This document shows, one piece after another, positions 1-64,000 of a stretch of DNA of 64,000 bases. This DNA comes from Methanofollis tationis (GTDB lineage: Archaea > Halobacteriota > Methanomicrobia > Methanomicrobiales > Methanofollaceae). The translations under genes and the position numbers were made by a program. The notes beneath the pieces were generated by a model that saw nothing but the letters and a program-made list of their open reading frames with translations, was not told where the DNA came from and did not search any database. Within the stretch, counting starts at the first letter, position 1; each line of letters begins with the position of its first letter. Where the stretch lies: positions 259,104 through 323,103 of the forward strand of contig NZ_JABXWR010000001.1 of NCBI RefSeq assembly GCF_013377755.1, given 5' to 3'.

Positions 1-83
1 GTCATAGAGGATGGAACCTTCCTTCTCATAACTCTTCTGGCGGCACCGTAGCGTCTGCCGGGATCATTGCCTTGCATTCCCCG

Positions 84-279
84 TCAACCACCGCCGGTCG
101 AAATTCGCTTCTTCATCTCTTCGAGCGTGATGGCCGGTTCGCTCACGACGCTCTGCCGCCACAGCCAGATCATGGAGATCCAGCTCCCGGAGGGGAAGAA
201 TCACGGCAACGCCCTCTCCATGCTCATCGGTGATAGAGGGTCTTTTTTCTGTATCAATCGTCTCCTCATCTCCAGACAC
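84..279 (-). pseudogene. decayed Phd/RelB-like antitoxin
   Basis: On the minus strand one frame reads ITDEHGEGVAVILPLRE followed by DLHDLAVAAERRE, a pattern typical of small Phd/YefM/RelB-type antitoxins (TDEHGE.VAVILP...DLAVAERRE). The usual C-terminal end, PAITLEEMKKRI and a stop at 84-86, is present only in the next frame, so the reading frame is shifted around position 130. Several residues expected between ILPL and DLHDL also seem to be missing. No toxin gene is visible beside it. Seen: the two motif halves in different frames. Inferred: a remnant of a type II toxin-antitoxin locus. Confidence 0.45.
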
Positions 280-710
280 TGTCCTGGTGGTGATGCACCA
301 TTACTCTTTCGCGAATCGGTCTGACAGAGGCAGAATGCTCGCCCGCCCGGATCCTCATCCCTGAAGGCGCCGGTTTCCAGGCACCCGGTGCAGATCGAGG
401 TACCGGGCACGGGAGAGGGCAGATTTTCCCGGAACGAATCGATCAGGTCGGCCTGCTCTCGACGAGCTCTGCACTCTCGCTCCTGGAGCGCTCATGGGGA
501 TGGGTGAGTTCGAGGCCAGGGAAGGCACTCATAGAGAGTAGTATACTATTTCATGATCGTGGGGGAATACGGGTCAGCCGGGAGAATGGGGCCTTGCCCG
601 GCCGGAGGAAGACAGGGGCCATATCTTGAGGTCACGGCCCAATCGTAGGGGATGCACCGCTGTACGGCCAGGCACGCATCGCTGGCCCCCTCTTCGTGCC
701 CCGCTCTCCC
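280..710. other. no gene recognised
   Basis: About 430 bases with only short overlapping reading frames on both strands and no recognisable protein motif. A short AT-rich stretch lies near 538-552. It may hold further debris of the toxin-antitoxin locus to its left, but nothing could be supported. Confidence 0.4.
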
Positions 711-1907
711 TCACCCCAGATAGGAAAAGATCGGTTCCAGGTCCCGGTAGCCGACCAGCTGCCCCCCGGTCCGCCGCTGGGACTGATCGCCCCCATAGAC
801 CACGAACGATCGATCGGGCGTGTTGCCGGAGAGCCCGTTCCAGTACGTGATCTCTTTGAAGAAGTCGGAACTTGCCGTCCTGCCCGACTTGATCTCGACC
901 GGGACAGGGTCCAGTCCTCCATATTCGATGACGCAGTCGATCTCGTGCCCGAGTTTATCCCGCCAGAAGAAGAGATTGGACTCTTTGCCCCGGTTGAACC
1001 TGAACTTCAGGAACTCTGTTATAATGAGCGATTCAAAGAGTCCTCCTTTGAGCGGATGATAACAGAGATCGTCGGCACGCTGTATCCCGGCCAGGTGAGC
1101 GGCAAGACCCGGGTCGGTGAAGTAGAGTTTTGGCATCTTCACCAGCCGCTTGTTGAAGTTTTTGTGGTGGGGCCTGATCAGGACGATCAGCATCGATGTC
1201 TCAAGAAGGGACAACCACTCTTTCGCCGTGTTATGGGTGATGCCGCAGTCATTGGCAAGGGACGAGTAGTTGACCACCTGGCCTGACCGGTGGGCGCACA
1301 TCTTCATGAATGCCTGGAATGTCGAGAGGTTCTGCACCTGCTTGAGAAGGCGGAGATCACGCTCAAGGTATGTCTGAATATATGACGAATAGAAATCCGC
1401 CGGCTGAATGGCGCTGCTGTACGGGCGGGGGAAGAGACCGGCATAGAGGAGGTCCTCATACCCTCCGGCCTCAATCCCGGCACGGACAAGTTCCCTCATC
1501 GAGAGGGGGAGCAGTTTGATGATCCCGACCCGGCCGGCAAGCGACTGGGATATCCGTTCCATCATCAGGAAGTTCTGGGACCCGGTGAGGATGAACTGCC
1601 CCGGCCTCTGATGCCTGTCCAGAACGCCCTGGAGATACGAAAAGATCTCAGGGACCCGCTGCACCTCATCAAAGACTGCCCCGCTCTTCTCGTACTGCGC
1701 AAGAAAACTGCGCGGGTCCTCCTCTGCAAAGGCGCGGGTGTCGGGATCTTCCAGTAACACATAGGGCAGATCCGGGAAGACCGATCGGACGAGGGTCGTC
1801 TTCCCTGACTGGCGGGGGCCTATCACCGATACCGCCGGGAATCCCCGGGCGAGCGATCGGACCTTCTCCTCTGCGTCCCGCCTGATGATGGGCGCCATGT
1901 TGGACAT
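711..1907 (-). CDS. AAA-type ATPase with DUF4143 domain
   Basis: An ATP-binding protein of about 398 residues. The N-terminal half has a Walker A motif, GPRQSGKTT at about residues 30-38, and a Walker B-like AVFDEVQRVP; ILTGSQNF is the sensor region typical of this family. The C-terminal half matches the DUF4143 layout, ending with FFWRDKLGHEIDCVIEYGG and VEIKSG, a nuclease-like fold found in many archaeal accessory ATPases. The biological role of the family is not settled. The start at MSNMAPIIRR was chosen because the upstream 40 codons have no family resemblance and because a perfect palindrome lies exactly over this start. It could also start three codons later. Confidence 0.8.
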   Translation of the reverse strand: MSNMAPIIRRDAEEKVRSLARGFPAVSVIGPRQSGKTTLVRSVFPDLPYVLLEDPDTRAFAEEDPRSFLAQYEKSGAVFDEVQRVPEIFSYLQGVLDRHQRPGQFILTGSQNFLMMERISQSLAGRVGIIKLLPLSMRELVRAGIEAGGYEDLLYAGLFPRPYSSAIQPADFYSSYIQTYLERDLRLLKQVQNLSTFQAFMKMCAHRSGQVVNYSSLANDCGITHNTAKEWLSLLETSMLIVLIRPHHKNFNKRLVKMPKLYFTDPGLAAHLAGIQRADDLCYHPLKGGLFESLIITEFLKFRFNRGKESNLFFWRDKLGHEIDCVIEYGGLDPVPVEIKSGRTASSDFFKEITYWNGLSGNTPDRSFVVYGGDQSQRRTGGQLVGYRDLEPIFSYLG

Positions 1908-1934
1908 ATTGTAAATACTATTTACAATATGTCC
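1902..1934. promoter_or_regulatory. perfect 14-bp inverted repeat over a start codon
   Basis: GGACATATTGTAAA (1902-1915) is followed by TACTA and its exact reverse complement TTTACAATATGTCC (1921-1934). The start codon of the DUF4143 ATPase (1905-1907, minus strand) lies inside the left arm. This geometry suits an operator for self-repression or a hairpin in the 5' end of the mRNA; which of the two is not decided by the sequence. Confidence 0.6.
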
Positions 1935-2066
1935 ATATATGTCTGCCCCTCTCCAGAGGTCAGAGTGAAGGGATGTCTGAGCGTGCGAGATGCATTGGTT
2001 TCGATGAGTTACCTGGGCACTGCTCAAATGTCTTCATCGATCAACACCGTTCCTCCGAGAATACGC

Positions 2067-2240
2067 TCATACTGGGCTCGATCTCGTGCTTTCAAGCCGC
2101 CCGTTCTCCAGCAGGATCTTTGCCGAGATAAGATAACTCTCCGACTTCTTCCGGTATGCCTCCTGGACCTGACCGCCGGGTTCGACGATCTGGACCTTCC
2201 CCTCTCTGAAGAGTTTACTCAAAAAATTTTGTCTTTTCAT
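2067..2240 (-). pseudogene. truncated HEPN-domain gene (toxin partner of MNT)
   Basis: A 57-residue frame, MKRQNFLSKLFREGKV...YRKKSESYLISAKILLENGRLE, starts inside the end of the upstream HTH-MNT gene (26-base overlap). It matches the N-terminal helices of HEPN proteins that pair with nucleotidyltransferases. Where the family continues with the SxAYY helix and the RxxxxH active site, this frame instead runs into a stop at 2067-2069. A neighbouring frame continues briefly (LKARDRAQYERIL) and ends near 2030. The toxin partner therefore appears deleted and frameshifted, leaving its antitoxin gene intact. Confidence 0.6.
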
Positions 2241-2769
2241 AGTAGCGTTCGACCCCCTTTATGACGACATGGTGTTTTGCGATCTCCTGGATCAGCAGAT
2301 TCTCCGGGTCCCAGGATCCGATTTTTATGCTGAGCCGCGAGTGGCACCGTTCCAGCTCCCGCTTCACCTCTCTCTCGCCCGTCTCGATATAGACGTCGAT
2401 GTCGCTCCTCTGGTCCGCCGTCCCCTTTGCGTAACTCCCGAAGAGCACGGCAAGCGGGATATCCTCTCTCTCCTGAATCGTCCTGACGACGGACCTCAGG
2501 TGGGGGGCCTGCTCGATCAACGTTCCGAGGGTGTACCACTCCGTCATGAAGACATAAACCCGTGCTTCAAGGGTTTTTTTCAGGAAATAGATCCTATTTT
2601 TCCCCTCTGCCCTGAAGTCGACGACATTTTCGTCCAACAGACCTTTGAGTTTCCGCAGCACGGTGGTGTGAGAAGTGCCCAGATCTTTTGCGAGTTTGCG
2701 AGGGTGCGAGTCGCCTCTGAGCAGGAGAGCAACGATCTGAATGGATATATTTTGTTCCACATGGAACAT
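2215..2769 (-). CDS. HTH-nucleotidyltransferase (MNT) fusion protein
   Basis: 184 residues. Residues 1-75 form a winged helix-turn-helix of the ArsR/MarR kind (RKLAKDLGTSHTTVLRKLKGLLDENVV). Residues 100-175 are a minimal nucleotidyltransferase domain with VLFGSYAKGTADQRSDIDVYI, the GSx(n)DxD metal-binding motif. Such proteins act as antitoxins by AMP-modifying a HEPN toxin and can bind their own promoter through the HTH. The HEPN gene directly downstream is broken, so this copy may now serve only as a regulator or as an orphan antitoxin. The start gives MFHVEQ and lies in a 16-base palindrome. Confidence 0.85.
   Translation of the reverse strand: MFHVEQNISIQIVALLLRGDSHPRKLAKDLGTSHTTVLRKLKGLLDENVVDFRAEGKNRIYFLKKTLEARVYVFMTEWYTLGTLIEQAPHLRSVVRTIQEREDIPLAVLFGSYAKGTADQRSDIDVYIETGEREVKRELERCHSRLSIKIGSWDPENLLIQEIAKHHVVIKGVERYYEKTKFFE
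2753..2768. promoter_or_regulatory. 16-bp palindrome at start of HTH-MNT gene
   Basis: Read on the minus strand, TGTTCCATGTGGAACA is a perfect 7-bp inverted repeat with a 2-base centre, overlapping the ATG at 2767-2769 so that it encodes the first residues, FHVEQ. The protein it precedes has an HTH domain, so this is a natural self-operator candidate. It also resembles the bacterial parS core TGTTTCACGTGAAACA with three or so differences, which may be chance. Confidence 0.5.
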
Positions 2770-2858
2770 ATTTGAACCGATGATTGAAAAAGGTAGCGCC
2801 TCTCTCTGGCCGCGGGAGGAAACCCTTATCCTGATCCGTGCGTACCAGAGGTAATAGC

Positions 2859-3185
2859 ATGCTGACGGCTGAGGGCATCATCGGTGCGCTGGCAGATCAC
2901 CGGGCGCGGATCAGGAGCCTCGGCGTCAGGCGGATCGGGCTCTTCGGGTCCTTTGTCCGGGGCGAAGAAGGCGAAGACAGCGATATCGATATCCTGATCG
3001 AGTTCGAGGAGGGGAGGCGCTCCTTTGACACCTATATGGACCTCACGTTTTTCCTCGAAGACCTCTTCGGGAGGAGCGTCGACCTCGTCGACCGGGACAC
3101 CTTAAAACCGGGTCTTGCACCCCACATCCTCCGGAGCGTCAGGTATGTCCAGGGAATAGAATCTCTATCTAAGAGACATTCTTGA
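2859..3185 (+). CDS. MntA-type nucleotidyltransferase antitoxin
   Basis: 108 residues starting at [14 protein letters not shown], preceded by a GAGGT ribosome-binding site. [25 protein letters not shown] carries the GSx10DxD motif of minimal nucleotidyltransferases, followed by the [26 protein letters not shown] region normal for MntA. In characterised systems MntA transfers AMP to the HEPN toxin and so neutralises it. The HEPN gene follows on the same strand and originally overlapped this gene. An upstream in-frame ATG at 2838 exists but has no ribosome-binding site. Confidence 0.85.
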
Positions 3186-3219
3186 GGCGATCGAGAGGGT
3201 TCAGCGATATACCCGGGGA

Positions 3220-3483
3220 ATGGACTACGAGGCGTTCATAAAGAACGATCTTGTGCAGGACGGGGTGATCCGGAACCTCATGGTGATCGGCGAGGCCGTC
3301 AAACTCATTCCCGAACCGATCACGTCCGGGCATCCCGCTGTTCCCTGGAGAAAGATTGCAGGCATGCGGGACATTCTCATTCACGCTTACTTCGGGGTGC
3401 ATGATGAGATCGTGTGGGATGTCGTCCGGAACAAAATTCCTGATCTGCAGGCTGCGGTCAGGGAGATGCTCGATCTCGCCTGA
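3220..3483 (+). CDS. HEPN (HepT/DUF86) toxin, N-terminus lost to a TAG codon
   Basis: Residues [28 protein letters not shown]...[18 protein letters not shown] are the DUF86 HEPN core, including the RDILIH form of the RxxxxH ribonuclease motif. The family's usual first helix is also encoded: an ATG at 3145 gives MSRE, then an in-frame TAG at 3157-3159, then [20 protein letters not shown] running directly into this gene. Either the toxin is made from an internal start (this entry) without its first helix, or it is a pseudogene, or the TAG is a recent point mutation. It pairs with the MntA gene upstream. Confidence 0.65.
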
Positions 3484-4206
3484 TAATCGTTCCTGCTTCA
3501 GGGCGGCGATGAGGAACACTCCATTGCCCCCCTCCATCATCGCCAAAATACGCCCATATCACCCCCGGATCCGGGGATCGCCCGGCCAATCGCGGCCAGT
3601 ACGGTCGGGATCCGCCGATCCCGGCCCCGCAGGCGTCATTCGAGAAACCCACGAAATACCGCCCCCTCTCCTGCCCCCCTGGCGGCCAGTATGACTGGCA
3701 GTAATGGGCCTCCCTTCAAACCCCCGCATGCGGCCGGGGAGGGGGAGGCATTCTGGCCGAAAAACGGCTAAATTCGGGTCATTATCGGGCAATTACCGTG
3801 TTATATTCGTGGGCCGGCAGGCGCCGATCCGTGCAGCCGTGAGATGATCTCTTCATCAGGAATGCCGAACGCGCCTTTGCAATAAGTTCGAAAGGGCAGG
3901 ACTCCTGCCTCAGCCGCGTGATCCTCACGTTTGAACAACCGTCCTGATCTGATCGAGCATAACCCCTGCCGATCTCACCACGTCCCGGGCATCCCTTTCC
4001 GGCTACACGCACCCATCATCCGCGCCCTCACGCGTGCGCATCGCAAAGGTGAAATCTTCACGTATTGATGGGGGCAGAATTTTTTCATCGACATTCTCTC
4101 TTTTGCTACCCCCTTTTGTGGTGCAGGCAGGGTATGGAGAGCGCTTCGCCTGGTGAAGTGCAGATCCGGAGAAACTATTTATCTCCGCCATACAGAGTGA
4201 AATTGA
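3484..4206. other. no gene recognised; promoter of the next gene at its end
   Basis: About 720 bases. Part is very C/G-rich with short self-similar strings around 3560-3640. Reading frames here lack motifs, and the minus-strand frames at the right are shadows of the acylphosphatase gene. The AT-rich stretch near 4168-4182 (actatttatc) is a plausible TATA region for that gene. Confidence 0.4.
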
Positions 4207-4788
4207 ATGAATCGATGTGTGGCCACTGCACGGGGGCGTGTCCAGCGGGTCGGCTATCGGGAGCATGTGTACAACGAGACATTTGAACGGAATATCTCGG
4301 GGTACGTGATGAATCTCAAGAACGGGGAGGTCGAGATCGTCGCAGAGGGGAGCGAGCAGGATCTCCAGGACTTCATCAACGAGATCAATATCATACGAAG
4401 ACCCATTGCCGTCAAATCGTTCACCGTCAGATGGGAAGAAGCCACAGGAGAGTACGCCGATTTTGAGATCATCCGGGGAGACATCCAGGAGGAGACATTC
4501 GAGCGGATGGATTACGCCGGGAATGTACTGCACAGCATGGATATGAAATTAGACCAGAGCCTCCAGTTACAGCGCACGATGCTGGACAAACAGGACCTGA
4601 TGCTGGACAAACAGGACCTGGTGCTGGACAAACAGGACCAGGGCCTCCAGATCGGCAGAGAGACGAAAGAAGAGATTGTCGGGCTCCGGAGCGATACCAG
4701 GAAGCGTCTTGATGACGAGTTTGGAGAGATCCGGAAGGAACTCGTCTCCATCAAGGAAGCGCTTGCCCGGGCAGGCATCCAGGTCTGA
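4207..4788 (+). CDS. acylphosphatase-domain protein with coiled-coil tail
   Basis: 193 residues. Residues 1-92 are an acylphosphatase domain: ARGRVQRVGYREHVYN contains the phosphate loop with the catalytic arginine (R18), and GYVMNLKNGEVEIVAEG supplies the catalytic asparagine (N36). Acylphosphatases hydrolyse carboxyl-phosphate bonds. Usual family members end near residue 92; here a further 100 residues follow, including three consecutive 7-residue units based on LDKQDLM (residues 125-145) and then charged helical sequence, a likely coiled coil. The tail may oligomerise the enzyme or tether it; no partner gene is adjacent. Upstream there is a TATA-like stretch. Confidence 0.8.
   Translation: MNRCVATARGRVQRVGYREHVYNETFERNISGYVMNLKNGEVEIVAEGSEQDLQDFINEINIIRRPIAVKSFTVRWEEATGEYADFEIIRGDIQEETFERMDYAGNVLHSMDMKLDQSLQLQRTMLDKQDLMLDKQDLVLDKQDQGLQIGRETKEEIVGLRSDTRKRLDDEFGEIRKELVSIKEALARAGIQV
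4579..4641 (+). repeat. three tandem 21-bp repeats inside coding sequence
   Basis: Two identical 21-base units (4579-4599, 4600-4620) and a third with two changes (4621-4641) encode the heptad MLDKQDL in the tail of the acylphosphatase gene. Near-identity at DNA level suggests recent slippage or duplication, so copy number may vary among strains. Confidence 0.9.
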
Positions 4789-5161
4789 GCTGCTCCCCAT
4801 CCCGCGTCATGGGGTTTTGTGCCCGACGTTCTTGTCTCCTCTCTCTCATTCACCCGCTCACGATACTCTTTTAGGCTCTTCGCTGTTTCATGTGGGTAAC
4901 GCTTTCACACGTGCCTATCGATCAACCGCCTTCCCCACACTGCACGCCAGGGGTTGCACCCCCGGACCCCCGCGCACGATTGGACCGGGAAGGCGCACAC
5001 GGGATCCTGAGGGATTACGCCCATCCCTCCTATCGCAGATCAGCGGGGCAAGCCAGCCCCCAGGCACCAGCACAGGGATCAACTCCTTTTAATCTGGAGA
5101 GAATTTCGAACAACCCCACCTCACCCAAAGTACTTTATAGTCCCGGATCGACCTTTTTCCC
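4789..5161. other. no gene recognised
   Basis: About 370 bases between the acylphosphatase gene and the transposase. It has GC-rich strings of the type seen in dispersed intergenic repeats (around 4945-5060). The stretch ttataggtc-like region near 5135-5145 (ctttatagtc) could be the transposase promoter. No convincing inverted repeat partner for the IS was found. Confidence 0.35.
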
Positions 5162-6112
5162 ATGAGCACGTTTACCAATTTCGCGATCCACCACGAATAT
5201 GCCAGCCTTGCAGCTCTGGGTGATCGGCTGGGTGAGGTCAGCGGTCTGATCGACTGGGATGCCTTCCGCCCTCTCCTTGCTGACCTCTACACCAACGCCG
5301 AGGGGCGAGGCGGCCGTCCGAACTATGACGTCGTTCTGATGATCCGGCTGCTGGTGCTTCAGCAGTGGTATGGCCTGTCTGACCCCGAACTGGAGCGTCA
5401 GGCGACCGACCGGATCTCGTTCCGTCACTTCCTGGGATATCCGGAAACCATTCCGGATCGGTCGACGGTCTGGCTGTTCCGGGAACGCTTGGCGCAAACC
5501 GGGAAGGATACCGCGATCTGGGATGAGTTCCAGCGGCAACTCGAAGTACAAGGGCTCGCCATCAAACGCGGTGTCATGCAGGACGCGACGTTCATCACCG
5601 CCGATCCCGGGCATGCTCCTGCCGGCACGCCCCGGGGAGATCAGGCAGAGACGCGGCGCAGCCGCGACGGCACCTGGGCCAAGAAGGGCTCGAAGTCACA
5701 GTTCGGGTACAAACTTCACATCCTGCTCGACAAGGACAGTCAGCTGATCCGCCGGATTGAGACCACCACGGCGTCACTCCATGACAGCAGGATCGATCTC
5801 TCCCGGGAAGGTGAGACGGTCTATCGCGATAAAGGCTATTTTGGGGTGAAACCGCAGGCATCTATGGACAAGACCATGCACCGGGCCGTTCGCAACCATC
5901 CCCTCTCCATCAAGGAGAACCGGCGGAACAAGGCCATCAGCAGAACACGATCGCTGGTGGAACGACCGTTTGCCGTGATCAAGCGGGTGTTCCATGCAGG
6001 CCACCTCATGGTCACGACGGTTGCCAGAGTGCACGTCAAGAACATCTTCTCCTGCATGAATTTCAACTTCAGGCAACTTCTTACCCTCAAAGCGCAAGCT
6101 GCCGAGCGATAG
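5162..6112 (+). CDS. IS5-family transposase
   Basis: 316 residues, close to full length for this group. The N-terminal part (WDAFRPLLADLYTN...GRPNYDVVLMIRLLVLQQWYGLSDPELERQATDRISFRHFLGY) is the DUF772 domain of IS5/IS1182-type transposases. The catalytic DDE core follows: QDATFITAD gives the first aspartate, YRDKGYFG the second, and SRTRSLVERPFAVIKRVF the glutamate. The frame is intact from ATG to stop, so it may be active. Terminal inverted repeats could not be identified by eye, so only the gene and not the element is delimited. Confidence 0.88.
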   Translation: MSTFTNFAIHHEYASLAALGDRLGEVSGLIDWDAFRPLLADLYTNAEGRGGRPNYDVVLMIRLLVLQQWYGLSDPELERQATDRISFRHFLGYPETIPDRSTVWLFRERLAQTGKDTAIWDEFQRQLEVQGLAIKRGVMQDATFITADPGHAPAGTPRGDQAETRRSRDGTWAKKGSKSQFGYKLHILLDKDSQLIRRIETTTASLHDSRIDLSREGETVYRDKGYFGVKPQASMDKTMHRAVRNHPLSIKENRRNKAISRTRSLVERPFAVIKRVFHAGHLMVTTVARVHVKNIFSCMNFNFRQLLTLKAQAAER

Positions 6113-6515
6113 CTCTCGAGAAAATCCAAAAAACCCTCTAAATGCAGGGGTTCAGGAAGGAAACGGCTGAACAGCGAGGGGAAGAGGGCAGTCGGGAGCG
6201 AGTATCTGATGGCAGGGAGGAGTTAATCGCAATTCTCTGGAAACACTCCTCGCTTTATCAATCGCGACCTGCTTCGTGAGGTCAGCCCATTATCCCGTGT
6301 CGCCTGAGAGGAGTCAAATGAAGATATCAGGGCTACCCACACACAGTAGCGAAGAGCCCTCTTTTATCTCCATGGCAGGGGCGAGTGCTCTCTGCCTCGC
6401 CGGCCCCACCCAATCGCTGGTTTGCGGGGGCAGCCAGCCCCTGGAAGGGGATTGCACCAGAGAACATGCAGGCGATCTCGACCGGCATCCCTTTTCCCCT
6501 CAGGAGACAGAGATC
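6113..6515. other. no gene recognised; downstream IS flank and leader of ygjP-ruvCAB
   Basis: About 400 bases. Reading continues open upstream of the metalloprotease start but that extension has no family resemblance and was rejected. The right end holds the ribosome-binding site CAGGAGA just before 6516. Confidence 0.4.
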
Positions 6516-7433
6516 ATGGCAATGACAGACCGGCACCGTCCCGGAGAGCGCACCCCCTCTGGCGGCATCCTCAGGGCCGGCGGGCGCCTGATCCGGTACG
6601 CCGTCGAGCCCTGCCCCCGCTGCCGGAGCGTGCGCATCGGGGTCAGGGATGGCGAAATCGTGGTGCGGGCGCCGCCCGGCACACCCCAGAAAGAGATCGC
6701 CGCCGCCCTGCGCACCAACGAGGCCTGGATCCTCCGGGCCGCCGGCGAAGCGCATGCCACCCTTCTCCTCGGCGGGACGGCCGTCCCGTACGTGATCGCC
6801 TACCGCCCGCGGGCGGTCAACCTCACCCTGAGGATCCTGCCCGACAACACTATCCAGGTCACCGCTCCTCCCGGCATATCGAGAGACCGCGTCCGCTCAT
6901 TCGTCGAAGCGCATGCCGCCCAGATCCAGAAGCAGATCGCCGGGCGGTCCCCGGCGCGCTCTGTCGAATACGCCGACGGCGGCGCCCTCCTCCTCCGGGG
7001 AAGGGAGGTGACGATCCGGGCAGAGGAGAGGAGCGAGCCCTCCCTCGAAGGGGATCTCCTCCTGGTCCCGGACGACCGCTCCATTCACTCGACCGTCTCC
7101 GCATATCTCCGCACCGCAACGCTCGCCCGGGTGAACCGCTCCCTCCCGCGATATGCCGGTGCATTCGGCGTGGCCGTTCCCCCCGTGGAGGTCCGCTTCA
7201 TGAAGACCTTCTGGGGCCGCTGCCACCCCGACCCGAAGATCGTCTTCAACGAGCGTTGCGCCATGCTCCCCGCAGACCTCATCGAATACGTCGTCGCCCA
7301 CGAACTCTGCCACATCCTCCACCCCCACCACCAGCGGACCTTCTACGACGCCCTCAGGGCGGTCATGCCGGACGCCGACGCCAGAAAGGAGCGGTTGAAA
7401 AACTACCACCCGTGCTGGGCAAAGGGCGCCTGA
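6516..7433 (+). CDS. YgjP/SprT-type metalloprotease with duplicated N-terminal domain
   Basis: 305 residues from the ATG preceded by AGGAGA. The C-terminal part is the YgjP (DUF45, M48-like) zinc peptidase: VVAHELCHILHPHH at residues 259-272 is the HExxH motif with a further histidine, and WGRCHPDPKIVFN precedes it as in the family. Unusually, the small N-terminal beta-domain seems present twice: residues about 24-78 (RLIRYAVE..SVRIGVRDGEIVVRAPPGTPQKEIAAALRTNEAWI) and about 91-141 (VPYVIAYRPR.VNLTLRILPDNTIQVTAPPGISRDRVRSFVEAHAAQI). It opens the ruvCAB operon. Substrate unknown. Confidence 0.82.
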   Translation: MAMTDRHRPGERTPSGGILRAGGRLIRYAVEPCPRCRSVRIGVRDGEIVVRAPPGTPQKEIAAALRTNEAWILRAAGEAHATLLLGGTAVPYVIAYRPRAVNLTLRILPDNTIQVTAPPGISRDRVRSFVEAHAAQIQKQIAGRSPARSVEYADGGALLLRGREVTIRAEERSEPSLEGDLLLVPDDRSIHSTVSAYLRTATLARVNRSLPRYAGAFGVAVPPVEVRFMKTFWGRCHPDPKIVFNERCAMLPADLIEYVVAHELCHILHPHHQRTFYDALRAVMPDADARKERLKNYHPCWAKGA

Positions 7434-7492
7434 CCGTTCAACAAAAGGTATCAACCAGGAGCACCGAATACTCACGTAAACGGCATATCACC

Positions 7493-7963
7493 ATGATCGT
7501 CATCGGCATCGATCCCGGGCTGGCAAGAGTCGGCTATGGCGTCCTCAGAAAAGGCGAGCGGTTTCCGGCGCCGCTGACCTTCGGCTGCATCGAGACCGGC
7601 GGGGACCGGAGCCCCCCGGAGCGGCTGCTCGAGATCCACGAGCGGGTCTCGGCCCTCCTCGACGAATACGACCCCGCATGGGTCGTCCTGGAAAAGTTGT
7701 TCTTCTCCAGGAACGTCACCTCGGCGATGCATGTCAGCGAGGCCAGGGGCGTCATCCTCCTTGCCGCGGTTCAGCGCCGGATCCCGATCGCCGAGTACAC
7801 CCCGAACCAGATCAAACAGGCAGTCACCGGATCCGGGCGTGCCGACAAACACCAGGTGCAGGAGATGATGCGGCGGCTCCTCCGCCTGGACGAACTCCCC
7901 CGTCCGGACGACGCCGCCGACGGCCTCGCCATCGCCCTCTGCCACATCAATATGGTACGATAA
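7493..7963 (+). CDS. ruvC: Holliday-junction resolvase RuvC
   Basis: 156 residues, normal length. RuvC cuts Holliday junctions symmetrically as a dimer. The four acidic catalytic residues are in place: D7 in IGIDPGLARVGYG, E67 in VVLEKLFF, and D140 and D143 in DDAADGLAIA. The stop codon is followed at once by the ruvA start (one base between), so the two are translationally linked. RuvC is a bacterial enzyme; archaea normally use Hjc/Hje, so the whole set looks acquired from bacteria in an ancestor. The start gives MIVIGIDPG, aligned with bacterial RuvC. Confidence 0.95.
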   Translation: MIVIGIDPGLARVGYGVLRKGERFPAPLTFGCIETGGDRSPPERLLEIHERVSALLDEYDPAWVVLEKLFFSRNVTSAMHVSEARGVILLAAVQRRIPIAEYTPNQIKQAVTGSGRADKHQVQEMMRRLLRLDELPRPDDAADGLAIALCHINMVR

Positions 7964-7964
7964 G

Positions 7965-8561
7965 ATGATCGCTCATCTCTCTGGAGAACTGGCATCCACC
8001 GGCGACCGGTGGGTGGTGATCGATATCGGCGGCGTCGGCTACCAGGTGCAGGTGACCAGGCCGGCGCTGGAGCGCCTCAGGCAGACCGAGGGCCGCGTCA
8101 TGGTGCACACCCATATGGTGGTCCGCGACGACGACATCCAGATCTATGGCTTTCTCCACCCGAGCGAACGCGACCTCTTCACGATCCTGATCGGCGTCAC
8201 CGGGATCGGCCCCCAGACCGCCATGAACATCCTCTCCGGGCTCTCCTTCGAGGAGTTCGCACTCGCCGTCCTTGACGAGGACGAAAAGGCGCTCACCCGG
8301 ATCCCGGGGATCGGGCAGAAGGGTGCGAAACGCCTGATCCTGGAGTTGAAGGAGAAGATGAAGAAGCGTGCCGATACCCTGGCCGTCAGCCGGCGCCCGG
8401 CCGAGGTCCGCGACGCCGCAAGCGCCCTCATCTCCCTCGGGTTCTCGCCGCAGGAGGCTGAAGCGGCGGTCGACGCCGTCCTCCCGGGCCTCGCCGACCC
8501 GACGGTGCAGGCCCTGATCAGGGCCGCACTTGCATACATCAGGGAGCACCGGTCCGCATGA
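7965..8561 (+). CDS. ruvA: Holliday-junction branch-migration subunit RuvA
   Basis: 198 residues. An N-terminal OB fold ([30 protein letters not shown]) is followed by two helix-hairpin-helix motifs ([16 protein letters not shown] and [20 protein letters not shown]) that bind the junction, and a C-terminal three-helix domain ([25 protein letters not shown]) that contacts RuvB. All three domains are complete. Its stop overlaps the ruvB start by four bases (ATGA). Works with RuvB as the branch-migration motor. Confidence 0.95.
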
Positions 8562-9547
8562 CAGAACGCATCCCCTCACCTGCCCTCCTCAGGGACGAGC
8601 CCGACGACGTCGCCATCAGGCCGGCCTCCTTCGACGAGTTCGTGGGCCAGCCGCAGGTAAAAGAGACCCTCGCCATCGCCATCGCCGCCGCAAAAAAGCG
8701 CGGCGAGTCCCTCGACCACATCCTCTTCTCCGGTCCGCCGGGCCTGGGGAAGACCACCCTCGCCCAGATCATCGCCCGGGAGATGGGGGCCGGGATCAGG
8801 AGCACCTCAGGCCCGGTGCTCGAGCGGCCCGGCGACCTGGCCGCCCAGCTCACCGCCCTCTCTGCCGGAGACGTCCTCTTCATCGACGAGATCCACCGGC
8901 TAAACCCGGTCGTCGAGGAGATCCTCTACCCGGCGATGGAGGACGCCTGCATCGACGTGATGATCGGCGAGGGGCCGGGGGCGCGTTCGGTCCAGCTCCC
9001 GCTCGAGCCCTTCACCCTGGTCGGGGCCACGACGAAGGTCGGGCTGCTCGGCTCCCCCCTCCGCGATCGGTTCGGTTTCATCTTCCGCCTCAACCTCTAC
9101 GAGGCCGCCGACCTGGTCAGGATCGTGGAACGGAGCGCCGCGATCATGCAGACCCCGATCACCCCTGAAGGGGCGGACGAGATCGCACGGCGGAGCCGCG
9201 GGACGCCCAGGATCGCCAACCGTCTCCTCAGGCGGGTGCGGGACTTCGCCCTCGTCCGGGGCGACGGCCGCATCGACGGGGCGACCGCCGACGCCGCCCT
9301 CACCATGCTCGGCATCGACCGCCTGGGCCTCGACGACCTCGACCGCCGGATCCTCTCGGTGATCGCAGACGACTTCGGCGGGGGGCCGGTGGGGGTCAGG
9401 ACGATCGCCATCTCGGTGGGAGAGGAGGTGCGGACCGTCGAAGAGGTCTACGAGCCCTACCTGATCCAGATCGGGTTTATCAAGCGCACGCCCCAGGGCC
9501 GGGAGACGACGGCGGCGGCGCGGCGGCACCTCGATGCGGCCTTATAA
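8558..9547 (+). CDS. ruvB: Holliday-junction DNA helicase RuvB
   Basis: 329 residues, full length. AAA+ ATPase with Walker [10 protein letters not shown] at 59-67, Walker [12 protein letters not shown], sensor motif [19 protein letters not shown] and the arginine-rich box [22 protein letters not shown]-terminal winged helix ([37 protein letters not shown]) binds DNA. The hexamer pumps DNA through the RuvA tetramer. All catalytic elements appear intact, so the system is likely functional. It is followed 18 bases later by an unknown gene. Confidence 0.96.
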
Positions 9548-9565
9548 TATGCTGACGCCACATCT

Positions 9566-10513
9566 ATGGGATCAACCATGGTGCTCGAAGAGACGCTGAC
9601 GCTCAATGATATCGACGATGCAGAGGACCTCGTCCGGACCCTCAGGGGCGCCGGCATGACGGCGCGCCTCTCCCGGACGACCAGACTGGACCGCTCCCTG
9701 GTGTTGACCGGGCGGGTCCGGGATTTCAGATCGCTTTTTTCCGGGGAGATCGTACAGGTCGCAGACCCGGGCCTGAAGGAGGGATACAAACATACGCTCG
9801 CCGATATCGAGAAGACGGTGGAGAGCGTCGCCGCATTCATGGCCGAACACCCCCCGGGCGTCCCCTTTCCCGATGACGCAGGGCAGGACCTCATCAGGCC
9901 GGTCATGGAGGCGCTCGAGAAGGACGGAGCCGGGGAGACCATCCCTGACGAGACCGCAGAACAATTCGTGCACTGGATCAGGGCCCTTGCCCTGCTGCAG
10001 AGCAACGGCCTCATCGAGATCCGGGAGGACGGGGAGATGGCCCTGCAGCGCCATGCCGACCCGGACGACCTTGTCATGTCCCTCCCCTTCGCGCTCGTGT
10101 ATGAAGCAGAGCCCGAGTCGCTCGGCACCTATGGCATCAGGGTGATGATGACGATCGCCTCGGTGCCGCTCTGCCGGGTGACGTTCGGCGCCGATGCGAT
10201 CGCCGGGATGGATATCGGGGAGGTCGACGCCCTCATCGCCGACCTGGAGATCGACGAGGAGGAGTACGACGCCTTCATGGAGCGCCTCTCCGTCAAGATG
10301 ATCGTGGTGGAGCGGGTCCTGGAGTGCATCGAGGAGCGCGGCACCGCTACGGCGATGGAGATCTATGAGATGATGAAGGGCGAACCCCTCACCACCGGGG
10401 AGGGCGAGATCACCCTGAAACTCGACCTCGATTACCTGCGCGACCTCCTGGCCGACCTCTTCAAGGCCAGGGTGGTCCGCAGGAGCGGGGCAGCGTTCAG
10501 GATCGCTTCATAG
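9566..10513 (+). CDS. unknown protein, last gene of the ruvCAB operon
   Basis: 315 residues, acidic, not recognised. It starts 18 bases after ruvB on the same strand; a second possible start is the ATG at 9578. The central part is mixed alpha/beta (FALVYEAEPESLGTYGIRVMMTIASVPLCRVTFGAD). Residues 240-315 (IVVERVLECIEERGTATAMEIYEMMKGE...LRDLLADLFKARVVRRSGAAFRIAS) look like a winged-helix domain by helix pattern and the terminal beta-hairpin. No membrane segment or metal motif is apparent. Position suggests a role in recombination or its regulation, but this is inference from linkage only. Confidence 0.75.
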   Translation: MGSTMVLEETLTLNDIDDAEDLVRTLRGAGMTARLSRTTRLDRSLVLTGRVRDFRSLFSGEIVQVADPGLKEGYKHTLADIEKTVESVAAFMAEHPPGVPFPDDAGQDLIRPVMEALEKDGAGETIPDETAEQFVHWIRALALLQSNGLIEIREDGEMALQRHADPDDLVMSLPFALVYEAEPESLGTYGIRVMMTIASVPLCRVTFGADAIAGMDIGEVDALIADLEIDEEEYDAFMERLSVKMIVVERVLECIEERGTATAMEIYEMMKGEPLTTGEGEITLKLDLDYLRDLLADLFKARVVRRSGAAFRIAS

Positions 10514-11434
10514 GGCCGAAAACCACCGGATCGTCTCCGCCAGCCCCTCCTCCAGGGAGTAGGCGGGTGCGTAGCCGAACGCCTCCCGGGCGCGGGTGAT
10601 ATCGGCGAGGGAGTCCCGCACATCCCCGGCCCGCCGCTCCCGGTGGATCGGCTCGAGGTCGATTCCGGTCAGGTCCATGATCGTCCGGGCGAGGGCGTTG
10701 ATGCTCGTCCGCTCCCCGCAGGCGATGTTGAACACTCCCTGTGCATCGCTCTGCATCGATTTGATGTTCGCCTGCACCACGTTTTTCACGTAGGTGAAGT
10801 CCCGCGTCTGTTCGCCGTCGCCGTCGATCACCGGCGGTTGACGGTTCAGGATCCACGTCAGAAAGTGCGGGATCACCGCCGCGTACTGCGAGTTCGGGTC
10901 CTGCCGCGGGCCAAAGACATTGAAATAGCGGAGGCAGACGGTCGAAAGCCCGTAGAGGTCGGAAAAAACCGAGGCGTAGTGCTCGTCGGCGAGTTTCGAG
11001 ACGGCATAGGGCGAGAGCGGGGCCGGGACCATATCCTCGCGCTTGGGGAGGGTCGGCGTGTTCCCGTAGACCGATGAGGAGGAGGCCATCACGACTTTTT
11101 TCACGCCTGCGTCTCTGGCGGCGATCAGGACATTCAGGGTCCCGGTGACGTTCGCTTCATGCGTGGCAAGCGGGTTCTCCACCGAGCGCTGCACACTGGG
11201 CAATGCCGCCTGGTGAAAGACCCCGTCCGCCCCTGCAAAAATCCTCTGGAGGAGGGGGAGATCGGTGACGCTCCCCCGGACAAACGAGACCCGCCCCTCG
11301 CGGATGAGCGGTTCGATGTTCTCGATATGCCCGGTCGAGAGATTGTCGAGCACGATCAGGTCGTGCGCATCTGTGAGTGCTTCGGTGAGGTTCGAGCCGA
11401 TAAACCCTGCTCCTCCCGTAATGATATACTTCAG
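10508..11434 (-). CDS. NAD-dependent sugar epimerase (GalE-like SDR), CTG start
   Basis: About 309 residues of the extended short-chain dehydrogenase family. The Rossmann motif TGGAGFIGSN lies at the very N-terminus only if translation begins at CTG 11432-11434; the next usable start (GTG at 11353) would remove the NAD-binding loop. GAGG lies seven bases upstream of the CTG, good spacing for a ribosome-binding site. The catalytic pair is in SPYAVSKLADE (YxxxK), with S in SSSSVYG. Substrate-side sequence YFNVFGPRQDPNSQYAAVIP resembles UDP-glucose and UDP-GlcNAc 4-epimerases. Likely supplies sugars for surface glycans. It converges with the unknown gene at its left, overlapping by six bases. 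Confidence 0.85.
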   Translation of the reverse strand: MKYIITGGAGFIGSNLTEALTDAHDLIVLDNLSTGHIENIEPLIREGRVSFVRGSVTDLPLLQRIFAGADGVFHQAALPSVQRSVENPLATHEANVTGTLNVLIAARDAGVKKVVMASSSSVYGNTPTLPKREDMVPAPLSPYAVSKLADEHYASVFSDLYGLSTVCLRYFNVFGPRQDPNSQYAAVIPHFLTWILNRQPPVIDGDGEQTRDFTYVKNVVQANIKSMQSDAQGVFNIACGERTSINALARTIMDLTGIDLEPIHRERRAGDVRDSLADITRAREAFGYAPAYSLEEGLAETIRWFSAL

Positions 11435-11496
11435 ATCATCGCCTCGTCTGAGTAACGACGGAATTACTATATAAATATTTGTATATTGTGCTCGCC

Positions 11497-13294
11497 TTAT
11501 TTTCGCCTTCCTCTCCCCGAGGAGGCGATGAAGCGGGTGTGCGCCAGCATCAGGTCGGTCCTGGTCAAAAACCCGGTCATACGCTCCCCCTCCCCGACGA
11601 CCGGGAGATGGTGGATGTCGTGCTCGATCATCACCCGCAATGCCTCTTCGAGGGTGCGCCCCTCGTGGATCGTCAGCGGGGCGCGGGTCATCCGCTCCCC
11701 GACCGGCCTGGAGAGGTCGCCGCCGGCCAGGAGTTCGCGCACGTCCCGCGTCGTGATGATCCCGACGAGGCGGTCCCCTTCGAGGACCGGATAGCCGGTG
11801 TGGGTCGTGGTCGAGATCAGGGAGAAGACCTTTGTGCAGGGGTCGGCGGGCGAGAGGGCGATGACCGAGGGGGCCGGGACCATCACCTCGCCCACCAGGA
11901 TCGCCTCCAGGATGTCCACCTCGAACTCGCCCCGGTGAGCGCCCGACTCTGCCTTGCTCTGCACCTGCTCGAGAAAGATTGTCTCCTCGCGGGCGAGCAC
12001 ATAGGCGATCCCCACCGCTCCCATCGCAGGCACAAAAAGGGAGAAGTTTCCGGTCATCTCGACGACCATGATCAGCACGGCGATGGGTGCGTTGGAGATG
12101 GCGCCAAAGAGGGCGATCATCCCGACGACCACGAACCCCGGCACCAGGTCGAGCGGGACCATGCCCGGGAGAACCGTATGAAAAACCATGCCGACCGCCC
12201 CGCCGGCCACCGCCCCGATCATCATGCCGGGCGCAAACACGCCGCCGCTCCCTCCTGATCCGATGGTTAAGGAGGTGGTGAGGATCTTGACGAAGGGGAT
12301 GATGAGGAGGACAGAGAGCGGGAGCATCGAGTAGAGGGCGAGCTGGACAAAGCCGTAGCCGGTCCCGAGGCCGGCCAGGCCTATCACCGCCGTCTCAGGG
12401 GGAGAGGTAGCAGAGCCCGACCGCAACGGCGCCCGTGAGGAAGGCGCCGGCGAGGGGCTTGACATGGTTCGGGATCCGATATCGCTGGAAAAGTCTGTTA
12501 AATGCCTTGTTCGCCCCGTAGAATGTCCTGATATACAGGATCCCAAAGCCGGCCGAGATCACGCCGAGGACGAGGAAGAAGGGGAGCTGGGGAATGGTCC
12601 ATGCCACCGCCACCGGCGAGAAGACCGGATCGAAGCCCTCGACCGTCCCGAAGATCGCATACCCGATCACCGAGGCGAGGAAGCCCGGGATGATCGCCTC
12701 AGACTCGAAGTCGCGCCGGTAGAGGATCTCGGCCGCAAGGATCGCCCCGCCAAGGGGAGCCTTGAAGATCGTGCCGATCCCGGCCCCGATGCCGGTGGCG
12801 ATCGCGATGCGTCGCTCCTTCTCGGAAAGCCCGAGATAGTCGGCGACGATCGATCCGAACCCGGCTGAGATCTGGGCGGTCGGCCCCTCCCGGCCCGCGC
12901 TTCCTCCGGTGGAGATGGTGATGATCGCCGTGATCGCCTTGAGCAGGGGTATGCGGTGCCTGATCCGCCCGTCGCCGTGGAACGCCCGGATCGCCGCATC
13001 GGTCCCGTGCCCCTCTGCCTCAGGGGCGAAGGTGTAGACCAGGAGGCCGGAGAGGAGGCCGCCGAAACAGATCACCGGCAGGATGAGCCAGGGGGTTTCC
13101 GGGGACGACCAGAGGGAGATATCGGCGATGCTCTCTCCCTCCTCGGGGAGGTTGAACCCGACGATCGTCTCCATGAAGAAGTGTGTCCCGATCTCGAGCC
13201 CCTCAAAGAAGAGGAGGGCGCCGACGCCGGAGATCACGCCGACTACGATGGCGATGAGAAGGATCCGCTGCGAAGGTGTGGCGCCGCCGGTCAT
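11497..13294 (-). pseudogene. ClC chloride channel with CBS domains, +1 frameshift
   Basis: The first part, from ATG at 13294, encodes ClC membrane helices with GREGP (gating glutamate) and ends ...VGLCYLSP at a TGA near 12395. The next frame continues without loss: PPETAVIGLAGLGTGYGF, then GSGGSGGVFAPG (ClC chloride-binding motif), more helices, and two CBS domains (VMVPAPSVIALSP..., MTRAPLTIHEG...). The switch point is a run of five C followed by TGA (CTC TCC CCC TGA G). Dropping one base restores one protein of about 600 residues. It could be a real mutation, a sequencing error in the C run, or +1 recoding at CCC-UGA; nothing here decides. Confidence 0.8.
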
Positions 13295-13620
13295 GGTTTT
13301 TCAGCATGAACATTGTGGGGCAAACGGGATAAAACGTATCTCGCCATCCCTGAATTGCCATCGGGCGGGATATGGCCGGCCTTGCGGGGCGCAGCAAAAA
13401 CTCTGCGCGCTCATCGAGCAATCGGGGGATTTCGGCGCGTATAATGGCGCGATGGGATCGGGGCGGAGACGTGCCGTAAATTAATCAATTAACTATTACA
13501 AAATGTTAATTAAAAATTGTGTACCGGTCTGGCCGGCCGGCTCGGGTACGGCGCCGCGAAGATCCGGTTTTGCACTATCGTTTAGAAAGTCTTTAATAAG
13601 ATTTCAAGAGAGTTAAGTTT
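13295..13620. other. intergenic region between clc and fdhC
   Basis: No gene seen. An AT-rich patch (13484-13518, aattaatcaattaactatta) stands out in GC-rich surroundings and may carry regulator sites or the promoter of an untranslated leader of fdhC. The two flanking genes are divergent, so both promoters should lie here. Confidence 0.45.
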
Positions 13621-13621
13621 G

Positions 13622-13657
13622 ACCTATACGAGAAAGACTTTATAGTGCTGTATAGGT
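13622..13657 (+). promoter_or_regulatory. fdhC promoter with TATA box inside an inverted repeat
   Basis: ACCTATAC (13622-13629) and its exact reverse complement GTATAGGT (13650-13657) flank ctttatagt (about 13638-13646), a good archaeal TATA-like sequence about 40 bases before the fdhC start. A dimeric repressor on the two arms would occlude TFB/TBP binding; this is an inference from geometry. GAGGTG near 13669 is the likely ribosome-binding site. Confidence 0.5.
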
Positions 13658-13683
13658 AGGACGTTTAAGAGGTGTAAAGAAAA

Positions 13684-14553
13684 ATGGTGTTCCATCCTCC
13701 AGTAGCAATTGTCGCAAAGGCGGGTGACGCAGGGAAGTACAAGACCTCCCTCCCCGCATGGAACATGATCCTGAGAGGGTTCATGTCAGGAGCCTACATC
13801 GCCATGGGTGCCGGTCTGGCAACCGTCTGTTTCACAGGCGCTGCCCCGCTCCTGGGTGCAGGTATGGCGAAGCTGATCCTGGGTGCCGTCTTCCCCGTAG
13901 GGCTTATCATCACCGTCCTTACCGGTGCAGAACTCTTCACCGGTGACGCGATGCTCGCCCCGATGGCTGCGTTTATCCACAAGATCTCCTGGGCTAACGT
14001 GATCAACCTCTGGATCTGGGTCTATATCGGCAACCTCATCGGCTCGATCGTCTACGCCTACATCATGGCGATGGGCCCCCTGACCAGCTGGAACGCCGCA
14101 GGTGTCGGCGCCGCGAACGTCTTTGGCGTGAGCGCTGTCAGCATTGCGGTGGGCAAGATATCGTACTTCAGCGCTCCAGCCGTATGGTCGCTCTTCCTCA
14201 AGGCGATCGGTTGTAACTGGCTCGTCAACCTGGCCATCCTCCTCGGCATCTGCGCCGACGACGCGGTAGGCAAGTTCTTCGGCATCTGGTTCCCGATCAT
14301 GGCCTTCGTTTCCACCGGGTTCGAGCACTGTGTCGCAAACATGTACTTCATACCGGCAGGCATTCTGACCGCACCCTACCTGAGTGCCGAACAGGCCGCA
14401 GGTATCGGTGCCAACCTCCAGCAGCTCAGCTGGGTGACCATGTGGACCAACAACATCATCGTCGTTACCATCGGCAACATCGTTGGTGGCCTGCTCTTCG
14501 TCGGCGTCATCTACTGGGTCGCCTTCAAGAAAGAGATCGCGGCACTCAAGTAA
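13684..14553 (+). CDS. fdhC: formate/nitrite-family channel, formate transporter
   Basis: 289 residues. FNT-family pentameric membrane channel, here most like methanogen FdhC that brings in formate for formate dehydrogenase. Six membrane helices can be read; family motifs include FMSGAYIAMGAGLA near residue 35, LTGAELFTGDAM near 80, and GFEHCVANMYFIPAG near 215, which carries the conserved central histidine. Codon use and lack of rare codons suggest high expression. No fdhA or fdhB genes follow, so the dehydrogenase must be elsewhere. It is followed after 12 bases by an OB-fold membrane protein. Confidence 0.92.
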   Translation: MVFHPPVAIVAKAGDAGKYKTSLPAWNMILRGFMSGAYIAMGAGLATVCFTGAAPLLGAGMAKLILGAVFPVGLIITVLTGAELFTGDAMLAPMAAFIHKISWANVINLWIWVYIGNLIGSIVYAYIMAMGPLTSWNAAGVGAANVFGVSAVSIAVGKISYFSAPAVWSLFLKAIGCNWLVNLAILLGICADDAVGKFFGIWFPIMAFVSTGFEHCVANMYFIPAGILTAPYLSAEQAAGIGANLQQLSWVTMWTNNIIVVTIGNIVGGLLFVGVIYWVAFKKEIAALK

Positions 14554-14565
14554 CCAGCGTGCACA

Positions 14566-15072
14566 ATGGAAATCAGAAACACCAATGTGCGGATTTCGGC
14601 CGTTTCCCTGGCCGTCGCCGCATTTTTTATCGTTCTTGTCCTGGTGACATTCGTCATCACCGGCAACCGCACAATTCTCATCTGGGGCATCCCGACGATC
14701 ATCCTGCTCTTCGTCATACCGCTGGCGCTCAACTACATGAGCCAGAGCCAGTATGCCGACCTGGTCCCGGTCTATGAACAGGAGGCAAAGGACGTCAGGA
14801 TCAAGACGATCAACGAGAGTATGCTGGGCAAACCGGTCAGGATCCGCGGTGTCGTCGAACGATCGATGTTCCGTTTCCTGAACAGGCCGCAGTACCTCGT
14901 CGCCGACAAGAGCGGCGAGATCTCGGTGAAGATGTTCACGTCGCCGCAGGAAGACGTCAAAAAAGGCGACGTCGTCGAAGTGCTCGGTATTATCATCCGT
15001 CGTTATGTGGCAACCGGCGAACCGGTGGTCAACTGCGTCTCGATCAGGAAGATAAAGCCGCAAGAAAAGTAA
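14566..15072 (+). CDS. membrane-anchored OB-fold protein
   Basis: 168 residues. Two closely spaced hydrophobic segments at residues about 12-33 and 38-55 form a membrane hairpin, followed by a soluble part from about 75 on. The soluble part (LGKPVRIRGVVERSMFRFLNRPQYLVADKSGEISVKMFTSPQEDVKKGDVVEVLGIIIRR) has the strand pattern of an OB fold of the nucleic-acid-binding tRNA_anti kind. It directly follows fdhC and is probably co-transcribed. Role unknown; a link to formate uptake is suggested only by position. Confidence 0.75.
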   Translation: MEIRNTNVRISAVSLAVAAFFIVLVLVTFVITGNRTILIWGIPTIILLFVIPLALNYMSQSQYADLVPVYEQEAKDVRIKTINESMLGKPVRIRGVVERSMFRFLNRPQYLVADKSGEISVKMFTSPQEDVKKGDVVEVLGIIIRRYVATGEPVVNCVSIRKIKPQEK

Positions 15073-15098
15073 CTCTTTTGCATGAAGGAGCAGGGGCC

Positions 15099-16700
15099 CT
15101 AGGAAAAGCCCCGGTGCAGTCCTTCATCGAGTGACGATCGTCTCTCCCTGTTCAGCCGCGCAATATACTCGTCGAAGAGATGGATCCTGGTGCTCACCGG
15201 GAAGGGTATCTTCAGCGTGGAGATCACCGCCTCGCCGGTGTCGAGGGTCTGGATCTCGGTGTCCATGCGGGAGAGGTCCTGTTTTGCGCTGCTCGCGACG
15301 ATATCGCGGTCGCCGCGGTCGCCGAGCCCCATCACCACGAAGGTGTTTAACTGGGCAAGCACGCGGGGGTCGATGTTCTTTGGCTGCTGGGTGACGACGC
15401 AGAGGCCGACGCCGAACTTCCGCCCCTCCATCGCCGCCTCGCGGAAGATCTGCGTCCGCCGCCCGCCGGCCCCGAGCACCCGCTGCGCCTCCTCGATGGC
15501 GATGAGCACCTGCGGGGGCTCCTCTTCGCGTGCGACGCCCCACTCGCGGTGGCGCTGCATGATCCGCCGGGTGATCACCGAGAGGGCGAAGAGCTCGCTG
15601 CGCTCGCCCATCTTCGGGATGTCGATGAGGACGACCCGGTTCTCCTCCAGGGCGTCGACGATCTCCTCGATCGCCGAGCCCGAGGGCTTTAAGAAGGCGG
15701 CGTTCGTCCTGGTGAGGATCTGGACGTGGCGGGCGATCACCTTCAGGGTGCCCGGGTGGAAGCCGCGGAGATGTTCGGCAGTCGCTTTATGATTTTTTGG
15801 ATACGTCGCCTCTTTTGCCGGGTCGAAGGTCTCGAAGTCGGTCTCCTGGAAGAAACCGATCAACTCTGCGCCGTTCACGTCCTCGAGGAGTTCGAGCACG
15901 TCCCGCTGGGCGTCAGAGTGATCGAAGAGAAGGTTGAGGTCGGAGGCCCGCACGTCGTCGTACTCGAGTCTGAGCCTGGAGAACGAGTATTTCTTCACGT
16001 TCTCATCACTGATCGTGAAGACGGCGAGCCCGTCCCTCCCGGCCGTGTAGTGGATAAGCCCTTTCGTCGATTCCCCGGTCGATGAGCGCCCCCCGGCGGC
16101 GTACTCCCCGTGCGGGTCGACGATCAGGAGCCCGAACTGCTTCTCCCTCATGCACGAGGCAGAGAAAACCTTCATGAAGTTGCTCTTCCCCATCCCGGTC
16201 GTCGCAAACACGCCCATGTGCTGGGCCATCACCCGCGCGTGGAGGGCGACCGGTACGCCTTCCAGGACGCCCTGCCCGGTCTTCATCACCCCGACCTCGA
16301 TCTCGCCCATCAGGCCGCGCAGGAATCCGAGGTCGTCTGCGGTGGCGACCGAGACCTGGGAGAACTTCGCCGGGATCGTGTTTGGCCGCCTGAACTTCTT
16401 CTCCCGGTCGAGGTAGCCGAGGGGGACGGCGTCGACGCCCAGGAAGACGTCCTCGCCCATCTGGTAGAACTGCCTCGTATAGGGCCGCGTGTCCCACTTC
16501 GGGTCGGCGAAGTTGCAGTCGTGGAGGATGTCGGTGACCTTCCCGAAAAAGGCGAGCCCTTTGACCCCGTCCTGGATTTTCAGGAGGTCGCCGACGCAGA
16601 GGAGTTCGTCGTGGGGGACGATGAAACGGTACGAGAGGACGCTGGTGCCGATCAGCCTGAAGGCGGCGCCTTCTGTTTCAATAGCGTGCAAATTCATCAT
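15099..16700 (-). CDS. herA: HerA DNA translocase/helicase
   Basis: 533 residues. HerA-FtsK superfamily hexameric ATPase that with NurA resects DNA ends after Mre11-Rad50. An N-terminal HAS-barrel (residues about 1-110) is followed by the RecA-like core with Walker A FATTGMGKSNF near 165-175, IVDPHGEY near 195, and IAIEEAQRVLG as Walker B. QQPKNIDPRVLAQLNT and the C-terminal region with the arginine finger are typical. Its start overlaps the nurA end by 23 bases; it is the last gene of the mre11-rad50-nurA-herA operon. Confidence 0.95.
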   Translation of the reverse strand: MMNLHAIETEGAAFRLIGTSVLSYRFIVPHDELLCVGDLLKIQDGVKGLAFFGKVTDILHDCNFADPKWDTRPYTRQFYQMGEDVFLGVDAVPLGYLDREKKFRRPNTIPAKFSQVSVATADDLGFLRGLMGEIEVGVMKTGQGVLEGVPVALHARVMAQHMGVFATTGMGKSNFMKVFSASCMREKQFGLLIVDPHGEYAAGGRSSTGESTKGLIHYTAGRDGLAVFTISDENVKKYSFSRLRLEYDDVRASDLNLLFDHSDAQRDVLELLEDVNGAELIGFFQETDFETFDPAKEATYPKNHKATAEHLRGFHPGTLKVIARHVQILTRTNAAFLKPSGSAIEEIVDALEENRVVLIDIPKMGERSELFALSVITRRIMQRHREWGVAREEEPPQVLIAIEEAQRVLGAGGRRTQIFREAAMEGRKFGVGLCVVTQQPKNIDPRVLAQLNTFVVMGLGDRGDRDIVASSAKQDLSRMDTEIQTLDTGEAVISTLKIPFPVSTRIHLFDEYIARLNRERRSSLDEGLHRGFS

Positions 16701-17703
16701 GCATATCTCCGAACAATTCCTGGTATTCGCGCTCTGTCATGCCCCGTCCCGACATCGCCCCGATCACCTGCTGCTTCACGAACTCCGTCTGATCGGCAGT
16801 GATCGCGGCCATGCGGTGGGCGTCGAAGAGGGGAAAGGGGTAACCGGTGACCCGCCCGTCGTCGGCATAGGCGGCAAGGGCCGAGAATGTCCTGGTCGCC
16901 TCCTCAGGCGAGGTGCCGACCGGCAGGTCCACCTTGAAGGGGTGCGGCGATCCGGGGTGGAGGCAGGCGACATAGGTGGCGCTAAAGTCCCACTCCCGGT
17001 GGCGCACGGCGTCGCCCAGGGTGGCCGGAACCTCGAGGTACCATGGGCCCGCGACGCCGAGCCGGCGAGCCAGCGCCGCGGCGGCCGGGACGAGGGGGAT
17101 GCCGTTCCCCCAGGTCGCCGCCGCCGCCTTGGTCACCGCCGCCACCAGGACGCCGCGCCCGGCGGCCTTCCTCAGGATCTCCATCAAGACCGGGCGGTGG
17201 CTCTCGTGGCCCACCCTGAGGGCGCCGTCCAGGAGGAGGACGTCGCCGGCGTCCAGGCTCTCTGCGAGGCGGCGTGCGACCCAGTACTCCAGGGTGTCGC
17301 GCAGGGTGGCGGCGGCCTCTGAACGGTCCTCGTTCTCGAGGGATCGTGCCGGAAGGGCGCCGTCGAAGCATTCTGCATAGAGATCGGCATATGCCGGGTT
17401 TTCCCGTTCAGGCCCGATCCGAAAGGCCCTGAGCGGGCTCTCCCCGGCATGCGCCCTCCTTCCCCTGCGGTAGGTGACCTCGACCGCCCGCACCACCGCC
17501 ACCGAGAAACTCCCCGAGGCCAGCACCTCGGCATTGCTCCCGTCCACCGCAGCGATGTGCCCGGGGCATGCAGGGGGGCAGGGGAGATAGGACGAGGCGT
17601 CGAACCCGCCGCAGGCGGCGAAGCGTTCGGCAAGGTCGGAGGGGCGGATATGCGCCATCCATGCAAGGACGGCGGCAACGTCCCCGGGCTCGACCGGGCT
17701 CAC
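16678..17703 (-). CDS. nurA: NurA 5'-3' nuclease
   Basis: 341 residues. NurA is the Mn-dependent nuclease that works in the HerA-NurA end-resection complex. The family's acidic residues can be seen in AAVDGSNAEV (first conserved Asp), DVLLLDGALRVG (second Asp) and the C-terminal PFPLFDAHRMAAI (Asp and His). The gene overlaps rad50 by four bases and herA by 23, consistent with tight translational coupling. Sequence conservation in the family is low; the assignment is strongly helped by the operon. Confidence 0.9.
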   Translation of the reverse strand: MSPVEPGDVAAVLAWMAHIRPSDLAERFAACGGFDASSYLPCPPACPGHIAAVDGSNAEVLASGSFSVAVVRAVEVTYRRGRRAHAGESPLRAFRIGPERENPAYADLYAECFDGALPARSLENEDRSEAAATLRDTLEYWVARRLAESLDAGDVLLLDGALRVGHESHRPVLMEILRKAAGRGVLVAAVTKAAAATWGNGIPLVPAAAALARRLGVAGPWYLEVPATLGDAVRHREWDFSATYVACLHPGSPHPFKVDLPVGTSPEEATRTFSALAAYADDGRVTGYPFPLFDAHRMAAITADQTEFVKQQVIGAMSGRGMTEREYQELFGDMHDEFARY

Positions 17704-20700
17704 TCTGAGGCCTCCACATGGCTCTCAGGGCCAGGCCCGGCCTCGACGCGCAGCGTCGTCTCGAACTCCTCCTGCACCTCGCCGACATGGGAGATCAGGA
17801 AGATCTGCGGGAAATGGGCCTCCTGCGTCCGCAGCGCCCGTATCAGGTTGGCCCGCCGCTCCTCGTCCTGGCTCCCGAAGATCTCGTCGAAGATGAGGAC
17901 GGTGGCGTCCTGGACGCCGCGCACCTCGGCCAGGTACCGGGAGAGGGCGATGCGCAGGGCGATGGCGATGTCGTCCTGTTCGCCGCCTGAAAAGCGTTCG
18001 GCCGGGTAGTCTGCGCCCATATCGTTGATCAGGGGGGTGAAGTCCTCGTCGATGAAGACGGTGTCGTAGCGGCCGTCGGTGATCTCGCCGAGCACCTCGC
18101 CGACGACGCCTTCGAGGCGGCCCCTGACCACGCCGAGGAGGTAGGCGGCATATTCGGAGATGAGAGAGCGGGCGAGCTTCAGGTGCTCGCGCTCGGTCTG
18201 CAGGGCGGCCGCCTGCCCCTTCAGGCTGTGGGCCCGCTCCAGCCTGGCGGCGAGATCGACCCGCACCTCTTCACGGTGGGCGAGGTCGCGCCGCTTCCCG
18301 GCAAGGTCCTCCCGGAGCGCGGCGCACCGCTCGCCGACCCGCTTCGTCTCCTCCTGCACCGCCTGCAGGACGGCGGGATCGAAGCCGAGGGCCAGGATCC
18401 GCGCCCCGGTCTCCCGGAGTCGCTCCTCTGCCTCACAAAGCGCACCCTTTACCGCAGCCAGCTCCCCCTCCAGTGCCGGCAGGTGACCGGTGGCGATCTT
18501 CACCTCGACATGGCGATCACGCCGCGCCCTGGCGGCCCCGGCCTCCTTCCTGAGGAGGGAGTGCCGCTCTTCATCGTGGCCGATCTCCTCCATCGCGGTG
18601 CTGCACGCCTGCATGGCACGGCGCTGCTCCTCGAAGCGGGAGAGTACAGCGGCTCTCTCCTCCTCGATCGCCGCTCGCCCGGCAAGGCGCGTCTCGGCCG
18701 CCAGGTACTCCTTCCACGTCTCCTCGAGCCCGACCTCTTCCTCCTGAAGAGCGCTCATCCTTTCCGGGTTAAAACCGAGGGCCTCGCATTCGGCCAGGGC
18801 GCGCTCGATCCCGGCGCGGGCCGCCTCTGCATCCTGGACCAGCCCTTCGCGCTCCCTGATCTTATCCGGCAGGGCGGTGCACTCGCCAGAGAGGCGGTCA
18901 AAGCGCCCCTTCATCGCTTCAAGGTCGGCGCACCGCTCCTTCACCAACCGGTGCCGTTCAGTGTCATAGCCCGGTGACCCGAGGGCGTCGAGCCTCTCCT
19001 CCTCTACGTCGACGGCCTGCTTGAGGGCCTTGATCCGCTCTCCCCTGGCTCTTACGCCCTCTTCGAGGACGGCGATCTCCCTGGTGCGCTCCCCTGCGGC
19101 CCGGGCCGCCGCGGCAAGGGCCTTCTGGCGGGCCGCGAGGTGATCGCGCTCCCCTGTCAGGTCCCGGGCCCGTGCATCCAGGGCCCTGATCTCGGCGAGG
19201 GTCTCCCCGGCCTTCCCGGTGAGGTCGGCGAGGAGGCGGTCGTAGTGGTCGTGGAGCGGGCGGTGGCAGGTGGGGCAGGGCGAGTCGGGACCGATCGCCA
19301 TGAGGGCTTCGATCTCCCTGACCAGATCCTCGTGCGCCGCGTTGAGCCTCTCACTCTCGGCCACCGCCCTGGCTAGTTCTTCGGAGACGGTGCCGAGCGC
19401 AGCCTGCACCCCCTCGATCGCCGCCTCGATCTCGCCGGGTGCCTCTCCCTCCCCCTGCAGCCTGCTGAGGTCCTCCCTGAGCCCTGCGATCGCCTGCTCC
19501 TCGGCCCCGATCTCGGGCAAGAGCCGGGCGATCTCCTGCATATGCGCCGCCACGGCAGAGAGCCCTTCGGAGCCGGCAATCTCCGGGGCCAGTCGATCGA
19601 GTTCGTCCTGCTTCCCGGCAAGGCCCAGGATCTCGGCATCAAGCGCGGCAAGAGTGCGCTCGATCCCGCGCACCCGCTCCGCGGCGGCACCGATCCCGGC
19701 CTGGAGATCGCGGTGCCGCGCCTCTCTCCCCCGCTCCTCTGCAAGACACCGCCGCACCTCACCCAGCCGCTCCACCGCAGGCCGCAGCCTCTCGACCAGC
19801 TCCGCGTCGGCGTCGAGCCGCGCCAGGGCGGCATCGAGACCTTCGAGCCGCTGCTTTGTCTCCCCGGCCGCGGAGAGAAGGGTCTGGAACCGTTCGGCAC
19901 AGCGCTCGTAGACCTGCCGCCGCTCTTCGGCGGCGTCGAACGCCTCCAGGATCTCATGATCCCTCTCTTCCGCGGCGGCGAGCGTCTCGCACTCGGCAAG
20001 GAGTGCTGAACAGGCCCTGATCTCTGCCGAACGCCGCTCCTCATCACCCTTAAACCTCGCCACCTCGCGCTCTGCCGCCTGCCGCCCCTCGAGGAGGCGG
20101 AGATGGAGGCGCTCCTCTTCTTCGAGGGTGCGGAGGCGCTCGACGAGCACCCTCGCCTCCTCCTCCGCGCGGGAGAGGGCGGCGTCTGTATCTGCAATGG
20201 CGGCTTCGGCCTCGCGCATCTGCACGTCGGTCTCCGCCAGCCGCACGGCCGTCGCCTCCTCATCGACCTCAGCCAGCCGCCCGCCGATCCCGTCGAGGTC
20301 GCGCTCGACCAGATCGAGCCGCTCCTTCAGGGCGGCGAGCCCCTCGTCCCTGAGGTGGTCGATCCCGAGCACGCGCATGAACCACTCCTTCCGCTTGCCC
20401 GGCTGCCGGTCCAGGAGGGAGAGGAGGTCTTTCTGGGCGGCAAACACCGTGTGCCTGAAGTCCTCCGGCCCCATCCCCAGGATCCGCCTCACCTGGCGGG
20501 CGACGTCGCTCACCCCCTCGGCGAGATGCGCACCCTCCATGAAGAGGGCGGCGTCGTGCTGGACCGAGGTCTCGGTCCGCCGGTAGGTCCGCGTCACCGC
20601 ATACTCCACGCCGCCGACCGAGAAATCGAGGCGGACCTCGCAGCGCTCCTTTTTGCCGGCAAACGAGGAGACGATATAGGCGCCGCCGCTCCCGCCCTGG

Positions 20701-20849
20701 AGGCCGTACAGGGCGAAGACGACCGCCTCCACGATCGTGCTCTTCCCCGCCCCGTTGTTCCCGACGATCCCGGTGATCCCGTCGGCAAACCTGATCTCCT
20801 CCTCTCGGTAGCGCTTGAAGTTGCGCATGACCAGCCTATGCAGGAGCAT
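17700..20849 (-). CDS. rad50: Rad50 DNA double-strand-break repair ATPase
   Basis: 1049 residues. SMC-like protein with the N-terminal Walker A (GNNGAGKSTIVEAV, about 29-42), very long heptad-rich coiled coils, the zinc-hook motif CPTC at about residue 525 in the middle, and a C-terminal part with the ABC signature RFSGGEQDDIAIALRIALSRYL and Walker B ATVLIFDEIF. With Mre11 it tethers and processes DNA ends. Its start overlaps the mre11 end by 14 bases. Slightly longer than the common archaeal protein (about 880-900), with extra length in the coils. Confidence 0.96.
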   Translation of the reverse strand: MLLHRLVMRNFKRYREEEIRFADGITGIVGNNGAGKSTIVEAVVFALYGLQGGSGGAYIVSSFAGKKERCEVRLDFSVGGVEYAVTRTYRRTETSVQHDAALFMEGAHLAEGVSDVARQVRRILGMGPEDFRHTVFAAQKDLLSLLDRQPGKRKEWFMRVLGIDHLRDEGLAALKERLDLVERDLDGIGGRLAEVDEEATAVRLAETDVQMREAEAAIADTDAALSRAEEEARVLVERLRTLEEEERLHLRLLEGRQAAEREVARFKGDEERRSAEIRACSALLAECETLAAAEERDHEILEAFDAAEERRQVYERCAERFQTLLSAAGETKQRLEGLDAALARLDADAELVERLRPAVERLGEVRRCLAEERGREARHRDLQAGIGAAAERVRGIERTLAALDAEILGLAGKQDELDRLAPEIAGSEGLSAVAAHMQEIARLLPEIGAEEQAIAGLREDLSRLQGEGEAPGEIEAAIEGVQAALGTVSEELARAVAESERLNAAHEDLVREIEALMAIGPDSPCPTCHRPLHDHYDRLLADLTGKAGETLAEIRALDARARDLTGERDHLAARQKALAAAARAAGERTREIAVLEEGVRARGERIKALKQAVDVEEERLDALGSPGYDTERHRLVKERCADLEAMKGRFDRLSGECTALPDKIREREGLVQDAEAARAGIERALAECEALGFNPERMSALQEEEVGLEETWKEYLAAETRLAGRAAIEEERAAVLSRFEEQRRAMQACSTAMEEIGHDEERHSLLRKEAGAARARRDRHVEVKIATGHLPALEGELAAVKGALCEAEERLRETGARILALGFDPAVLQAVQEETKRVGERCAALREDLAGKRRDLAHREEVRVDLAARLERAHSLKGQAAALQTEREHLKLARSLISEYAAYLLGVVRGRLEGVVGEVLGEITDGRYDTVFIDEDFTPLINDMGADYPAERFSGGEQDDIAIALRIALSRYLAEVRGVQDATVLIFDEIFGSQDEERRANLIRALRTQEAHFPQIFLISHVGEVQEEFETTLRVEAGPGPESHVEASE

Positions 20850-21981
20850 CGTCGCCCTCCGCGTGCACCAGGATCGCCCGTCTCAGCGCCTCCCCGCCCG
20901 CCTTCAGGACATACTCCTCGGCCTCTTTCGGGAGGTTTTTCCCCTGCACGAACCGCCCGAACTCGCCCACATAATCGACCCCGATCAGGTCGTCCCCGGC
21001 AAACCGCCGGCGTTCCTCCTCCTGGGCGACCACCCGCAGCCTCAGGTCGAGGAGGCGGCCGGCGCACCCGGCCAGCGCCCGGCGGCCCAGGTGCCGCTGG
21101 CTCTCGCGCCGCATGCCGTCCAGGGTGAGTTCGCACATCGCCTGCTCCTCCCTGACGCCCTCGACCAGCCCGGCGACGGCGTCGGCGATCTCCTCGGCCG
21201 AGAGATCGGCGCAGGCGATCGTCCCGAGATCGAGCATCGGCGTCTTCTTCAGGTCGAGGTGCTCCACGCGCCCGGTGGCGGTGTCCACGACAAGGGCGCC
21301 CTTTCTGTCCTTTCGCTCGCCGTAGGTGCAGTGTTCGATGGAGCCGCTGTACCAGGCGTTCCCGGCGATCTGCACCTGGCCGTGGTAATGGCCCAGGGCG
21401 ATGTAGTCGAACTCGTCAGAGATCATCGCCGCGTCGATCTCGTGCTCGGCGACGGTGTGGAGGCGGTGCTCCTTCAGCATCGAGGCGAGGCCGTGAGTGA
21501 CCAGGACGTTCGCCGTTCCTGAGCGGCGCTCGATCCCGTCGAACTCCCGCCGGTAGTCTGCCGCCTCCAGCATGTTCGGGATGAGGTGGAAGGTCGCATC
21601 CCCGACCTCGACTGCCTCGTAGCGGTAGCGGTATGCGGCATGGACCTCCGCGCCGTGGTATTCCAGGACTGCAAACGGCGACTCGGTGTAGCGGGTCTTT
21701 GCCATCGAATGGTTGCCGGCGATGACGATGAGGGGCACTCCGGCATCCTGCAGGAGATCGAGGGCCGCAAGCACCGTCGTATAGGCGCGGGTCTTCGGCT
21801 TGACCGTATGAAAGAGGTCGCCGGCATGGACGACGGCGTCGGGCCGCTCCTGTATGATCCGCTCGATCCCCGCAAGAAAATTCTCATATATCAGCCGCTC
21901 CCGAAGGTTCATCCCGGTGGCGTCCAGTTTATTGAAGGCCGCAAGGCCCAGGTGCGTATCGGCGATATGGATGAATTTCAT
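20836..21981 (-). CDS. mre11: Mre11 nuclease
   Basis: 381 residues. Calcineurin-like phosphoesterase with the metal-binding motifs HIADTHLG (residues 5-12), DAVVHAGDLFHTVKP, IAGNHSMAK, and the later ALGHYHGQ. It makes the initial cuts at double-strand breaks and runs 3'-5' exonuclease activity in complex with Rad50. The C-terminal part after residue 270 is variable, as is usual, and should hold the Rad50-binding region. First gene of the repair operon; the promoter must lie in the noncoding DNA to its right. Confidence 0.95.
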   Translation of the reverse strand: MKFIHIADTHLGLAAFNKLDATGMNLRERLIYENFLAGIERIIQERPDAVVHAGDLFHTVKPKTRAYTTVLAALDLLQDAGVPLIVIAGNHSMAKTRYTESPFAVLEYHGAEVHAAYRYRYEAVEVGDATFHLIPNMLEAADYRREFDGIERRSGTANVLVTHGLASMLKEHRLHTVAEHEIDAAMISDEFDYIALGHYHGQVQIAGNAWYSGSIEHCTYGERKDRKGALVVDTATGRVEHLDLKKTPMLDLGTIACADLSAEEIADAVAGLVEGVREEQAMCELTLDGMRRESQRHLGRRALAGCAGRLLDLRLRVVAQEEERRRFAGDDLIGVDYVGEFGRFVQGKNLPKEAEEYVLKAGGEALRRAILVHAEGDDAPA

Positions 21982-21994
21982 CTAAAACGGGCAA

Positions 21995-22322
21995 GGAGAC
22001 CCCGGACTTCAGGCCGGGGAGGAATTGCCCCCTCCGAAATGGATTTATGGTCGAACGCTAATACATCAGATAAGCATTTGTCTGCATACCTTTTTCTGAG
22101 GATAGGCACTCCCCAATAGGAGAGATAACGGCTGAAGTTGCAGATCGCAAATGCTTGAGAAAGGGGAGACATTGCCTGATTGGGTATATCTCGATCAGGT
22201 AGGCTGTTGTCAACCAGCCTGCACTTCGGTGCCAGCATAAGCCGGTTATCAGGTTTGTGTGGATGTGACATGGTGATTCCTCCATAGTTACAAGCCTCGG
22301 TCTTTAGGCCGAGGTAGTTGAC
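21995..22322. mobile_element. candidate miniature IS200/IS605-like element
   Basis: A 330-base gene-free stretch bounded by two matched hairpins. Left: CCCCGG-acttcagg-CCGGGG (22000-22019), followed by AGGAATTG. Right: CCTCGG-tctttagg-CCGAGG (22295-22314), followed by TAGTTGAC. Stem length and loop length agree, and the one differing stem base pair is compensated. Hairpins with this loop and flank type are known at the ends of IS200/IS605 and TnpB elements in archaea. The inside encodes no TnpA or TnpB. Alternatives are a structured RNA or two terminators. Confidence 0.4.
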
Positions 22323-22429
22323 CTGATCGATCTCTTATCAGGCCTTATATAAAGGGCGCTCCGTGCACCCCGAAAGTGAAGCGTCACCACTATCTATGGT
22401 CGGTGCGCACTATGAGGGTGGTGATTCTC

Positions 22430-22612
22430 ATGACACAGCGGTCCGTGGATGCGATCTTCCAGGCCCTGTTCCTCCTGACCGATCTCAGGGCGCTGATGCG
22501 GGAGACGGCGCCCCTTCACGATCTCGACGAGGAACAGCGGGCTAAAGCTGCAAAAGCGATAGAGAAACTGAAAAAGCAGATTGGCATCCTGGAGCAGGAG
22601 ATGGTCAGATGA
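22430..22612 (+). CDS. small helical protein ahead of SepCysS
   Basis: About 60 residues, MTQRSVDAIFQALFLLTDLRALMRETAPLHDL... ending KAIEKLKKQIGILEQEMVR, predicted helical with an amphipathic C-terminal helix. Its stop overlaps the SepCysS start by four bases (ATGA), so the two are almost certainly co-translated. The ATG at 22430 has a GGTGG ribosome-binding site; an alternative ATG is at 22412. Function unknown; a part in the Sep-tRNA to Cys-tRNA channelling complex is conceivable from position. Confidence 0.65.
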   Translation: MTQRSVDAIFQALFLLTDLRALMRETAPLHDLDEEQRAKAAKAIEKLKKQIGILEQEMVR

Positions 22613-23793
22613 AGTGCACGCCGGATATCGATCTCCGCGACGTCGAGGAGATGAACATCAATATCGATCCCATCCAGGCGGCCGGCCGCCTGACCGCCGA
22701 CGCGATGAAGGCGGTGATCGCCTATGGCGATGGCTACTCGGTCTGCGACAACTGCCGGAAACCTTTCAGGCTCGACTATATCGAAAAACCGCCGATCGCA
22801 ACCTTTCACGACGACCTCGCCGCCTTCGTCGGCATGGACGAGGCGCGGGTGGTCCCGGGGGCGCGCCGGGGGTTCCAGGCCGTCGCCGGCACCTATGTGC
22901 AGAAAGGCGACCCGGTGGTCCTCACCGCCCTCTCCCACTACACTGAGTTCATCGCCGTCGAGAACGCCGGCGGGGTCCCGCACGAGATCCCGAAGGACGA
23001 AAACAACATCATCAGGGCCGATGCGGCGGCCGAGCGGATCGAGGAGGTGACCCGCGCCTCTGGACGGCCGCCGGTCCTGCTCTTCATCGACCACGTCGAC
23101 TACCAGTTCGGCAACCTCCACGAGGTGCAGGAGATCGCCCGGGTGGCGCACGGGTACGACATCCCGGTCCTCCTCAATGGTGCCTACACGGTCGGGACGA
23201 TGCCGGTGGACGGCAAAGCCCTCGGCGTGGACTTCGTCGTCGGTTCAGGGCACAAGAGCATGGCGGCGCCCGCCCCTTCGGGCGTGCTGGCGACGACCGC
23301 CGAGCGGGCTGAGGAGGTCTTCAGGACAACGCAGATCAAGGGCGATCTCACCGGCCGGACCTTCGGGATCAAGGAGGTGGAGATGATGGGCTGCACCCTG
23401 ATGGGCGTGACCCTCATGGGCATGATGGCCTCTTTCCCGCATGTGCGGGCGCGCGTGGACCGCTGGGACGAGGAGCTGGCGAACGGCCGGATCGTCCTCG
23501 ACGCCCTGCGGTCGATCGAGGGCACGGTCGTGAAGTCCGAGATGCCCCGCCGCCACACCCTGACCCGCGTCGACACCTCGGCGTCGTTTGACCTGATCGC
23601 CGAGACGCACAAAAAACGCGGCTTTTTCCTCTCCTCGGCCCTGAACAAGAAGGGTATCGTCGGCGTGATCCCGGGAGCGACGAAGGTCTGGAAGTTCAAC
23701 ACCTACGGGATCTCCCGGGCGCAGGCAGAGTATGTTGCCGCTGCCTATATCGAGATTGCAGAGGAGAACGGGCTTTCGGTCGTCTCCCCGTGA
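22609..23793 (+). CDS. pscS: O-phosphoseryl-tRNA:cysteinyl-tRNA synthase (SepCysS)
   Basis: 394 residues. PLP-dependent enzyme that converts Sep-tRNA(Cys) to Cys-tRNA(Cys), the methanogen route to cysteine. The PLP lysine is K216 in VGSGHKSMAAPAPSG. Three cysteines placed as in the family are C46 and C49 (SVCDNCRKPF) and C262 (MMGCTLMG), which take part in sulfur transfer or an iron-sulfur cluster. LFIDHVDYQFGN holds the aspartate that contacts the PLP ring. Length and motifs are complete. SepRS is not in the window. A T-run hairpin follows the stop. Confidence 0.95.
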   Translation: MKCTPDIDLRDVEEMNINIDPIQAAGRLTADAMKAVIAYGDGYSVCDNCRKPFRLDYIEKPPIATFHDDLAAFVGMDEARVVPGARRGFQAVAGTYVQKGDPVVLTALSHYTEFIAVENAGGVPHEIPKDENNIIRADAAAERIEEVTRASGRPPVLLFIDHVDYQFGNLHEVQEIARVAHGYDIPVLLNGAYTVGTMPVDGKALGVDFVVGSGHKSMAAPAPSGVLATTAERAEEVFRTTQIKGDLTGRTFGIKEVEMMGCTLMGVTLMGMMASFPHVRARVDRWDEELANGRIVLDALRSIEGTVVKSEMPRRHTLTRVDTSASFDLIAETHKKRGFFLSSALNKKGIVGVIPGATKVWKFNTYGISRAQAEYVAAAYIEIAEENGLSVVSP

Positions 23794-23797
23794 GGGG

Positions 23798-23817
23798 AGA
23801 GGTGTGCCTCTTTTTTT
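23798..23817 (+). terminator. hairpin plus T7 after SepCysS
   Basis: AGAGG-tgtg-CCTCT is followed by seven T (23811-23817), just after the SepCysS stop. This is a plausible terminator; archaeal termination mainly needs the T-run. Confidence 0.55.
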
Positions 23818-23864
23818 CGGTCACCACACCGTGACCGCGGCGGGGCCAACGATAATATACCGGT

Positions 23865-24530
23865 ATGCCGTCCCATGATGCCATGCGAGTTATGGAAGTT
23901 CTGGCTGATTCCAGCGTTCTCCACCGCCTCAAAAAGGAGCATATTGGCTCTGCCGCGGAGATGCTCGCCCGGGCATTCTGGCAGGACTCGAAGATGGACT
24001 ATTTTGTTCCGGACGAAGGGAACCGTCTGAAGATCGCACGCCATCACTTCGAGTTCCTCCTCAGGTACGGCCTGATCTACGGAGAAGTCTATACGACCTC
24101 GCCGCACTTTGAGGGTGTCGCCGTCTGGCTCCCACAGAAAAATGTGGAAATCACCCTCTGGAGGGCCCTTCGGGCAGGGCTCTTCCGGTTCAGGAAGGGG
24201 GTTGGAAAAGAGGCCCTGGAACGTATTCTCTCCTTCTCAGACTACCTCGACACCCTCCACCGCCGGCATATGCCCGGTCCCCACCACTACCTCTTCTTCA
24301 TCGGCGTCGACCCGACCTGCCAGGGAAAAGGGTATGCGAGCCGCCTGATCCGCCCGGTGCTCGCCCGCCTGGATGGGGAGGGGCTCCCCTGCTATCTCGT
24401 CACTCAAAACGAGCAGAATGTAGCGCTGTACGAGCACTACGGCTTTCGGGTGATCGAAAAGAGTCTCATCCCGGGAACAGAGGTGGAGAGCTGGGCGATG
24501 GTGCGGGAGGCAGGACTCAACCGGTCCTGA
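23865..24530 (+). CDS. GNAT-family N-acetyltransferase
   Basis: Up to 221 residues; starts at ATG 23865 or 23883 are both possible. The acetyl-CoA-binding motif A is FFIGVDPTCQGKGYASRLIRPVL (Q-G-K-G-Y-A) near residue 145-167, followed by motif B around NEQNVALYEHYGFRVIEK. The N-terminal half (AFWQDSKMDYFVPDE...EGVAVWLPQ) matches the group of archaeal and fungal GNATs with an extended helical insert. Substrate unknown. It converges with thiI, overlapping by 14 bases. Confidence 0.85.
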   Translation: MPSHDAMRVMEVLADSSVLHRLKKEHIGSAAEMLARAFWQDSKMDYFVPDEGNRLKIARHHFEFLLRYGLIYGEVYTTSPHFEGVAVWLPQKNVEITLWRALRAGLFRFRKGVGKEALERILSFSDYLDTLHRRHMPGPHHYLFFIGVDPTCQGKGYASRLIRPVLARLDGEGLPCYLVTQNEQNVALYEHYGFRVIEKSLIPGTEVESWAMVREAGLNRS

Positions 24531-25695
24531 CGATCTCTCCGTTGATCGCCCTGACAAACCGCAGCGATCCAACGGCCCCGGCGACGAGGCCGTCGAGATC
24601 GATTTTTGCCTCGTTCTCCTCGATCGCCGCGATATCGGCCTGCGTCGCCGGGCGTTTCGGCACGGCACGGCAGGAGAGGTCGCCCGCGTCCTCGTCGAAG
24701 GTGCCGATCCGCCGGGCGATATCGACCGCCTCGGCCTTCTCATAGGTGATGAGCGGGCGTAGCACCGGCATGGTGGCGGCCGACTCGATCACCCCGAGGT
24801 TCACCAGGGTCTGGGAGGCGACCTGCCCGAGGTTGTCGCCGGTGACGATGGCGAACGCTCCTTCACGCCGGGCGACGGCGTCGGCGACCCTGAACATGAA
24901 GCGCTTGCAGAGGAGGCAGCGGTACCGGGGCTCGGCCGCCGCGGTCATCACATCGAAGAACGGTTCCATGTCGGCGACGATCAGGTCGAGGGGATGGCCC
25001 ATGCACCAGGTCGAGAGGACGGCGTGATGCCTGAGCACGGCCTCTCGCACCTCCTCGCCCTGCCACCGCCCGCCGTCCAGGGTGAGGTGGGTGAGGGTGC
25101 AGCCCCGGCGCATCACCAGCCAGCCGGCCACCGGCGAGTCGATCCCCGCGGAGAGGAGGGAGAGCACCCGTTCCTGCGTCCCGAAGGGGAGCCCCCGCGG
25201 CGCCGGGATCCGCTCGTCGTAGACCAGGCCGCCGTACGGCCTGGCCTCGACGAAGACCTCGTAGTCAGGGTGCGTGAGGTCGACGGAAAGCCCGGGGATC
25301 GCCTCGTAGATCACGCTCCCGACCTCGGCCCCGATCTGCTGGCTCGTATACCCCTCCACGCCCTCGCGCCGGGCCCGGACCGCGAAGGTCATCCCGGCCC
25401 GGAGGTGCCGGCGCGCCCTCTCAAGGGCCGCCTCCCCCATCTCCTCGATGCTCGTTCCCGTGCGGGTGCAGACAGCGACATCGACGATCCCGAAGGTCCT
25501 GGCGGCGACGCCGGCGATCCCCTCGGGGTCAGGGCCGTGGACCAGGACCCGGTCCCGGCGCACCTCGACCTCGTGCTCGAGCCCGGACGCCGCCAGCGCC
25601 TTTTCCAGGTTCCTCCTCAGCGTCTCCATGAAGATCCGCCTGACGCTCTCGCTCTTTAAGAACAACTCCCCGAACCGCAGCAGCACCGTGCCCAT
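24517..25695 (-). CDS. thiI: tRNA 4-thiouridine synthase ThiI
   Basis: 392 residues. N-terminal ferredoxin-like and THUMP domains (residues about 1-165) bind tRNA; the PP-loop adenylation motif SAGIDSPVA is at 182-190. Like other archaeal ThiI it has no rhodanese domain. Conserved cysteines are visible in YRCLLCKRFM (CxxC) and DLSCRAVPKRPAT, the latter at the position of the catalytic cysteine of E. coli ThiI. The CxxC set may hold an iron-sulfur cluster, as shown for archaeal relatives. It is the last of three co-directional genes, directly abutting larE. Confidence 0.92.
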   Translation of the reverse strand: MGTVLLRFGELFLKSESVRRIFMETLRRNLEKALAASGLEHEVEVRRDRVLVHGPDPEGIAGVAARTFGIVDVAVCTRTGTSIEEMGEAALERARRHLRAGMTFAVRARREGVEGYTSQQIGAEVGSVIYEAIPGLSVDLTHPDYEVFVEARPYGGLVYDERIPAPRGLPFGTQERVLSLLSAGIDSPVAGWLVMRRGCTLTHLTLDGGRWQGEEVREAVLRHHAVLSTWCMGHPLDLIVADMEPFFDVMTAAAEPRYRCLLCKRFMFRVADAVARREGAFAIVTGDNLGQVASQTLVNLGVIESAATMPVLRPLITYEKAEAVDIARRIGTFDEDAGDLSCRAVPKRPATQADIAAIEENEAKIDLDGLVAGAVGSLRFVRAINGEIVRTG

Positions 25696-26439
25696 CTACT
25701 CGTCTCCTATGATAACCTCTTCAAACCCGAGCGCCTTTATCCTGGGAACCAGCGCCCTCGCCCGCTCCTCGAATCCGGCCGGCACCTCGATCCTGGCCGA
25801 GCGCCCCACAACCCTGACCCGCACCCGCCCGGGCACCTCCTCCCTGAGGATCGCCTCGGCCGCGGCGACCTGCCGCAGCGCCGCCGGCGTCACCTCGGCG
25901 CCTTCGGGCAGGCGGGTCGCAAGACAGGACGAGGAGGGGCGGACCGGGATCCCCCAGGCCCGCGCGAGGGCGACGATCTCCTCCTTTCCCATCTCGCAGG
26001 CGGCAAACGGGCTGACGACGCCGAGTTCCCGCAGGGCCCGGACGCCCGGACGCTCGCCGGGATCGTCGCCGGCATGCGTCCCGTCGGCGACCGAGGCATA
26101 GTCGTGCGCGCGTGCCCACCCGGCGACCTCTTCCATCATCCGCCGCTTGCAGAGATAACAGCGCTCAGGGGCGTTGAACCGCACCGCCTCGATGGCGAGC
26201 ATATCGACGTGCAGGAGGGTGTGCGGAACACCGAGCGCCGCCGCCACCTCTGCAGCCTGCCCTGCCTCGCCGGGGGGCGCAAGCCCGGTCTCCACGGTCA
26301 CCGCCGCCACCGTCGCCCCGGCCTTCGTCGCCGCCGCCAGGAGAACGGCGCTGTCCGTCCCTCCCGAGAGGGCGACGACGACGGGAGCGTGTGCGACGAG
26401 ATAGGCCCGGAGGCACTCGGGCATCTGATCGGCGATCAT
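25696..26439 (-). CDS. larE: LarE-like ATP-dependent sulfur transferase
   Basis: 247 residues. PP-loop motif SGGTDSAVL (25-33) activates the substrate with ATP. Cysteines C94 and C97 (ERCYLCKRRMM) and C172 (SSSCLATRLPEG) fit the three-cysteine form of LarE, thought to bind a [4Fe-4S] cluster used to deliver sulfide; the single-cysteine form sacrifices its own sulfur. LarE adds sulfur to pyridinium-3,5-biscarboxylate mononucleotide for the nickel-pincer cofactor. LarB is encoded 29 kb away in this window. Overlaps the NifX-like gene by four bases and abuts thiI. Confidence 0.85.
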   Translation of the reverse strand: MIADQMPECLRAYLVAHAPVVVALSGGTDSAVLLAAATKAGATVAAVTVETGLAPPGEAGQAAEVAAALGVPHTLLHVDMLAIEAVRFNAPERCYLCKRRMMEEVAGWARAHDYASVADGTHAGDDPGERPGVRALRELGVVSPFAACEMGKEEIVALARAWGIPVRPSSSCLATRLPEGAEVTPAALRQVAAAEAILREEVPGRVRVRVVGRSARIEVPAGFEERARALVPRIKALGFEEVIIGDE

Positions 26440-26774
26440 ACACCTTTCAGATGTGCGAGATACCGCTCCACCGCCTCTCTCGCCGTCACCTTCGGGATAT
26501 AGACGAGGTCGATCCCCTCCTCTCTGAAGATCTCCTCGGCGTGCGGGCCGAAGTGTCCGCCGGCGACGGCGTCCACCCCCTCCTCCAGCGCCTGCTCGGC
26601 GGCGGCGATCCCCGCGCCCTGTGCCATACGCCTCCCCTCGTTCTCGACGACCCGGACGGCGGCGATCGCCTCTCCCTCGACCTCGACCAGAGTGAAGGTC
26701 TCGCCCCGCCCGAAGTCCGTGGCCACAATCGCATCAAGCCCCCCCTCCCCGTCGGTGGCGACTGCAATCTTCAT
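26436..26774 (-). CDS. NifX/NafY-like dinitrogenase cofactor-binding protein
   Basis: 112 residues from MKIAVATDGEGGLDAIVATDFGRGETFTLVEVEG. The fold is the small alpha/beta domain of NifX, NafY and NifB C-terminal regions (PF02579), which bind iron-sulfur or iron-molybdenum precursor clusters. GGHFGPHAEEIF carries the conserved glycine-rich turn. Single-domain copies are common in methanogens and are not by themselves evidence of nitrogen fixation. It leads the operon with larE and thiI, which hints at handling of sulfur or metal clusters. A seven-codon upstream extension is possible. Confidence 0.85.
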   Translation of the reverse strand: MKIAVATDGEGGLDAIVATDFGRGETFTLVEVEGEAIAAVRVVENEGRRMAQGAGIAAAEQALEEGVDAVAGGHFGPHAEEIFREEGIDLVYIPKVTAREAVERYLAHLKGV

Positions 26775-26890
26775 GCGTACCTCATTTCTGTCCATCGGAT
26801 AAAGGGGTTGTGCCGCCCAAAGCCCGGGAAAACCATCTGTGCTTGCCGATCCTGTATAGAAAATTCTTTAATTCGAGGTATTCAACCTCT

Positions 26891-27520
26891 ATGTCAATGG
26901 CGAAGAAGAGCGCGAAAACAGAAGAGCCGATGAAGTTATTCTATATTTTTTACAGCGAAGAACGCTGGAATAACTGGCTTTCCTCCCTCCGGGAGGCGGA
27001 CTTCGAGGGCGATCCAGATGCAGAGGAGATGCCGCCGGGCTTCCAGACCCTCCAGAGTTTTGTCGAGGACATCACCATCTCGGTGCTGAAGATCGTCAAA
27101 CTCTACCAGAACGAGCGGTTCTCAAAGGAGGAGGCCCTTGATAAGCTCGGCGTGGTCGAGGGGATCGTGATGCGGGAGCTCCCCGAGGACGACGCCCTCG
27201 CCGAGTTCGTCGGCGGGGTGCAGATCTCGCTGCTCGCGCTCTTCGCCTCGTGCCGCTCCTATCTCGAGGGCGGTTATGAGGCCGACCCGAAGGCCCTGGT
27301 GAAGGAAGGAAGAAAAGTCGCCGGGGACGACCCCGAAGCGGCGCTCGATGTGGCGGCAAAACTCGGCGCCCAGATGATCGGCGGCGGCAAGTGGAGCGCC
27401 ACCTACCTCAAGAGCAAGGACGAACCGACGATCTTCGACGAGTGGCTCGCTGAGATTGAGACGATCTCCGAGGCGGTCGCCTCCCTGAAGAACTTCGACG
27501 AAGAGCCCGGTGAAGTATAG
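26891..27520 (+). CDS. conserved archaeal protein, DUF2150-like
   Basis: About 209 residues from MSMAKKSAKTEEPMKLFYIFYSEERWNNWLSSLREADFEG; the start could be two codons later. The WNNWL opening and the helical, acidic body resemble the DUF2150 family of methanogens and haloarchaea, whose role is unknown. No catalytic motif was found. A GAGGT lies 12 bases before the start inside a short inverted repeat (gaggt-attca-acctc), and ttctttaatt further up may be the promoter. Its stop overlaps the GTG start of the next gene by one base. Confidence 0.7.
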   Translation: MSMAKKSAKTEEPMKLFYIFYSEERWNNWLSSLREADFEGDPDAEEMPPGFQTLQSFVEDITISVLKIVKLYQNERFSKEEALDKLGVVEGIVMRELPEDDALAEFVGGVQISLLALFASCRSYLEGGYEADPKALVKEGRKVAGDDPEAALDVAAKLGAQMIGGGKWSATYLKSKDEPTIFDEWLAEIETISEAVASLKNFDEEPGEV

Positions 27521-27972
27521 TGATCGCCGATCGGGCCAGGTTCAGATCCTCCCGCAAGATCGAGAGGGTCACCGGCCTTCGCCTCCCTGACCGGGTCTTC
27601 AATACCGCCTTTCTCGAAGCCGTCGCCCCGGCGATGGGCAACCGCGCCCTCGACGCCCATGTGCGGGAGCAGCTCCTCAATATCCACCGCGATTTTCTCG
27701 CCTGCACCTGCCGGGACAACCCGAACTGCGGGTGTCCCGAGCGGAAATTCGCAAAGACGATCGTCGAGTACCGGGAGACCGGGCTCGACCACCGGCAGAT
27801 CTCTGAGACGATCCTGGAGGAGTACGGGATCGAGGTCTTCCCCGCCGATATCCTCTCGTTTCTCGAAGAGTCGGTCCATGTGCTCGAGGTGATCAGGGAG
27901 GTGGCCAGGATCGAGGGCCGCACCGACCTGATGAAGGAGACCGACCGGCACATCAAGAACGTGGAGCGGTGA
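27520..27972 (+). CDS. conserved archaeal protein with Cys cluster, DUF5814-like
   Basis: 150 residues with a GTG start sharing one base with the previous stop. The core, RDFLACTCRDNPNCGCPERKFAKTIVEYRETGLDHRQISETILEEYGIEVFPADILSFLEESVHVLEVI, holds four cysteines (CxC, CxC) of a probable zinc or iron-sulfur site and resembles the DUF5814 domain found at the C-terminus of some archaeal helicases and as a stand-alone protein. Function unknown. Co-transcribed with the DUF2150-like gene. Confidence 0.7.
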   Translation: MIADRARFRSSRKIERVTGLRLPDRVFNTAFLEAVAPAMGNRALDAHVREQLLNIHRDFLACTCRDNPNCGCPERKFAKTIVEYRETGLDHRQISETILEEYGIEVFPADILSFLEESVHVLEVIREVARIEGRTDLMKETDRHIKNVER

Positions 27973-28383
27973 TCACCGCAGGGCTGCTCTCACCTGCTGA
28001 ACGAAATATGATATCTGGGGCAGGCGTGTGAGGATCTCCATAAGGTCGCTCTCATCAAACGTATGGTATTCGTGAGAGAGCAGGTTCCGGTAATACACCA
28101 GCGATGAAAGAGCGCGGTTCAGTTCTCTATCGATTATCCCGTCGTTCTCCAGCAGCCTGAAGATGTCCCGGTAGGTCGCTGGCGTCCCGAGGGCGGCCCC
28201 CATCACCATCTCGCTGCCGAGATCGATCACCCGGTTGAGCAGGGAGAAGAGGACCATGGAGACGGCATAATAGGTCTTTTTATCATGGAGGTCGTCTGTC
28301 GATCGGATCTGGAACTCCTTCAGGTCGGCGCAATATCGGTCGATATCCGCAAGGATGACACTGATCCGTTCACGATCGTGCAT
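27973..28383 (-). CDS. HEPN (HepT-like) toxin
   Basis: 136 residues. The helical HEPN fold with the RxxxxH ribonuclease motif in YYRNLLSHEYHTF near residue 98, and the upstream helix ending RLLENDGIIDRELNRAL. HepT-type toxins cut RNA (in some systems tRNA ends) and are silenced by AMP transfer from the partner MNT protein. Its start overlaps the MNT gene by 14 bases. Frame and motifs are intact, so this looks like a working pair. Confidence 0.85.
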   Translation of the reverse strand: MHDRERISVILADIDRYCADLKEFQIRSTDDLHDKKTYYAVSMVLFSLLNRVIDLGSEMVMGAALGTPATYRDIFRLLENDGIIDRELNRALSSLVYYRNLLSHEYHTFDESDLMEILTRLPQISYFVQQVRAALR

Positions 28384-28777
28384 GGCACTCCCCCAGCACC
28401 CGCTCAGAGCAGCGTCTGAGAATGTGAGAAAAATCCAGATATCTGCTGATGGTCCTTCCCTTCAGCCTCTGCAATTGCATCTCGTCACGGCAGAAAAGCA
28501 CCTTTCCGTCCCTGAACACACGGTACTGGATGATGAGGGGGAGGTCCTGGAAGAGGGAGAGGTCGAACCCCGGCGCACTGTTGCTGAAGAGATCCTCTTT
28601 CTCCTCTCTCTGGAGGGGGCGGGAGGCGATGATGCAGAGATCGATGTCGGAGAACGGTCGCCGGTTCCCGGTTGCCGTGGAGCCGAAGAGGACGATGGCA
28701 AGGACCGCCGGATGATCTGCAAGCGGCCCGACCACGTGGGGCCATGCCTCTGCTGCTGTTTCCATACCTTTCTTCAC
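28370..28777 (-). CDS. MntA-like nucleotidyltransferase antitoxin
   Basis: 135 residues. VLFGSTATGNRRPFSDIDLCIIA has the GSx(n)DxD motif; the C-terminal part (PLIIQYRVFRDGKVLFCRDEMQLQRLKGRTISRYLDF) is the usual MNT helical cap. Starts at MKKGMETAAEAW or MET five residues later. The promoter is probably the AT-rich stretch near 28795-28815. Paired with the HEPN gene downstream. Confidence 0.85.
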   Translation of the reverse strand: MKKGMETAAEAWPHVVGPLADHPAVLAIVLFGSTATGNRRPFSDIDLCIIASRPLQREEKEDLFSNSAPGFDLSLFQDLPLIIQYRVFRDGKVLFCRDEMQLQRLKGRTISRYLDFSHILRRCSERVLGECHARS

Positions 28778-30062
28778 CCCCTTTTAGTTGAGATGGGGAT
28801 CATATGCACATATACCTTCTGCGTCATCCTCTCACCGGGCAGATCCCGAGGTCGGCAAGGTTCCAGACGGAGAAGCCCCCCTCCCTCAGCATCTCCTTTC
28901 CCTGGACGGTGCGGGCGGCAATCCCCATCTTCACCGGCCCCGAGAGCCCCTTTACCCGCGGGATCTTCTTTTCAAGGGCGGAGAGGATGCCCCGCGCCTC
29001 CGAGAAGGTCAGGTCACGGTTCTTGATCTCCACCGCAAGGTTTCCCTGAGAGCCCAGGGCAAGGAGGTCGATCTCGTCTCCGCGCCTGTTCCACCAGGCA
29101 CCGGCCCGTTCATACTGTGCGGCCGTCTCCCGCACCAGGAGGGCCCGCACCATCTCTTCGAAGGCCCGGCCTGAAAAGCCCTTCCACTCAGAGAGGATCC
29201 TGCCCTTCAGGAGATCATAGCGCCCACCCTCGTACAGGCTCATATTCCGGTAGATATAGCGGGCATAAAACCGGAAGAAATTGTCGGAAAAGACGTACCG
29301 CCCCATCTTCGACCGGTGCCTATCCTCGGTGACCGGGACCCGGTACTCAAGGATCCCGGGGAGGTCGACGAGATCCCGCAGGTACGGCGGGAGGGAGGTC
29401 GGTGCGCGGCCGGTGAAATCGGCGATCTCCTTCTGGGCCATCTTTCCCTCTGCGATGGCGGCGAAGATCTCGTAATAGGTCGCATGCTCGCGCCCGAACT
29501 CCTCGATCATCACCTCGCTCATCTCCCGCCTGAGGGGGGCGAGGTCGTTGAGGACGAGCCGGTCAAGAGCACTGGACAGATCGGTGCAGCCGTACTTCTC
29601 CAGGAAGGTGTAGTAGTAGATTGTCCCGCCAAAGAGGAGATAGAGGTCGAGCTGCGCTGCCGGATCCCGCACGCCGATATCGTTGAGAATGGAGAAGCAG
29701 TCTCGCGGCTCGAAGGGACGGAGTGTGAGGATATTATCGGCCCGCCTGAAAAGAGGTGCATCGCCGTCCAGGAAGATCTTCCTGATCATCCCGACCGACG
29801 ATCCCGAGACGATGAGAAAGAGGTTTGACGCTCGTCCTTTGAGGTCCCAGAACCGCTGCATCTGCGAGATGAACGAGGGGTGGACCTTCTGGAAGCGCTG
29901 AAACTCGTCGAAGACGACAACCAGGGGGCGTTCATAGGAGAAGAGAAATTCGAGGAAGGCTTCCGGGGTATCGGTCCTGATGTAGCCGGGCAGGTCGAGC
30001 GTTTTCGTCATCAACTCTCCGAATTCCTCGATCAGGGCTTCGATGCTCTTGTTTGCGTCCAC

Positions 30063-31297
30063 GTGACCCCTCCCCCTCCTCTCGTCGGGGGCATCCTGGG
30101 ATGTTATCCCTGAGATTGCAGCCCCAATCTCATAATATTGATCGCCGCATTCTGGTCGCGATCCATCACCAACCCGCAATGCGGGCAGGAATGGACACGA
30201 TCAGAAAGTGTCTTTGCGACGATCATCCCACATCTGGAACATATTTGAGACGTGTTTCTGGGGTTCACCAGGATCACGCGTGAGCCAGCATCTTCCGCTT
30301 TGCTCTCTGTGATCGTGATGAACAGATTCCAGGCGACATCTGCAATACTTTTTGCCAGATGATGGTTCTTCTGCATATGTGTGATGTTCAGGTCCTCGAA
30401 CACAATCGTACCGAACCGATCCACCAACTGCCGGGAGGTCTGGTGAGCAAAATTGAGCCGTCTGTTGGCGATCCGTTCGTGGACGTGTGCGACGATCTTC
30501 CTGGCCTTCTTCCGTTCGGGAGTTCCTTTCTCTAATTTCGAGAGTTTCCTCTGCGCCTTTGCAAGGGCCTTCTCGTCGGTGCGGAAGAACCGTGGGTTCT
30601 CGATCTTCTCACCGTTTGAGAGGGTGGCAAAGGACTCTAACCCGACATCGATCCCGACTACGGTCTCTTTCTGCGGTGCAGGCGTGGGATCATACTCGAC
30701 CGAGAAGCAGGCATACCACTTTCCGGTCGAAGACCGCCGGACCGTGAGGGTCTTGATCGTCCCTTCGACCGGACGGTGGAGGACGATCTTCACATCTCCG
30801 ATCTTCGAGAGATGGAGGTGGTCCCCATTGAGTTTGAACCCTCCTTTCTGGCCTTGAGGATACGTGAAACTGTCGTATCGACCTTTCCCCTTGAACCGGG
30901 GATAACCGGGGTTTTCCCCTGCCTTCGCCCGCCGAAAAAAGGCTTTAAATGCAAGGTCCACCCTGACCTGAACATTCTGGAGGGTCTGAGCATAGACCTG
31001 TTTCAGTTCAGGGCGCTCCCTCTTCCACTGGGTCAGGATCTTGTTTGTTTCGAAAAGGGGGATAGAACGCTGTTCTTGTTCCCATGCGTCCTTTCGCAAT
31101 GCAAGGGTATCGTTATAGACCCACCGACATATCTCAAGCGTCTGCTCTAACAGAGTGACTTGAGATTTCGTTGGATAGATCCTGTACCGATATGCCCTAA
31201 GCATTGTAATGCTGCATTGATATTTACCTTAGATAGAGTTATCGGTGGACGGCATTCACCTCCTCACTGAAGGGGGAGCACTCTGCCTGCTTTGATC
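30063..31297 (-). mobile_element. IS200/IS605-group (IS1341-like) TnpB element
   Basis: Element of 1235 bases that carries only tnpB. Ends are inferred from frame restoration in the host ATPase: the left end begins right after TTCTAC on the minus strand and the right end finishes GGGGTCAC. A hairpin of the IS605 right-end kind (GCCCCC...GGGGGAGGGG) lies between tnpB and the right end. No target duplication is seen, as expected for this group. No TnpA transposase is present, so movement would need one in trans. Confidence 0.8.
30104..31204 (-). CDS. tnpB: TnpB RNA-guided nuclease homologue
   Basis: 366 residues, complete. The split RuvC active site is intact: D186 in VVGIDVGLESFA, E270 in TIVFEDLNI, and D350 in VMDRDQNAA. 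A zinc finger of four cysteines (CSRC at 322-325 and CPHC at 340-343) lies between the last two. The N-terminal part (YRYRIYPTKSQ, PRFKGKG) is the usual REC and wedge region. TnpB proteins are guided by an omega-RNA from the element's right end; here the 3' noncoding part is only about 40 bases, so the RNA would overlap the end of the gene. Confidence 0.93.
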   Translation of the reverse strand: MLRAYRYRIYPTKSQVTLLEQTLEICRWVYNDTLALRKDAWEQEQRSIPLFETNKILTQWKRERPELKQVYAQTLQNVQVRVDLAFKAFFRRAKAGENPGYPRFKGKGRYDSFTYPQGQKGGFKLNGDHLHLSKIGDVKIVLHRPVEGTIKTLTVRRSSTGKWYACFSVEYDPTPAPQKETVVGIDVGLESFATLSNGEKIENPRFFRTDEKALAKAQRKLSKLEKGTPERKKARKIVAHVHERIANRRLNFAHQTSRQLVDRFGTIVFEDLNITHMQKNHHLAKSIADVAWNLFITITESKAEDAGSRVILVNPRNTSQICSRCGMIVAKTLSDRVHSCPHCGLVMDRDQNAAINIMRLGLQSQG

Positions 31298-31459
31298 GTA
31301 GAAATAGAGGGCCTGCTTGTTCCTGCAAAACTCCCTGATCAGTTCGGTCTTCCCGACCCGCCGTCTGCCGGTGACGACCAGGAAAGAGGGTGCGGCGGCA
31401 TAGAGGTGCTCCATCAGCCCGAGTTCCGCCGTCCTGCCGTAGAAGCGCATGGTGATTGT

Positions 31460-31484
31460 GATTATAATTATTATGGATATAATC
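31460..31484. promoter_or_regulatory. inverted repeat upstream of the split ATPase
   Basis: GATTATA (31460-31466) and TATAATC (31478-31484) are exact inverted repeats in a strongly AT-rich stretch ten bases before the ATPase start. It may combine promoter and operator. The other AAA-type gene in the window (DUF4143, near 1.9 kb) also has a palindrome at its start, but the sequences differ. Confidence 0.4.
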
Positions 31485-31549
31485 ATTATCCCCGGCAGGG
31501 GTATGGAGGTGCAGATCGGTGTGGGCGCCGATGCTGTCACTCCTCTACT

Positions 31550-31753
31550 TCAGCCTCGGGCAGACCGGTTGGGTGGACACGTTGCCTCCTCTCCGAGACA
31601 GAGGTCGATGACCTCCTGGAGGTTCTTCAACGCTTCATCAAGTGTCTTCCCTTGCGTATAACACCCGGGAAGAAGAGGGCATTCTACCACATAGAAGCCA
31701 TCGTCGTCTTTACAGGCAAGAGCCGGGAGATCTATCCGATCCGTTCCGGTCAT
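31550..31753 (-). CDS. HicB-like antitoxin, orphan
   Basis: 67 residues. The HicB partial RNase H-like fold is recognisable in DGFYVVECPLLPGCYTQGKTLDEALKNLQEVIDLCL. No HicA gene (about 60 residues with a double-stranded RNA-binding fold) is next to it on either side. Many archaeal HicB-like proteins occur alone and their role is unknown. It lies 38 bases downstream of wecB on the same strand. Confidence 0.8.
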   Translation of the reverse strand: MTGTDRIDLPALACKDDDGFYVVECPLLPGCYTQGKTLDEALKNLQEVIDLCLGEEATCPPNRSARG

Positions 31754-31791
31754 TTCATCCCGTCCTCATAGCGTCCGCGCAAAACCACCCC

Positions 31792-32847
31792 TCACTCCCC
31801 CATCTGCCCGATGACCGCCGCGATCGCCCTCGCCGCCTCTCCCTTTCCGAAGACGTCCGACCGCTCCCTCTCGGGCGCGAATGTGCGGGCGGCCCCCACG
31901 ATCGCATCGTAATCGCTCCCCACGAGCACGTTCCAGCCGTCCTCGACGGTCTCCACCCACTCGGTTGTCTCCCGCATCGTGATGCAGGGGACGCCCAGGA
32001 CGTAGGCCTCTTTCTGGACGCCGCCTGAGTCGGTGAGGATCTGTTTTGCCCCGGCTTCCAGGGCGAGCATCTCCAGGTAGCCGACCGGAGGGATGAGCCT
32101 GATCCTCCTCTTCGCCTCTTCGTACAGCCCGGCGTTTTTGAGCATCTTCTCGGTCCTCGGGTGGCAGGGGAGGACGACGTCGCCAAGGTCGCCGAGCGCC
32201 CGCATGATCGCGGCGAGCCGTGCCGGGTCGTCGGTGTTCTCGGCGCGGTGGACGGTGGCGAGGCGGTAATGGTCAAGCCCGAGGTCGGCGAGAACCGGGG
32301 ATGCCCGCGCCACCTCTGCGTGCTCGAGAAGGGCGTCGACCATCACGTCGCCGGTGAGGTGGACGCCGGCGGTGATCCCCTCTCTCCGCAGGTTCTCGAC
32401 CGCCGTCTCTGTCGGGCAGAGGAGGAGGTCTGAGATATGATCGGTGAGCACCCGGTTGATCTCCTCGGGCATCCGGCGGTCGAAGCTCCGCAGGCCGGCC
32501 TCGACGTGAGCCACCGGCACGTGGAGTTTCGCCGCCGCCAGGGCGCCTGCCAGGGTGGAGTTCGTGTCGCCGTAGACGAGGAGGAGATCGGGCTCCTCGG
32601 CCAGGATCACCTCCTCGATCCCGGCGAGCATCGCCCCGGTCTGCCGGCCGTGGGTGCCCGAGCCGATCCCGAGGTTGTGGTCCGGCCGCGGGATCTTGAG
32701 CTCCTCGAAGAAGAGGTCTGACATCTCCCGGTCATAGTGCTGGCCGGTGTGGACCAGGATCTCCTCGTGCTCTTTTCTGAGTTCCCTGGAGACGGGTGCG
32801 CACTTGATGAACTGCGGGCGGGCGCCGACGACGGTGAGGATCTTCAT
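31792..32847 (-). CDS. wecB: UDP-N-acetylglucosamine 2-epimerase (non-hydrolysing)
   Basis: 351 residues, normal length. It converts UDP-GlcNAc to UDP-ManNAc for surface glycans and, in methanogens, for ManNAc-derived sugars of N-glycans. Motifs: VGARPQFIKCAPV at the start, HTGQHYD near residue 35, VEAGLRS, the nucleotide-binding stretch VHRAENTDDPARL, and TDSGGVQKEAYVLGVPCITMRETTEW. No WecC dehydrogenase is adjacent. It sits alone between toxin-antitoxin genes. Confidence 0.93.
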   Translation of the reverse strand: MKILTVVGARPQFIKCAPVSRELRKEHEEILVHTGQHYDREMSDLFFEELKIPRPDHNLGIGSGTHGRQTGAMLAGIEEVILAEEPDLLLVYGDTNSTLAGALAAAKLHVPVAHVEAGLRSFDRRMPEEINRVLTDHISDLLLCPTETAVENLRREGITAGVHLTGDVMVDALLEHAEVARASPVLADLGLDHYRLATVHRAENTDDPARLAAIMRALGDLGDVVLPCHPRTEKMLKNAGLYEEAKRRIRLIPPVGYLEMLALEAGAKQILTDSGGVQKEAYVLGVPCITMRETTEWVETVEDGWNVLVGSDYDAIVGAARTFAPERERSDVFGKGEAARAIAAVIGQMGE

Positions 32848-32948
32848 GCTGGGGAGTGTGGGAAGGGGGAGGAGATGAGGGTTTGCGATGGGGGGAGGCG
32901 GGGGTTCATCCTACGGACCTTCGTGGAGGAATCTGTAACCCTGGTGGA
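32848..32948. other. short intergenic gap
   Basis: About 100 bases upstream of wecB and downstream of the HepT gene. It should contain the wecB promoter; nothing further is distinct. Confidence 0.3.
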
Positions 32949-33308
32949 TCACTCATTCTCTGGAGGCTTCAGAGTGAGACGCATCTTCTCGATCTGCTCT
33001 CTCAACTCAGGGAGTTGCTTGGTGATGATGAACCAGACCGTCTCAGGATCGACACCGAAGTAATGGTGAATGACAACGTTTCTGAGGCCGACAATTTTTC
33101 GCCAGGGTATCCGGGCATACTGCTCCCTGAGGGTGTCGGGGATATTGCTGCAGGCCTCGCCGATCACCTCAAGGTTCCTGATCACGGCATCGAAGGTCTT
33201 TCGGTCGCTGGCGAACTCCTCTTCAGAGAGACCGCTGATATAGTCCTCAATGGCACCGATACCTTCCAGAATATCGTCAAGAAAGAAAGTAATTTCACGC
33301 TTAGACAT
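32949..33308 (-). CDS. HepT-family (DUF86) HEPN toxin
   Basis: 119 residues, complete. FFLDDILEGIGAIEDYISGLSEEEF is the first helix pair, AVIRNLEVIGEACSNIP the central helix, and GLRNVVIHHYFGVDPETVW contains the RxxxxH active site. This is the same family as the damaged toxin near 3.2 kb and shows what that one has lost. The start overlaps the MNT gene by eight bases. Confidence 0.88.
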   Translation of the reverse strand: MSKREITFFLDDILEGIGAIEDYISGLSEEEFASDRKTFDAVIRNLEVIGEACSNIPDTLREQYARIPWRKIVGLRNVVIHHYFGVDPETVWFIITKQLPELREQIEKMRLTLKPPENE

Positions 33309-33627
33309 AGACGAGGTCCCGGAAAATGGATCTCCTCAGATTTTTGCGCCGGTCGATTCCACCTTTCAGGACCAGGTCGACCTTAAGGCCGAGAAGATGC
33401 TCCAGGTCGTCCCGAAGGTCCACGACATCCCACCCGATTGGATCTGCAAGATCGACCAGGATATCCACATCGCTCCCTTCGACCTGCTCGTTTCTGGAAT
33501 AGGACCCGAAGACGCCGATCTCCCTGACGCCATATTTTCTCTGGAGATCGGGCTTTGCCTGATTAAGAATTTCAAGGATCTGCCGCACCTCCCAGGTTTC
33601 AGGGATTGTCTCGACCGTTCCGGCCAT
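33301..33627 (-). CDS. MntA-type nucleotidyltransferase antitoxin
   Basis: 108 residues starting at MAGTVETIPETWEVRQ (an ATG three codons further up is possible). GVFGSYSRNEQVEGSDVDILVDL carries GSx10DxD, followed by the VDLRDDLEHLLGLKVDLVLKGG region. Together with the HEPN gene downstream it forms a complete HepT/MntA module: the antitoxin adds AMP groups to the toxin's tyrosine in characterised cases. Confidence 0.86.
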   Translation of the reverse strand: MAGTVETIPETWEVRQILEILNQAKPDLQRKYGVREIGVFGSYSRNEQVEGSDVDILVDLADPIGWDVVDLRDDLEHLLGLKVDLVLKGGIDRRKNLRRSIFRDLVYV

Positions 33628-33793
33628 GCACTCCATTCAGCCCCTGGAATATTAACGATTCCGGTTGTGCCCGGGAGTGTTCCACAGTTTTTTCGAACCG
33701 CTCTGGAGAGAATAGACCTCTCTCGCCGTCGGCCGACAGCCGAGAAGGTTATAATGAAGGCAGAAGAGAGATGTGGGATGAGGAGGTGCGATG

Positions 33794-33994
33794 ATGCCGT
33801 CTGAGGAGAATGTGCTGTCCATGCAGGAGCGCGACCAGGTCCTCTCGCGGCTCTCCGCGATCGAAGGATTCGAGCATGTGCTCTATTACTCTGATGAGCG
33901 CTTCCTCTATGACATTGCCCTGGAGACGATCCGGGAGTTTGACGACTTCAAACACCGGTTGTATGATTATATCGGCGAGAAGGTGATAATCTGA
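33794..33994 (+). CDS. small unknown protein
   Basis: 66 residues, MPSEENVLSMQERDQVLSRLSAIEGFEHVLYYSDERFLYDIALETIREFDDFKHRLYDYIGEKVII. Not recognised; mostly helical, acidic, with a conserved-looking EGFEHVLYYSDERFLY core. A strong GAGGAGGTG precedes it, so it is probably translated; starts at 33791 and 33794 are adjacent ATGs. It lies among toxin-antitoxin genes. Confidence 0.5.
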   Translation: MPSEENVLSMQERDQVLSRLSAIEGFEHVLYYSDERFLYDIALETIREFDDFKHRLYDYIGEKVII

Positions 33995-34091
33995 CTCCAT
34001 CCCTCAGGAAGATGGCCATAGTGATCAGACCGAGGGAGATGGACAGGAGTGTTGCCCTGATCACGATTCTGCCCCTGGCAGGAGGAGAGGA

Positions 34092-34301
34092 ATGCCATAT
34101 AAATACGCAATCGAGATCTTCTACAGCGACGAGGATGAGGGGTTTATCGCCGTCGTCCCTGAGCTTCCCGGGTGCTCTGCCTTCGGTGCGACTGAGGAGG
34201 AGGCGCTGGAGGAGGTGAAGGTCGCCATCGAGCTCTGGATGACGGTCGCCCGGCAGGAAGGAAGAGAGAGATCCCCGAGCCCTCGGGCAAGGAACGGCTG
34301 A
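34092..34301 (+). CDS. HicB-like antitoxin, orphan
   Basis: 69 residues with the HicB core YAIEIFYSDEDEGFIAVVPELPGCSAFGATEEEALEEVKVAIELWMTVARQEG. GGAGGAGAGG stands directly before the ATG. No HicA is visible up- or downstream. The last ten residues are arginine- and proline-rich (ERSPSPRARNG), unlike the C-terminal DNA-binding domain of full HicB, so the protein may be cut short at its end. Second orphan HicB in this window. Confidence 0.78.
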   Translation: MPYKYAIEIFYSDEDEGFIAVVPELPGCSAFGATEEEALEEVKVAIELWMTVARQEGRERSPSPRARNG

Positions 34302-34361
34302 GAGATCTTCTTCTGGATAAAAGCGCTCCGTGCGAGCCGCGTGAAACGGCCTGAATATTTT

Positions 34362-34649
34362 TTAGAGTCTGCCGTACCGCTTATGCGCCTGTTCGATGGT
34401 CATCAGGTGCGTGATCTCGACCATGCTTTTGTCGGTATGGATGATGTACAGCGCCGTAAACGACCTCCCAATGTGGAGGCGATAAACATCCATCTCCCCG
34501 GTGTTGAGGCGCTCTTTGTCACCCGTTTTTCCGGGATAGGGATCGGTTTTGAGAACGGCGAGTTTTTCTTTTATGATGCGTTGAGATTTCTCCGGCAGTG
34601 AGGTCAGGGAGTCTGCAGCCGACCGCCTGAAGAGGACGGAAAATGTCAC
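34362..34649 (-). CDS. RelE/ParE-family toxin
   Basis: 95 residues from a GTG that overlaps the antitoxin stop by four bases (GTGA). FSVLFRRSAADSLTSLPEKSQRIIKEKLAVLKTDPYPGKTGDKERLN is the helix pair of RelE-type toxins, and MDVYRLHIGRSFTALYIIHTDKSMVEITHLMTIEQAHKRYGRL the beta-sheet with the typical final basic-aromatic end. RelE proteins cleave mRNA in the ribosome. The gene order, antitoxin then toxin with overlap, is standard. Confidence 0.83.
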   Translation of the reverse strand: MTFSVLFRRSAADSLTSLPEKSQRIIKEKLAVLKTDPYPGKTGDKERLNTGEMDVYRLHIGRSFTALYIIHTDKSMVEITHLMTIEQAHKRYGRL

Positions 34650-34858
34650 AGCGAGATCTCCACGAGATCTTCTTCCTCCTGGATCCGCTTGATGTCTTCT
34701 ACGAGGCGCCGCTTCTTGTCGCGCTCGATCATTGTCTCGATCAGTTCGGAAAATGTCATCCCTGGTTCTCTCATCAGTGAGAGTTCGGCCCATACGGCTT
34801 CCTTGACAATGATGCGCTTTGTGGCATTCATGGCATCTATGCCATAGGGGAGAGCCAT
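34646..34858 (-). CDS. antitoxin paired with RelE
   Basis: 70 residues (or 61 from the internal ATG at 34831, giving MNATKRIIVKEAVWAELSLMREPGMTFSELIETMIERDKKRRLVEDIKRIQ). The short beta strand followed by two helices is the ribbon-helix-helix pattern of archaeal antitoxins of the DUF7557/VapB-like kind; the C-terminal acidic tail (EEEDLVEISL) would bind the toxin. Likely represses its own promoter. Translationally coupled to the RelE gene. Confidence 0.78.
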   Translation of the reverse strand: MALPYGIDAMNATKRIIVKEAVWAELSLMREPGMTFSELIETMIERDKKRRLVEDIKRIQEEEDLVEISL

Positions 34859-35008
34859 ACAAATAACTTTCGAGAATGATCCTCTTCGGGAAAATGGGTT
34901 TCTAATTCCTGAAAACAGAGAGAAGCTGCGGCTGATACCGTTCGCACGAGGGGCCAGAAGCGTTTCTCTTGCCGATAGACCCTACTCCAGCGCTCTCTAC
35001 CCGGCAGA
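34859..35008. other. intergenic gap
   Basis: About 150 bases holding the promoter of the RelE locus and the 3' flank of the flippase gene. Nothing else seen. Confidence 0.3.
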
Positions 35009-36483
35009 TCACAGCCACCGCGGCCACGGTGCCCCGAGCTGCATCACCAGGTCCCTGATCTCGTCGTGGAGTCCAGCGTCCGCCTTCAGGAGCACGAGGC
35101 CGTAGACGATCCCCCCCAGTGCGACGGCGCCCAGGGTGAGGAAGACGTTTGAGAGCGGGATTGCGAGGCGGTAGAGGAGGATCACCACGGCCATCGCCCC
35201 CGCGGCGAGGAGGATATGGAGTGTGGGGCCGCGCTCGATCTCCACCGGGATCTGTCGTGCGAGATAGTGGCGGGCGATCGCCACGTTGACGAGCATCGTG
35301 ATGAGAGTCGCCACCGCCGCCCCGACGATCCCGAGGAGGGGGATGAGGGCGAGGTCGAGGAGGATGTTCACGACCGCCGCCGTCCCGGTGGCGTAGAAGG
35401 ACTCCCTGGGGCGGTCGATCGCGTTGAGGCACATCGTCTGGAGGTACATGAAGACGTTGACGACCTGCACCAGGAGGAGGACGGCCAGGGCCGGGGCGCC
35501 CGCGGCAAAGCCCGCGCCGTAGAAGAAGTAGAGCAGGCGGTCGCCCAGGATCCAGCCCCCGACGGCGACCGGGACGGCGAGGAGGAGGGAGTAGGTGACG
35601 GCGCGGGCGAGAGCGAGGGTGACACGGTCGAGGGCGCCGTCGGCGTGCCAGCGGCTGATCTTGGGGTACAGGGTTGTCTGGAGGGCGACCGTGGTGAAGG
35701 TGGCGGCGGCGGTGAACTGGAAGGCGATCCGGTAGATGCCGACGTCGGCGGTGGTCATGTAATAGCCGAGGAGGATCGTGTCGGCGTACGAGAAGACGAT
35801 GGCACCGCTGGTGGAAAGGAAGATCCAGAAGGAGAAGGTGAAGAGGTTTCTGAGGTGGGCGGCGGTGAAGGGGGCGAGGCGGAGGCGGAGGAAATGGAGG
35901 GAGAAAAGGCCGCCGGCGACCATCCCGGCGATGAATCCGCCTACCAGCCCGGCGGCGCCGTAGCCGAGGAAGACGGCGAGGACCTGGATGAGGACTTTGA
36001 CGATGTTATTGAGGAGGCCGGCGGTCTGGCTGATGCCGACCATCCCCTCGCCGTAGGTGCCGTTCATCGTAACACCATAGAAGATGGCGACCACCAGGGC
36101 GATGAGGAGCCAGAAAACCATGCTCTCGGTCCCTTCGCTCGCGAGATATTCGGAGAGGGCGAGCACCGCCACCACCGAGGCGGCGAGGAGGGCGCCCCTC
36201 AAAAAGAGGAAGGCGGTGAAGTAGGCGTTCTGGTCTCTCCCCTCTGATATCCGCTTGACGGCCGCCCCGCCAAAGCCACCGTCGCCGATCAGGTTGAAGA
36301 TCCCGAAGTACGCGAGGAAGAGGGAGAAGACCCCGTAGGCGGTCGCCCCGACGGCATGGGCGAAGTACATCGTGGCGACGAAGCCGACGGGGTGAGCCCG
36401 ATAGTGGAGCCGAGGCTGATCAGGCTCTGCCGGCGGACGGGGTCGATGTTCATGAGGCGGGCGAGTGGAGTAGTGGAGGACAC
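35009..36483 (-). pseudogene. Wzx-like flippase, frameshifted near the N-terminus
   Basis: From about 36370 down, 450 residues of a polysaccharide-export flippase (MATE/Wzx fold, about 14 membrane helices) are intact: MYFAHAVGATAYGVFSLFLAYFGIFN... to the end. The N-terminal segment MNIDPVRRQSLISLGSTIGLT lies in another frame; the paralogue at 38.4-39.9 kb reads straight through (STIVLTGIGFLATMYFAH). One base appears lost between GLT and VGFVATMYF, near 36388. Either the gene is broken or this is a sequence error. Family role: moves lipid-linked glycans across the membrane. Confidence 0.78.
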
Positions 36484-36510
36484 CGGGATAATTTTGGGTT
36501 CAGGAGGGGA

Positions 36511-38325
36511 TTAAACCCTATCTTCTCTTCTGTCAAAGAAGGTCCGCAGCCAGATTTCTGTGCAGACGATCCGCCAGATCTCAGGGGAGTAGGTGACCTG
36601 CCCTTCAACATATGCCAGATAACTCCGGCGCACCAGGTCCGCGTCCCAGTATGGCCGCGCCCTGAATCTGTCAGAGGCGAGGATATCCTCCATGAGAGGG
36701 CGGAGTTCCTCCCGCATCCACACCTCCTCGGGGGTCACGAAACCCATCTTGTCCATCCGGCACCTGATATTCTCCGGTACCAGACCACGGATCGCCTGCC
36801 GCAGGACATGTTTTGTCACACCATGCCTGATCTTCTGGTCCAGGGGCAGAGAGGCAAGGTATTCCGCTATCCGGTAATCCAGGAAGGGCACCCGCGACTC
36901 GACCCCGAAAGCCATCGAGTTCCGGTCCTCGTAGTGGAGGAGGGAGGGGAGGTTCGTGGACCTGATCTCCCTGGTGAGCACCTCGGGGAGGGTTCCGCTA
37001 TAGCGGTCGATTGAGGGGATCGCCCCACGGAGGAGAGATCGGCGCTCCGATCGTGCGGCGATCTGCTTCTTTGCATCGAAGAAGAAGCCGCGATGACGGT
37101 AACTGCCGCACACCCCTTCGCAGAGGAGGGCAAGGGGATGGGCCTTCAGGCTCCTGAGATAGGGGACGATGTAGCCGATGTAGCCGCCGAGTTGCTCGTC
37201 TGCACCCTGCCCGTCCAGAACGACCTTGACATGCGCCCCGGCAAGGGCCATCACGCGGTACTGGGCATAGATGGAGAGGGAGCCGAAAGGCTCGTCCTGG
37301 AGATGGACGAGGCGCTCCAGATCCTGTTTTAACGCCTCGGGGTCAGGGGAGGTGCGGTGTGCATCGACCCCTGTCGCCCTGACGACCTCGTCGATATATC
37401 GGCTTTCGTCGAATCTTCCGTCCGGGTAACAGGCCGAGAAGGTCTTCTGTCTCCCGCCGACACTGGAGGGGGCTTCCTGCCTGATCAGGTCGTTGATCAG
37501 GGCGGTGATGGTCGAGGAGTCGATGCCGCCCGAGAGGCAGGTGCCGACGGGGACGTCGCTCCTGAGGCGGAGGCGGACGGCGTCGAGGAGGAGGGCGCGG
37601 AGACGGTCTGCGGCCGACCGGTCATCGGCCCCGGTCAGGGCGTCAGAGATCCTGAGGTCCCAGTAGGGGGTCGGCTCTTTGGGCACCCCCTGCCTGACGA
37701 CCATCGAGTGGGCCGGTGGGAGCTGGAAGACCCCCTCAAACATCGTTTCGGGGGTGTGGTCGAGCACGCCCCATGCAAGATAGTCCATCAGGCGCGTGTC
37801 ATTGGGTCTTTTTCCGACCTCGGGGTGGGCGAGCAGGGCCTTGATCTCTGAGGCGAAGAGGAAGGTGCCGTCGACGATCGTGTAATAGAAGGGCTTGATC
37901 CCGAACCTGTCCCTGGAGCAGAAGAGGTGGTCTTCCTTCAGGTCATAGATAGCAAAGGCCCACATGCCATTGAACCTTTTGACACATTCTGATCCCCACT
38001 CTTCGTAGGCATGGAGGATCACCTCGCTGTCTGTCTGTGAGCGGAAGGCATGGCCGGCGCGGAGAAGGTCCTCTCTGAGTTCACGATAGTTATAGATCTC
38101 CCCGTTGAAGACGAGCCAGAGGGTTTCGTCCTCATTGGCCATGGGCTGGGCGGCCAGATCGGAGAGATCGATGATGGAGAGGCGGCGGTGGGCGAGGCCG
38201 ACCGATCCCTGGAGGTAGGTCCCCTCGCCGTCAGGGCCGCGGTGGGCGAGGCGGGAGGACATGGTCTTGAGGAGAGAGGGATCGGCCTCGCCTGTGGTTT
38301 TATAGATGCCTGCTATGCCACACAT
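36511..38325 (-). CDS. asnB: asparagine synthase (glutamine-hydrolysing)
   Basis: 604 residues. The N-terminal class II glutamine amidotransferase begins MCGIAGIYK, with C2 as nucleophile after removal of Met; LAHRRLSIIDLS and GEIYNYRELR are typical. The synthase domain carries the PP-loop CLSGGIDSSTI near residue 263. Within glycan loci such AsnB-like enzymes are often used to amidate sugar acids (WbpS-type) rather than to make free asparagine; its place between two flippases supports that but does not prove it. Complete frame. Confidence 0.9.
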   Translation of the reverse strand: MCGIAGIYKTTGEADPSLLKTMSSRLAHRGPDGEGTYLQGSVGLAHRRLSIIDLSDLAAQPMANEDETLWLVFNGEIYNYRELREDLLRAGHAFRSQTDSEVILHAYEEWGSECVKRFNGMWAFAIYDLKEDHLFCSRDRFGIKPFYYTIVDGTFLFASEIKALLAHPEVGKRPNDTRLMDYLAWGVLDHTPETMFEGVFQLPPAHSMVVRQGVPKEPTPYWDLRISDALTGADDRSAADRLRALLLDAVRLRLRSDVPVGTCLSGGIDSSTITALINDLIRQEAPSSVGGRQKTFSACYPDGRFDESRYIDEVVRATGVDAHRTSPDPEALKQDLERLVHLQDEPFGSLSIYAQYRVMALAGAHVKVVLDGQGADEQLGGYIGYIVPYLRSLKAHPLALLCEGVCGSYRHRGFFFDAKKQIAARSERRSLLRGAIPSIDRYSGTLPEVLTREIRSTNLPSLLHYEDRNSMAFGVESRVPFLDYRIAEYLASLPLDQKIRHGVTKHVLRQAIRGLVPENIRCRMDKMGFVTPEEVWMREELRPLMEDILASDRFRARPYWDADLVRRSYLAYVEGQVTYSPEIWRIVCTEIWLRTFFDRREDRV

Positions 38326-38428
38326 GGGATTCTCACTGGCGATGGAGTACTCATAGATCCAGAGTTGTCTTACATGAATGCTTTTTTCTCAAAGAAAATG
38401 TCTGTCATTCATGATCATAAGAAAGGCT
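38326..38428. other. intergenic gap upstream of asnB
   Basis: About 100 bases, more AT-rich than the flanks (tcttacatgaatgcttttttctcaaag). It holds the asnB promoter and the 3' end of the second flippase; a T6 stretch is present on the plus strand. Confidence 0.35.
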
Positions 38429-39937
38429 TCATAGCCATTTGGGCCAGGGAATGCCGAATTGCACCACAAGGTCTCTGATCTCGTTGTGGAGGCCGGCGTC
38501 GGCCTTCAGGAGTACGAGGCCGTAGACGATCACCCCAAGAGCTACGGCGCCGAGGACGAGGAAGGCATTCGAGAGGGGAATGGCAAGGCGGTATGCGAGG
38601 ACGACGATGGCCATCGCCCCGGCGGCGAAGAGGATGTGGAGGACAGGGCCGCGTTCGAGGCACACCGGGATCTGTTTTGACAGATAATATCTGGCTATCC
38701 CTGCATTGATGAGCATCGTCACCAGAGTGGCTATCGCCGCTCCCTCGATCCCTAGGAAGGGAATGAGGGCGAGATCGAGGAGTATGTTCACGACCGCTGC
38801 CGTCCCGGTTGCGTAGAAGGACTCGCGTGGCCGGTCGATCGCGTTGAGGCACATCGTCTGGAGATACATGAAGACGTTGACTATCTGCATGAGGAGGAGG
38901 ATCGCGAGGGTCGCCGTGCCTTCAGCAAAACCCGCGCCATAGAAGAAGTAGAGGAGGCGGTCGCCGAGAACCCAGCCACCGACGGCGACCGGGACGGCGA
39001 GGAGGAGGGAGTAGGTGACGGCGCGCGCAAGGGAAAGGGTGATGCGGTCGAGGAAGCCGTCGGCGTGCCAGCGGCTGATCTTCGGGTACAGGGTGGTCTG
39101 AAAGGCAATGGTAACGAAAGTTGCGGCAGTGGTGAACTGGAAGGCGATCCTATAGACACCTACATCGGCAGCGGACATGAAGTAGCCGACCAGGATCGTG
39201 TCGGCATACGAGAAGACGATGGCACCTGTTCCAGAGAGGAAGATCCAGAAAGAGAAGATGAAGAGATTTTTAAGGTGTCCGATGTGAAAGTGGGTGAAAT
39301 GGAGTTTGAGGAAGGGCAGGCATACCAGACCACCAACGAGTACACCAAATACAAAGCCACCTGCGAGTCCAGCCACGCCGAAACCAAGAAAAACGGCAAT
39401 AACCTGCAATAAAACTTTTGTAACATTATTAAGCAGACCGGCAATTTGGTTCACGCCGACCATGCCGGTACCGTAAACACCTGTAGATGGGATCGCGAGA
39501 AACGCTCCAATTATAAGGGCGAGGAGCAACCAAGGTAGCATTCCTGAGGTCTCAAGTTCAAAAAGCAGAGGGCGTAGAGCAAGCACGGCAGTAATAGAAC
39601 CTATAAGAAGCACAATCCGTAGAATAAAATATGCCGAGAAATATTGATCCTGTTCATTGCCTTCAGAAATTCGTTTGACTGCTGCACCGCTGAACCCGCT
39701 TTCACCAAGGAGAGTAAAAATCCCATAATAAGCAAGAAATAGTGAATAGACGCCATATGCTGCCTTGCCAAGGACATGAGCAAAGTACATCGTGGCAAGA
39801 AAACCAATGCCTGTCAATACAATCGTAGAGATAAGGCTGATTATGCTCTGTCTCCTGATGGGATCGATGCCCATAAGGTGGGTAAGACGCTGGGCGGGGG
39901 ACACACTATACCATGGGATAAAATCATCAATAATCAT
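38429..39937 (-). CDS. Wzx-like polysaccharide flippase
   Basis: About 502 residues from MIIDDFIPWYSV (alternatives: an ATG 20 codons up, a GTG, or MGIDPIRRQS 22 codons down). Many membrane helices of the MATE/Wzx type are readable. It is the intact paralogue of the frameshifted flippase at 35-36.5 kb. The 3' half of the gene (38429 to about 39290) is GC-rich and nearly identical to the paralogue at DNA level, whereas the 5' half is AT-rich and diverged, so the gene is a mosaic. Likely exports the surface glycan whose genes lie to the right. Confidence 0.85.
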   Translation of the reverse strand: MIIDDFIPWYSVSPAQRLTHLMGIDPIRRQSIISLISTIVLTGIGFLATMYFAHVLGKAAYGVYSLFLAYYGIFTLLGESGFSGAAVKRISEGNEQDQYFSAYFILRIVLLIGSITAVLALRPLLFELETSGMLPWLLLALIIGAFLAIPSTGVYGTGMVGVNQIAGLLNNVTKVLLQVIAVFLGFGVAGLAGGFVFGVLVGGLVCLPFLKLHFTHFHIGHLKNLFIFSFWIFLSGTGAIVFSYADTILVGYFMSAADVGVYRIAFQFTTAATFVTIAFQTTLYPKISRWHADGFLDRITLSLARAVTYSLLLAVPVAVGGWVLGDRLLYFFYGAGFAEGTATLAILLLMQIVNVFMYLQTMCLNAIDRPRESFYATGTAAVVNILLDLALIPFLGIEGAAIATLVTMLINAGIARYYLSKQIPVCLERGPVLHILFAAGAMAIVVLAYRLAIPLSNAFLVLGAVALGVIVYGLVLLKADAGLHNEIRDLVVQFGIPWPKWL

Positions 39938-40252
39938 ATCCCCGGATAAACTCGCAAAACACTGAGAGAAGAGGTACCTGATCGCAACATGCGCCAAGTT
40001 CTATATAATTGAGGTCTCTCCGCCACAGAATATTGAGGCTATCCAGAATTTATGGTATTGCGAATCTACCCAGCATCCGCAGTAACGTGATCCCCTTTCC
40101 GAATTATCAACAACCGCGAGATTCGTCGACGGTTTCGATGACACCTCAATCCTCTCCCAGTACTTCGCTAATTTTAGAGACCCCAAATCTCCCTCTACCG
40201 CCCAGAGCCCGCCCAAAATCGAAAGATCTATATAGATTGCAGGCTTCCCCTC
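39938..40252. other. AT-rich intergenic region left of the nested IS
   Basis: About 300 bases with no recognised gene. It must include the left end of the ISH3-like element and the flippase promoter (tctatataattg near 40000-40012 is TATA-like). A second TATA-like string (tctatatagattg, near 40228-40240) stands just before the ISH3-like transposase. Confidence 0.4.
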
Positions 40253-40623
40253 ATGCCTTTACCTAAATCGAGGGTGACCTGCAGAAAGAGCAACATTCTG
40301 AAACCTAAAGACTGTTGCGCCCCTGTTGTTTCGGCACTGGATCAGCATCTAACCATTCCCATTCAGGGAAAACTCACTCAAACAGACTTGATTTCTTCTC
40401 TGGTCGGCATGGCTGTAATGAATCAGTCAGTTCACTCAATCACCCACATCCTGGATCGGGTACCGTGCGAAACGTCCGTTCGCTACCACCTCAAAAAACT
40501 CGATATGGCCGATTTGGAACAGAATAACACCTCGATGTCATCGGCGGTGTAAGTTTGTGCATTTTCGGCGGTCTAAAAGTGTACACCTGCTAACCCTCAT
40601 TCACGTTCTTGAGGGTTGTGGCA

Positions 40624-41868
40624 ATGTTCACTGCGGAGGAGTTCTTTATGATACGCGACTTGCATCACCAGGGGCTGAACATCAGCCAGATCTCACGCAC
40701 AACCGGCTATCACCGAAACACGGTCCGAAAATATCTTGCCGCACAAACCCTGCCGGCACCTGCATCCCGTGGACCCCGACAGAGCAAACTCGACCCGTTC
40801 AAGGCATATATCCATCAACGCATCACCGAGTATCCCCTCAGTGCAGCCCGGATCTATCGTGAAATCCAGGAGATGGGATTTGATGGGAAATGTACCATCG
40901 TCAAAGACTATATCAGCACGATCCGCCCCCGCGAAACGTTACAGGCTGTCCTCCGGTATGAAACCAAACCCGGTGTCCAGGCCCAGGTCGACTGGGGAGA
41001 GTGCAATCACATCGAGGAAGACGGTCACTCCCACAAACTCTCCTGCTTCAGCATGATCCTCGGGTATTCCCGGATGCGCTTCATGGAATTCACCCTCTCC
41101 ACCGACGTCTACACCCTCATTCAGTGCCATCTCCATGCCTTCGACTACTTTGGCGGCTACACTGAAGAGATCCTCTACGACAACATCAAGACGGTGATCC
41201 TCAAGCGGGCACTTCGTGCCAGCGACCACCAGTGGAACGCAAAGTTCGAAGACTTTTTCTCGCACTACGGTTTTATCCCGCGGCTCTGCAGGCCCTACTG
41301 TCCCCAGACCAAGGGAAAGGTTGAGAACTCCATCGGGTACCTGAAACGCGATTTCCTGCTGGGAGGTACGTTCACGTCCCTCGACGACATGAACCGACAA
41401 CTCCTGCAATGGCTCAACCGGATCAACGCCACGCCCCACGGGACCACGAACGAGATCCCGTTCGACCGCCTGGACCAGGAGAACCTGAAACCCATGACTG
41501 GCGTTCCCCCCTACCCGCTCCGAAGAGAAGAACACCGGAAGATTTCGCGCGAGGCCTACGTGTCGTACCGGGGCAACCGGTATTCGGTCCCGTATCGGTA
41601 TGCCGGGAGGGAGGCCGTCCTGGAACTGCAGGATAATCAGATGACAGTCCGCGTCGGCACCGAAGCGGTATGTTCGCATACGATCGTTCCCGGCCATGCC
41701 CGGGTCATCCGGGAGAAGGAGCACTTTTCCGGCCTTCTTGCTGAGGCCATGCAGTGCAATGCACGGTGCAGGAAGACCTCAAAACCACTGTTTTCGATCG
41801 TTGCTCCACAGGTGGAGCAGCGCCCACTGTCAGTCTATGACCAGTTCTCCGAGGAGGTGCGACGATGA
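40624..41868 (+). CDS. istA: IS21 transposase IstA
   Basis: About 414 residues from MFTAEEFFMIRDLHHQGLNISQISRTTGYHRNTVRKYL, an HTH that binds the element ends. The DDE core has QVDWGECNH (Asp), EILYDNIKT (Asp) and KGKVENSIGYLKRDF (Glu). The C-terminal beta-barrel follows (SYRGNRYSVPYRYAGREAVLELQDNQ). Complete. Stop overlaps the istB start by four bases. Works with the ATPase IstB, which remodels the target DNA. Confidence 0.93.
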   Translation: MFTAEEFFMIRDLHHQGLNISQISRTTGYHRNTVRKYLAAQTLPAPASRGPRQSKLDPFKAYIHQRITEYPLSAARIYREIQEMGFDGKCTIVKDYISTIRPRETLQAVLRYETKPGVQAQVDWGECNHIEEDGHSHKLSCFSMILGYSRMRFMEFTLSTDVYTLIQCHLHAFDYFGGYTEEILYDNIKTVILKRALRASDHQWNAKFEDFFSHYGFIPRLCRPYCPQTKGKVENSIGYLKRDFLLGGTFTSLDDMNRQLLQWLNRINATPHGTTNEIPFDRLDQENLKPMTGVPPYPLRREEHRKISREAYVSYRGNRYSVPYRYAGREAVLELQDNQMTVRVGTEAVCSHTIVPGHARVIREKEHFSGLLAEAMQCNARCRKTSKPLFSIVAPQVEQRPLSVYDQFSEEVRR

Positions 41869-42638
41869 CCGCTCTGGTCTATGAACGGGTTCATGATAAC
41901 CTGAAGAGGTTGAAATTGACGACCTTTGAAGCACTTCTCGACAATTATCTTGAGGTTGCTGCAAAGGAGGAACGATCGACCCTTGAAGTCCTCGACTACC
42001 TGCTGGATCAGGAGGTGAAGAGCAAGGAGGAGCGTGCGCTTGAGTTCAGGATGAGGTTAGCAAGTTTTCCGATGGAGAAGAGGTTGGATGACTTCGATAT
42101 GAGTTTTCAGCCATCGCTGGATCCCGCGGTGATCCGGGACCTCTCTTCACTCCGGTTTATCCATCACGCAGAGAACGTGGTGTTTCTCGGACCTCCGGGA
42201 GTAGGGAAGACCCATCTTGCTCTTGCCCTTGGCCACGAGGCGGTGAAGAACGGATTTCGGGTGTATTATGCGAATGCGTCCAGCCTCATTGAACGGTTGG
42301 TGAAAGCGAACCGGGAGAATAAACTTGAAGAGAGGATCAAGGCACTGGCGAAATTCAATCTTCTGATCATCGATGAAATGGGATATTTGCCGTTCAACAG
42401 CGAGGGAGCTCACTGTTTCTTCAGCCTTATTTCACGAAGATACGAGAAATCATCGACGATATTCACCTCGAATAAGTCGTACGGGGAGTGGGGCGAGATC
42501 TTCGGGGATCATGTGATCGCCGCAGCGGTTCTTGACCGGATTCTTCACCACTGCACCACCCTGAACATTAAAGGGGATAGTTATCGCTTGAAGGAACGAC
42601 GGAGGCAGGGGCTTCTTTCACACACCCTGCCAGGATGA
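41865..42638 (+). CDS. istB: IS21 helper ATPase IstB
   Basis: 257 residues. AAA+ ATPase related to DnaC. Walker A is VVFLGPPGVGKTHLALALG near residue 105, Walker B LLIIDEMGYLPF, and the sensor STIFTSNKSYGEWGEIFGD; the N-terminal helical part (LKLTTFEALLDNYLEVAAKEERSTLEVLDYLLDQE) is the usual IstB N-domain. Complete. ATGA overlap with istA. Confidence 0.95.
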   Translation: MTALVYERVHDNLKRLKLTTFEALLDNYLEVAAKEERSTLEVLDYLLDQEVKSKEERALEFRMRLASFPMEKRLDDFDMSFQPSLDPAVIRDLSSLRFIHHAENVVFLGPPGVGKTHLALALGHEAVKNGFRVYYANASSLIERLVKANRENKLEERIKALAKFNLLIIDEMGYLPFNSEGAHCFFSLISRRYEKSSTIFTSNKSYGEWGEIFGDHVIAAAVLDRILHHCTTLNIKGDSYRLKERRRQGLLSHTLPG

Positions 42639-43614
42639 GTTCCGATACTATTATGCGATCGAGGTGTACACTTTTATTCCGTCCGATCTGTACACTTTTG
42701 CACCGCCGTTGACATCGATCCTCACCACCCATATGCACCACGTCCTCAAACCGGGGTACGCCTATCCGTTTGCGATTGACTTTACCAACGATCCGTACTA
42801 CGGGTCAACCGATGAGGAGAATGAGGCCTATATCGTGCGAAGTAAGCGGAAAAAGTCAACAAATGAGTTTTATTCCTACATCACTCTGTATGTGACCACC
42901 AGGAACCGGCAGATGACGCTGGCCGTGTTCCCGGTGCGCCAGAATACCTCGAAGGTCGGATACATCGCGCAATGTCTCGATCGGATCACTGAACTCGGTC
43001 TTCGCATCGAAGTTCTCTGCCTGGATCGGGAGTTCTACACCCGGAAGGTGCTCGGGTTTCTGATGGACGTCCAGGTGCCGTTCATCGTTCCTGTCAGGAA
43101 ACACGGGAAAAGGATGAAACAAGTCCTCCAGGGAACACACTCCCGGTATGCTGAATATCGGATGCACGGAAAACCAGTGCTGGTCCTGACGATTGCGATT
43201 GCCGTGAAGTATGCAAAAGGAAAACGGGGTAAGCGCGGCGTTGAGAATCTGGGTTACGTCGTGGGAAACCTCCGGTGGAATCCCCATCGGGTCCATCAGA
43301 CCTATCGGTCCAGGTTCTCGATTGAATCGTCCTATCGGATGCGCAACCAGGTGAAACCCCGTACGAGCACAAAAAACCCGGTCATCCGGTATCTCTACGC
43401 CATAATATCGTTCCTCCTCAAGAATATCTGGATCGATATACTCTGGAAGCACTTTTCCCCCGTGAAACAGGGACCACAAACCATTGAGGTGCGCGGCTTC
43501 CGGTTCAGCTCCTTCATGTGCATAATCTGGGAGGCGATCCGCACATCGATGAGGGGTGCCAGAGCTATTCCTGTGTTAAGGTATCCTGTTTAGGAAAGGG
43601 AGCGAGAAACGCCG

Positions 43615-44070
43615 TTGAATGAAATGAGAGGGAGGAAGGAATTAGAGAAGTACTGTGACCGGGATCTCTCTCCCGATGAACTCCTGACGAACTACAAGGA
43701 GCAGGGCGCGGTGGAGCGGGGGTTCCGGTTTCTCAAGGATCCCTCGTTCAGGGTGGCGGAGATCTTTCTGAAGAAGCCGTCCAGGATCCAGGCACTGGCG
43801 ATGATCATGGTGCTCTGCCTGTTCATCTATGCGATGACAGAGTTTCGGCTGCGCAGGGAACTGCAGAACGCCAGCGAAACGGTGACCGGACAGACGAAGA
43901 AGCAGACCCAGAACCCAACCCTGAAATGGACCTTCTTCCTCTTTCGGGGAGTCAGGGAACTGAGGTTCAGGGCAGTAGATGGCATAAAAGTGCTTGTTAC
44001 CAATATGACGCCGGAATTGTGGAAGATACTCCGGTTGCTTGGGAGGGAGTATGAAAATTACTACTCATGA
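43615..44070 (+). pseudogene. 3' remnant of an IS1634-like transposase
   Basis: 151 codons matching only the C-terminal part of IS1634/IS4-type transposases: LSPDELLTNYKEQGAVERGFRFLKDPSFRVAEIFLKKPSRIQALAMIMVLCLFIYAMTEFRLR contains the Y-(2)-R/G-(3)-E region with the catalytic glutamate (VERGFRFLK) but the two upstream aspartates are absent. The 5' part was probably lost when the ISH3-like element inserted, since that gene ends just 20 bases away. Confidence 0.8.
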
Positions 44071-44077
44071 AAAAAGT

Positions 44078-44105
44078 GGTGCGGAATGTGGGGTGCGGAA
44101 TGTGG
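44078..44105 (+). repeat. tandem duplication of 14 bases
   Basis: GGTGCGGAATGTGG occurs twice back to back (44078-44091, 44092-44105), just after the transposase remnant and at the border of the AT-rich island. Possibly scar of insertion or excision. Confidence 0.8.
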
Positions 44106-44227
44106 GATACAATATTAGGGAATATAATATAAAGATCTTTCTGTGTTGCTGGGGGCGTTCGGGAAAAGAGGAGCAAGGGAGAGAGTATATGCCCTGGGTC
44201 ATGCGGTGTTTGGGATTGAGAGGCATA

Positions 44228-44743
44228 TTAGAGATCGGGATTTTGTCTGTATTTAATAACTTTTGCCGGTACACCCCCTACCACCGAGTATGGGGGCACA
44301 TCTTTTGTTACAACAGCACCTGCTGCCACTACTGCGCCTTTATTGATTTTTACTCCGGCTAAAATAACACAATTCGCCCCAATCCAGACATCATCTTCGA
44401 CTATAATTTTTTTAGGAGTATGGCCTTGCTTGCATATTGGAATATCTACCCTTAAATAATTATGATTTGCCGATATCAGATGTGTATTAGGCCCAACCTG
44501 AACGTAATTCCCAATATTAATCCCACCATATGCATCAACATAGCAATTTCGATTAATTCCACTAAATGAACCAATAGAAATATTTTCGGGATGTAATAAC
44601 ACAACATCCTCCAAAATGACGAAATTCTTCCCAGAAGACATAAATATGGTGCCATATATTCTGGATCTAAGTGAATATCCCACCTTTCCAGGGATCATTG
44701 ACAGTATTTTAAAGAAATATGTCTGGAGTTCGTCAATAAACAT
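44228..44743 (-). CDS. left-handed beta-helix acyltransferase (WcaF/LacA-like)
   Basis: 171 residues. Repeating hexapeptides ([44 protein letters not shown]) form a left-handed beta-helix, with the catalytic histidine in SANHNY; later repeats are [52 protein letters not shown]. Such enzymes put acetyl groups on sugars of surface polysaccharides. Last gene of the AT-rich island operon. A short hydrophobic N-terminal helix may hold it at the membrane. Confidence 0.88.
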
Positions 44744-44761
44744 ATTCTTACTACCGAATCC

Positions 44762-45901
44762 CTAAAATATACCGCAACACCGAGAACATGCGGGGGTTGC
44801 TCCGACTTTTCTCAGAAAATCTCTAAATGCCATGGCATTTTGACCGAACCAGATCTCATTAAATGTATTTGTATAGATATTCCCATATTTTATATGGAAA
44901 CATCTTGAAGCCGGTATCACGTCTCCGTTTGATAAAACCTGCATATTTGTCCAAGGAACAACACATTTTTTTGATCCTATAAATTGTGATGACTTATGAT
45001 AATATTGCCATATCTGGTCACTTCGATCGATATTTGGAGAGAAATAAACAAACTTACCCTGATAGGTCGCATTAACAGCCTTGATTTCATCTGAAAGAAC
45101 ATCTACATCCACAGAACAAGGAGTGGTCGAACCTACACTACTTTTTTTTACCTCATAAAACCACCCATATTTTTCGTTATGTGACTGTGCCATTTCGTTA
45201 TCTACAAAATTAAGGTGAGTAAATTTGATTCCATCGACACCTAGATCTTTAAATATAGTCGCAGTTTCGGATAAATATTGGTAATTAGCGTCGGATATGG
45301 TAAATGCAACAAATATTTTCGGGAATTTACTTTTGGTTTTTGATTTCATCTCGATAATCTGCTCTATACCACGGTATGATTTTTCGAAACTATTTGGTAC
45401 ACCAACTATGGCATTATGAATGCTCTCTGGACCATGGATAGATATATTTATTAATGGTAATTGAATCTTAACAAGATCCTGCGCAAACTTTTGCAGCAAA
45501 TAACCATTTGTCGTAAGTTCACACATTATATTTTTAGACCGTATATACTTGATCAGATCTGCAATATGAGGATATAATAGAGGTTCTGTTCCATTTATCG
45601 CAATTACCGGAGGATTATCAACGCTATTAACAACGTCCTCAATAAACAGTCTTAAAGTATCTATAGACAATTCTCCGCCATTAGTTACATTCTTATAAAA
45701 TTCCCCGGAACGACGTTGACCAATGTCGCACATTCGACACTTTAGATTGCAGATGCTGTTTAATGAGAGTGCAATCCGCTGGCAATGGGGAGAATTTAAT
45801 TTATTAGGGGGTAATCGATAGATAACATGATAATATCTCCTTTTTAGCCAATCTTCGACCAAACAAGGATTATTTAGGCCATGCATTAATTTTTCAATCA
45901 T
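44762..45901 (-). CDS. radical SAM protein with SPASM-like domain
   Basis: 379 residues. The [4Fe-4S] radical SAM motif is C51-x3-C55-x2-C58 (SICNLKCRMCDIG); AINGTEPLLYPHI is the glycine-rich SAM-binding strand (with N in place of the common GGEP). The C-terminal part has VPWTNMQVLSNGDVIPASRCFHIKYGNIYTNTFNEIWFG...ACSRCCGIF, a SPASM-type domain with several cysteines for auxiliary clusters. Such enzymes modify peptides or sugars. The locus suggests a sugar, lipid carrier or glycoprotein substrate. Its start overlaps the end of the helical-barrel gene by eight bases, so the two are linked. Confidence 0.85.
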   Translation of the reverse strand: MIEKLMHGLNNPCLVEDWLKRRYYHVIYRLPPNKLNSPHCQRIALSLNSICNLKCRMCDIGQRRSGEFYKNVTNGGELSIDTLRLFIEDVVNSVDNPPVIAINGTEPLLYPHIADLIKYIRSKNIMCELTTNGYLLQKFAQDLVKIQLPLINISIHGPESIHNAIVGVPNSFEKSYRGIEQIIEMKSKTKSKFPKIFVAFTISDANYQYLSETATIFKDLGVDGIKFTHLNFVDNEMAQSHNEKYGWFYEVKKSSVGSTTPCSVDVDVLSDEIKAVNATYQGKFVYFSPNIDRSDQIWQYYHKSSQFIGSKKCVVPWTNMQVLSNGDVIPASRCFHIKYGNIYTNTFNEIWFGQNAMAFRDFLRKVGATPACSRCCGIF

Positions 45902-47042
45902 AATTCAAACTCCCAGAAGTCATTCTCTCACCGAGCACACTTAACGCTTCAAAGAGATGTGCCTGGTGGCGGATATAAGATTCTTTTTCCGTACTTCGAT
46001 AATAAAAATATCCTAAGTCATTATACAATGTGGTTTTAACATGTTTATGCGCTTTCAAGGCATATAAAAGATATTTTTTATCCCAATTACTGGCATAAGT
46101 GAAAGTACGAATCGATGCTGCATAACCCCATAATCTAGTTTCGGGGTTTTTATTCATTAAAAATCCGAATCTATTTGCAGTCTGTACTATCATATCACGG
46201 ATCATTATCTTAAGATCTACTTCCTTGAAATCTCGAAGGTTACTCAATAAAAAACCCCGACCATATCCATTTTCTTCAAAAAATATTTTCCAATGTGCAT
46301 CTGTCCCAGTTGTAATGGTTTTTAAAATAGAAGGATCTCTATAAGATAACCAATGTCGCCACAATCCTTCAAGCACATATGCATTATGAAGATTATCTAT
46401 AGTTGGACTCCGTGTGCTGTATCTCCAGAGATATTTCCTATTCTGGGAACTGAGCAGCGGTTGTAGCACTGCTTTAACAACAGGATCAATGTCGCTATGA
46501 GTGTATTCAGAAACTCTCGATAGAAAACCCAATCCTATAGAAACAGCATTGGGAATGAAATACCTATCACCATCATAGGGAGAATAGCACAATATATCAT
46601 TCCCTCCTATTTTCATGAACAGATTATCAACGATCCAGTCCATCGCACTTTCGGCGGTGTTAAGATAAGTACTGTCCTTTGAATACTCATAGTAGTCCAG
46701 AAACGCATGGCCACAAAAAGATGTTGTTAACAGATATGGTCCATTTGCCGGAACACCATCAAAATAAAAAGGCAAACCCCAGCAATAGTCATTATAATGA
46801 GGAGAAGTGTTATTCTTTAACCATTGGAGAGCATCCCTGCATAATCTCAAATATTCGTCGTTTTCAGTTTGTTTATATAGGAATAGATAGCCAACCGCAT
46901 ATTTTGCGTAGACTTCTGGGTAAATCAAACCCTTATATTTCGAATACTCATCATATCCGTATCCAATCTGATCGCCATTAAAATTATTTCTCCATTGGTG
47001 CATCTGTTCCATCGTGTCAATAACTTGAGAAAGAGATGTCAT
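45894..47042 (-). CDS. alpha/alpha-barrel (six-hairpin) protein, possible glycan epimerase or lyase
   Basis: 382 residues rich in paired helices with aromatic and small residues (YPEVYAKYAVGYLFLYKQTENDEYLRLCRDALQWLKNN; LLTTSFCGHAFLDYYEYSKDSTYLNTAESAMDWIVDN; DNLHNAYVLEGLWRHWLSYRD), the pattern of (alpha/alpha)6 toroids seen in glycoside hydrolases, glucuronyl C5-epimerases and prenyltransferases. No signal peptide, so it probably acts in the cytoplasm. Exact activity not recognised. Overlaps the radical SAM gene and the glycosyltransferase gene by a few bases each. Confidence 0.65.
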   Translation of the reverse strand: MTSLSQVIDTMEQMHQWRNNFNGDQIGYGYDEYSKYKGLIYPEVYAKYAVGYLFLYKQTENDEYLRLCRDALQWLKNNTSPHYNDYCWGLPFYFDGVPANGPYLLTTSFCGHAFLDYYEYSKDSTYLNTAESAMDWIVDNLFMKIGGNDILCYSPYDGDRYFIPNAVSIGLGFLSRVSEYTHSDIDPVVKAVLQPLLSSQNRKYLWRYSTRSPTIDNLHNAYVLEGLWRHWLSYRDPSILKTITTGTDAHWKIFFEENGYGRGFLLSNLRDFKEVDLKIMIRDMIVQTANRFGFLMNKNPETRLWGYAASIRTFTYASNWDKKYLLYALKAHKHVKTTLYNDLGYFYYRSTEKESYIRHQAHLFEALSVLGERMTSGSLNYD

Positions 47043-48193
47043 TCACTAACCTCATGATAGATACGATATAGTCTTTGTTCCATATTCTCCCAGTTATATT
47101 TTGATTCTATTGCTTTTCTTCCATTTTTTCCCATTGATATTGCAATTTCAGGATTATTCAAGAGATATGCAATAGAATCTGCGATATTCTGAGGATCGGT
47201 AGGATCCACAAGAATCCCGCATTGGGCATCCTCAACGATGCTTCGGATATTTGGAAAATCACTGGCCACGACAGGAATACCTGCAGCCATATAATCAAAA
47301 AGTTTGTTTGGGGTTCCAATAATGTTATTGTACGAAACAGGTTGGAGCAGGATTACGCCCAATTTAGATGCAGAGAGATAACTTGGGACATCGGGATATT
47401 CGACCCAATCCGTGTAAGTAAAATGATCACAAACTTCATACTCCGCTAAATATTGATTCAAAGACTCCATCTCTGCCGAACTGATCAACATTCGCCCAAC
47501 GATTAAATATAGCAGATCAGGGTAATGTTTTGCTAGGATTGGCAAAGATTTTACGAAAACGTCCAAACCTCGATATTTTATATCAATATTCCCTTCATAC
47601 ACGATCGTATTTCTGTCAATAAATTCACGAACTATTGCATCATTAATGTGACTAAAAATGCCCAGCTCCGGACAAACGTATAGAATATCCACGTTATTTT
47701 TTATATTGTCCTTTGAAAAACGGTCTTTTAGATTGGGGGGAGCAACGATGAAATAGGACACATATGCGCGCGATTTATGTTCGATTTTTTCAACAATATT
47801 CGTGATGATTTTTTTTCTCAATCCACCATAACGAGATGATATCTGACTCGGCCAATGCTCATGGACATCATAAATTATCTTCTTACGACAGAGGAACCTC
47901 AAAAATAATCCAACAATTAATGATTGGGGTTCATGGCAGTGATATATGTCATAATTCAGATTTAACGACCTCAAAAATAATTTACCCATCACGAACAACT
48001 CCCCGATGATCCCTGATCCTCTCCTCTTGATACCTTCAACTTTGATATTGCCAAGGATCGTACTGAAATCATTATCACTCTGGCATATTACGGCGACAAC
48101 ATAACCTGCTTTTTCTAGAGATTTTGCCTCTTTATGGAATATACGGTCATCAAAAGGACTATGCCCCGTTGAAATCATGCACACTTTTGACAT
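47039..48193 (-). CDS. GT4-type glycosyltransferase
   Basis: 384 residues from MSKVCMISTGHSPFDDRIFHKEAKSLEKAGYVV; the 50 codons upstream overlap the next gene and look non-coding. DIYHCHEPQSLIVG is the N-domain motif of GT-B enzymes and the C-domain has GTPNKLFDYMAAGIPVVASDFPNIRSIVEDAQCGILVDPTD, the E-x7-E-like nucleotide-sugar site. It is a paralogue of the glycosyltransferase at 50-51.2 kb (same DTRI/DDRIFHKEA and HEHWPSQ motifs). Sugar specificity unknown. Confidence 0.9.
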   Translation of the reverse strand: MSKVCMISTGHSPFDDRIFHKEAKSLEKAGYVVAVICQSDNDFSTILGNIKVEGIKRRGSGIIGELFVMGKLFLRSLNLNYDIYHCHEPQSLIVGLFLRFLCRKKIIYDVHEHWPSQISSRYGGLRKKIITNIVEKIEHKSRAYVSYFIVAPPNLKDRFSKDNIKNNVDILYVCPELGIFSHINDAIVREFIDRNTIVYEGNIDIKYRGLDVFVKSLPILAKHYPDLLYLIVGRMLISSAEMESLNQYLAEYEVCDHFTYTDWVEYPDVPSYLSASKLGVILLQPVSYNNIIGTPNKLFDYMAAGIPVVASDFPNIRSIVEDAQCGILVDPTDPQNIADSIAYLLNNPEIAISMGKNGRKAIESKYNWENMEQRLYRIYHEVSE

Positions 48194-48206
48194 AATAACC
48201 ACCCAA

Positions 48207-49217
48207 TTAAAACACGGAATAAAGGGACTTTGCAAACTTAGTACGCAGCTTCGCCCATTCGGCATTATAATAAGGAATAATTTGAGGATTAAATGCTGAT
48301 TTAAATTTTGCGATTGGATGGGTATTTGCCCCAATAAAGTCAATATAAGATATTTTATCGGAAAGAGCCTCTTTCAAAGCATGCCCCAACACAGCGCTAG
48401 AACCCTCCAGGTTAAGGGTGTCTCTTCGGGAACCGCCTAACCAGTAGGAGGCACTATTTTTATAGAACAAAAATGTTCCAAATGAGATTGGGCAATCATC
48501 ATGATAGGCAACATACGTCTTGCATGCCCCTCTATTATTCAGTTCCTTCATCAAAGCTGTGAAAAGGTTTTTTGAGAGAGGAGCATCTTCCTTATGCCAA
48601 GCGTACGACTCCATCAGAAGATCATAAATGAGATCGATATCATCATTAACGGTAAGAATCTCCACTGTATTTTTCTCTGCCTTATTAATTGACCAACGAA
48701 CTGATCCGTCATAATGCAGGGATAGATCCTTCAAACTGGGGAAATTATTCAAAAATAGTATATATGTGTAATAAACGGATTCATCCCATCCTTTCCACAG
48801 AAAAGGGCGAATGTCGGTAAGGGCAGGAGAATTAAGAATCTGCGAATAATCATAATGCTCAAGGCAATAATCTGAAACAGATTCAATGACAGAATTATTC
48901 ATGAATTCATTTTTCTTTATGTTCTTAGCATCAGATCCCACAATGATAATACCCCCATATGCTGTGGCAGATTTTATTGGAGGAGAAAAAGCAAGCTTGA
49001 AAAAAAACCTCTTTTCTTCAGAAATACTACATCCTCCAACGAGATCATCCCCTCTAAAGACACCGAGAAGACAGAGATCTGTGCCCCGCTTTTCGGCAAC
49101 GGTTTTTAGCCACCAACTTTTATGGAACAATGTACCTTGAGGAGAATTATCAACAAGGTCATCCCAGATGTGATATTGAGACGGCTTGAGTAATTCTAGA
49201 CGGAACGTGGACGTCAT
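48207..49217 (-). CDS. FemAB/CelD-like GNAT protein
   Basis: 336 residues with two GNAT halves, as in FemAB-like proteins (PF13480): the first contains FHKSWWLKTVAEKRGTDLCLLGVFRGDDLVGG, the second CKTYVAYHDDCPISFGTFLFYKNSASYWLGGSRRDTLNLEGSSAVLGHALKEA and YIDFIGANTHPIAKFKSAFNPQ. Archaeal members lack peptidoglycan and are usually found in glycan loci, where they probably attach amino acids or acyl groups to sugars. Complete. Confidence 0.82.
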   Translation of the reverse strand: MTSTFRLELLKPSQYHIWDDLVDNSPQGTLFHKSWWLKTVAEKRGTDLCLLGVFRGDDLVGGCSISEEKRFFFKLAFSPPIKSATAYGGIIIVGSDAKNIKKNEFMNNSVIESVSDYCLEHYDYSQILNSPALTDIRPFLWKGWDESVYYTYILFLNNFPSLKDLSLHYDGSVRWSINKAEKNTVEILTVNDDIDLIYDLLMESYAWHKEDAPLSKNLFTALMKELNNRGACKTYVAYHDDCPISFGTFLFYKNSASYWLGGSRRDTLNLEGSSAVLGHALKEALSDKISYIDFIGANTHPIAKFKSAFNPQIIPYYNAEWAKLRTKFAKSLYSVF

Positions 49218-49296
49218 TTATTCACCACCATATACTCAGGAGGGCTGATCATATCCAAAAGCAGAGATCTGCATAAATGTTTAATCCTGCCTTCCA
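49218..49296. other. short intergenic gap in the AT-rich island
   Basis: About 80 bases between co-directional genes. No distinct signal beyond a likely ribosome-binding site for the next gene. Confidence 0.3.
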
Positions 49297-50013
49297 TTAT
49301 TTTTTTCCCTTCAAAACATCATGAATAACATCATTTACAGGCGCAATGGTCGCCTTACTCACTATCTGCTCGTACTCTTTGGCCACTAAAGGCGTCCCGC
49401 GAAGTATATCCTCGGGATGAACAAGAACAACAATATTTTGGGACTCACTTTGATCGAGGAGCCAATCTACAGAATATCTATCTTCCCGGTAATTCCGATT
49501 TATCCAGAACGCTGAAGGCGCATAAAGAATGCCATCCTTTAGTTCCATCTTTTCAGTCGGTTTTTCTCCATTTCCTAAAAAATATTTTAAGGAGGCAGCA
49601 GCGGTATATTTTAACATTGTATCAGAATCATAAATTGGATCGTGCCTCCGGGAAAGTTTCATCCCCCCAGATCCATGCTTTGTGACACCAGAGATTGTAC
49701 CTCCAAATTTTTTTGAGACGGCATCAAGATCCCTCATAAAATGGGAGAAATTTTGTGTATGTACGGCATGCAGTCCAACACTATGACCACCATTTAATAA
49801 TCCTTCTGCAAAATCTGAATTCGGCACTGTACCCGGTAAGAAAAAGAGTGAGCCTTTTATTCCTCTATCATCCAGATCTGCGATGAGTTTTTTAAACAGA
49901 TCCAGATACCCCAGACAATCAAATCCAAAAAAGCACTCCTGGTTTACTCTGGCATAGTGGAGAATTCTGTTGCCATAAGAGCCATCAACATCAATTCGCA
50001 GAATTACAGCCAT
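49297..50013 (-). CDS. polysaccharide deacetylase (NodB-like)
   Basis: 238 residues. RIDVDGSYG near residue 6 carries the two metal/catalytic aspartates (D8, D10); GGHSVGLHAVHTQNF near 75 supplies the histidines of the metal site; IVVLVHPEDILRG near 195 gives the late histidine. This is the CE4 (NodB homology) barrel in short form. It would remove N-acetyl groups from sugars in the glycan made by this locus. No signal peptide is seen. Confidence 0.82.
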   Translation of the reverse strand: MAVILRIDVDGSYGNRILHYARVNQECFFGFDCLGYLDLFKKLIADLDDRGIKGSLFFLPGTVPNSDFAEGLLNGGHSVGLHAVHTQNFSHFMRDLDAVSKKFGGTISGVTKHGSGGMKLSRRHDPIYDSDTMLKYTAAASLKYFLGNGEKPTEKMELKDGILYAPSAFWINRNYREDRYSVDWLLDQSESQNIVVLVHPEDILRGTPLVAKEYEQIVSKATIAPVNDVIHDVLKGKK

Positions 50014-50084
50014 AATAAATCGTGTACAATATTATATTCCCTAGAACGGTATTTTACACTTTTCCATTCAATCAATTGATGCCC

Positions 50085-51206
50085 CTATATGATCAGAGTG
50101 GGATCGGAATATATCTCAAATAACTTTACCTCCATTCTATCCCAATTGTATCGTTCTTCAACCGCTTTTTTACCATTCTCACCCATCTCCCTGGCCTTGT
50201 CAGGATTTTTTATCAGATAGTGTATGGCCCCATAAATGTCGTATCTGCCATTACCACCGACCAAGATACCACACTTACAGTCCTCCAGTACCCTTCGGAT
50301 TTCAGGAAAATCGCTCGCCACAACCGGCAGACCGCAGGACATATAGTCAAACAACTTGTTGGGCAGGCCGATATACATATTATAACTGACCTTTTGGAAA
50401 AAAACCAGACCTATCCCGCCTTCACTGATTCTCTTGTACATTTTATCATAGGGCAATATCCCGGTAATGTTAAAATGGTCACTATCCTCTTTCAAGACCA
50501 GATTAAGACGATCATCCAATTTCCCGACGATCGTCAAGATGATATCAGGATAATCGGCCCTCAAACGGGTGACAGCGTCATAGCACTCCTGTAAACCATG
50601 AGAGGTCTGCAATTTCCCTCCCATATATATCAGTTCCCGGGAATTTTTAGTGCATGTATCAACACAAAGGGAATACTGAAGGACAGGGACGTTTAAGATG
50701 ACTCTGAGGGGTTTTCCGGAATTGTTGAACCTTTCGGCGACACTCTCACTTACCGCAAGGATGCTGTCAGAAAATCCCGATAAAAAAAGTTCGTATTTTA
50801 ATATAATCTTTTCAAGCAGACCATATAGGATGTTCGTATCGTTTATTCCAATATCCTCCAAAAATTGACTGGGCCAGTGCTCATGTGCATCGTAGACCAA
50901 TTTTGTTCCATTTACCAGTTTGAATATCACACCGAGAAATAGAGAGCCCAATTCATGGCAATGATAGATATCACAATCTTCTTTTAAGCCCGATAAAAAA
51001 ATTCTCCAGAGCGTAAGAAAATGAAAAATCTTATTTTTCGCCTTTTTAATTGTTTTTACCTCTACATCCCCGACGACTCTATTGATTTCCTCATCAGACG
51101 GAGCAATCACCACTACATCATACTTCTTGGCAAGACTTACTGCTTCTTTATGATATATCCGGGTATCAAAAGGAGGGTGAACCGTGGTCAGCATGCAGAT
51201 CTTCAC
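50085..51206 (-). CDS. GT4-type glycosyltransferase
   Basis: 373 residues starting MKICMLTTVHPPFDTRIYHKEAVSLAKKYDVVVIAP. DIYHCHELGSLFLG, YDAHEHWPSQFLEDIG and GLPNKLFDYMSCGLPVVASDFPEIRRVLEDCKCGILVGGNGR define a GT-B family 4 enzyme. It is a paralogue of the one at 47-48.2 kb. First gene of the AT-rich island operon; the stop of top6A transcription lies just downstream of the island in the other direction (both are on the minus strand, top6A upstream), only ten bases separate them. Confidence 0.9.
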   Translation of the reverse strand: MKICMLTTVHPPFDTRIYHKEAVSLAKKYDVVVIAPSDEEINRVVGDVEVKTIKKAKNKIFHFLTLWRIFLSGLKEDCDIYHCHELGSLFLGVIFKLVNGTKLVYDAHEHWPSQFLEDIGINDTNILYGLLEKIILKYELFLSGFSDSILAVSESVAERFNNSGKPLRVILNVPVLQYSLCVDTCTKNSRELIYMGGKLQTSHGLQECYDAVTRLRADYPDIILTIVGKLDDRLNLVLKEDSDHFNITGILPYDKMYKRISEGGIGLVFFQKVSYNMYIGLPNKLFDYMSCGLPVVASDFPEIRRVLEDCKCGILVGGNGRYDIYGAIHYLIKNPDKAREMGENGKKAVEERYNWDRMEVKLFEIYSDPTLII

Positions 51207-51215
51207 GCTACCACC

Positions 51216-52307
51216 TCACAGCACCCCCATCTCACTCAACCTCGCCGGCAAATACTCCCTCGTCACAAAATCCAGCCCCCGCGCCGCGAACGCCTGCTGC
51301 TCAGACTTCAGCCCCATCGCCAGCTGCAACCCGATCTGCTCCCGCCAGTAGTCCGTCGCAAACCGCGGGTCGGTCAGCTCCGCCTTCAAGGCCGCCACGT
51401 CCTGCTCGGAAAGATGATCGGCCGGCAGATCATAATCCCGAATATCAGAGGGCTGCACCCCGATGAACTGCGCCTGCGGCGTCGCCAGCAACTCCGACAT
51501 ATGCGCCGCCTTGATCGAGCCGTAGGCCACCGAAGCATAGATCCGGTACGACCAGGGGTCGCCGTCGGTGAAGACGACGACCGGCAGGTCGAACTCCTCG
51601 TGGATACGCTTCAGGAGCCGCCGGGTCGAGCGCGCCGGCTGGCCCTTCAGGTGGACGAGCGCCGCCCCGTACTCCTCGTCGAAGCCGTTCTCGATGAGGC
51701 GGGCGTACATACCGCCGGTCTCCAGGGCGATCACGAATTTTGCGTCGTGGTCCAGGAATTCGAGGGCGTCGACGTTGTTGGGGATCTGGTAGCCGGTCTC
51801 GCCGACGTTCTCCTGGCAGTGGATCTCCTGCACGCCCCGCCGCGTCTTCTCCCGGATCCTGATCGGCCCGAATATCGAGGCCCCGTCCTCCTCGGGCCGG
51901 AGGTGGTAGATCTCCCGCTGGATATCGGTGAGAATCTCCAGGTCCTCGACGACCCTGTTGCTCTCGTCCTGGGCGCCGAACTTCGCCCCCTTCCAGCCCT
52001 CGGAGATATAATACATCTCTCTTAAGGTGGAGGACCGGTTCTCGGCGATCTGCTGCTTTAAAAAGCCGATCACGTAGGCCATCTTCAGGAGGTGCGAGGC
52101 GCCCTTCGCCGTCTGGGCCGAGCGCACGCTCTCGCGGTCGCCGTACTTCCAGACCTCGGACGAATCGTCGTACTCGATATTGTGTTTCGTCCGCGTGGGA
52201 AGGCTGATCGAGGGGATCTGCCCATCGACGAGCTGGTCGTACCAGCGCTCGGCGATCTCCATCAGCCGCGCCCGCCCCAGCGCCTCCATCTCCTCCTTCG
52301 TCGTCAT
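51216..52307 (-). CDS. top6A: DNA topoisomerase VI subunit A
   Basis: 363 residues. The catalytic tyrosine is in [15 protein letters not shown] (Y99 or Y100), on the winged-helix (CAP-like) domain. The Toprim domain contains [17 protein letters not shown] (acidic Glu) and [24 protein letters not shown] (DxD). With Top6B it forms the A2B2 type IIB topoisomerase that relaxes and decatenates DNA. The archaeal enzyme is homologous to Spo11. Overlaps the top6B end by four bases. Confidence 0.95.
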
Positions 52308-54103
52308 AGGTGCACCACCACTTTCTTTGCCTCTTCGACGCCGCGCACATCCAGCATCCCGCCGCCCTTTCCGGGATATACCGCGTGCCAGCCCTCGCCG
52401 GGCCCCAGGGCGCAGTTCCAGAGGCGCGTGAACTCGCCGTCGAGGTCGCTTGCGAAGTCGGGCTTCGGTTCGGCTCCCTCGCCGGCGTCCGACGAGATAT
52501 CGTAGATCACGAGGGCGAGGTTCTCGTGGGTGTGGTTATGGACGTCGATCTGCACCACACCCTCACGCACGCTCTTGCGCGCCACCAGCCGCCGCATGAT
52601 CCGCCCCTCGATCGCCGAGATGTCGGGCACCGGGCGCTCCACGATCTCGGCCACCTTCTCGGCGATCGCCGGCATCACGGCGCAGACCGCCCGCGCCCGG
52701 TCGTCCTGCTGCCGGTTCCGGTCCCGGCGGGAGAGGTAGGCCTTCAGCTCCCGCCCCAGGTCCTGGAGGGCGAGGGTGATCTCCTTCTCGACCTCGGGGA
52801 TCGAGGCGACGGCGTCCTTGCTCTCTGAGGTGAAGGGCACGTTCGTCGAGGCCACGTGGACAAGGACGAGCACCGGGCCGTTCGGGAGGCCGGCCTGGGA
52901 GAGCCCGTAACTCTTCCAGTTCACGTTCGAGACGGCGTTTGTTATCGCGCAGGCGCCCTGCTGGTAGATCAGGGGCACCCGGTTTGCAAACCGCATCACC
53001 TGCGCCGTCCCGTCGGCCGTGAGCTTGCCGCCGTAGCCGATCGCCGCCTCCACCACGAAGGGGTGGCCTGAGAAGACCGAGGGCGGGCGGGTGCGCGCCT
53101 TGACGAAGTCGAGCTGGAACTCTTTCTCGAGCCCCTGCGTGATCAGCTCCTCCCCGATCGGGGAGAGGCACTGGCTCATCGGCGGCGCCGGGACGTGCAC
53201 CGACTGCATCGCCATAAGAAGCGCCTTCTGCGCATCGGCGCCGAGGTTTTGCATCCGCGCCTTTGCGGGCAGGCCGGCCGCCCCGGCGATCTCCCCGGCG
53301 GTCTTCTTCCCGACGCGCGAGAAACTCTCGACCAGGAAATCTTCGAGCGTCGCCTCGGGCATCGCCGCCGCCATCCGCTTCAGCGTGCCGAGCTCGATCC
53401 CGTGCGGGTGGGGCTTGATCGCCTGCGGCGACCTGATCACCTCGTCGGAGACCCGCTCGAAGGTCGTCGCCTCGCCGTCGATCTCCACTCGGATCCGGGC
53501 GTGCGGGTTCACGACCGCCGTGTACTTCAGGTAGTCGATCAGGCGCTTTCTCGCCGCGAGGGAACTGGTGAACTCGAGCTCGATCCTGGTGCCGTGCGTC
53601 CGGTCCCAGGCGACCTCTTCGTGCTCCAGCACCTGCGGCTCGTTCGTCTCGGTCTGGATCATCAGGGAAAAACGGTGGGCCGGGACCTTTGCCGAGGTGC
53701 GGGAGACGACCATCGCGGGCGTCCCGGTGGTGAGCTGCGCATACAGCACCGCCGCCGAGATCCCGATCCCCTGCTGCCCGCGCGACTGCCTGATCTGGTG
53801 GAAGCGGGAGCCGTACAGGAGTTTTCCAAAGACATACGGCACGTTCTCCGGGACGATCCCGGGGCCGTTGTCCTCCACGGCCACGCGGTAGGCATCCGCC
53901 GAGACCTTCCGCACCGAGACGAAGATGTCGGGGAGCACTTCGGCCTCCTCGCAGGCGTCCAGGGCGTTGTCCACCGCCTCCTTGATCGTGGTGATGATCC
54001 CCCTCACCGGCGAGTCGAAGCCGAGGAGGTGTTTGTTCTTCTCGAAGAACTCGGCGACGCTGATGCTTTTCTGCTGTTTGGCCAGGTCTTCAGCGAGCGC
54101 CAC
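52304..54103 (-). CDS. top6B: DNA topoisomerase VI subunit B
   Basis: 599 residues. GHKL ATPase motifs are [21 protein letters not shown] (N box) and [17 protein letters not shown] (G1), then [19 protein letters not shown] (G2). The helix-two-turn-helix region and the transducer follow, with the conserved lysine in the switch region ([13 protein letters not shown] is the ATP lid). The C-terminal Ig-like domain is present. Complete. It overlaps the hisS end by 14 bases. Confidence 0.95.
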
Positions 54104-55322
54104 TGCCCGTCACCTCAGCGATGGCACTGGCGACCGTCATCTCGCGCTGCTCCCCTGCGTGCAGGTCCTTGAGGGTGACCGTCCCGGCCTCGGCCTCCCG
54201 CTTCCCGACGATGCAGGCATAGTCCGCCCCCTTTGCTGCGTGGGAGAGCTGCGCCCCGATGCCGCGCTCGAGGAGGTTCACCTCGGCGCGTACCCCGGCG
54301 GCCCGAATTTCCCGCGCCACCGCGAAGGCGTGCACCTGCATCTCTGCAGGGGCGAGGACGGCGACCACGGGCGGCCGCGGCGCTTCGATCTCGCCCAGGG
54401 AGACCATCACCCGGTCAAAGCCGATCGCAAACCCGCAGCTCGCCGTGTCCTCCCCGCCGAAGAGGTGGGCGAGGCGGTAGTTCCCGCCGCCGACCACCTG
54501 GTTCTCGGCGCCGAGATTGTGGGCGAAGCCCTCGAAGACCATGCCGGTGTAATAGTCGAGCCCCCGGGCGATCCCGAAGTTCACGGCGTACTCGATCTCC
54601 TCGCCCTCCAGGACCGAGAAGATCCCGCGGATCCGGTCTGCCTCAGGGATCTCGCCGCAGATCTCGAAGGCCTCCTCGGGGTCGGCGCACGAGACAAGAC
54701 CCGAGAGGGACGACTCGAGGTCTGCCTGACCGCAGGACTGGAGGCAGGCCGCGAGCCCTTCCAGATCTCTTTTGTCCAGGTATCCCATCACCTGACGCTG
54801 GAGGGCGGGGTCAACCCCGGCGAGGAGGTGCTTCATCGGGGCGAGGAAGCCCACCTTCAGGTCGTAGTCGAGGCCGACCGAGCGGAGGAGGTCGTCTGCG
54901 ACCATGATCACCTCGGCGTCGGCCGCCGCCGAGTCCGCCCCGATCAGCTCCACGCCGAACTGCCAGAACTGGCGATACCGCCCCTTCTGCGGCCGCTCGT
55001 ACCGGAAGCAGTCGGCCACATAGTACCAGCGGACGGGTTTGGGGATCGACCGCCCCTCGTTGACGAACATCCGTGCGACCGAGGCGGTCACCTCGGGCCG
55101 CAGGGTCATCTGGCGCCCGCCCTTGTCCTCGAAGGTGTACATCTCCTGCCTGATGTTCTCGCCCGAGCGCATGGTGAAGAGCTCGATGTGCTCGAAGGTC
55201 GGGGTGCAGACCTCGCCGTAGCCCCATCGTCCGGCCGCATCGCGCATCTTCGCCTCCGCGGCCCGCCGCTGCGCCATCTCGTCAGGCAGAAAATCCCTGG
55301 TCCCTCGTGGTTTCTGAAGCAT
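54090..55322 (-). CDS. hisS: histidyl-tRNA synthetase
   Basis: 410 residues. Class II aminoacyl-tRNA synthetase: motif 1 around EHIELFTMRSGENIRQEMYTFEDKGG, motif 2 FRYERPQKGRYRQFWQFGVE, histidine-specific loop ARGLDYYTGMVFEGFA, and motif 3 CGFAIGFDRVMVSLG. A C-terminal anticodon-binding domain (PPVVAVLAPAEMQVHAFAVAREIRAAG...) ends the protein. Charges tRNA(His). Complete and co-oriented with top6AB. Confidence 0.96.
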   Translation of the reverse strand: MLQKPRGTRDFLPDEMAQRRAAEAKMRDAAGRWGYGEVCTPTFEHIELFTMRSGENIRQEMYTFEDKGGRQMTLRPEVTASVARMFVNEGRSIPKPVRWYYVADCFRYERPQKGRYRQFWQFGVELIGADSAAADAEVIMVADDLLRSVGLDYDLKVGFLAPMKHLLAGVDPALQRQVMGYLDKRDLEGLAACLQSCGQADLESSLSGLVSCADPEEAFEICGEIPEADRIRGIFSVLEGEEIEYAVNFGIARGLDYYTGMVFEGFAHNLGAENQVVGGGNYRLAHLFGGEDTASCGFAIGFDRVMVSLGEIEAPRPPVVAVLAPAEMQVHAFAVAREIRAAGVRAEVNLLERGIGAQLSHAAKGADYACIVGKREAEAGTVTLKDLHAGEQREMTVASAIAEVTGSGAR

Positions 55323-55365
55323 TCACTCGACTCCTTGATGTACAGGTTGGGGGCGCTGTCTTATC

Positions 55366-55674
55366 TTACCTGCGCCGGGCCTTCCCGAGAAAACGGGTCA
55401 GCGCGCTCTCGTTCCCCTGCCAGACCCCCTCCTTCTCCACCCGCCCCTGCAGGTACAGGGCGAGCAGCACCGCCCCGAGGGCGAGGAACTCGAGGTCCGG
55501 CGAACTGTACGCCATCAGAAAACCCGCGAGGGCGAGCGCCGTATAGAGCACCCCGCGGTACGCCGCCTGCCGGTAGCCCGGGAGGGCGGTGCGGTAAAAG
55601 ATCCGTGCATCCCGCAGCCAGAGGAAAAAGGTCGCCGCCGTCCCGAGCCCGGCCACGTAGAGAAGATACGTCAT
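55366..55674 (-). CDS. small membrane protein
   Basis: 102 residues with three hydrophobic segments (about 1-18, 38-55, 62-78) and a basic C-terminus (RVEKEGVWQGNESALTRFLGKARRR). Not recognised. It is divergent from larB and co-directional with hisS (43 bases upstream), so it may be transcribed together with hisS-top6. Confidence 0.65.
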   Translation of the reverse strand: MTYLLYVAGLGTAATFFLWLRDARIFYRTALPGYRQAAYRGVLYTALALAGFLMAYSSPDLEFLALGAVLLALYLQGRVEKEGVWQGNESALTRFLGKARRR

Positions 55675-55704
55675 CCGGGTGGAGTTTTATTATCCGCCCA
55701 CATA

Positions 55705-55716
55705 ATACTGTAGTAT
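55705..55716. promoter_or_regulatory. small palindrome between divergent genes
   Basis: ATACT-gt-AGTAT lies seven bases before the larB start in the 48-base gap between divergent genes; ttttattat just before it is a TATA-like string. Candidate operator or start-region element of larB. Confidence 0.3.
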
Positions 55717-55722
55717 CTGACC

Positions 55723-56499
55723 ATGACCGCGGAGAAAAGCCTGAAGGAGGTGCTCGCCGCCCATGCCGCCGGCAGGCTCTCCACTGACGACGCACTCGAC
55801 CTGATCTCGGGTCTGCGGATCGAGCAGGTGGGGGAGCTTGCACGGATCGATCTCGGCAGGGAGATGCGCTGCGGCATACCTGAGGTGGTGCTCGCCGAGG
55901 GGAAGGAGACGGCCGATCTCGTCTCGATCATGGAGCATCACTGCGCGGCGGCCGGCCGCTGCCTTGCGACCAGGGTGACGCCGGCGCAGGCCGAAGAGGT
56001 GGCGCGGGCCGCTCGCGCCGCCGGGCTCTCCTGCCGCTACGAGGAGCGGGCGCGCACCCTCGTCCTCTCGAACGGACGGGAGGTGGCGAAGAGCGGCGGG
56101 ATCGTCGGGATCCTCACCGCCGGGACCGCCGATATCAGGGTCGCCGAGGAGGCGCGGGTCGTCGCCGAGGAGATGGGCTGCGAGGTGCGGACCGCCTACG
56201 ACGTCGGGGCGGCCGGCGTCCACCGTCTCTTCCCGGCGCTCAAGGGCCTCTCGAAGGCGCATGTCCTCATCGTCGCCGCCGGGCGCGAGGGCACGCTTCC
56301 GGCCGTCGTCGCCGGGCTCGTGGACCGCCCGGTGATCGGCGTCCCGGTCTCGACCGGCTACGGGTATATGGGCCAGGGGCAGGCGGCGCTTGCGAGCATG
56401 CTCCAGTCCTGCGCCGTGCTGACGGTCGTGAACATCGACGCCGGTTTCGTGGCCGGGGCGCATGCGGCGCAGATCGCAGCCCTTGCGGGGCGACGATGA
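55723..56499 (+). CDS. larB: LarB, pyridinium-3,5-biscarboxylate mononucleotide synthase
   Basis: 258 residues. LarB carboxylates and hydrolyses nicotinic acid adenine dinucleotide in the first step of nickel-pincer nucleotide synthesis. The C-terminal PurE-like domain is clear: [42 protein letters not shown], and [42 protein letters not shown]230 (QSCA) sits where the reactive cysteine of characterised LarB is found. Overlaps the NMN adenylyltransferase gene by four bases; LarE lies at 25.7 kb; LarC was not seen. Confidence 0.9.
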
Positions 56500-57002
56500 C
56501 GCGGGCGTTTTACATCGGGCGGTTCCAGCCCTACCACAACGGCCACCACTCGGTGCTGGAGCGCATCGCTCCCCTGGTGGACGAGATCGTCATCGGGGTG
56601 GGGAGTGCGCAACTCTCCCACGAGGTGGAGAACCCGTTCACCGCGGGCGAGCGGCTGATGATGATCGCGGCGGCCCTCGAGGAGATCGGCGTCCCCTATT
56701 ATGCCGTCCCGATCGAAGACCTCCGCAGAAACGCCCTCTGGGCCTCGCACGTCTTTTCCATGACGCCGTACTTCGATATCGTCTACTCGAACAACCCTCT
56801 CGTGATCAGGCTCTTCGACGAGGCCGGCATGCAGGTGAAGACCCTGCCGATGTACCGCCGGGACACGCTCTCCGGGACCGAGGTGCGCAGGCGCATGGTC
56901 GCCGGGGAAGAGTGGCGGAGCCTGGTGCCCGCTCCGGTCGCCGCGGTGATCGACGAGATAAACGGTGTCGAGCGGCTGAAACAGATCTCTTCCTCAGACT
57001 GA
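56496..57002 (+). CDS. nicotinamide-nucleotide adenylyltransferase, archaeal type
   Basis: 168 residues. The HIGH-type signature is [20 protein letters not shown] at the start; the second, ISSTxxR-like motif is [16 protein letters not shown] near residue 127. The enzyme joins NMN or NaMN with ATP to make NAD or NaAD. Because LarB uses NaAD, the four-base overlap with larB points to substrate supply. Complete frame; normal length for archaeal NMNAT. Confidence 0.92.
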
Positions 57003-57043
57003 GGCTGGCCTGAAACCCTTTATATTAACGCGCCGATAGATCG

Positions 57044-58360
57044 ATGATGTTCAGGTTTCTCAGGGGCCTTTTCGAGAAGGAGGAGAAGCCCTTTACCCTC
57101 ACCGTCAGGGAGGCGGAAGGCTGGCTGGACGGACGCGAGCGAGAGGTGGAGGAGGGGCTGCGGACAAAGACGGCGGAGACCCGCGCCGCCGTCGCGGACT
57201 GCCTCCAGGGCCTCGAAGAGGTGCTCCGCGACCTCGAGGCGGCAGAGGGGCGGGAAGATATCCACCCGAAGCTGCGGAGCGTCACCGATCGCTCTCTGCC
57301 CGTCTTCATCCCGGCGATGCGCCAGCAGATCGCCCGGCACCTGCCCGACGACCCCGACGCCTTCTATGCTGCGGCGGCCGATCTCCTCGCCGCCCTGTTA
57401 AAGGTCCAGAAGGGGCAGGGACGCTACCTCTCCGGGGTCTTTCCCGAGGAGATGAAGGAGGCCAAACACCTCACCGCCGGGATCGGCCGGTCGCTCAACG
57501 ACCTCACCGGTATCGTGAAGGAGGCGCGGGAGGCGCAGGGCCGCCTCGACGGCGCACGCGCGGCGCTGGCTGATCTCGAGGAGGGAGGGAACGATCTCCG
57601 GTCGGCCAGAGCGGCGATCCCCGCTCTGAAAAGCCGCATCTCCCGGGCCAGATCCACGATCGCCGAAAAAGAGGAGCTGGTCAGGATCCTCAGGGACGAT
57701 GCCGAATACCTCCGCTGCCTCGACCTCAGGGAGGGGGTGGAAACGCTCTCTGCCGGTGCTGCGAGGGCAGACCAGGACCTCAGGAACCTCGGCGCCCAGG
57801 CGGCCCGCGTGCTGCGCAAGGCCGAGCGGATCGCAGAGCGTGCCGGCGCGAAAGCCGATGCAAAGGCGCTTGCCGGATGCACCGCCCTCCTCGACGACCC
57901 GGCTGCCGCCGGCCCTGACGCCGTGCTGGCCGCCCTCCCCCCCGCGGCGGCGATGGTGAGGGCGCAGATCGCCCGCGGCGACCTCGCCCTGAAGGGGAAG
58001 GAAGATCTCGCCCTCTTCGGCGAGGACGACCGGATCGGCCAGGCCTTTCTCGACGCATTCAGCCGGTGCGCCCTGATGAAAGAGCGGCTCTCGGCCGCGC
58101 AGGAGGAGGTGCGGTCCTGCAGCCTTCCGGGTGAGATTGCAGACCTTGAAAAGGAGATCGCGGCGCTTTCCGCGGGCATAGAGGCCGACAGCACAGACCT
58201 TGGGGCAAAAGAGGAGGAGATCCTCCGCCTGGAGGAGAGCCTCCCGGCCCGCGCCCGCACCCTGCACGATGCCCTTGAAACCGTCGCGGGCCGTCCCCTC
58301 TCCCTTGAGGGGGAAGGCTTTGTCATAGCCGCAGAAACGAAAACCGCTCGAAATCGGTGA
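57044..58360 (+). CDS. unknown coiled-coil protein
   Basis: 438 residues, highly charged and alanine-rich, with long heptad stretches (residues about 150-240 and 340-400: ALADLEEGGNDLRSARAAIPALKSRISRARSTIAEKEELV; LPGEIADLEKEIAALSAGIEADSTDLGAKEEEILRLEESLPARARTLHDAL). The start MMFRFLRGLFEKEEKPFTL could bind a membrane surface. Not recognised; a methanogen-restricted structural or SMC-accessory-like protein is possible. Its 3' end overlaps the opposing phosphoesterase gene by 38 bases. Confidence 0.72.
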   Translation: MMFRFLRGLFEKEEKPFTLTVREAEGWLDGREREVEEGLRTKTAETRAAVADCLQGLEEVLRDLEAAEGREDIHPKLRSVTDRSLPVFIPAMRQQIARHLPDDPDAFYAAAADLLAALLKVQKGQGRYLSGVFPEEMKEAKHLTAGIGRSLNDLTGIVKEAREAQGRLDGARAALADLEEGGNDLRSARAAIPALKSRISRARSTIAEKEELVRILRDDAEYLRCLDLREGVETLSAGAARADQDLRNLGAQAARVLRKAERIAERAGAKADAKALAGCTALLDDPAAAGPDAVLAALPPAAAMVRAQIARGDLALKGKEDLALFGEDDRIGQAFLDAFSRCALMKERLSAAQEEVRSCSLPGEIADLEKEIAALSAGIEADSTDLGAKEEEILRLEESLPARARTLHDALETVAGRPLSLEGEGFVIAAETKTARNR

Positions 58361-59045
58361 CGGCGAACTCGGGGTGCGGCCCCATGCACGCCCCGACCCG
58401 GAGAATGGCCGGACGGTCGAGGGCGACGGTGTCGGAGGCCGGCACACCGCCTTCGTACCTGATCTGCCGGTTCACGATCCGTCCCCCCTCCAGCAGGCAG
58501 CAGATGGGCGTGTGCTGGTGGCCGCAGCAGAGGTGCCTGAGCCCCCGGCGTTCGAGTTCTGCAAAGGCCATCTCCGGCGTGTAATGGTAACCCGAGAGCG
58601 ACGGTCCGGGCCGCTCTGCGAGGCGCTGCCAGAACGGCTGATCGGTGAGGGCGTCGCCCAATCTGAGCGGTCCGCCGTGCACGAAAAGCGTGCGGTCGAT
58701 CACCGCCTCCACCGGCAGGTCCGCAATCTCGCCGAGAAGGGGCGACCCCGTGAGGGATGCGTGCGCGCGGATGCTTGCGGCGTCGCTCCCGCTCACCGGG
58801 ATCCCGTGCACAAAGGCATGGTCGTGGTTGCCCAGGAGCGAAATGACCCGGTACTCCGTTTTGAGCCGTTCCATTGCTGCAAGGGTCTCGGCCGGCGCGC
58901 AGCCGCGCCCGAGCAGATCGCCGAGGCTGACGATGCACTCGATATCCCCGAACAGTCCGGCGAATCGCCGGCCCTCCAGGAAGGATGCCACCTGCTCAAG
59001 CGCCCGGGCATCGGCATGGACATCTGAGAAGACGACGACGACCAC
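58323..59045 (-). CDS. calcineurin-like metallophosphoesterase
   Basis: 240 residues. Metal-site motifs in order: VVFSDVHADARALEQV (D, H), CIVSLGDLLGRGCAP (GD), ISLLGNHDHAF (GNHD), LFVHGGP and HLCCGHQHTPI (GHxH). This is the YfcE/DevT-like or PPP-like single-domain class with unknown substrate. Complete. Convergent with the coiled-coil gene. Confidence 0.88.
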   Translation of the reverse strand: MVVVVFSDVHADARALEQVASFLEGRRFAGLFGDIECIVSLGDLLGRGCAPAETLAAMERLKTEYRVISLLGNHDHAFVHGIPVSGSDAASIRAHASLTGSPLLGEIADLPVEAVIDRTLFVHGGPLRLGDALTDQPFWQRLAERPGPSLSGYHYTPEMAFAELERRGLRHLCCGHQHTPICCLLEGGRIVNRQIRYEGGVPASDTVALDRPAILRVGACMGPHPEFAVTDFERFSFLRL

Positions 59046-59095
59046 ACCTACGATCTACCACACCTTCATTTAAAAGTGCGGCGCACTATTGTGTG

Positions 59096-59440
59096 ATGAC
59101 AACAGGGCACGGAGTTCTGGATCGGCTCTGGCTTGCCGTTCCGGCCGTATCGTTCGGCGGCATCCTGGTATCGGCGCTTGCAATCTTCGCAGCAGGCGAC
59201 CTGATGTATGTAGACCACCCGATGTGGGGCATCGGCCTCTGGGCGAACATCGCGGCGTCGTTTATGCTCTGCCTCTATGCCTATACCAGGCCGAGAAAAG
59301 ATTTCGTGGCCCTGCTCGCCCCGATGTATGCGGTGATCATCTTCCTGGTCGGCGACTTTTCCACCGGTCCTGTCATGCAGGTGCTCTTTGCCGCCTCGAT
59401 CACCATCCTTGCCGTCAGGGTCGAGAAAAAGTTTCAATAA
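59096..59440 (+). CDS. small integral membrane protein
   Basis: 114 residues with four hydrophobic segments (about 11-32, 42-62, 70-88, 92-107). Not recognised. The ATG at 59096 was chosen over a possible GTG directly before it and over upstream extension that overlaps the divergent gene. aattatt-free GC-rich flanks give no clear promoter; ttcatttaaaagtg near 59085 may be one. Confidence 0.65.
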   Translation: MTTGHGVLDRLWLAVPAVSFGGILVSALAIFAAGDLMYVDHPMWGIGLWANIAASFMLCLYAYTRPRKDFVALLAPMYAVIIFLVGDFSTGPVMQVLFAASITILAVRVEKKFQ

Positions 59441-59461
59441 TTAGGAGTGGAAGTTTGGCAT

Positions 59462-59941
59462 ATGGGAAAGGCAGAGAAATATTTTGAGGCGTATATCGAG
59501 AGGATCAGGCCCGCATTTGAGGGGATGGACAGGGAGACCGCGCACGCCGTGGCCTCGGCGCTGCTTGGCTTCAAGTTCGGCCTCTACGGCAATGCGGTGA
59601 CCCGGGCCGATACGGCGCTTGAGCTGCTGAGCACCGGCAAGGCGCCTGAGGCACTCTCTGTGGCCATGCGTGTCCTGCGGACACGGGCGGCCAATCTCAA
59701 GGCAACGATCGTCGTCTCAGCCGATCTTCCGGTCTTCTTTCCTGATGATCGAGAGTATCTTGCGCTGGACCTTCCTGCCGATCTGGTCGAGGATCCCCAG
59801 AGCTACACCCTCGACAACGCCCTCCTCCTCCTCTATGCGGTGGGTCTGATCGCCTCGCCCGACGACGAGCAGGCGCTCGATGAGCACCGGGGCTTTCCCC
59901 TGCAGATCCTTAACTCCTATAGAAAAGCGCTTGATCTCTGA
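59462..59941 (+). CDS. unknown helical protein
   Basis: 159 residues from MGKAEKYFEAYIERIRPAFEGMDRETAHAVASALLGF, with GGAGTGG about ten bases upstream. Acidic, largely helical, ending DEHRGFPLQILNSYRKALDL. No motif recognised. The residue pattern PEALSVAMRVLRTRAANLKATIVVSADLPVFFPDD suggests a helical domain followed by short strands. A T6 string on the plus strand after the stop marks the end of the transcript. Confidence 0.65.
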   Translation: MGKAEKYFEAYIERIRPAFEGMDRETAHAVASALLGFKFGLYGNAVTRADTALELLSTGKAPEALSVAMRVLRTRAANLKATIVVSADLPVFFPDDREYLALDLPADLVEDPQSYTLDNALLLLYAVGLIASPDDEQALDEHRGFPLQILNSYRKALDL

Positions 59942-59957
59942 AAAAAATCTTTTTTGA
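59942..59957. terminator. A7/T6 tract between convergent genes
   Basis: aaaaaaatcttttttg directly after the stop at 59941 offers T-runs on both strands, so it could end transcription of this gene and of the convergent gene to the right. Confidence 0.5.
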
Positions 59958-59978
59958 CAGTTCTGCCTGGAAAACAGG

Positions 59979-60299
59979 TTATAACGAGTCGACCGAGATC
60001 CCCTCGAAGGACTCGGCGATCTCCCTGATCTCCCTGACGCCGAAGGCCGTCTGGACCGAGACGAGATCGATCTCGGCGGCGCACGAGCACATGTAGTCGA
60101 GAATATCGACCGAGAGCTCCTTGTGCTGCTGGCTCTTCCTGAGCTGGTCCATCAAAAACGACATCTTCTCAGGTCGTTCCGCCCGCAGTTTCGCAAGGGA
60201 AACGACGCACATAAAGATGCGGCTGAGGTTGCGGTCGCTGCCGGTGATCGTGTCGAAAAAGTTTCTGAGCACCTGCGCCTGATAGACCTCGCCGCCCAT
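59979..60299 (-). CDS. unknown small helical protein
   Basis: 106 residues, MGGEVYQAQVLRNFFDTITGSDRNLSRIFMCVVSLAKLRAERPEKMSFLMDQLRKSQQHKEL..., helical, with two closely spaced cysteines in DYMCSCAAEID. Not recognised. Lies downstream of the GTPase gene on the same strand (48 bases), so possibly co-transcribed with it. Confidence 0.6.
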   Translation of the reverse strand: MGGEVYQAQVLRNFFDTITGSDRNLSRIFMCVVSLAKLRAERPEKMSFLMDQLRKSQQHKELSVDILDYMCSCAAEIDLVSVQTAFGVREIREIAESFEGISVDSL

Positions 60300-60347
60300 G
60301 GATATCAGACCTTCATCGCCGTCGTTAAAAAAGATATCTGTTTTATC

Positions 60348-61520
60348 TCACTTCCGGGTGCTCACGATCTTGATGATGTCGCCGTCCTTCAGTTCGGTGC
60401 TCTCCTTGATCCGCATCCCGCTCCGGGCGTCGACGGCGTAGAGGAAGCCCTCGCCGATCTCGGTATGGACGCGGAAGGCGAGGTCCTTCGGGGTCGAGCC
60501 CCGGCGCATCAGGAAGGCGTCAGGGAGGACACGCCCCTGTTTATCGGTGAAATGGTGCTCGTCCTCCACCGGGTAGACGACGATCTGGTCGAGGAGTTCG
60601 AAGACCGCCCGGTTGATCGCCTGCTGGACCCCGGTGCCGCCGTGCTTCTGCATCAGGATGCCGAGCCGCTCGATCCCGGCCCGCTGCGCCGCGGTGAGTT
60701 TGGCATCCGCCCTGATCGTATAGGTGGGATCGCCCGGGAGATAATGGATAAACCCGCCCTCGGCCGCCATCCTGAGGGCGAGTTCGGCGGCGGCGCTTGC
60801 CGGCATGCAGCCGACGCCCTTCAATGCGTCGAGCATCTCGTCCGAGGCGGTGTCCATCTTGTTGCCGACGAAGAGCATCGGTTTGGTCTTCTGGAGCAGG
60901 CGGTCGCAGAAGGGGGCGAGATCCTCTTCGGTGGCGCGCCTGAGGTCGATCCCGACCTCGTCGGCGGCGTCCTTCACGTCTTCGTAGGTGATTGCAAGGC
61001 CGGCGAGCACCCCGGCGACTCCGTCGTAGACGTCGGAGAGCTTCGACTGGGCCTGCCGCTGGAGGCGGGGCCAGTGCTTGGCAAGGATGCCGACGACCCA
61101 CATCGTCATCTCGTAGCGGAGGAAGGCGATGTCTTCCTTGGGATCGTGGCTCCCGGCGTTCACCGGGTTGCCCTCGGCATCGGTTGCCCCGCTCGCGTCG
61201 ATGATATGGAGGATGGCGTCGGCCTCCCTCAGGTTGTCGAGAAACTGGTTCCCGAGCCCCTTGCCCTTATGGGCGTCGGGCACAAGCCCGGCCACGTCGA
61301 TGAAGGCGACGGGCACGAACCTGACGCCGTCCTTGCAGGCGGTGCAGCCCGAGAGCCCGAGGGCCTTGCACGGGCAGGTGGTGCGCACATAGGCGACGCC
61401 GTGGTTGGCGTCGATGGTGGTGAAGGGATAGTTGGCGATCTCGACCTGTGCCATGGTCGCGGCCTTGAAGAAGGTGGACTTACCGCAGTTCGGTTTGCCG
61501 GCGAGTGCGAGCGTAATCAT
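60348..61520 (-). CDS. YchF/OLA1-like GTPase with TGS domain (archaeal type)
   Basis: 390 residues. P-loop LAGKPNCGKSTFFKAA (8-16; C replaces the common V, as in archaeal members), YPFTTIDANHGVAYV (switch I region), VAFIDVAGLVPDAHKGKGLGNQFLDNLREAD (G3), and FVGNKMDTAS (G4, NKxD). A helical insert with CPCKALGLSGCTACKDG holds four cysteines, likely a zinc site. The C-terminal TGS domain ends DGDIIKIVSTRK. Members bind ribosomes or nucleotides; the archaeal role is undefined. Confidence 0.9.
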   Translation of the reverse strand: MITLALAGKPNCGKSTFFKAATMAQVEIANYPFTTIDANHGVAYVRTTCPCKALGLSGCTACKDGVRFVPVAFIDVAGLVPDAHKGKGLGNQFLDNLREADAILHIIDASGATDAEGNPVNAGSHDPKEDIAFLRYEMTMWVVGILAKHWPRLQRQAQSKLSDVYDGVAGVLAGLAITYEDVKDAADEVGIDLRRATEEDLAPFCDRLLQKTKPMLFVGNKMDTASDEMLDALKGVGCMPASAAAELALRMAAEGGFIHYLPGDPTYTIRADAKLTAAQRAGIERLGILMQKHGGTGVQQAINRAVFELLDQIVVYPVEDEHHFTDKQGRVLPDAFLMRRGSTPKDLAFRVHTEIGEGFLYAVDARSGMRIKESTELKDGDIIKIVSTRK

Positions 61521-61562
61521 AACAACTCTCTTTTACGTCTGCACGCTTATTAATCTGGTACC

Positions 61563-62153
61563 ATGGGCTACATCACGCGGAATACCTATTACTTCGATAA
61601 GCCGGGCGAAGCGAACACCGCGGACGCCGCACGCTTTGCGGTCGAGCGCGCGCGGGAGGCCGGGATCGGGACGGTGGTCGTGGCCAGCACCTCGGGCAGC
61701 ACCGCCCTTTCGTTCCTCGAAGCGATTGCGGGCACGGGCCTCCGCCTCGTCGTGGTGACGCATGTGGTCGGGTTCTCGACGCCGGGTGTCAGGGAGTTCG
61801 ACGAAAAGGCGGCTGAAACGCTTCAGGCGGCCGGGGCAACGATCGTCACCGGCACCCACGCTCTCTCCGGTCTCGAGCGGGCGATCTCCCGCTCGCCGAG
61901 ACTCGGCGGGGCCTCAAGGACCGAGGCGATCGCCGAGGCGTTGCGGCGCACCGTCGCCGTCGGCCTGAAGGTGGCCGTCGAGTGCGTGCTCATCGCCGCC
62001 GACCAGGGAGCGATCCGGGTGGACGAGGAGGTCGTCGCCGTCGGCGGGACGATGAGCGGCGCCGACACCGTCTGCGTCATCAGGCCGGCCCACACAGCAA
62101 CGTTCTTCGACCTGCAGGTGCGCGAGATCGTCGCCATGCCCAGGAACCGGTAA
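61563..62153 (+). CDS. pyruvate-kinase C-terminal-like domain protein
   Basis: 196 residues resembling the alpha/beta C-terminal domain of pyruvate kinase as a separate protein: NTADAARFAVERAREAGIGTVVVASTSGSTALSFLEAI and LRLVVVTHVVGF, then VAVECVLIAADQGAIRVDEEVVAVGGTMSGADTVCVIRPAHT. Stand-alone copies are common in methanogens; role unknown, perhaps sensing a phosphorylated metabolite. It abuts the membrane-protein gene downstream (one base apart). Confidence 0.82.
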   Translation: MGYITRNTYYFDKPGEANTADAARFAVERAREAGIGTVVVASTSGSTALSFLEAIAGTGLRLVVVTHVVGFSTPGVREFDEKAAETLQAAGATIVTGTHALSGLERAISRSPRLGGASRTEAIAEALRRTVAVGLKVAVECVLIAADQGAIRVDEEVVAVGGTMSGADTVCVIRPAHTATFFDLQVREIVAMPRNR

Positions 62154-62154
62154 T

Positions 62155-63006
62155 ATGGTCTTCGCATCGTTCAGGAAGGCCCTGGGCCTCCTCGTAAAAA
62201 TGCCGCTGATCTGGACGGCCGGCATCGTCGTTGGGATCACCGCAGGGCTCGACATCTATCTCGAACTCTCGGGGGAGACCTTCTTTGCCGGGAAGGTCCT
62301 CCTCTTCGGGCTTCTCCTCATCCCCTTCTTCGTCGCCGGGAGTCTCGGGGCGATCAGGCGGAATGACGGGAGTCCGGCAGTATTTCTGGAGGAGGGGAAG
62401 AAACACTACTTCCGGGTCCTCCTCCCCGCCGTCTTCCTCCTGTTTGCGGCGATCGTAACCATCTTCCTGGTGGCCGTGCCGCTCTCGATCATTCTCGGGG
62501 AGAACGCCGTCGAAGCGGCGGGCTCGACGGCACTGGGCGTGATCCTCTCGTTCGCCCTCTTCGCGTACTTCTACGACACGGCGGCGGTCCGGGACGAACT
62601 GGGCGTCTTCGCCTCCCTCCAGCGGAGTGCGGCCTTCGTCCTCACCGCCTTTACACGGACTGTTCTTTTCTATGCGGCAAATGTTGCGGCGCTCCTCCTC
62701 GTCGGGTTCGGGGCGGTCTTCCTCTGGACGGCGCTGCTCTACGACCGCCTCGCCCCCCTGGCCGAGAGCGGGGAACTGGCCCTCATGGACACCGCCAACG
62801 CCACGGCGGTGCAGGCGCAGTTTGCCGCCCTCCTCGGTCCCGAGGGGATCTGGGTGACCGCTCTCGTCTATGCCGTCGTGATCGCTCTCTTCCTCCCCTT
62901 CGCCATCGCCTTCAAGGCCGCTTTCTATGAGAGCCGCGGTGCCGTGGAGGCTGCCGCCTCTCAGGTGGGAGAGTACGACGAGAAGGGGCGGTGGTACCGC
63001 TACTGA
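62155..63006 (+). CDS. polytopic membrane protein (DUF7847-like)
   Basis: 283 residues with about six hydrophobic segments (residues around 16-30, 44-64, 86-112, 122-142, 163-190, 235-258). The polar ends and the pattern KALGLLVKMPLIWTAGIVVG...AFKAAFYESRGA resemble archaeal DUF7847/glycerophosphoryl-phosphodiesterase membrane-domain proteins. Function unknown. Probably co-transcribed with the pyruvate-kinase-like gene. Confidence 0.75.
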   Translation: MVFASFRKALGLLVKMPLIWTAGIVVGITAGLDIYLELSGETFFAGKVLLFGLLLIPFFVAGSLGAIRRNDGSPAVFLEEGKKHYFRVLLPAVFLLFAAIVTIFLVAVPLSIILGENAVEAAGSTALGVILSFALFAYFYDTAAVRDELGVFASLQRSAAFVLTAFTRTVLFYAANVAALLLVGFGAVFLWTALLYDRLAPLAESGELALMDTANATAVQAQFAALLGPEGIWVTALVYAVVIALFLPFAIAFKAAFYESRGAVEAAASQVGEYDEKGRWYRY

Positions 63007-63294
63007 GCGGCGCCGTCAGAATATACTCTTTTTCTGGTCGTTGCCCTTTCACGCGGGGATCCCGGGGCGTCGGTGTTCAGTCCGTTTACGCGAACGAGTG
63101 AGGCCCTGAAATGCCCCTGTACCTTCGCGTCATTTCGCGTCTTCGCGTGAGTTTTCCCCGAACATCGGGCAAGGGGGAGTGTGCTGTCTCCCCATATCTC
63201 GGCGCTGGAGCATGGGTCCCGCAATACCCGCGCGCACCAGCAACGAACCTGCAAAAATGGAACTCGTGATTTTCTATCATCCCTGCGGCCGGGC
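63007..63294. other. gene-free region with TTCGCGT repeats
   Basis: About 290 bases between convergent genes. No recognisable gene. It contains three close copies of TTCGCGT and a C/G-rich string; see the repeat entry. Confidence 0.4.
63124..63148 (+). repeat. three clustered TTCGCGT copies
   Basis: TTCGCGT at 63124-63130, 63134-63140 and 63142-63148. Strings of CTTCGCGTC type are known as dispersed intergenic sequences in many prokaryotic genomes. Possible mobile-repeat debris or binding site; function unknown. Confidence 0.6.
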
Positions 63295-64000
63295 TCAGAC
63301 GAGCAGCGCCAGCACCAGCGCGAAGATCCCGCCGGCAAGGGTGGCGACGAGGTTCGTCCCGGCGTTCCCGAAGACGCCCTTATTCTCCAGGGTCGCCCCG
63401 ACAAGGCTGTCCACGTTCGTCCCGAAAAACCCGGCAAGAATGCCGATGACGGCGACGTCTGGACCGACGACCCCGAGCGCCCAGGCCGAGAGGGAGATTG
63501 CAACGGCGGCTGCCAGAGCCACTCCCTCGCCGAGCACCGTCACCCCGCCGTTCGTGCCCGGGCGCACCCGTTCGAGGGTCGTGATCAGGTAGGGATCGCC
63601 GCCCATGACGCCTATCTCCGAAGCGACGGTATCTGCAGCCGCCGATGCCACGCTCCCCAGAAACAGGGCGACAAATGCCGGGTGCCCGGTGATCCCGAAG
63701 AGGACGGCCCCGGCCGTGCCCACCAGCCCGTTTGCAAAGACGTTAAAGTAGCCGCGCACCCCGCCGTGGGACTGGGCGACGCCCAGGGCGTCCTTCTCCC
63801 GGTACCGAAACTTCGTCGCCAGCGAGCCCAGCATCATGAACAGGAGCATGATCAAAAACCACCTGACGTCGGCAAAGACAATGAGGAGGATGCCGATGAT
63901 CGCCGCCGAGAAAAGGCCTGATAGGTCTGCGACCCTGAACCGGTAGGAGAGGACGACGAAGACGAGGGTGATGACGGCCGCCATCGCCAGGATGCTGAGG
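63295..64000 (-). CDS. DUF92-family membrane protein (TMEM19-like), partial
   Basis: At least 235 residues, open at the window edge, so the N-terminus is missing; the codons before the ATG at 63984 continue in frame. Membrane segments alternate with motifs typical of the family: LGSLATKFRYREKDALGVAQSHGGVRGYFNVFANG, LGSVASAAADTVASEIGVMGGDPYLITTLERVRPGTNGGVTVLGEGVALAA, AGFFGTNVDSLVGATLENKG. Some relatives are phytol- or polyprenyl-phosphate kinases (VTE6-like CTP-dependent); a role in isoprenoid-phosphate metabolism is possible for archaeal lipids. Confidence 0.85.
   Translation of the reverse strand, partial: LSILAMAAVITLVFVVLSYRFRVADLSGLFSAAIIGILLIVFADVRWFLIMLLFMMLGSLATKFRYREKDALGVAQSHGGVRGYFNVFANGLVGTAGAVLFGITGHPAFVALFLGSVASAAADTVASEIGVMGGDPYLITTLERVRPGTNGGVTVLGEGVALAAAVAISLSAWALGVVGPDVAVIGILAGFFGTNVDSLVGATLENKGVFGNAGTNLVATLAGGIFALVLALLV

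What the first reader, a model, noticed from the sequence alone, without database searches (positions are those of the whole stretch)
30063..31297. TnpB element with exact ends fixed by frame restoration in a split ATPase gene
Removing 30063-31297 joins two halves of an ATPase gene as ALYFY-VDANKS in frame, giving a 463-residue protein with both Walker motifs and the DUF234-type end. This sets the element's ends without alignment and shows the insertion followed TTCTAC. TnpB has D186, E270, D350 and the zinc finger intact, so an active RNA-guided nuclease is plausible. The 3' noncoding part is only about 40 bases, so the omega-RNA must overlap the coding end.
Basis: partly seen in the sequence, partly recalled or inferred. 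Interest (0 to 1): 0.6.

Follow-up and report, generated by a model that had tools for sequence, protein, structure and literature searches.

The report
TnpB element splitting an archaeal ATPase
A small jumping gene carrying an RNA-guided DNA cutter has split an ATPase gene in a methane-making archaeon; its sister copies use three different landing signals, and the signal-reading part is swapped between copies by recombination, giving natural comparisons for how such cutters recognise DNA.

Summary
Window 30063-31297 (-) is a tnpB-only IS200/IS605 (IS1341-type) element inside a DUF234-type ATPase gene of a Methanofollis-like archaeon. Three congeners carry the vacant site with the predicted junction TTCTAC|GTGGAC. 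Frame restoration alone fits four registers; other copies fix the ends as read.

Corrections: (1) the motif is TCTAC; the sixth base varies. (2) TnpB is intact and conserved (dN/dS about 0.1; fold matches ISDra2 TnpB), but this copy looks grounded: its left-end hairpin has decayed, its omega-RNA alone among 39 scored has a real break in a 6-bp pseudoknot, and the only Y1 transposase found in the genome carries an in-frame stop.

New result: the family has three motif types (TTTAC, TCTAC, TTTAG). Motif base -4 matches a left-end guide base (6/6 against 0/29 insertions) and TnpB residues at or beside motif contacts of ISDra2; base -1 matches residues at the -1 contacts. The 5' half (left end plus motif-reading domains) and 3' half (RuvC plus omega-RNA) have conflicting histories: 5' halves group by motif, 3' halves largely by genome. 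Recombination thus appears to move the motif-reading module between elements. That TnpB itself changes specificity is inferred.

The parts
30063..31297 (-). IS1341-type (tnpB-only IS200/IS605) element, 1235 bp
   Evidence: vacant site in three congeners; ends shared with other copies
31298..31302 (-). target / transposon-associated motif TCTAC
   Evidence: left flank; same motif class in six other insertions including L034
31279..31282 (-). left-end guide AGTG; its second base G (31281) matches motif base -4 C
   Evidence: guide base G in 6/6 xCTAC insertions, A in 29/29 others; IS608 guide rule in PMC5934647
31260..31278 (-). decayed left-end subterminal hairpin
   Evidence: fold z 0.12 against -3.4 to -4.0 in three other copies
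30104..31204 (-). tnpB, 366 aa, RuvC D186/E270/D350, zinc finger
30815..31204 (-). 5' (motif-reading) module of tnpB, residues 1-130, including R3, A72, T74 and the 118-121 insert
   Evidence: trees and sliding identity
30111..30132 (-). omega-RNA hairpin TGAGATT-GGGGCTGC-AATCTCA inside the tnpB 3' end
30065..30070 (-). omega-RNA tail GGGGTC (consensus GCAGTC), pseudoknot partner of 30118-30123; one G-G mismatch in this copy
30072..30091 (-). right-end subterminal hairpin, preceded by guide GATG (30092-30095); cleavage site TCAC at 30063-30066
30047..30062 (-). predicted 16-nt omega-RNA guide segment (flank), GTGGACGCAAACAAGA
   Evidence: position next to the right end, by analogy with ISDra2 (PMC8612924)
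31298..31450 (-). N-terminal 51 codons of the split ATPase_2/DUF234 gene
28824..30062 (-). C-terminal part of the split ATPase_2/DUF234 gene

Best explanation
The element is a non-autonomous IS200/IS605 (IS1341-type) insertion. A Y1 transposase acting in trans placed it 3' of TCTAC in an ATPase gene, using the left-end guide AGTG to pair with the target (inferred from IS608). Its TnpB should bind an omega-RNA formed by the tnpB 3' end plus the right end, with the flank as guide, and cut vacant copies of the site next to TCTAC, favouring retention of the element (inferred from ISDra2). In this family the left end and the motif-reading N-terminal part of TnpB form one module, and the RuvC part plus omega-RNA form another. 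Recombination between copies reassorts the two, and the 5' module carries its own target specificity (TTTAC, TCTAC or TTTAG). The window copy is a TCTAC-type 5' module on a 3' half close to those of its own genome. It keeps an intact TnpB but has a decayed left-end hairpin and a weakened omega-RNA, so it is probably immobile; its TnpB might use omega-RNAs from sister copies. Shown: ends, vacant sites, module conflict, covariation, conserved RNA structure, protein integrity. Inferred: cleavage, TnpB motif preference, trans mobilisation.
For: Vacant sites. TnpB family and fold. Relatives with Y1 TnpA directly upstream of tnpB. Motif -4 against guide base 6/6 versus 0/29, Fisher p 6e-7, and against residue 72 6/6 versus 0/23, p 2e-6. 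Motif -1 C/G against residues 50, 53, 54, 58, at the ISDra2 -1 contacts Y52 and S56. Conflict of 5' and 3' trees, p-AU 9.7e-5 (protein), 2.4e-8 and 2.1e-58 (DNA). L009 and L086/L087 separate the guide base and TnpB residues from the left-end type. Conserved omega-RNA pseudoknot. dN/dS 0.09-0.18.
Against: No cleavage or RNA data. The TnpB changes come from few events: only 3 independent pairs on well-supported branches, all in agreement but without statistical power. The motif at a site reflects transposase targeting; TnpB preference is inferred from the position of residues. Own-genome grouping of 3' halves has weak support (48/82). The transposase search used one Pfam model on a 99.3%-complete genome.
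Confidence: 0.72

Rival explanations
1. Only the left-end guide sets the target; the TnpB residue differences are linked passengers on the same 5' segment, and TnpB tolerates all three motifs.
For: Guide, motif-proximal residues and left end lie within about 500 bp and are inherited together; IS608 target choice is set by the guide (PMC5934647).
Against: Of all TnpB positions the differences that track the motif best fall at or beside the ISDra2 motif contacts, and L009 has such patches in a TTTAC-like N-terminal backbone.
Confidence: 0.22
2. The window copy is a fully active, mobile TnpB element with a working omega-RNA.
For: Intact TnpB and cleavage sites; low dN/dS.
Against: Decayed left-end hairpin, only real pseudoknot break among 39 scored right ends, no tnpA in the element and only a stop-interrupted one in the genome.
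Confidence: 0.12
3. The conflicting trees reflect rate differences or RNA constraint in the 3' half, not recombination.
For: The last part of tnpB is also omega-RNA and is more conserved; dS is lower in the 3' part.
Against: Constraint lowers divergence but does not make 3' halves of differently typed copies of one genome resemble each other more than copies of their own type; AU tests reject the 5' groups in the 3' data.
Confidence: 0.08
4. The TnpB of this copy has been taken over by the host (domesticated) for regulation or another function.
For: Low dN/dS together with damaged ends.
Against: RuvC triad intact; the locus is empty in three congeners; pairwise dN/dS mostly reflects history before this insertion.
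Confidence: 0.04

Closest known systems
ISDra2 TnpB (Deinococcus radiodurans, IS200/IS605)
   Same: fold (Z 30.6, 34% identity), RuvC triad, zinc finger, omega-RNA overlapping the tnpB 3' end, motif read by N-terminal domains
   Different: motif TTGAT there, TCTAC here; ISDra2 carries tnpA, this element does not; this copy's omega-RNA pseudoknot is damaged
IS608 (Helicobacter pylori, TTAC target)
   Same: guide tetranucleotide 5' of each subterminal hairpin: AGTG/AATG left with TCTAC/TTTAC, GATG right with TCAC; IS608 has AAAG/TTAC and GAAT/TCAA (PMC5934647)
   Different: five-base motif, natural change of motif base -4 together with the guide, no tnpA in the element
IS1341-type (tnpB-only) elements
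   Same: tnpB alone between left and right ends
   Different: none of substance; relatives L178 and L110 still have tnpA upstream
Sulfolobus islandicus IS605-type TnpBs (PMC10640517, PMC11043419)
   Same: archaeal TnpB with RNA spanning coding end and right end
   Different: different host; not compared residue by residue here

Membership tests
IS200/IS605 superfamily element, IS1341 type | subterminal hairpins with guide bases and conserved cleavage sites at both ends, no target duplication | tested here: met
   vacant sites without duplication. The left hairpin of this copy is decayed
IS200/IS605 superfamily element, IS1341 type | tnpB only, no tnpA inside the element | tested here: met
IS200/IS605 superfamily element, IS1341 type | mobilised by a Y1 transposase in trans | not testable with these tools
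   only a stop-interrupted Y1 gene was found in the genome
TnpB RNA-guided nuclease | OrfB_IS605 and TNB domains, RuvC D/E/D, zinc finger | tested here: met
TnpB RNA-guided nuclease | omega-RNA from the tnpB 3' end plus right end | tested here: met
   family level: covarying stem and pseudoknot in 45 right ends; the window copy breaks one pair; expression not tested
TnpB RNA-guided nuclease | motif-dependent, guide-dependent DNA cleavage | not testable with these tools
   needs biochemistry
ATPase_2/DUF234 protein (host gene) | P-loop ATPase_2 domain plus DUF234 after removal of the insert | tested here: met
   halves match PF01637 (below the curated cut-off when split) and PF03008; intact orthologues 84-95% identical in three congeners

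The most novel reading that the evidence does not exclude
TnpB elements change target specificity by recombining a 5' module (left-end guide plus motif-reading N-terminal part of TnpB) onto a separate 3' module (RuvC plus omega-RNA). Single-base motif switches (-4 T/C and -1 C/G) are set by a few residues at the known motif-contact positions, with L009 as a natural small-patch swap.
Probability: 0.6. Interest if true: 0.65.

Novelty: new member of a known kind. Interest (0 to 1): 0.48.

Why it matters
The element itself is an ordinary kind of insertion. The family is useful because closely related TnpBs (83-90% identical) appear to serve three different motifs and differ at few contact residues, so motif recognition by TnpB can be tested by swapping a handful of residues. 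It also indicates how transposase target choice and nuclease motif stay matched in elements that no longer carry a transposase.

Tried and rejected
Rfam at gathering thresholds found nothing in the window, so the omega-RNA was inferred from 45 aligned right ends. Left-end type (GATC versus GAAG) as the predictor of the motif was rejected as the better explanation: it fails for three insertions, while the guide base and TnpB residues fail for none. A single history for the whole of TnpB was rejected. The idea that short right-end matches are separate miniature elements was not supported: several in G010 lie at contig ends. Literature searches found no held paper on natural motif switching or recombination among TnpBs; the library lacks most subscription papers, so this is weak evidence of novelty. 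Distant Chloroflexi and viral TnpBs were not used for motif analysis because their left ends could not be delimited with confidence.

Full report
Where it is. The window lies in a 2.25-Mb archaeal genome of two contigs. Its 12-genome genus group is most likely Methanofollis: contig 83 of genome G010 has the length (5,405 bp) and carries the element copy of record JASGMW010000093.1, titled Methanofollis sp..

Observation. TnpB spans 30104-31204 (-), 366 aa, with PF12323, PF01385 and PF07282 over cut-off and NF040570 guided_TnpB at 350 bits. Removing 30063-31297 joins the flanks into a 463-aa ATPase_2/DUF234 protein. Three congeners hold the uninterrupted gene, 84-95% identical in protein, with the junction aligned without a gap. 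Other copies settle the register: left ends start GAAGAAAACAGGCAG or GATCAAA..CAGGCAG after ..TAC, and right ends finish ..GTCAC.

Family. The same genome has four further copies at 82-85% nucleotide identity, one of them interrupted by a Mutator-family transposase. Copies occur across Methanofollis and Methanoculleus. Relatives L178 and L110 carry a Y1 transposase directly upstream of tnpB, so the tnpB-only form probably derives from an IS605 layout. The only Y1 match in the window's genome belongs to another element and has an in-frame TAG before its last helix, where the catalytic tyrosine of IS608 TnpA sits (PMC5934647).

Omega-RNA. In 45 right ends the last codons of tnpB form a hairpin GAGATT-loop-AATCTC whose loop pairs with six bases of the tail just before the terminal AC. 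Of 39 ends in which this could be scored, 37 have all six pairs, including changed pairs GGCGGC/GCCGTC in Chloroflexi and GACTAC/GTAGTC in L203. Of the other two, L122 is a mis-parse by the script (by eye its hairpin GGGAT-GGGGCGGC-ATCCC also gives six pairs), and the window copy has five with one G-G mismatch. The window left-end hairpin is no more stable than shuffled sequence (z 0.12), whereas three other copies give z -3.4 to -4.0. TnpB itself is conserved: pairwise dN/dS 0.09-0.18 against seven relatives; AlphaFold mean pLDDT 89.8; best structural match ISDra2 TnpB, Z 30.6.

Motif types. Left flanks of 35 insertions with GAAG- or GATC-like left ends were read. Motif base -4 is C in six and T in 29. 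The second base of the tetranucleotide just 5' of the left hairpin (the guide in IS608) is G in all six and A in all 29 (Fisher p 6e-7). TnpB residue 72 is A in all six and never A in 23 readable others (p 2e-6); residue 74 and the 118-121 insert behave alike. Four close and several distant elements have TTTAG instead, a left end spelling CTAA (the reverse complement of TTAG), and TnpB residues Y50, S53, K54, P58 where TTTAC types have L, T, N, T. In ISDra2 TnpB, base -1 touches Y52 and S56, -3 touches K76, -4 touches F77 and T123, and -5 touches N124 (PMC10097598). By profile alignment these are window residues 50 and 54, 72, 73 and 116, and 117. So the -1 set falls on the -1 contacts, and the -4 set falls at or beside the -3/-4/-5 contacts. 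Vacant sites confirm TTTAG for L004, and the L003 site with one substitution in the motif of the relative. Because the insertions lie at different sites, their motifs are separate draws of target choice. The TnpB changes are not: they come from few events.

Mosaic structure. Trees of residues 1-130 and 131-366 disagree. All xCTAC TnpBs are one clade in the first (94/94), and that clade is rejected in the second (p-AU 9.7e-5). For DNA, own-genome copies are rejected as a clade in nt 1-390 (p-AU 2.4e-8) but fall together in nt 500-1142, with weak support (48/82). TTTAG copies are one clade in the 5' part (100/100) and rejected in the 3' part (p-AU 0.008); xCTAC copies are rejected there too (2.1e-58). 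Sliding identity shows the same: L004 is 86-90% identical to foreign TTTAG copies at nt 101-250 against 66-67% to same-genome L002/L003, and 93-95% to L002/L003 at nt 801-1050. L009 is like the TTTAC copy L010 over residues 41-60 and 81-100 but has TCTAC-type patches at 68-74 (including a shared silent site at 70) and around 101-127. The Methanofollis copies used here come from assemblies of one to three contigs (L001-L005, L009, L010, L011, L020, L021), so binning errors are unlikely to explain this.

Interpretation. The simplest account is recombination between copies, with the 5' module carrying target specificity and the 3' module tending to be homogenised within genomes. That TnpB's own motif preference follows the module is inferred from the position of the residues and from L009; it has not been measured. 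For the window copy, an intact protein on damaged ends suggests a fixed insertion whose TnpB might still work with RNAs from sister copies.

Noticed in passing
L005:2641-3768 (own genome, about 1960417-1961673): A sister TnpB copy is interrupted by a Mutator-family (PF00872) transposase gene.
   Followed up: partly
L038:1501-2901 (own genome 775325-776728): Another IS605-type element with tnpA upstream of tnpB; the tnpA frame has one in-frame TAG near its end and the tnpB frame stops early. Decay or stop read-through was not distinguished.
   Followed up: partly
L034/L023 (G004 2931522-2931991): An internally deleted copy of about 0.47 kb keeps both ends, the TCTAC motif and the matching AGTG guide.
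   Followed up: partly
L002 flanks (own genome 1473764): This copy sits in a short repeat array; an adjacent repeat unit carries the same GTCAGGTACGCTTTAC site unoccupied.
   Followed up: no
window 28824-30179 (-): An open frame reads from the right end of the element straight into the C-terminal ATPase part, so the rear fragment could in principle be expressed with a foreign N-terminus.
   Followed up: no
own genome 1341012-1343848, next to L003: Repeats of about 230 bp, spaced about 480-560 bp and 82-83% identical to the left flank of copy L003, lie in a row; not identified.
   Followed up: no

Follow-up and report, generated by a model that had tools for sequence, protein, structure and literature searches.

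AglQ of Haloferax volcanii (HVO_1523) is a soluble protein of archaeal glycan assembly and is described as a probable isomerase, and its authors compared it with toroid epimerases and glucuronyl hydrolases (PMC3827465). Agl32 of Halobacterium salinarum is described as a D-glucuronyl C5-epimerase that consists of one helical domain, acts on a lipid-linked uronate, and is encoded in a glycan gene cluster (PMC13308652). VNG1058H has been described as an AglQ homologue that is presumed to make iduronic acid (PMC4335974). Among radical SAM proteins, SPASM domains typically carry two auxiliary clusters, and a twitch domain is a shortened SPASM domain that holds one. BtrN, a twitch radical SAM cyclitol alcohol dehydrogenase, has one auxiliary cluster with four Cys ligands (PMC9012708). 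The radical SAM neomycin epimerase NeoN inverts a sugar carbon and uses a Cys as hydrogen donor (PMC10991966). The titles and abstract openings of the literature searched gave no description of radical SAM chemistry in archaeal glycan assembly.

The locus compared here lies in a 64,000-nucleotide stretch of Methanofollis tationis DNA (the window), where a radical SAM gene and a gene for an alpha/alpha-toroid-like (barrel) protein are part of a low-GC island. The island (44228-51206) has 38.4% GC against 62-65% in its flanks, with values of 36-41% over roughly 44-51 kb (about 7 kb), and is bordered on the right by topoisomerase VI subunit A. Leftward from the island follow an IS21 pair with a split DDE transposase, a flippase, an asparagine synthase, a second flippase, and a WecB-type epimerase. 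The flippase, asnB, and WecB genes are on the same strand as the island genes. The features are as follows:

31792-32847, minus: UDP-GlcNAc 2-epimerase (WecB type), 67% GC
36511-38325, minus: asparagine synthase (asnB-like), next after the flippase, as it also is in the Methanofollis contig L091
38429-39997, minus: Wzx-type flippase
40609-44070, plus: IS21 istA/istB and split DDE transposase (two ORFs), between the flippase and the acetyltransferase
44228-44743, minus: hexapeptide acetyltransferase, left end of the low-GC island
44762-45901, minus: radical SAM protein with a truncated SPASM (twitch-like) domain, P0001, 379 aa, from the ORF and Pfam
45894-47042, minus: alpha/alpha-toroid-like protein P0002, 382 aa, divergent within an unnamed family of archaeal glycan loci
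47039-48208, minus: GT4 glycosyltransferase, start codon uncertain (its ORF opens at TTG 48343)
48207-49217, minus: FemAB/GNAT-like (Acetyltransf_6) protein
49297-50013, minus: 238-aa protein without a Pfam match, putatively NodB/deacetylase-like by motif reading only
50085-51206, minus: second GT4 glycosyltransferase, right end of the low-GC island

Both ORFs of the pair are located where an earlier note had placed them, each on the minus strand, and the genes of the radical SAM protein and its helical-barrel-like neighbour overlap as it had claimed. The overlap is 8 bases, with the radical SAM ATG inside the last codons of the barrel gene. The WecB gene is about 11 kb from the island and has host-like GC. 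The island contains no nucleotide-sugar dehydrogenase, the nearest one found being about 65 kb away, beyond the window; the organism's own genome has three nucleotide-sugar dehydrogenase genes over the cut-off. The island DNA has no match in plasmids, no Rfam family is found in 40000-52500, and the window contains no tRNA. An OrfB/IS605-TnpB-type transposon protein is encoded at 30104-31204, close to the glycan region.

One close relative was found, a Methanofollis MAG contig (L009/L091), which was also the single locus given by a search of genome contigs. The proteins of the pair are 95% and 93% identical to those of the contig, the radical SAM protein being at 93%. The contig preserves the order FemAB, GT4, barrel, radical SAM, and acetyltransferase, after which come partial matches to flippase and asnB; insertion-element genes are absent from the corresponding place. 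The flippase homologue of this contig (L091, 6175-7083) matches in part only (ORF 6628-7083) and may be broken. Against the orthologues in L009, dN/dS is 0.147 for the radical SAM gene, 0.166 for the barrel gene, and 0.262 for FemAB, and these values indicate that the genes are maintained, the radical SAM and barrel genes under purifying selection. The island is a horizontally acquired, maintained surface-glycan cassette.

P0001 belongs to the radical SAM superfamily (Radical_SAM PF04055, 57.6 bits against a Pfam cut-off of 29.5) and also exceeds the cut-off for SPASM (PF13186, 38.5 bits against 21.5). C51, C55, and C58 are present as claimed earlier, in a CxxxCxxC motif at residues 51-58, and so is the Cys-rich C-terminal end, with C313, C334, C372, C375, and C376. 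GGEP is indeed replaced, by INGTEP (residues 102-107) and not by the ANGTEP that had been read there. The seven-Cys motif is the SPASM complement for two auxiliary clusters. Such a Cys set is absent from P0001, in which the five residues just named are the only Cys after residue 262 and the chain ends at residue 379, shortly past C376. Since the Cys are too few for two auxiliary clusters and the chain ends so soon, P0001 appears twitch-like, with a single predicted auxiliary cluster and five candidate Cys. BtrN chains align weakly with residues 310-376 in a PDB search (E 0.25 and 0.36). NeoN is likened to P0001 by description, as a radical epimerase of a sugar carbon, and not by sequence; that C375 or C376 might serve as a hydrogen donor in the manner of NeoN is speculation. 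Together with its context, the likeness to BtrN and NeoN suggests that P0001 may act on a sugar by redox or radical chemistry. An AlphaFold model from two input sequences has a mean pLDDT of 38.5 and is too poor for use.

P0001 has few full-length relatives. One is the orthologue in Methanofollis, at 93%, and the other, at 31% (E 1.8e-42), is a protein of 451 aa from a genome of the same order. The remaining matches, among 26 of the 199 genomes of the order, have E values of 1e-10 to 1e-14. Across the phylum 6 of 392 genomes have matches at 1e-15, no relatives were found in viral contigs, and none in plasmids at 1e-15. The 31% relative has the same unusual C-terminus, with the run RCCGI. Its neighbours (L090) match DAHP/KdsA-type synthase, CMP-sugar transferases, SIS isomerase, NeuB, WecB-type epimerase, and DegT, and the surrounding operon is read from these matches as one for Kdo and nonulosonate synthesis. 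At 0.4-14.6 kb of L090 (G001:C1:2814001-2834000), apparent KdsA/B/C/D-like genes stand beside NeuB, NeuA-like, WecB-type, and DegT genes, and the relative sits between the Kdo-type and the nonulosonate-type genes. The weaker radical SAM matches L101-L105 were set aside as a different subfamily by their scores and, for L101-L104, by gene lists, L105 having been scanned with the query set only.

P0002 is without a clear catalytic class, as the earlier note had said, since Pfam gives only toroid matches below the cut-offs. It scores 19.9 bits against GH76 (PF03663, cut-off 25.9) and 15.2 bits against GH88 (PF07470, cut-off 26.6), the Pfam model that GH105 shares with GH88. GH125 is not among its three Pfam matches at E up to 1, and there is no match to the D-glucuronyl C5-epimerase domain C5-epim_C (PF06662). 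Apart from GH76, these are the families with which the note had proposed an HMM comparison. The AlphaFold model, again from two input sequences, has a mean pLDDT of 40.2 and is likewise too poor for use. In the family tree P0002 groups with L018, a relative at 28% identity across residues 22-368, with support but on long branches. This group is without the Asp and His that are invariant in all 29 rows outside it, the two being replaced in P0002 by R303 and W305, and the chemistry of P0002 may thus differ from that of the family.

The barrel family is unnamed, archaeal, and rarely bacterial. A phylum search found it in 24 of 392 genomes. Its distribution in the sampled order is patchy: of 199 genomes, 5 have a match at E up to 0.001, and two of these belong to the genus of the window. 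Neither P0002 nor the family profile has relatives in viral contigs. A plasmid search with L019 gave 30 records, including Methanosarcina, Haloferax, Vibrio, and Pseudoalteromonas. The alignment A1 (32 rows) omits duplicates of the window and L009 copies, L036, L026 and L038 (no ORF at the cut), and two matches without loci. Besides M1, its invariant residues are N165, Q200, W206, Y208, H219, F255, G344, and R358. No NCBIfam match names the family. Pfam matches scatter over the 32 members, with GH88 in 14 (best 7.9e-12), GH76 in 12, Pec_lyase and GH127 in 9 each, squalene cyclase in 6, the C5-epimerase C-terminus in 5 (weak, best 1.8e-6), and LanC in 5. This scatter is the usual toroid cross-talk. 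The profile of A1 weakly matches PDB chains of cellobiose 2-epimerase, GH76, and GH88, with squalene cyclases in the same list.

Some single members have neighbours of their own. A bacterial barrel member on a plasmid of Vibrio sp. THAF191d (L113), whose record is nearly unannotated, shares its stretch with homologues of WecB and nucleotide-sugar dehydrogenase. The closest distant relative of the barrel adjoins a 443-aa protein (L077 3739-5070, G439) with a D-glucuronyl C5-epimerase match below the cut-off (E 0.0036), and a polysaccharide deacetylase gene is near the latter. PglZ-like genes of the alkaline-phosphatase fold are near the barrel genes of three haloarchaeal plasmids (L015, L016, L017); Halobacterium proteins annotated with alkaline-phosphatase domains are reported to be glycan sulfotransferases (PMC11980604).

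The neighbourhoods of the family were compared, at E up to 1e-6, in 27 barrel-bearing stretches and in 20 random control stretches from 17 genomes that also carry a barrel member. Among the 27 are the window itself and L091, its orthologue; phylogenetically, the rows are not independent. WecB homologues were found in 15 of the 27 and in none of the controls, and nucleotide-sugar dehydrogenase homologues in 12 against 1. DUF354 (9/27) and FemAB/GNAT (7/27) homologues were absent from all 20 controls, while the L079 orthologue of the GT4 glycosyltransferase P0003, used as query, matched 14/27 against 1/20. An AglB homologue occurs in a single barrel-bearing stretch, its own query source L079, where a barrel member is near the AglB-like oligosaccharyltransferase, and in no control. 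Other control matches were asnB in 2/20 and flippase and acetyltransferase in 1/20 each. Each count includes the source stretch of its own query, which was L078 for WecB, L079 for the dehydrogenase, GT4, and AglB, L015 for DUF354 and the PglZ-like protein, and L112 for the deacetylase and GNAT. Absences mean little in the short stretches L077 (5 kb), L091 (9 kb), and L078 (11 kb).

In Haloferax mediterranei (plasmid pHME505) and Hfx. lucentense (pSVX82-2), a polysaccharide deacetylase gene flanks the barrel gene on one side and two GNAT genes flank it on the other, and the same clusters carry wecB, nucleotide-sugar dehydrogenase, aminotransferase, Gfo/Idh, and acyltransferase genes. This gene set resembles a diacetamido-uronate pathway. 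These loci and the glycan region of the window have in common a deacetylase (only putative in the island), a barrel member, GNATs, wecB, GT4, and an acyltransferase, but the plasmid loci have no annotated radical SAM gene, and their barrel member is distant from P0002. Taken with the WecB and dehydrogenase counts, the Haloferax clusters indicate that the barrel family belongs to glycan assembly, where it very probably meets acetamido-uronates or their products. The earlier suggestion of a carbohydrate substrate is thus supported by the gene content of the island and by these two counts.

AglQ was recovered with a DNA pattern derived from its published residues, which gave one exact match in 157 genomes (L099), a 371-aa ORF with 16/16 listed residues in place at zero offset. 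The best other ORF scanned for this fingerprint had 7/16. Like the barrel, AglQ is of the toroid type and belongs to archaeal glycan assembly; unlike a family member, it aligns with the barrel profile too poorly to be of use (7.1 bits in hmmsearch, confined to a short patch; hhalign probability 2.2%). The identification of P0002 as AglQ was therefore rejected. Agl32, like the barrel, is a helical protein encoded in a glycan cluster, and is set beside it by description and not by sequence. Its identification was reportedly made in a separate paper, and it is presumably the same protein as VNG1058H. The primer pattern of VNG1058H, which is only presumed to be Agl32, matched 0 of 391 genomes. In the family taken to be Halobacteriaceae the barrel profile and AglQ each match 1 of 26 genomes, and so low a count for the barrel profile suggests that Agl32 is of a different family. 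The barrel would thus work in the same sort of place as AglQ and Agl32, while its membership of either family is not supported.

The overlap had been taken by the earlier note as the mark of a two-step enzyme or complex. That the two proteins form a dedicated complex, in which one partner makes a radical-derived intermediate, e.g., a ketosugar, and the other resolves it, is quite improbable, even though the 8-base overlap and the adjacency are kept in two genomes of the genus Methanofollis. Of the 27 barrel-bearing stretches, only 2 have a P0001-like radical SAM gene, namely the window and the Methanofollis contig, both of one genus, and the nearest distant radical SAM relative (L090) stands without a barrel in another glycan operon. 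A scan for CxxxCxxC proteins of more than 180 aa in 23 stretches, 21 of them with a barrel of other lineages, gave only the Methanofollis contig, L090, and L085, the last with one ferredoxin-like ORF. Overlaps are also operon-wide and not special to the pair, the barrel start lying inside the end of the GT4 gene (4 bases, 47039-47042). Since the pair is so rarely together, the close overlap reflects a compact operon and not a conserved partnership. The two genes do not look like an obligate pair, and rather like co-expressed tailoring steps. The note had reckoned with two outcomes against its idea, an ordinary hydrolase family for the barrel and a lack of co-occurrence, and the latter was found while the former was not.

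It is somewhat unlikely that the barrel is a glycoside hydrolase or lyase (GH88-, GH76-, or pectate-lyase-like) that trims or proof-reads the glycan, with the radical SAM protein acting independently. The weak Pfam matches of the family to GH88, GH76, and Pec_lyase agree with such an enzyme, as do the best PDB profile matches, which are GH76 mannanase chains (4.2e-5), and the GH88 matches in 14 of the 32 members leave room for a hydrolase role. However, P0002 itself is below all Pfam cut-offs, toroid families cross-match to the extent that squalene cyclases appear in the same PDB list, and the barrel neighbourhoods are biosynthetic and not catabolic. Little credence can be given to P0001 as a peptide or enzyme maturase (for a RiPP, or TIGR04317-like for an oxidoreductase) that was carried along in the island. 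TIGR04317, the tungsten-oxidoreductase maturase family, is its best NCBIfam match, but the score of 101.8 bits is far under the cut-off of 380 and places P0001 outside that family. The intergenic gaps in the island (18, 79, and 71 bases) leave no room for a separate RiPP precursor gene, and the island contains no oxidoreductase.

We consider it moderately probable that both members of the pair are sugar-tailoring enzymes, encoded in a surface-glycan cassette that was acquired laterally, and act through the steps given below. The sugar-tailoring assignment is well supported, while we infer both reactions, the substrate, and the lipid-linked state of the chain. The assignment is supported by the content of the low-GC island, the same-strand flippase, asnB, and WecB genes, and the link of the barrel family to WecB and dehydrogenase. 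AglQ (PMC3827465) and Agl32 (PMC13308652), described as helical-toroid isomerases of archaeal N-glycan sugars, also support it, as do the nucleotide-sugar dehydrogenases of the organism's own genome and the place of the 31% radical SAM relative in a putative Kdo/nonulosonate operon. It is weakened by the loss of the Asp and His in P0002, the long branches, and the lack of homology to AglQ, and by an island that has no nucleotide-sugar dehydrogenase and has WecB about 11 kb off with host-like GC.

In the proposed scheme, the GT4 enzymes would assemble a lipid-linked oligosaccharide at the cytoplasmic side. The toroid enzyme would modify an acetamido-hexuronate or amino-sugar residue by ordinary acid-base chemistry, the step being most likely an isomerisation, in the form of a C5-type epimerisation, of a residue that the chain already contains. 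The radical SAM protein would abstract a C-H hydrogen from a sugar in that same chain and then, with its single auxiliary cluster, oxidise or epimerise that carbon. Acetyl- and acyltransferases would finish the decoration, and the flippase would export the glycan for attachment to a surface protein or lipid.

The sugars on archaeal surfaces have unusual chemistry, and only a few of the enzymes that make them are known. The barrel family, with 32 archaeal rows and plasmid matches in Vibrio and Pseudoalteromonas, is a repeatedly linked partner of acetamido-uronate synthesis and offers a definite starting point in the search for a new epimerase or lyase. The radical SAM protein, if it acts on the glycan, would bring radical chemistry into archaeal glycan assembly. 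It is conceivable, if unlikely, that the twitch radical SAM protein oxidises or inverts a carbon of a lipid-linked acetamido sugar independently of O2, and that the barrel, as a new Asp/His-swapped epimerase or isomerase family, completes the change. If true, methanogens would have, in this radical-plus-barrel step, a so far unrecognised way of making unusual sugars.
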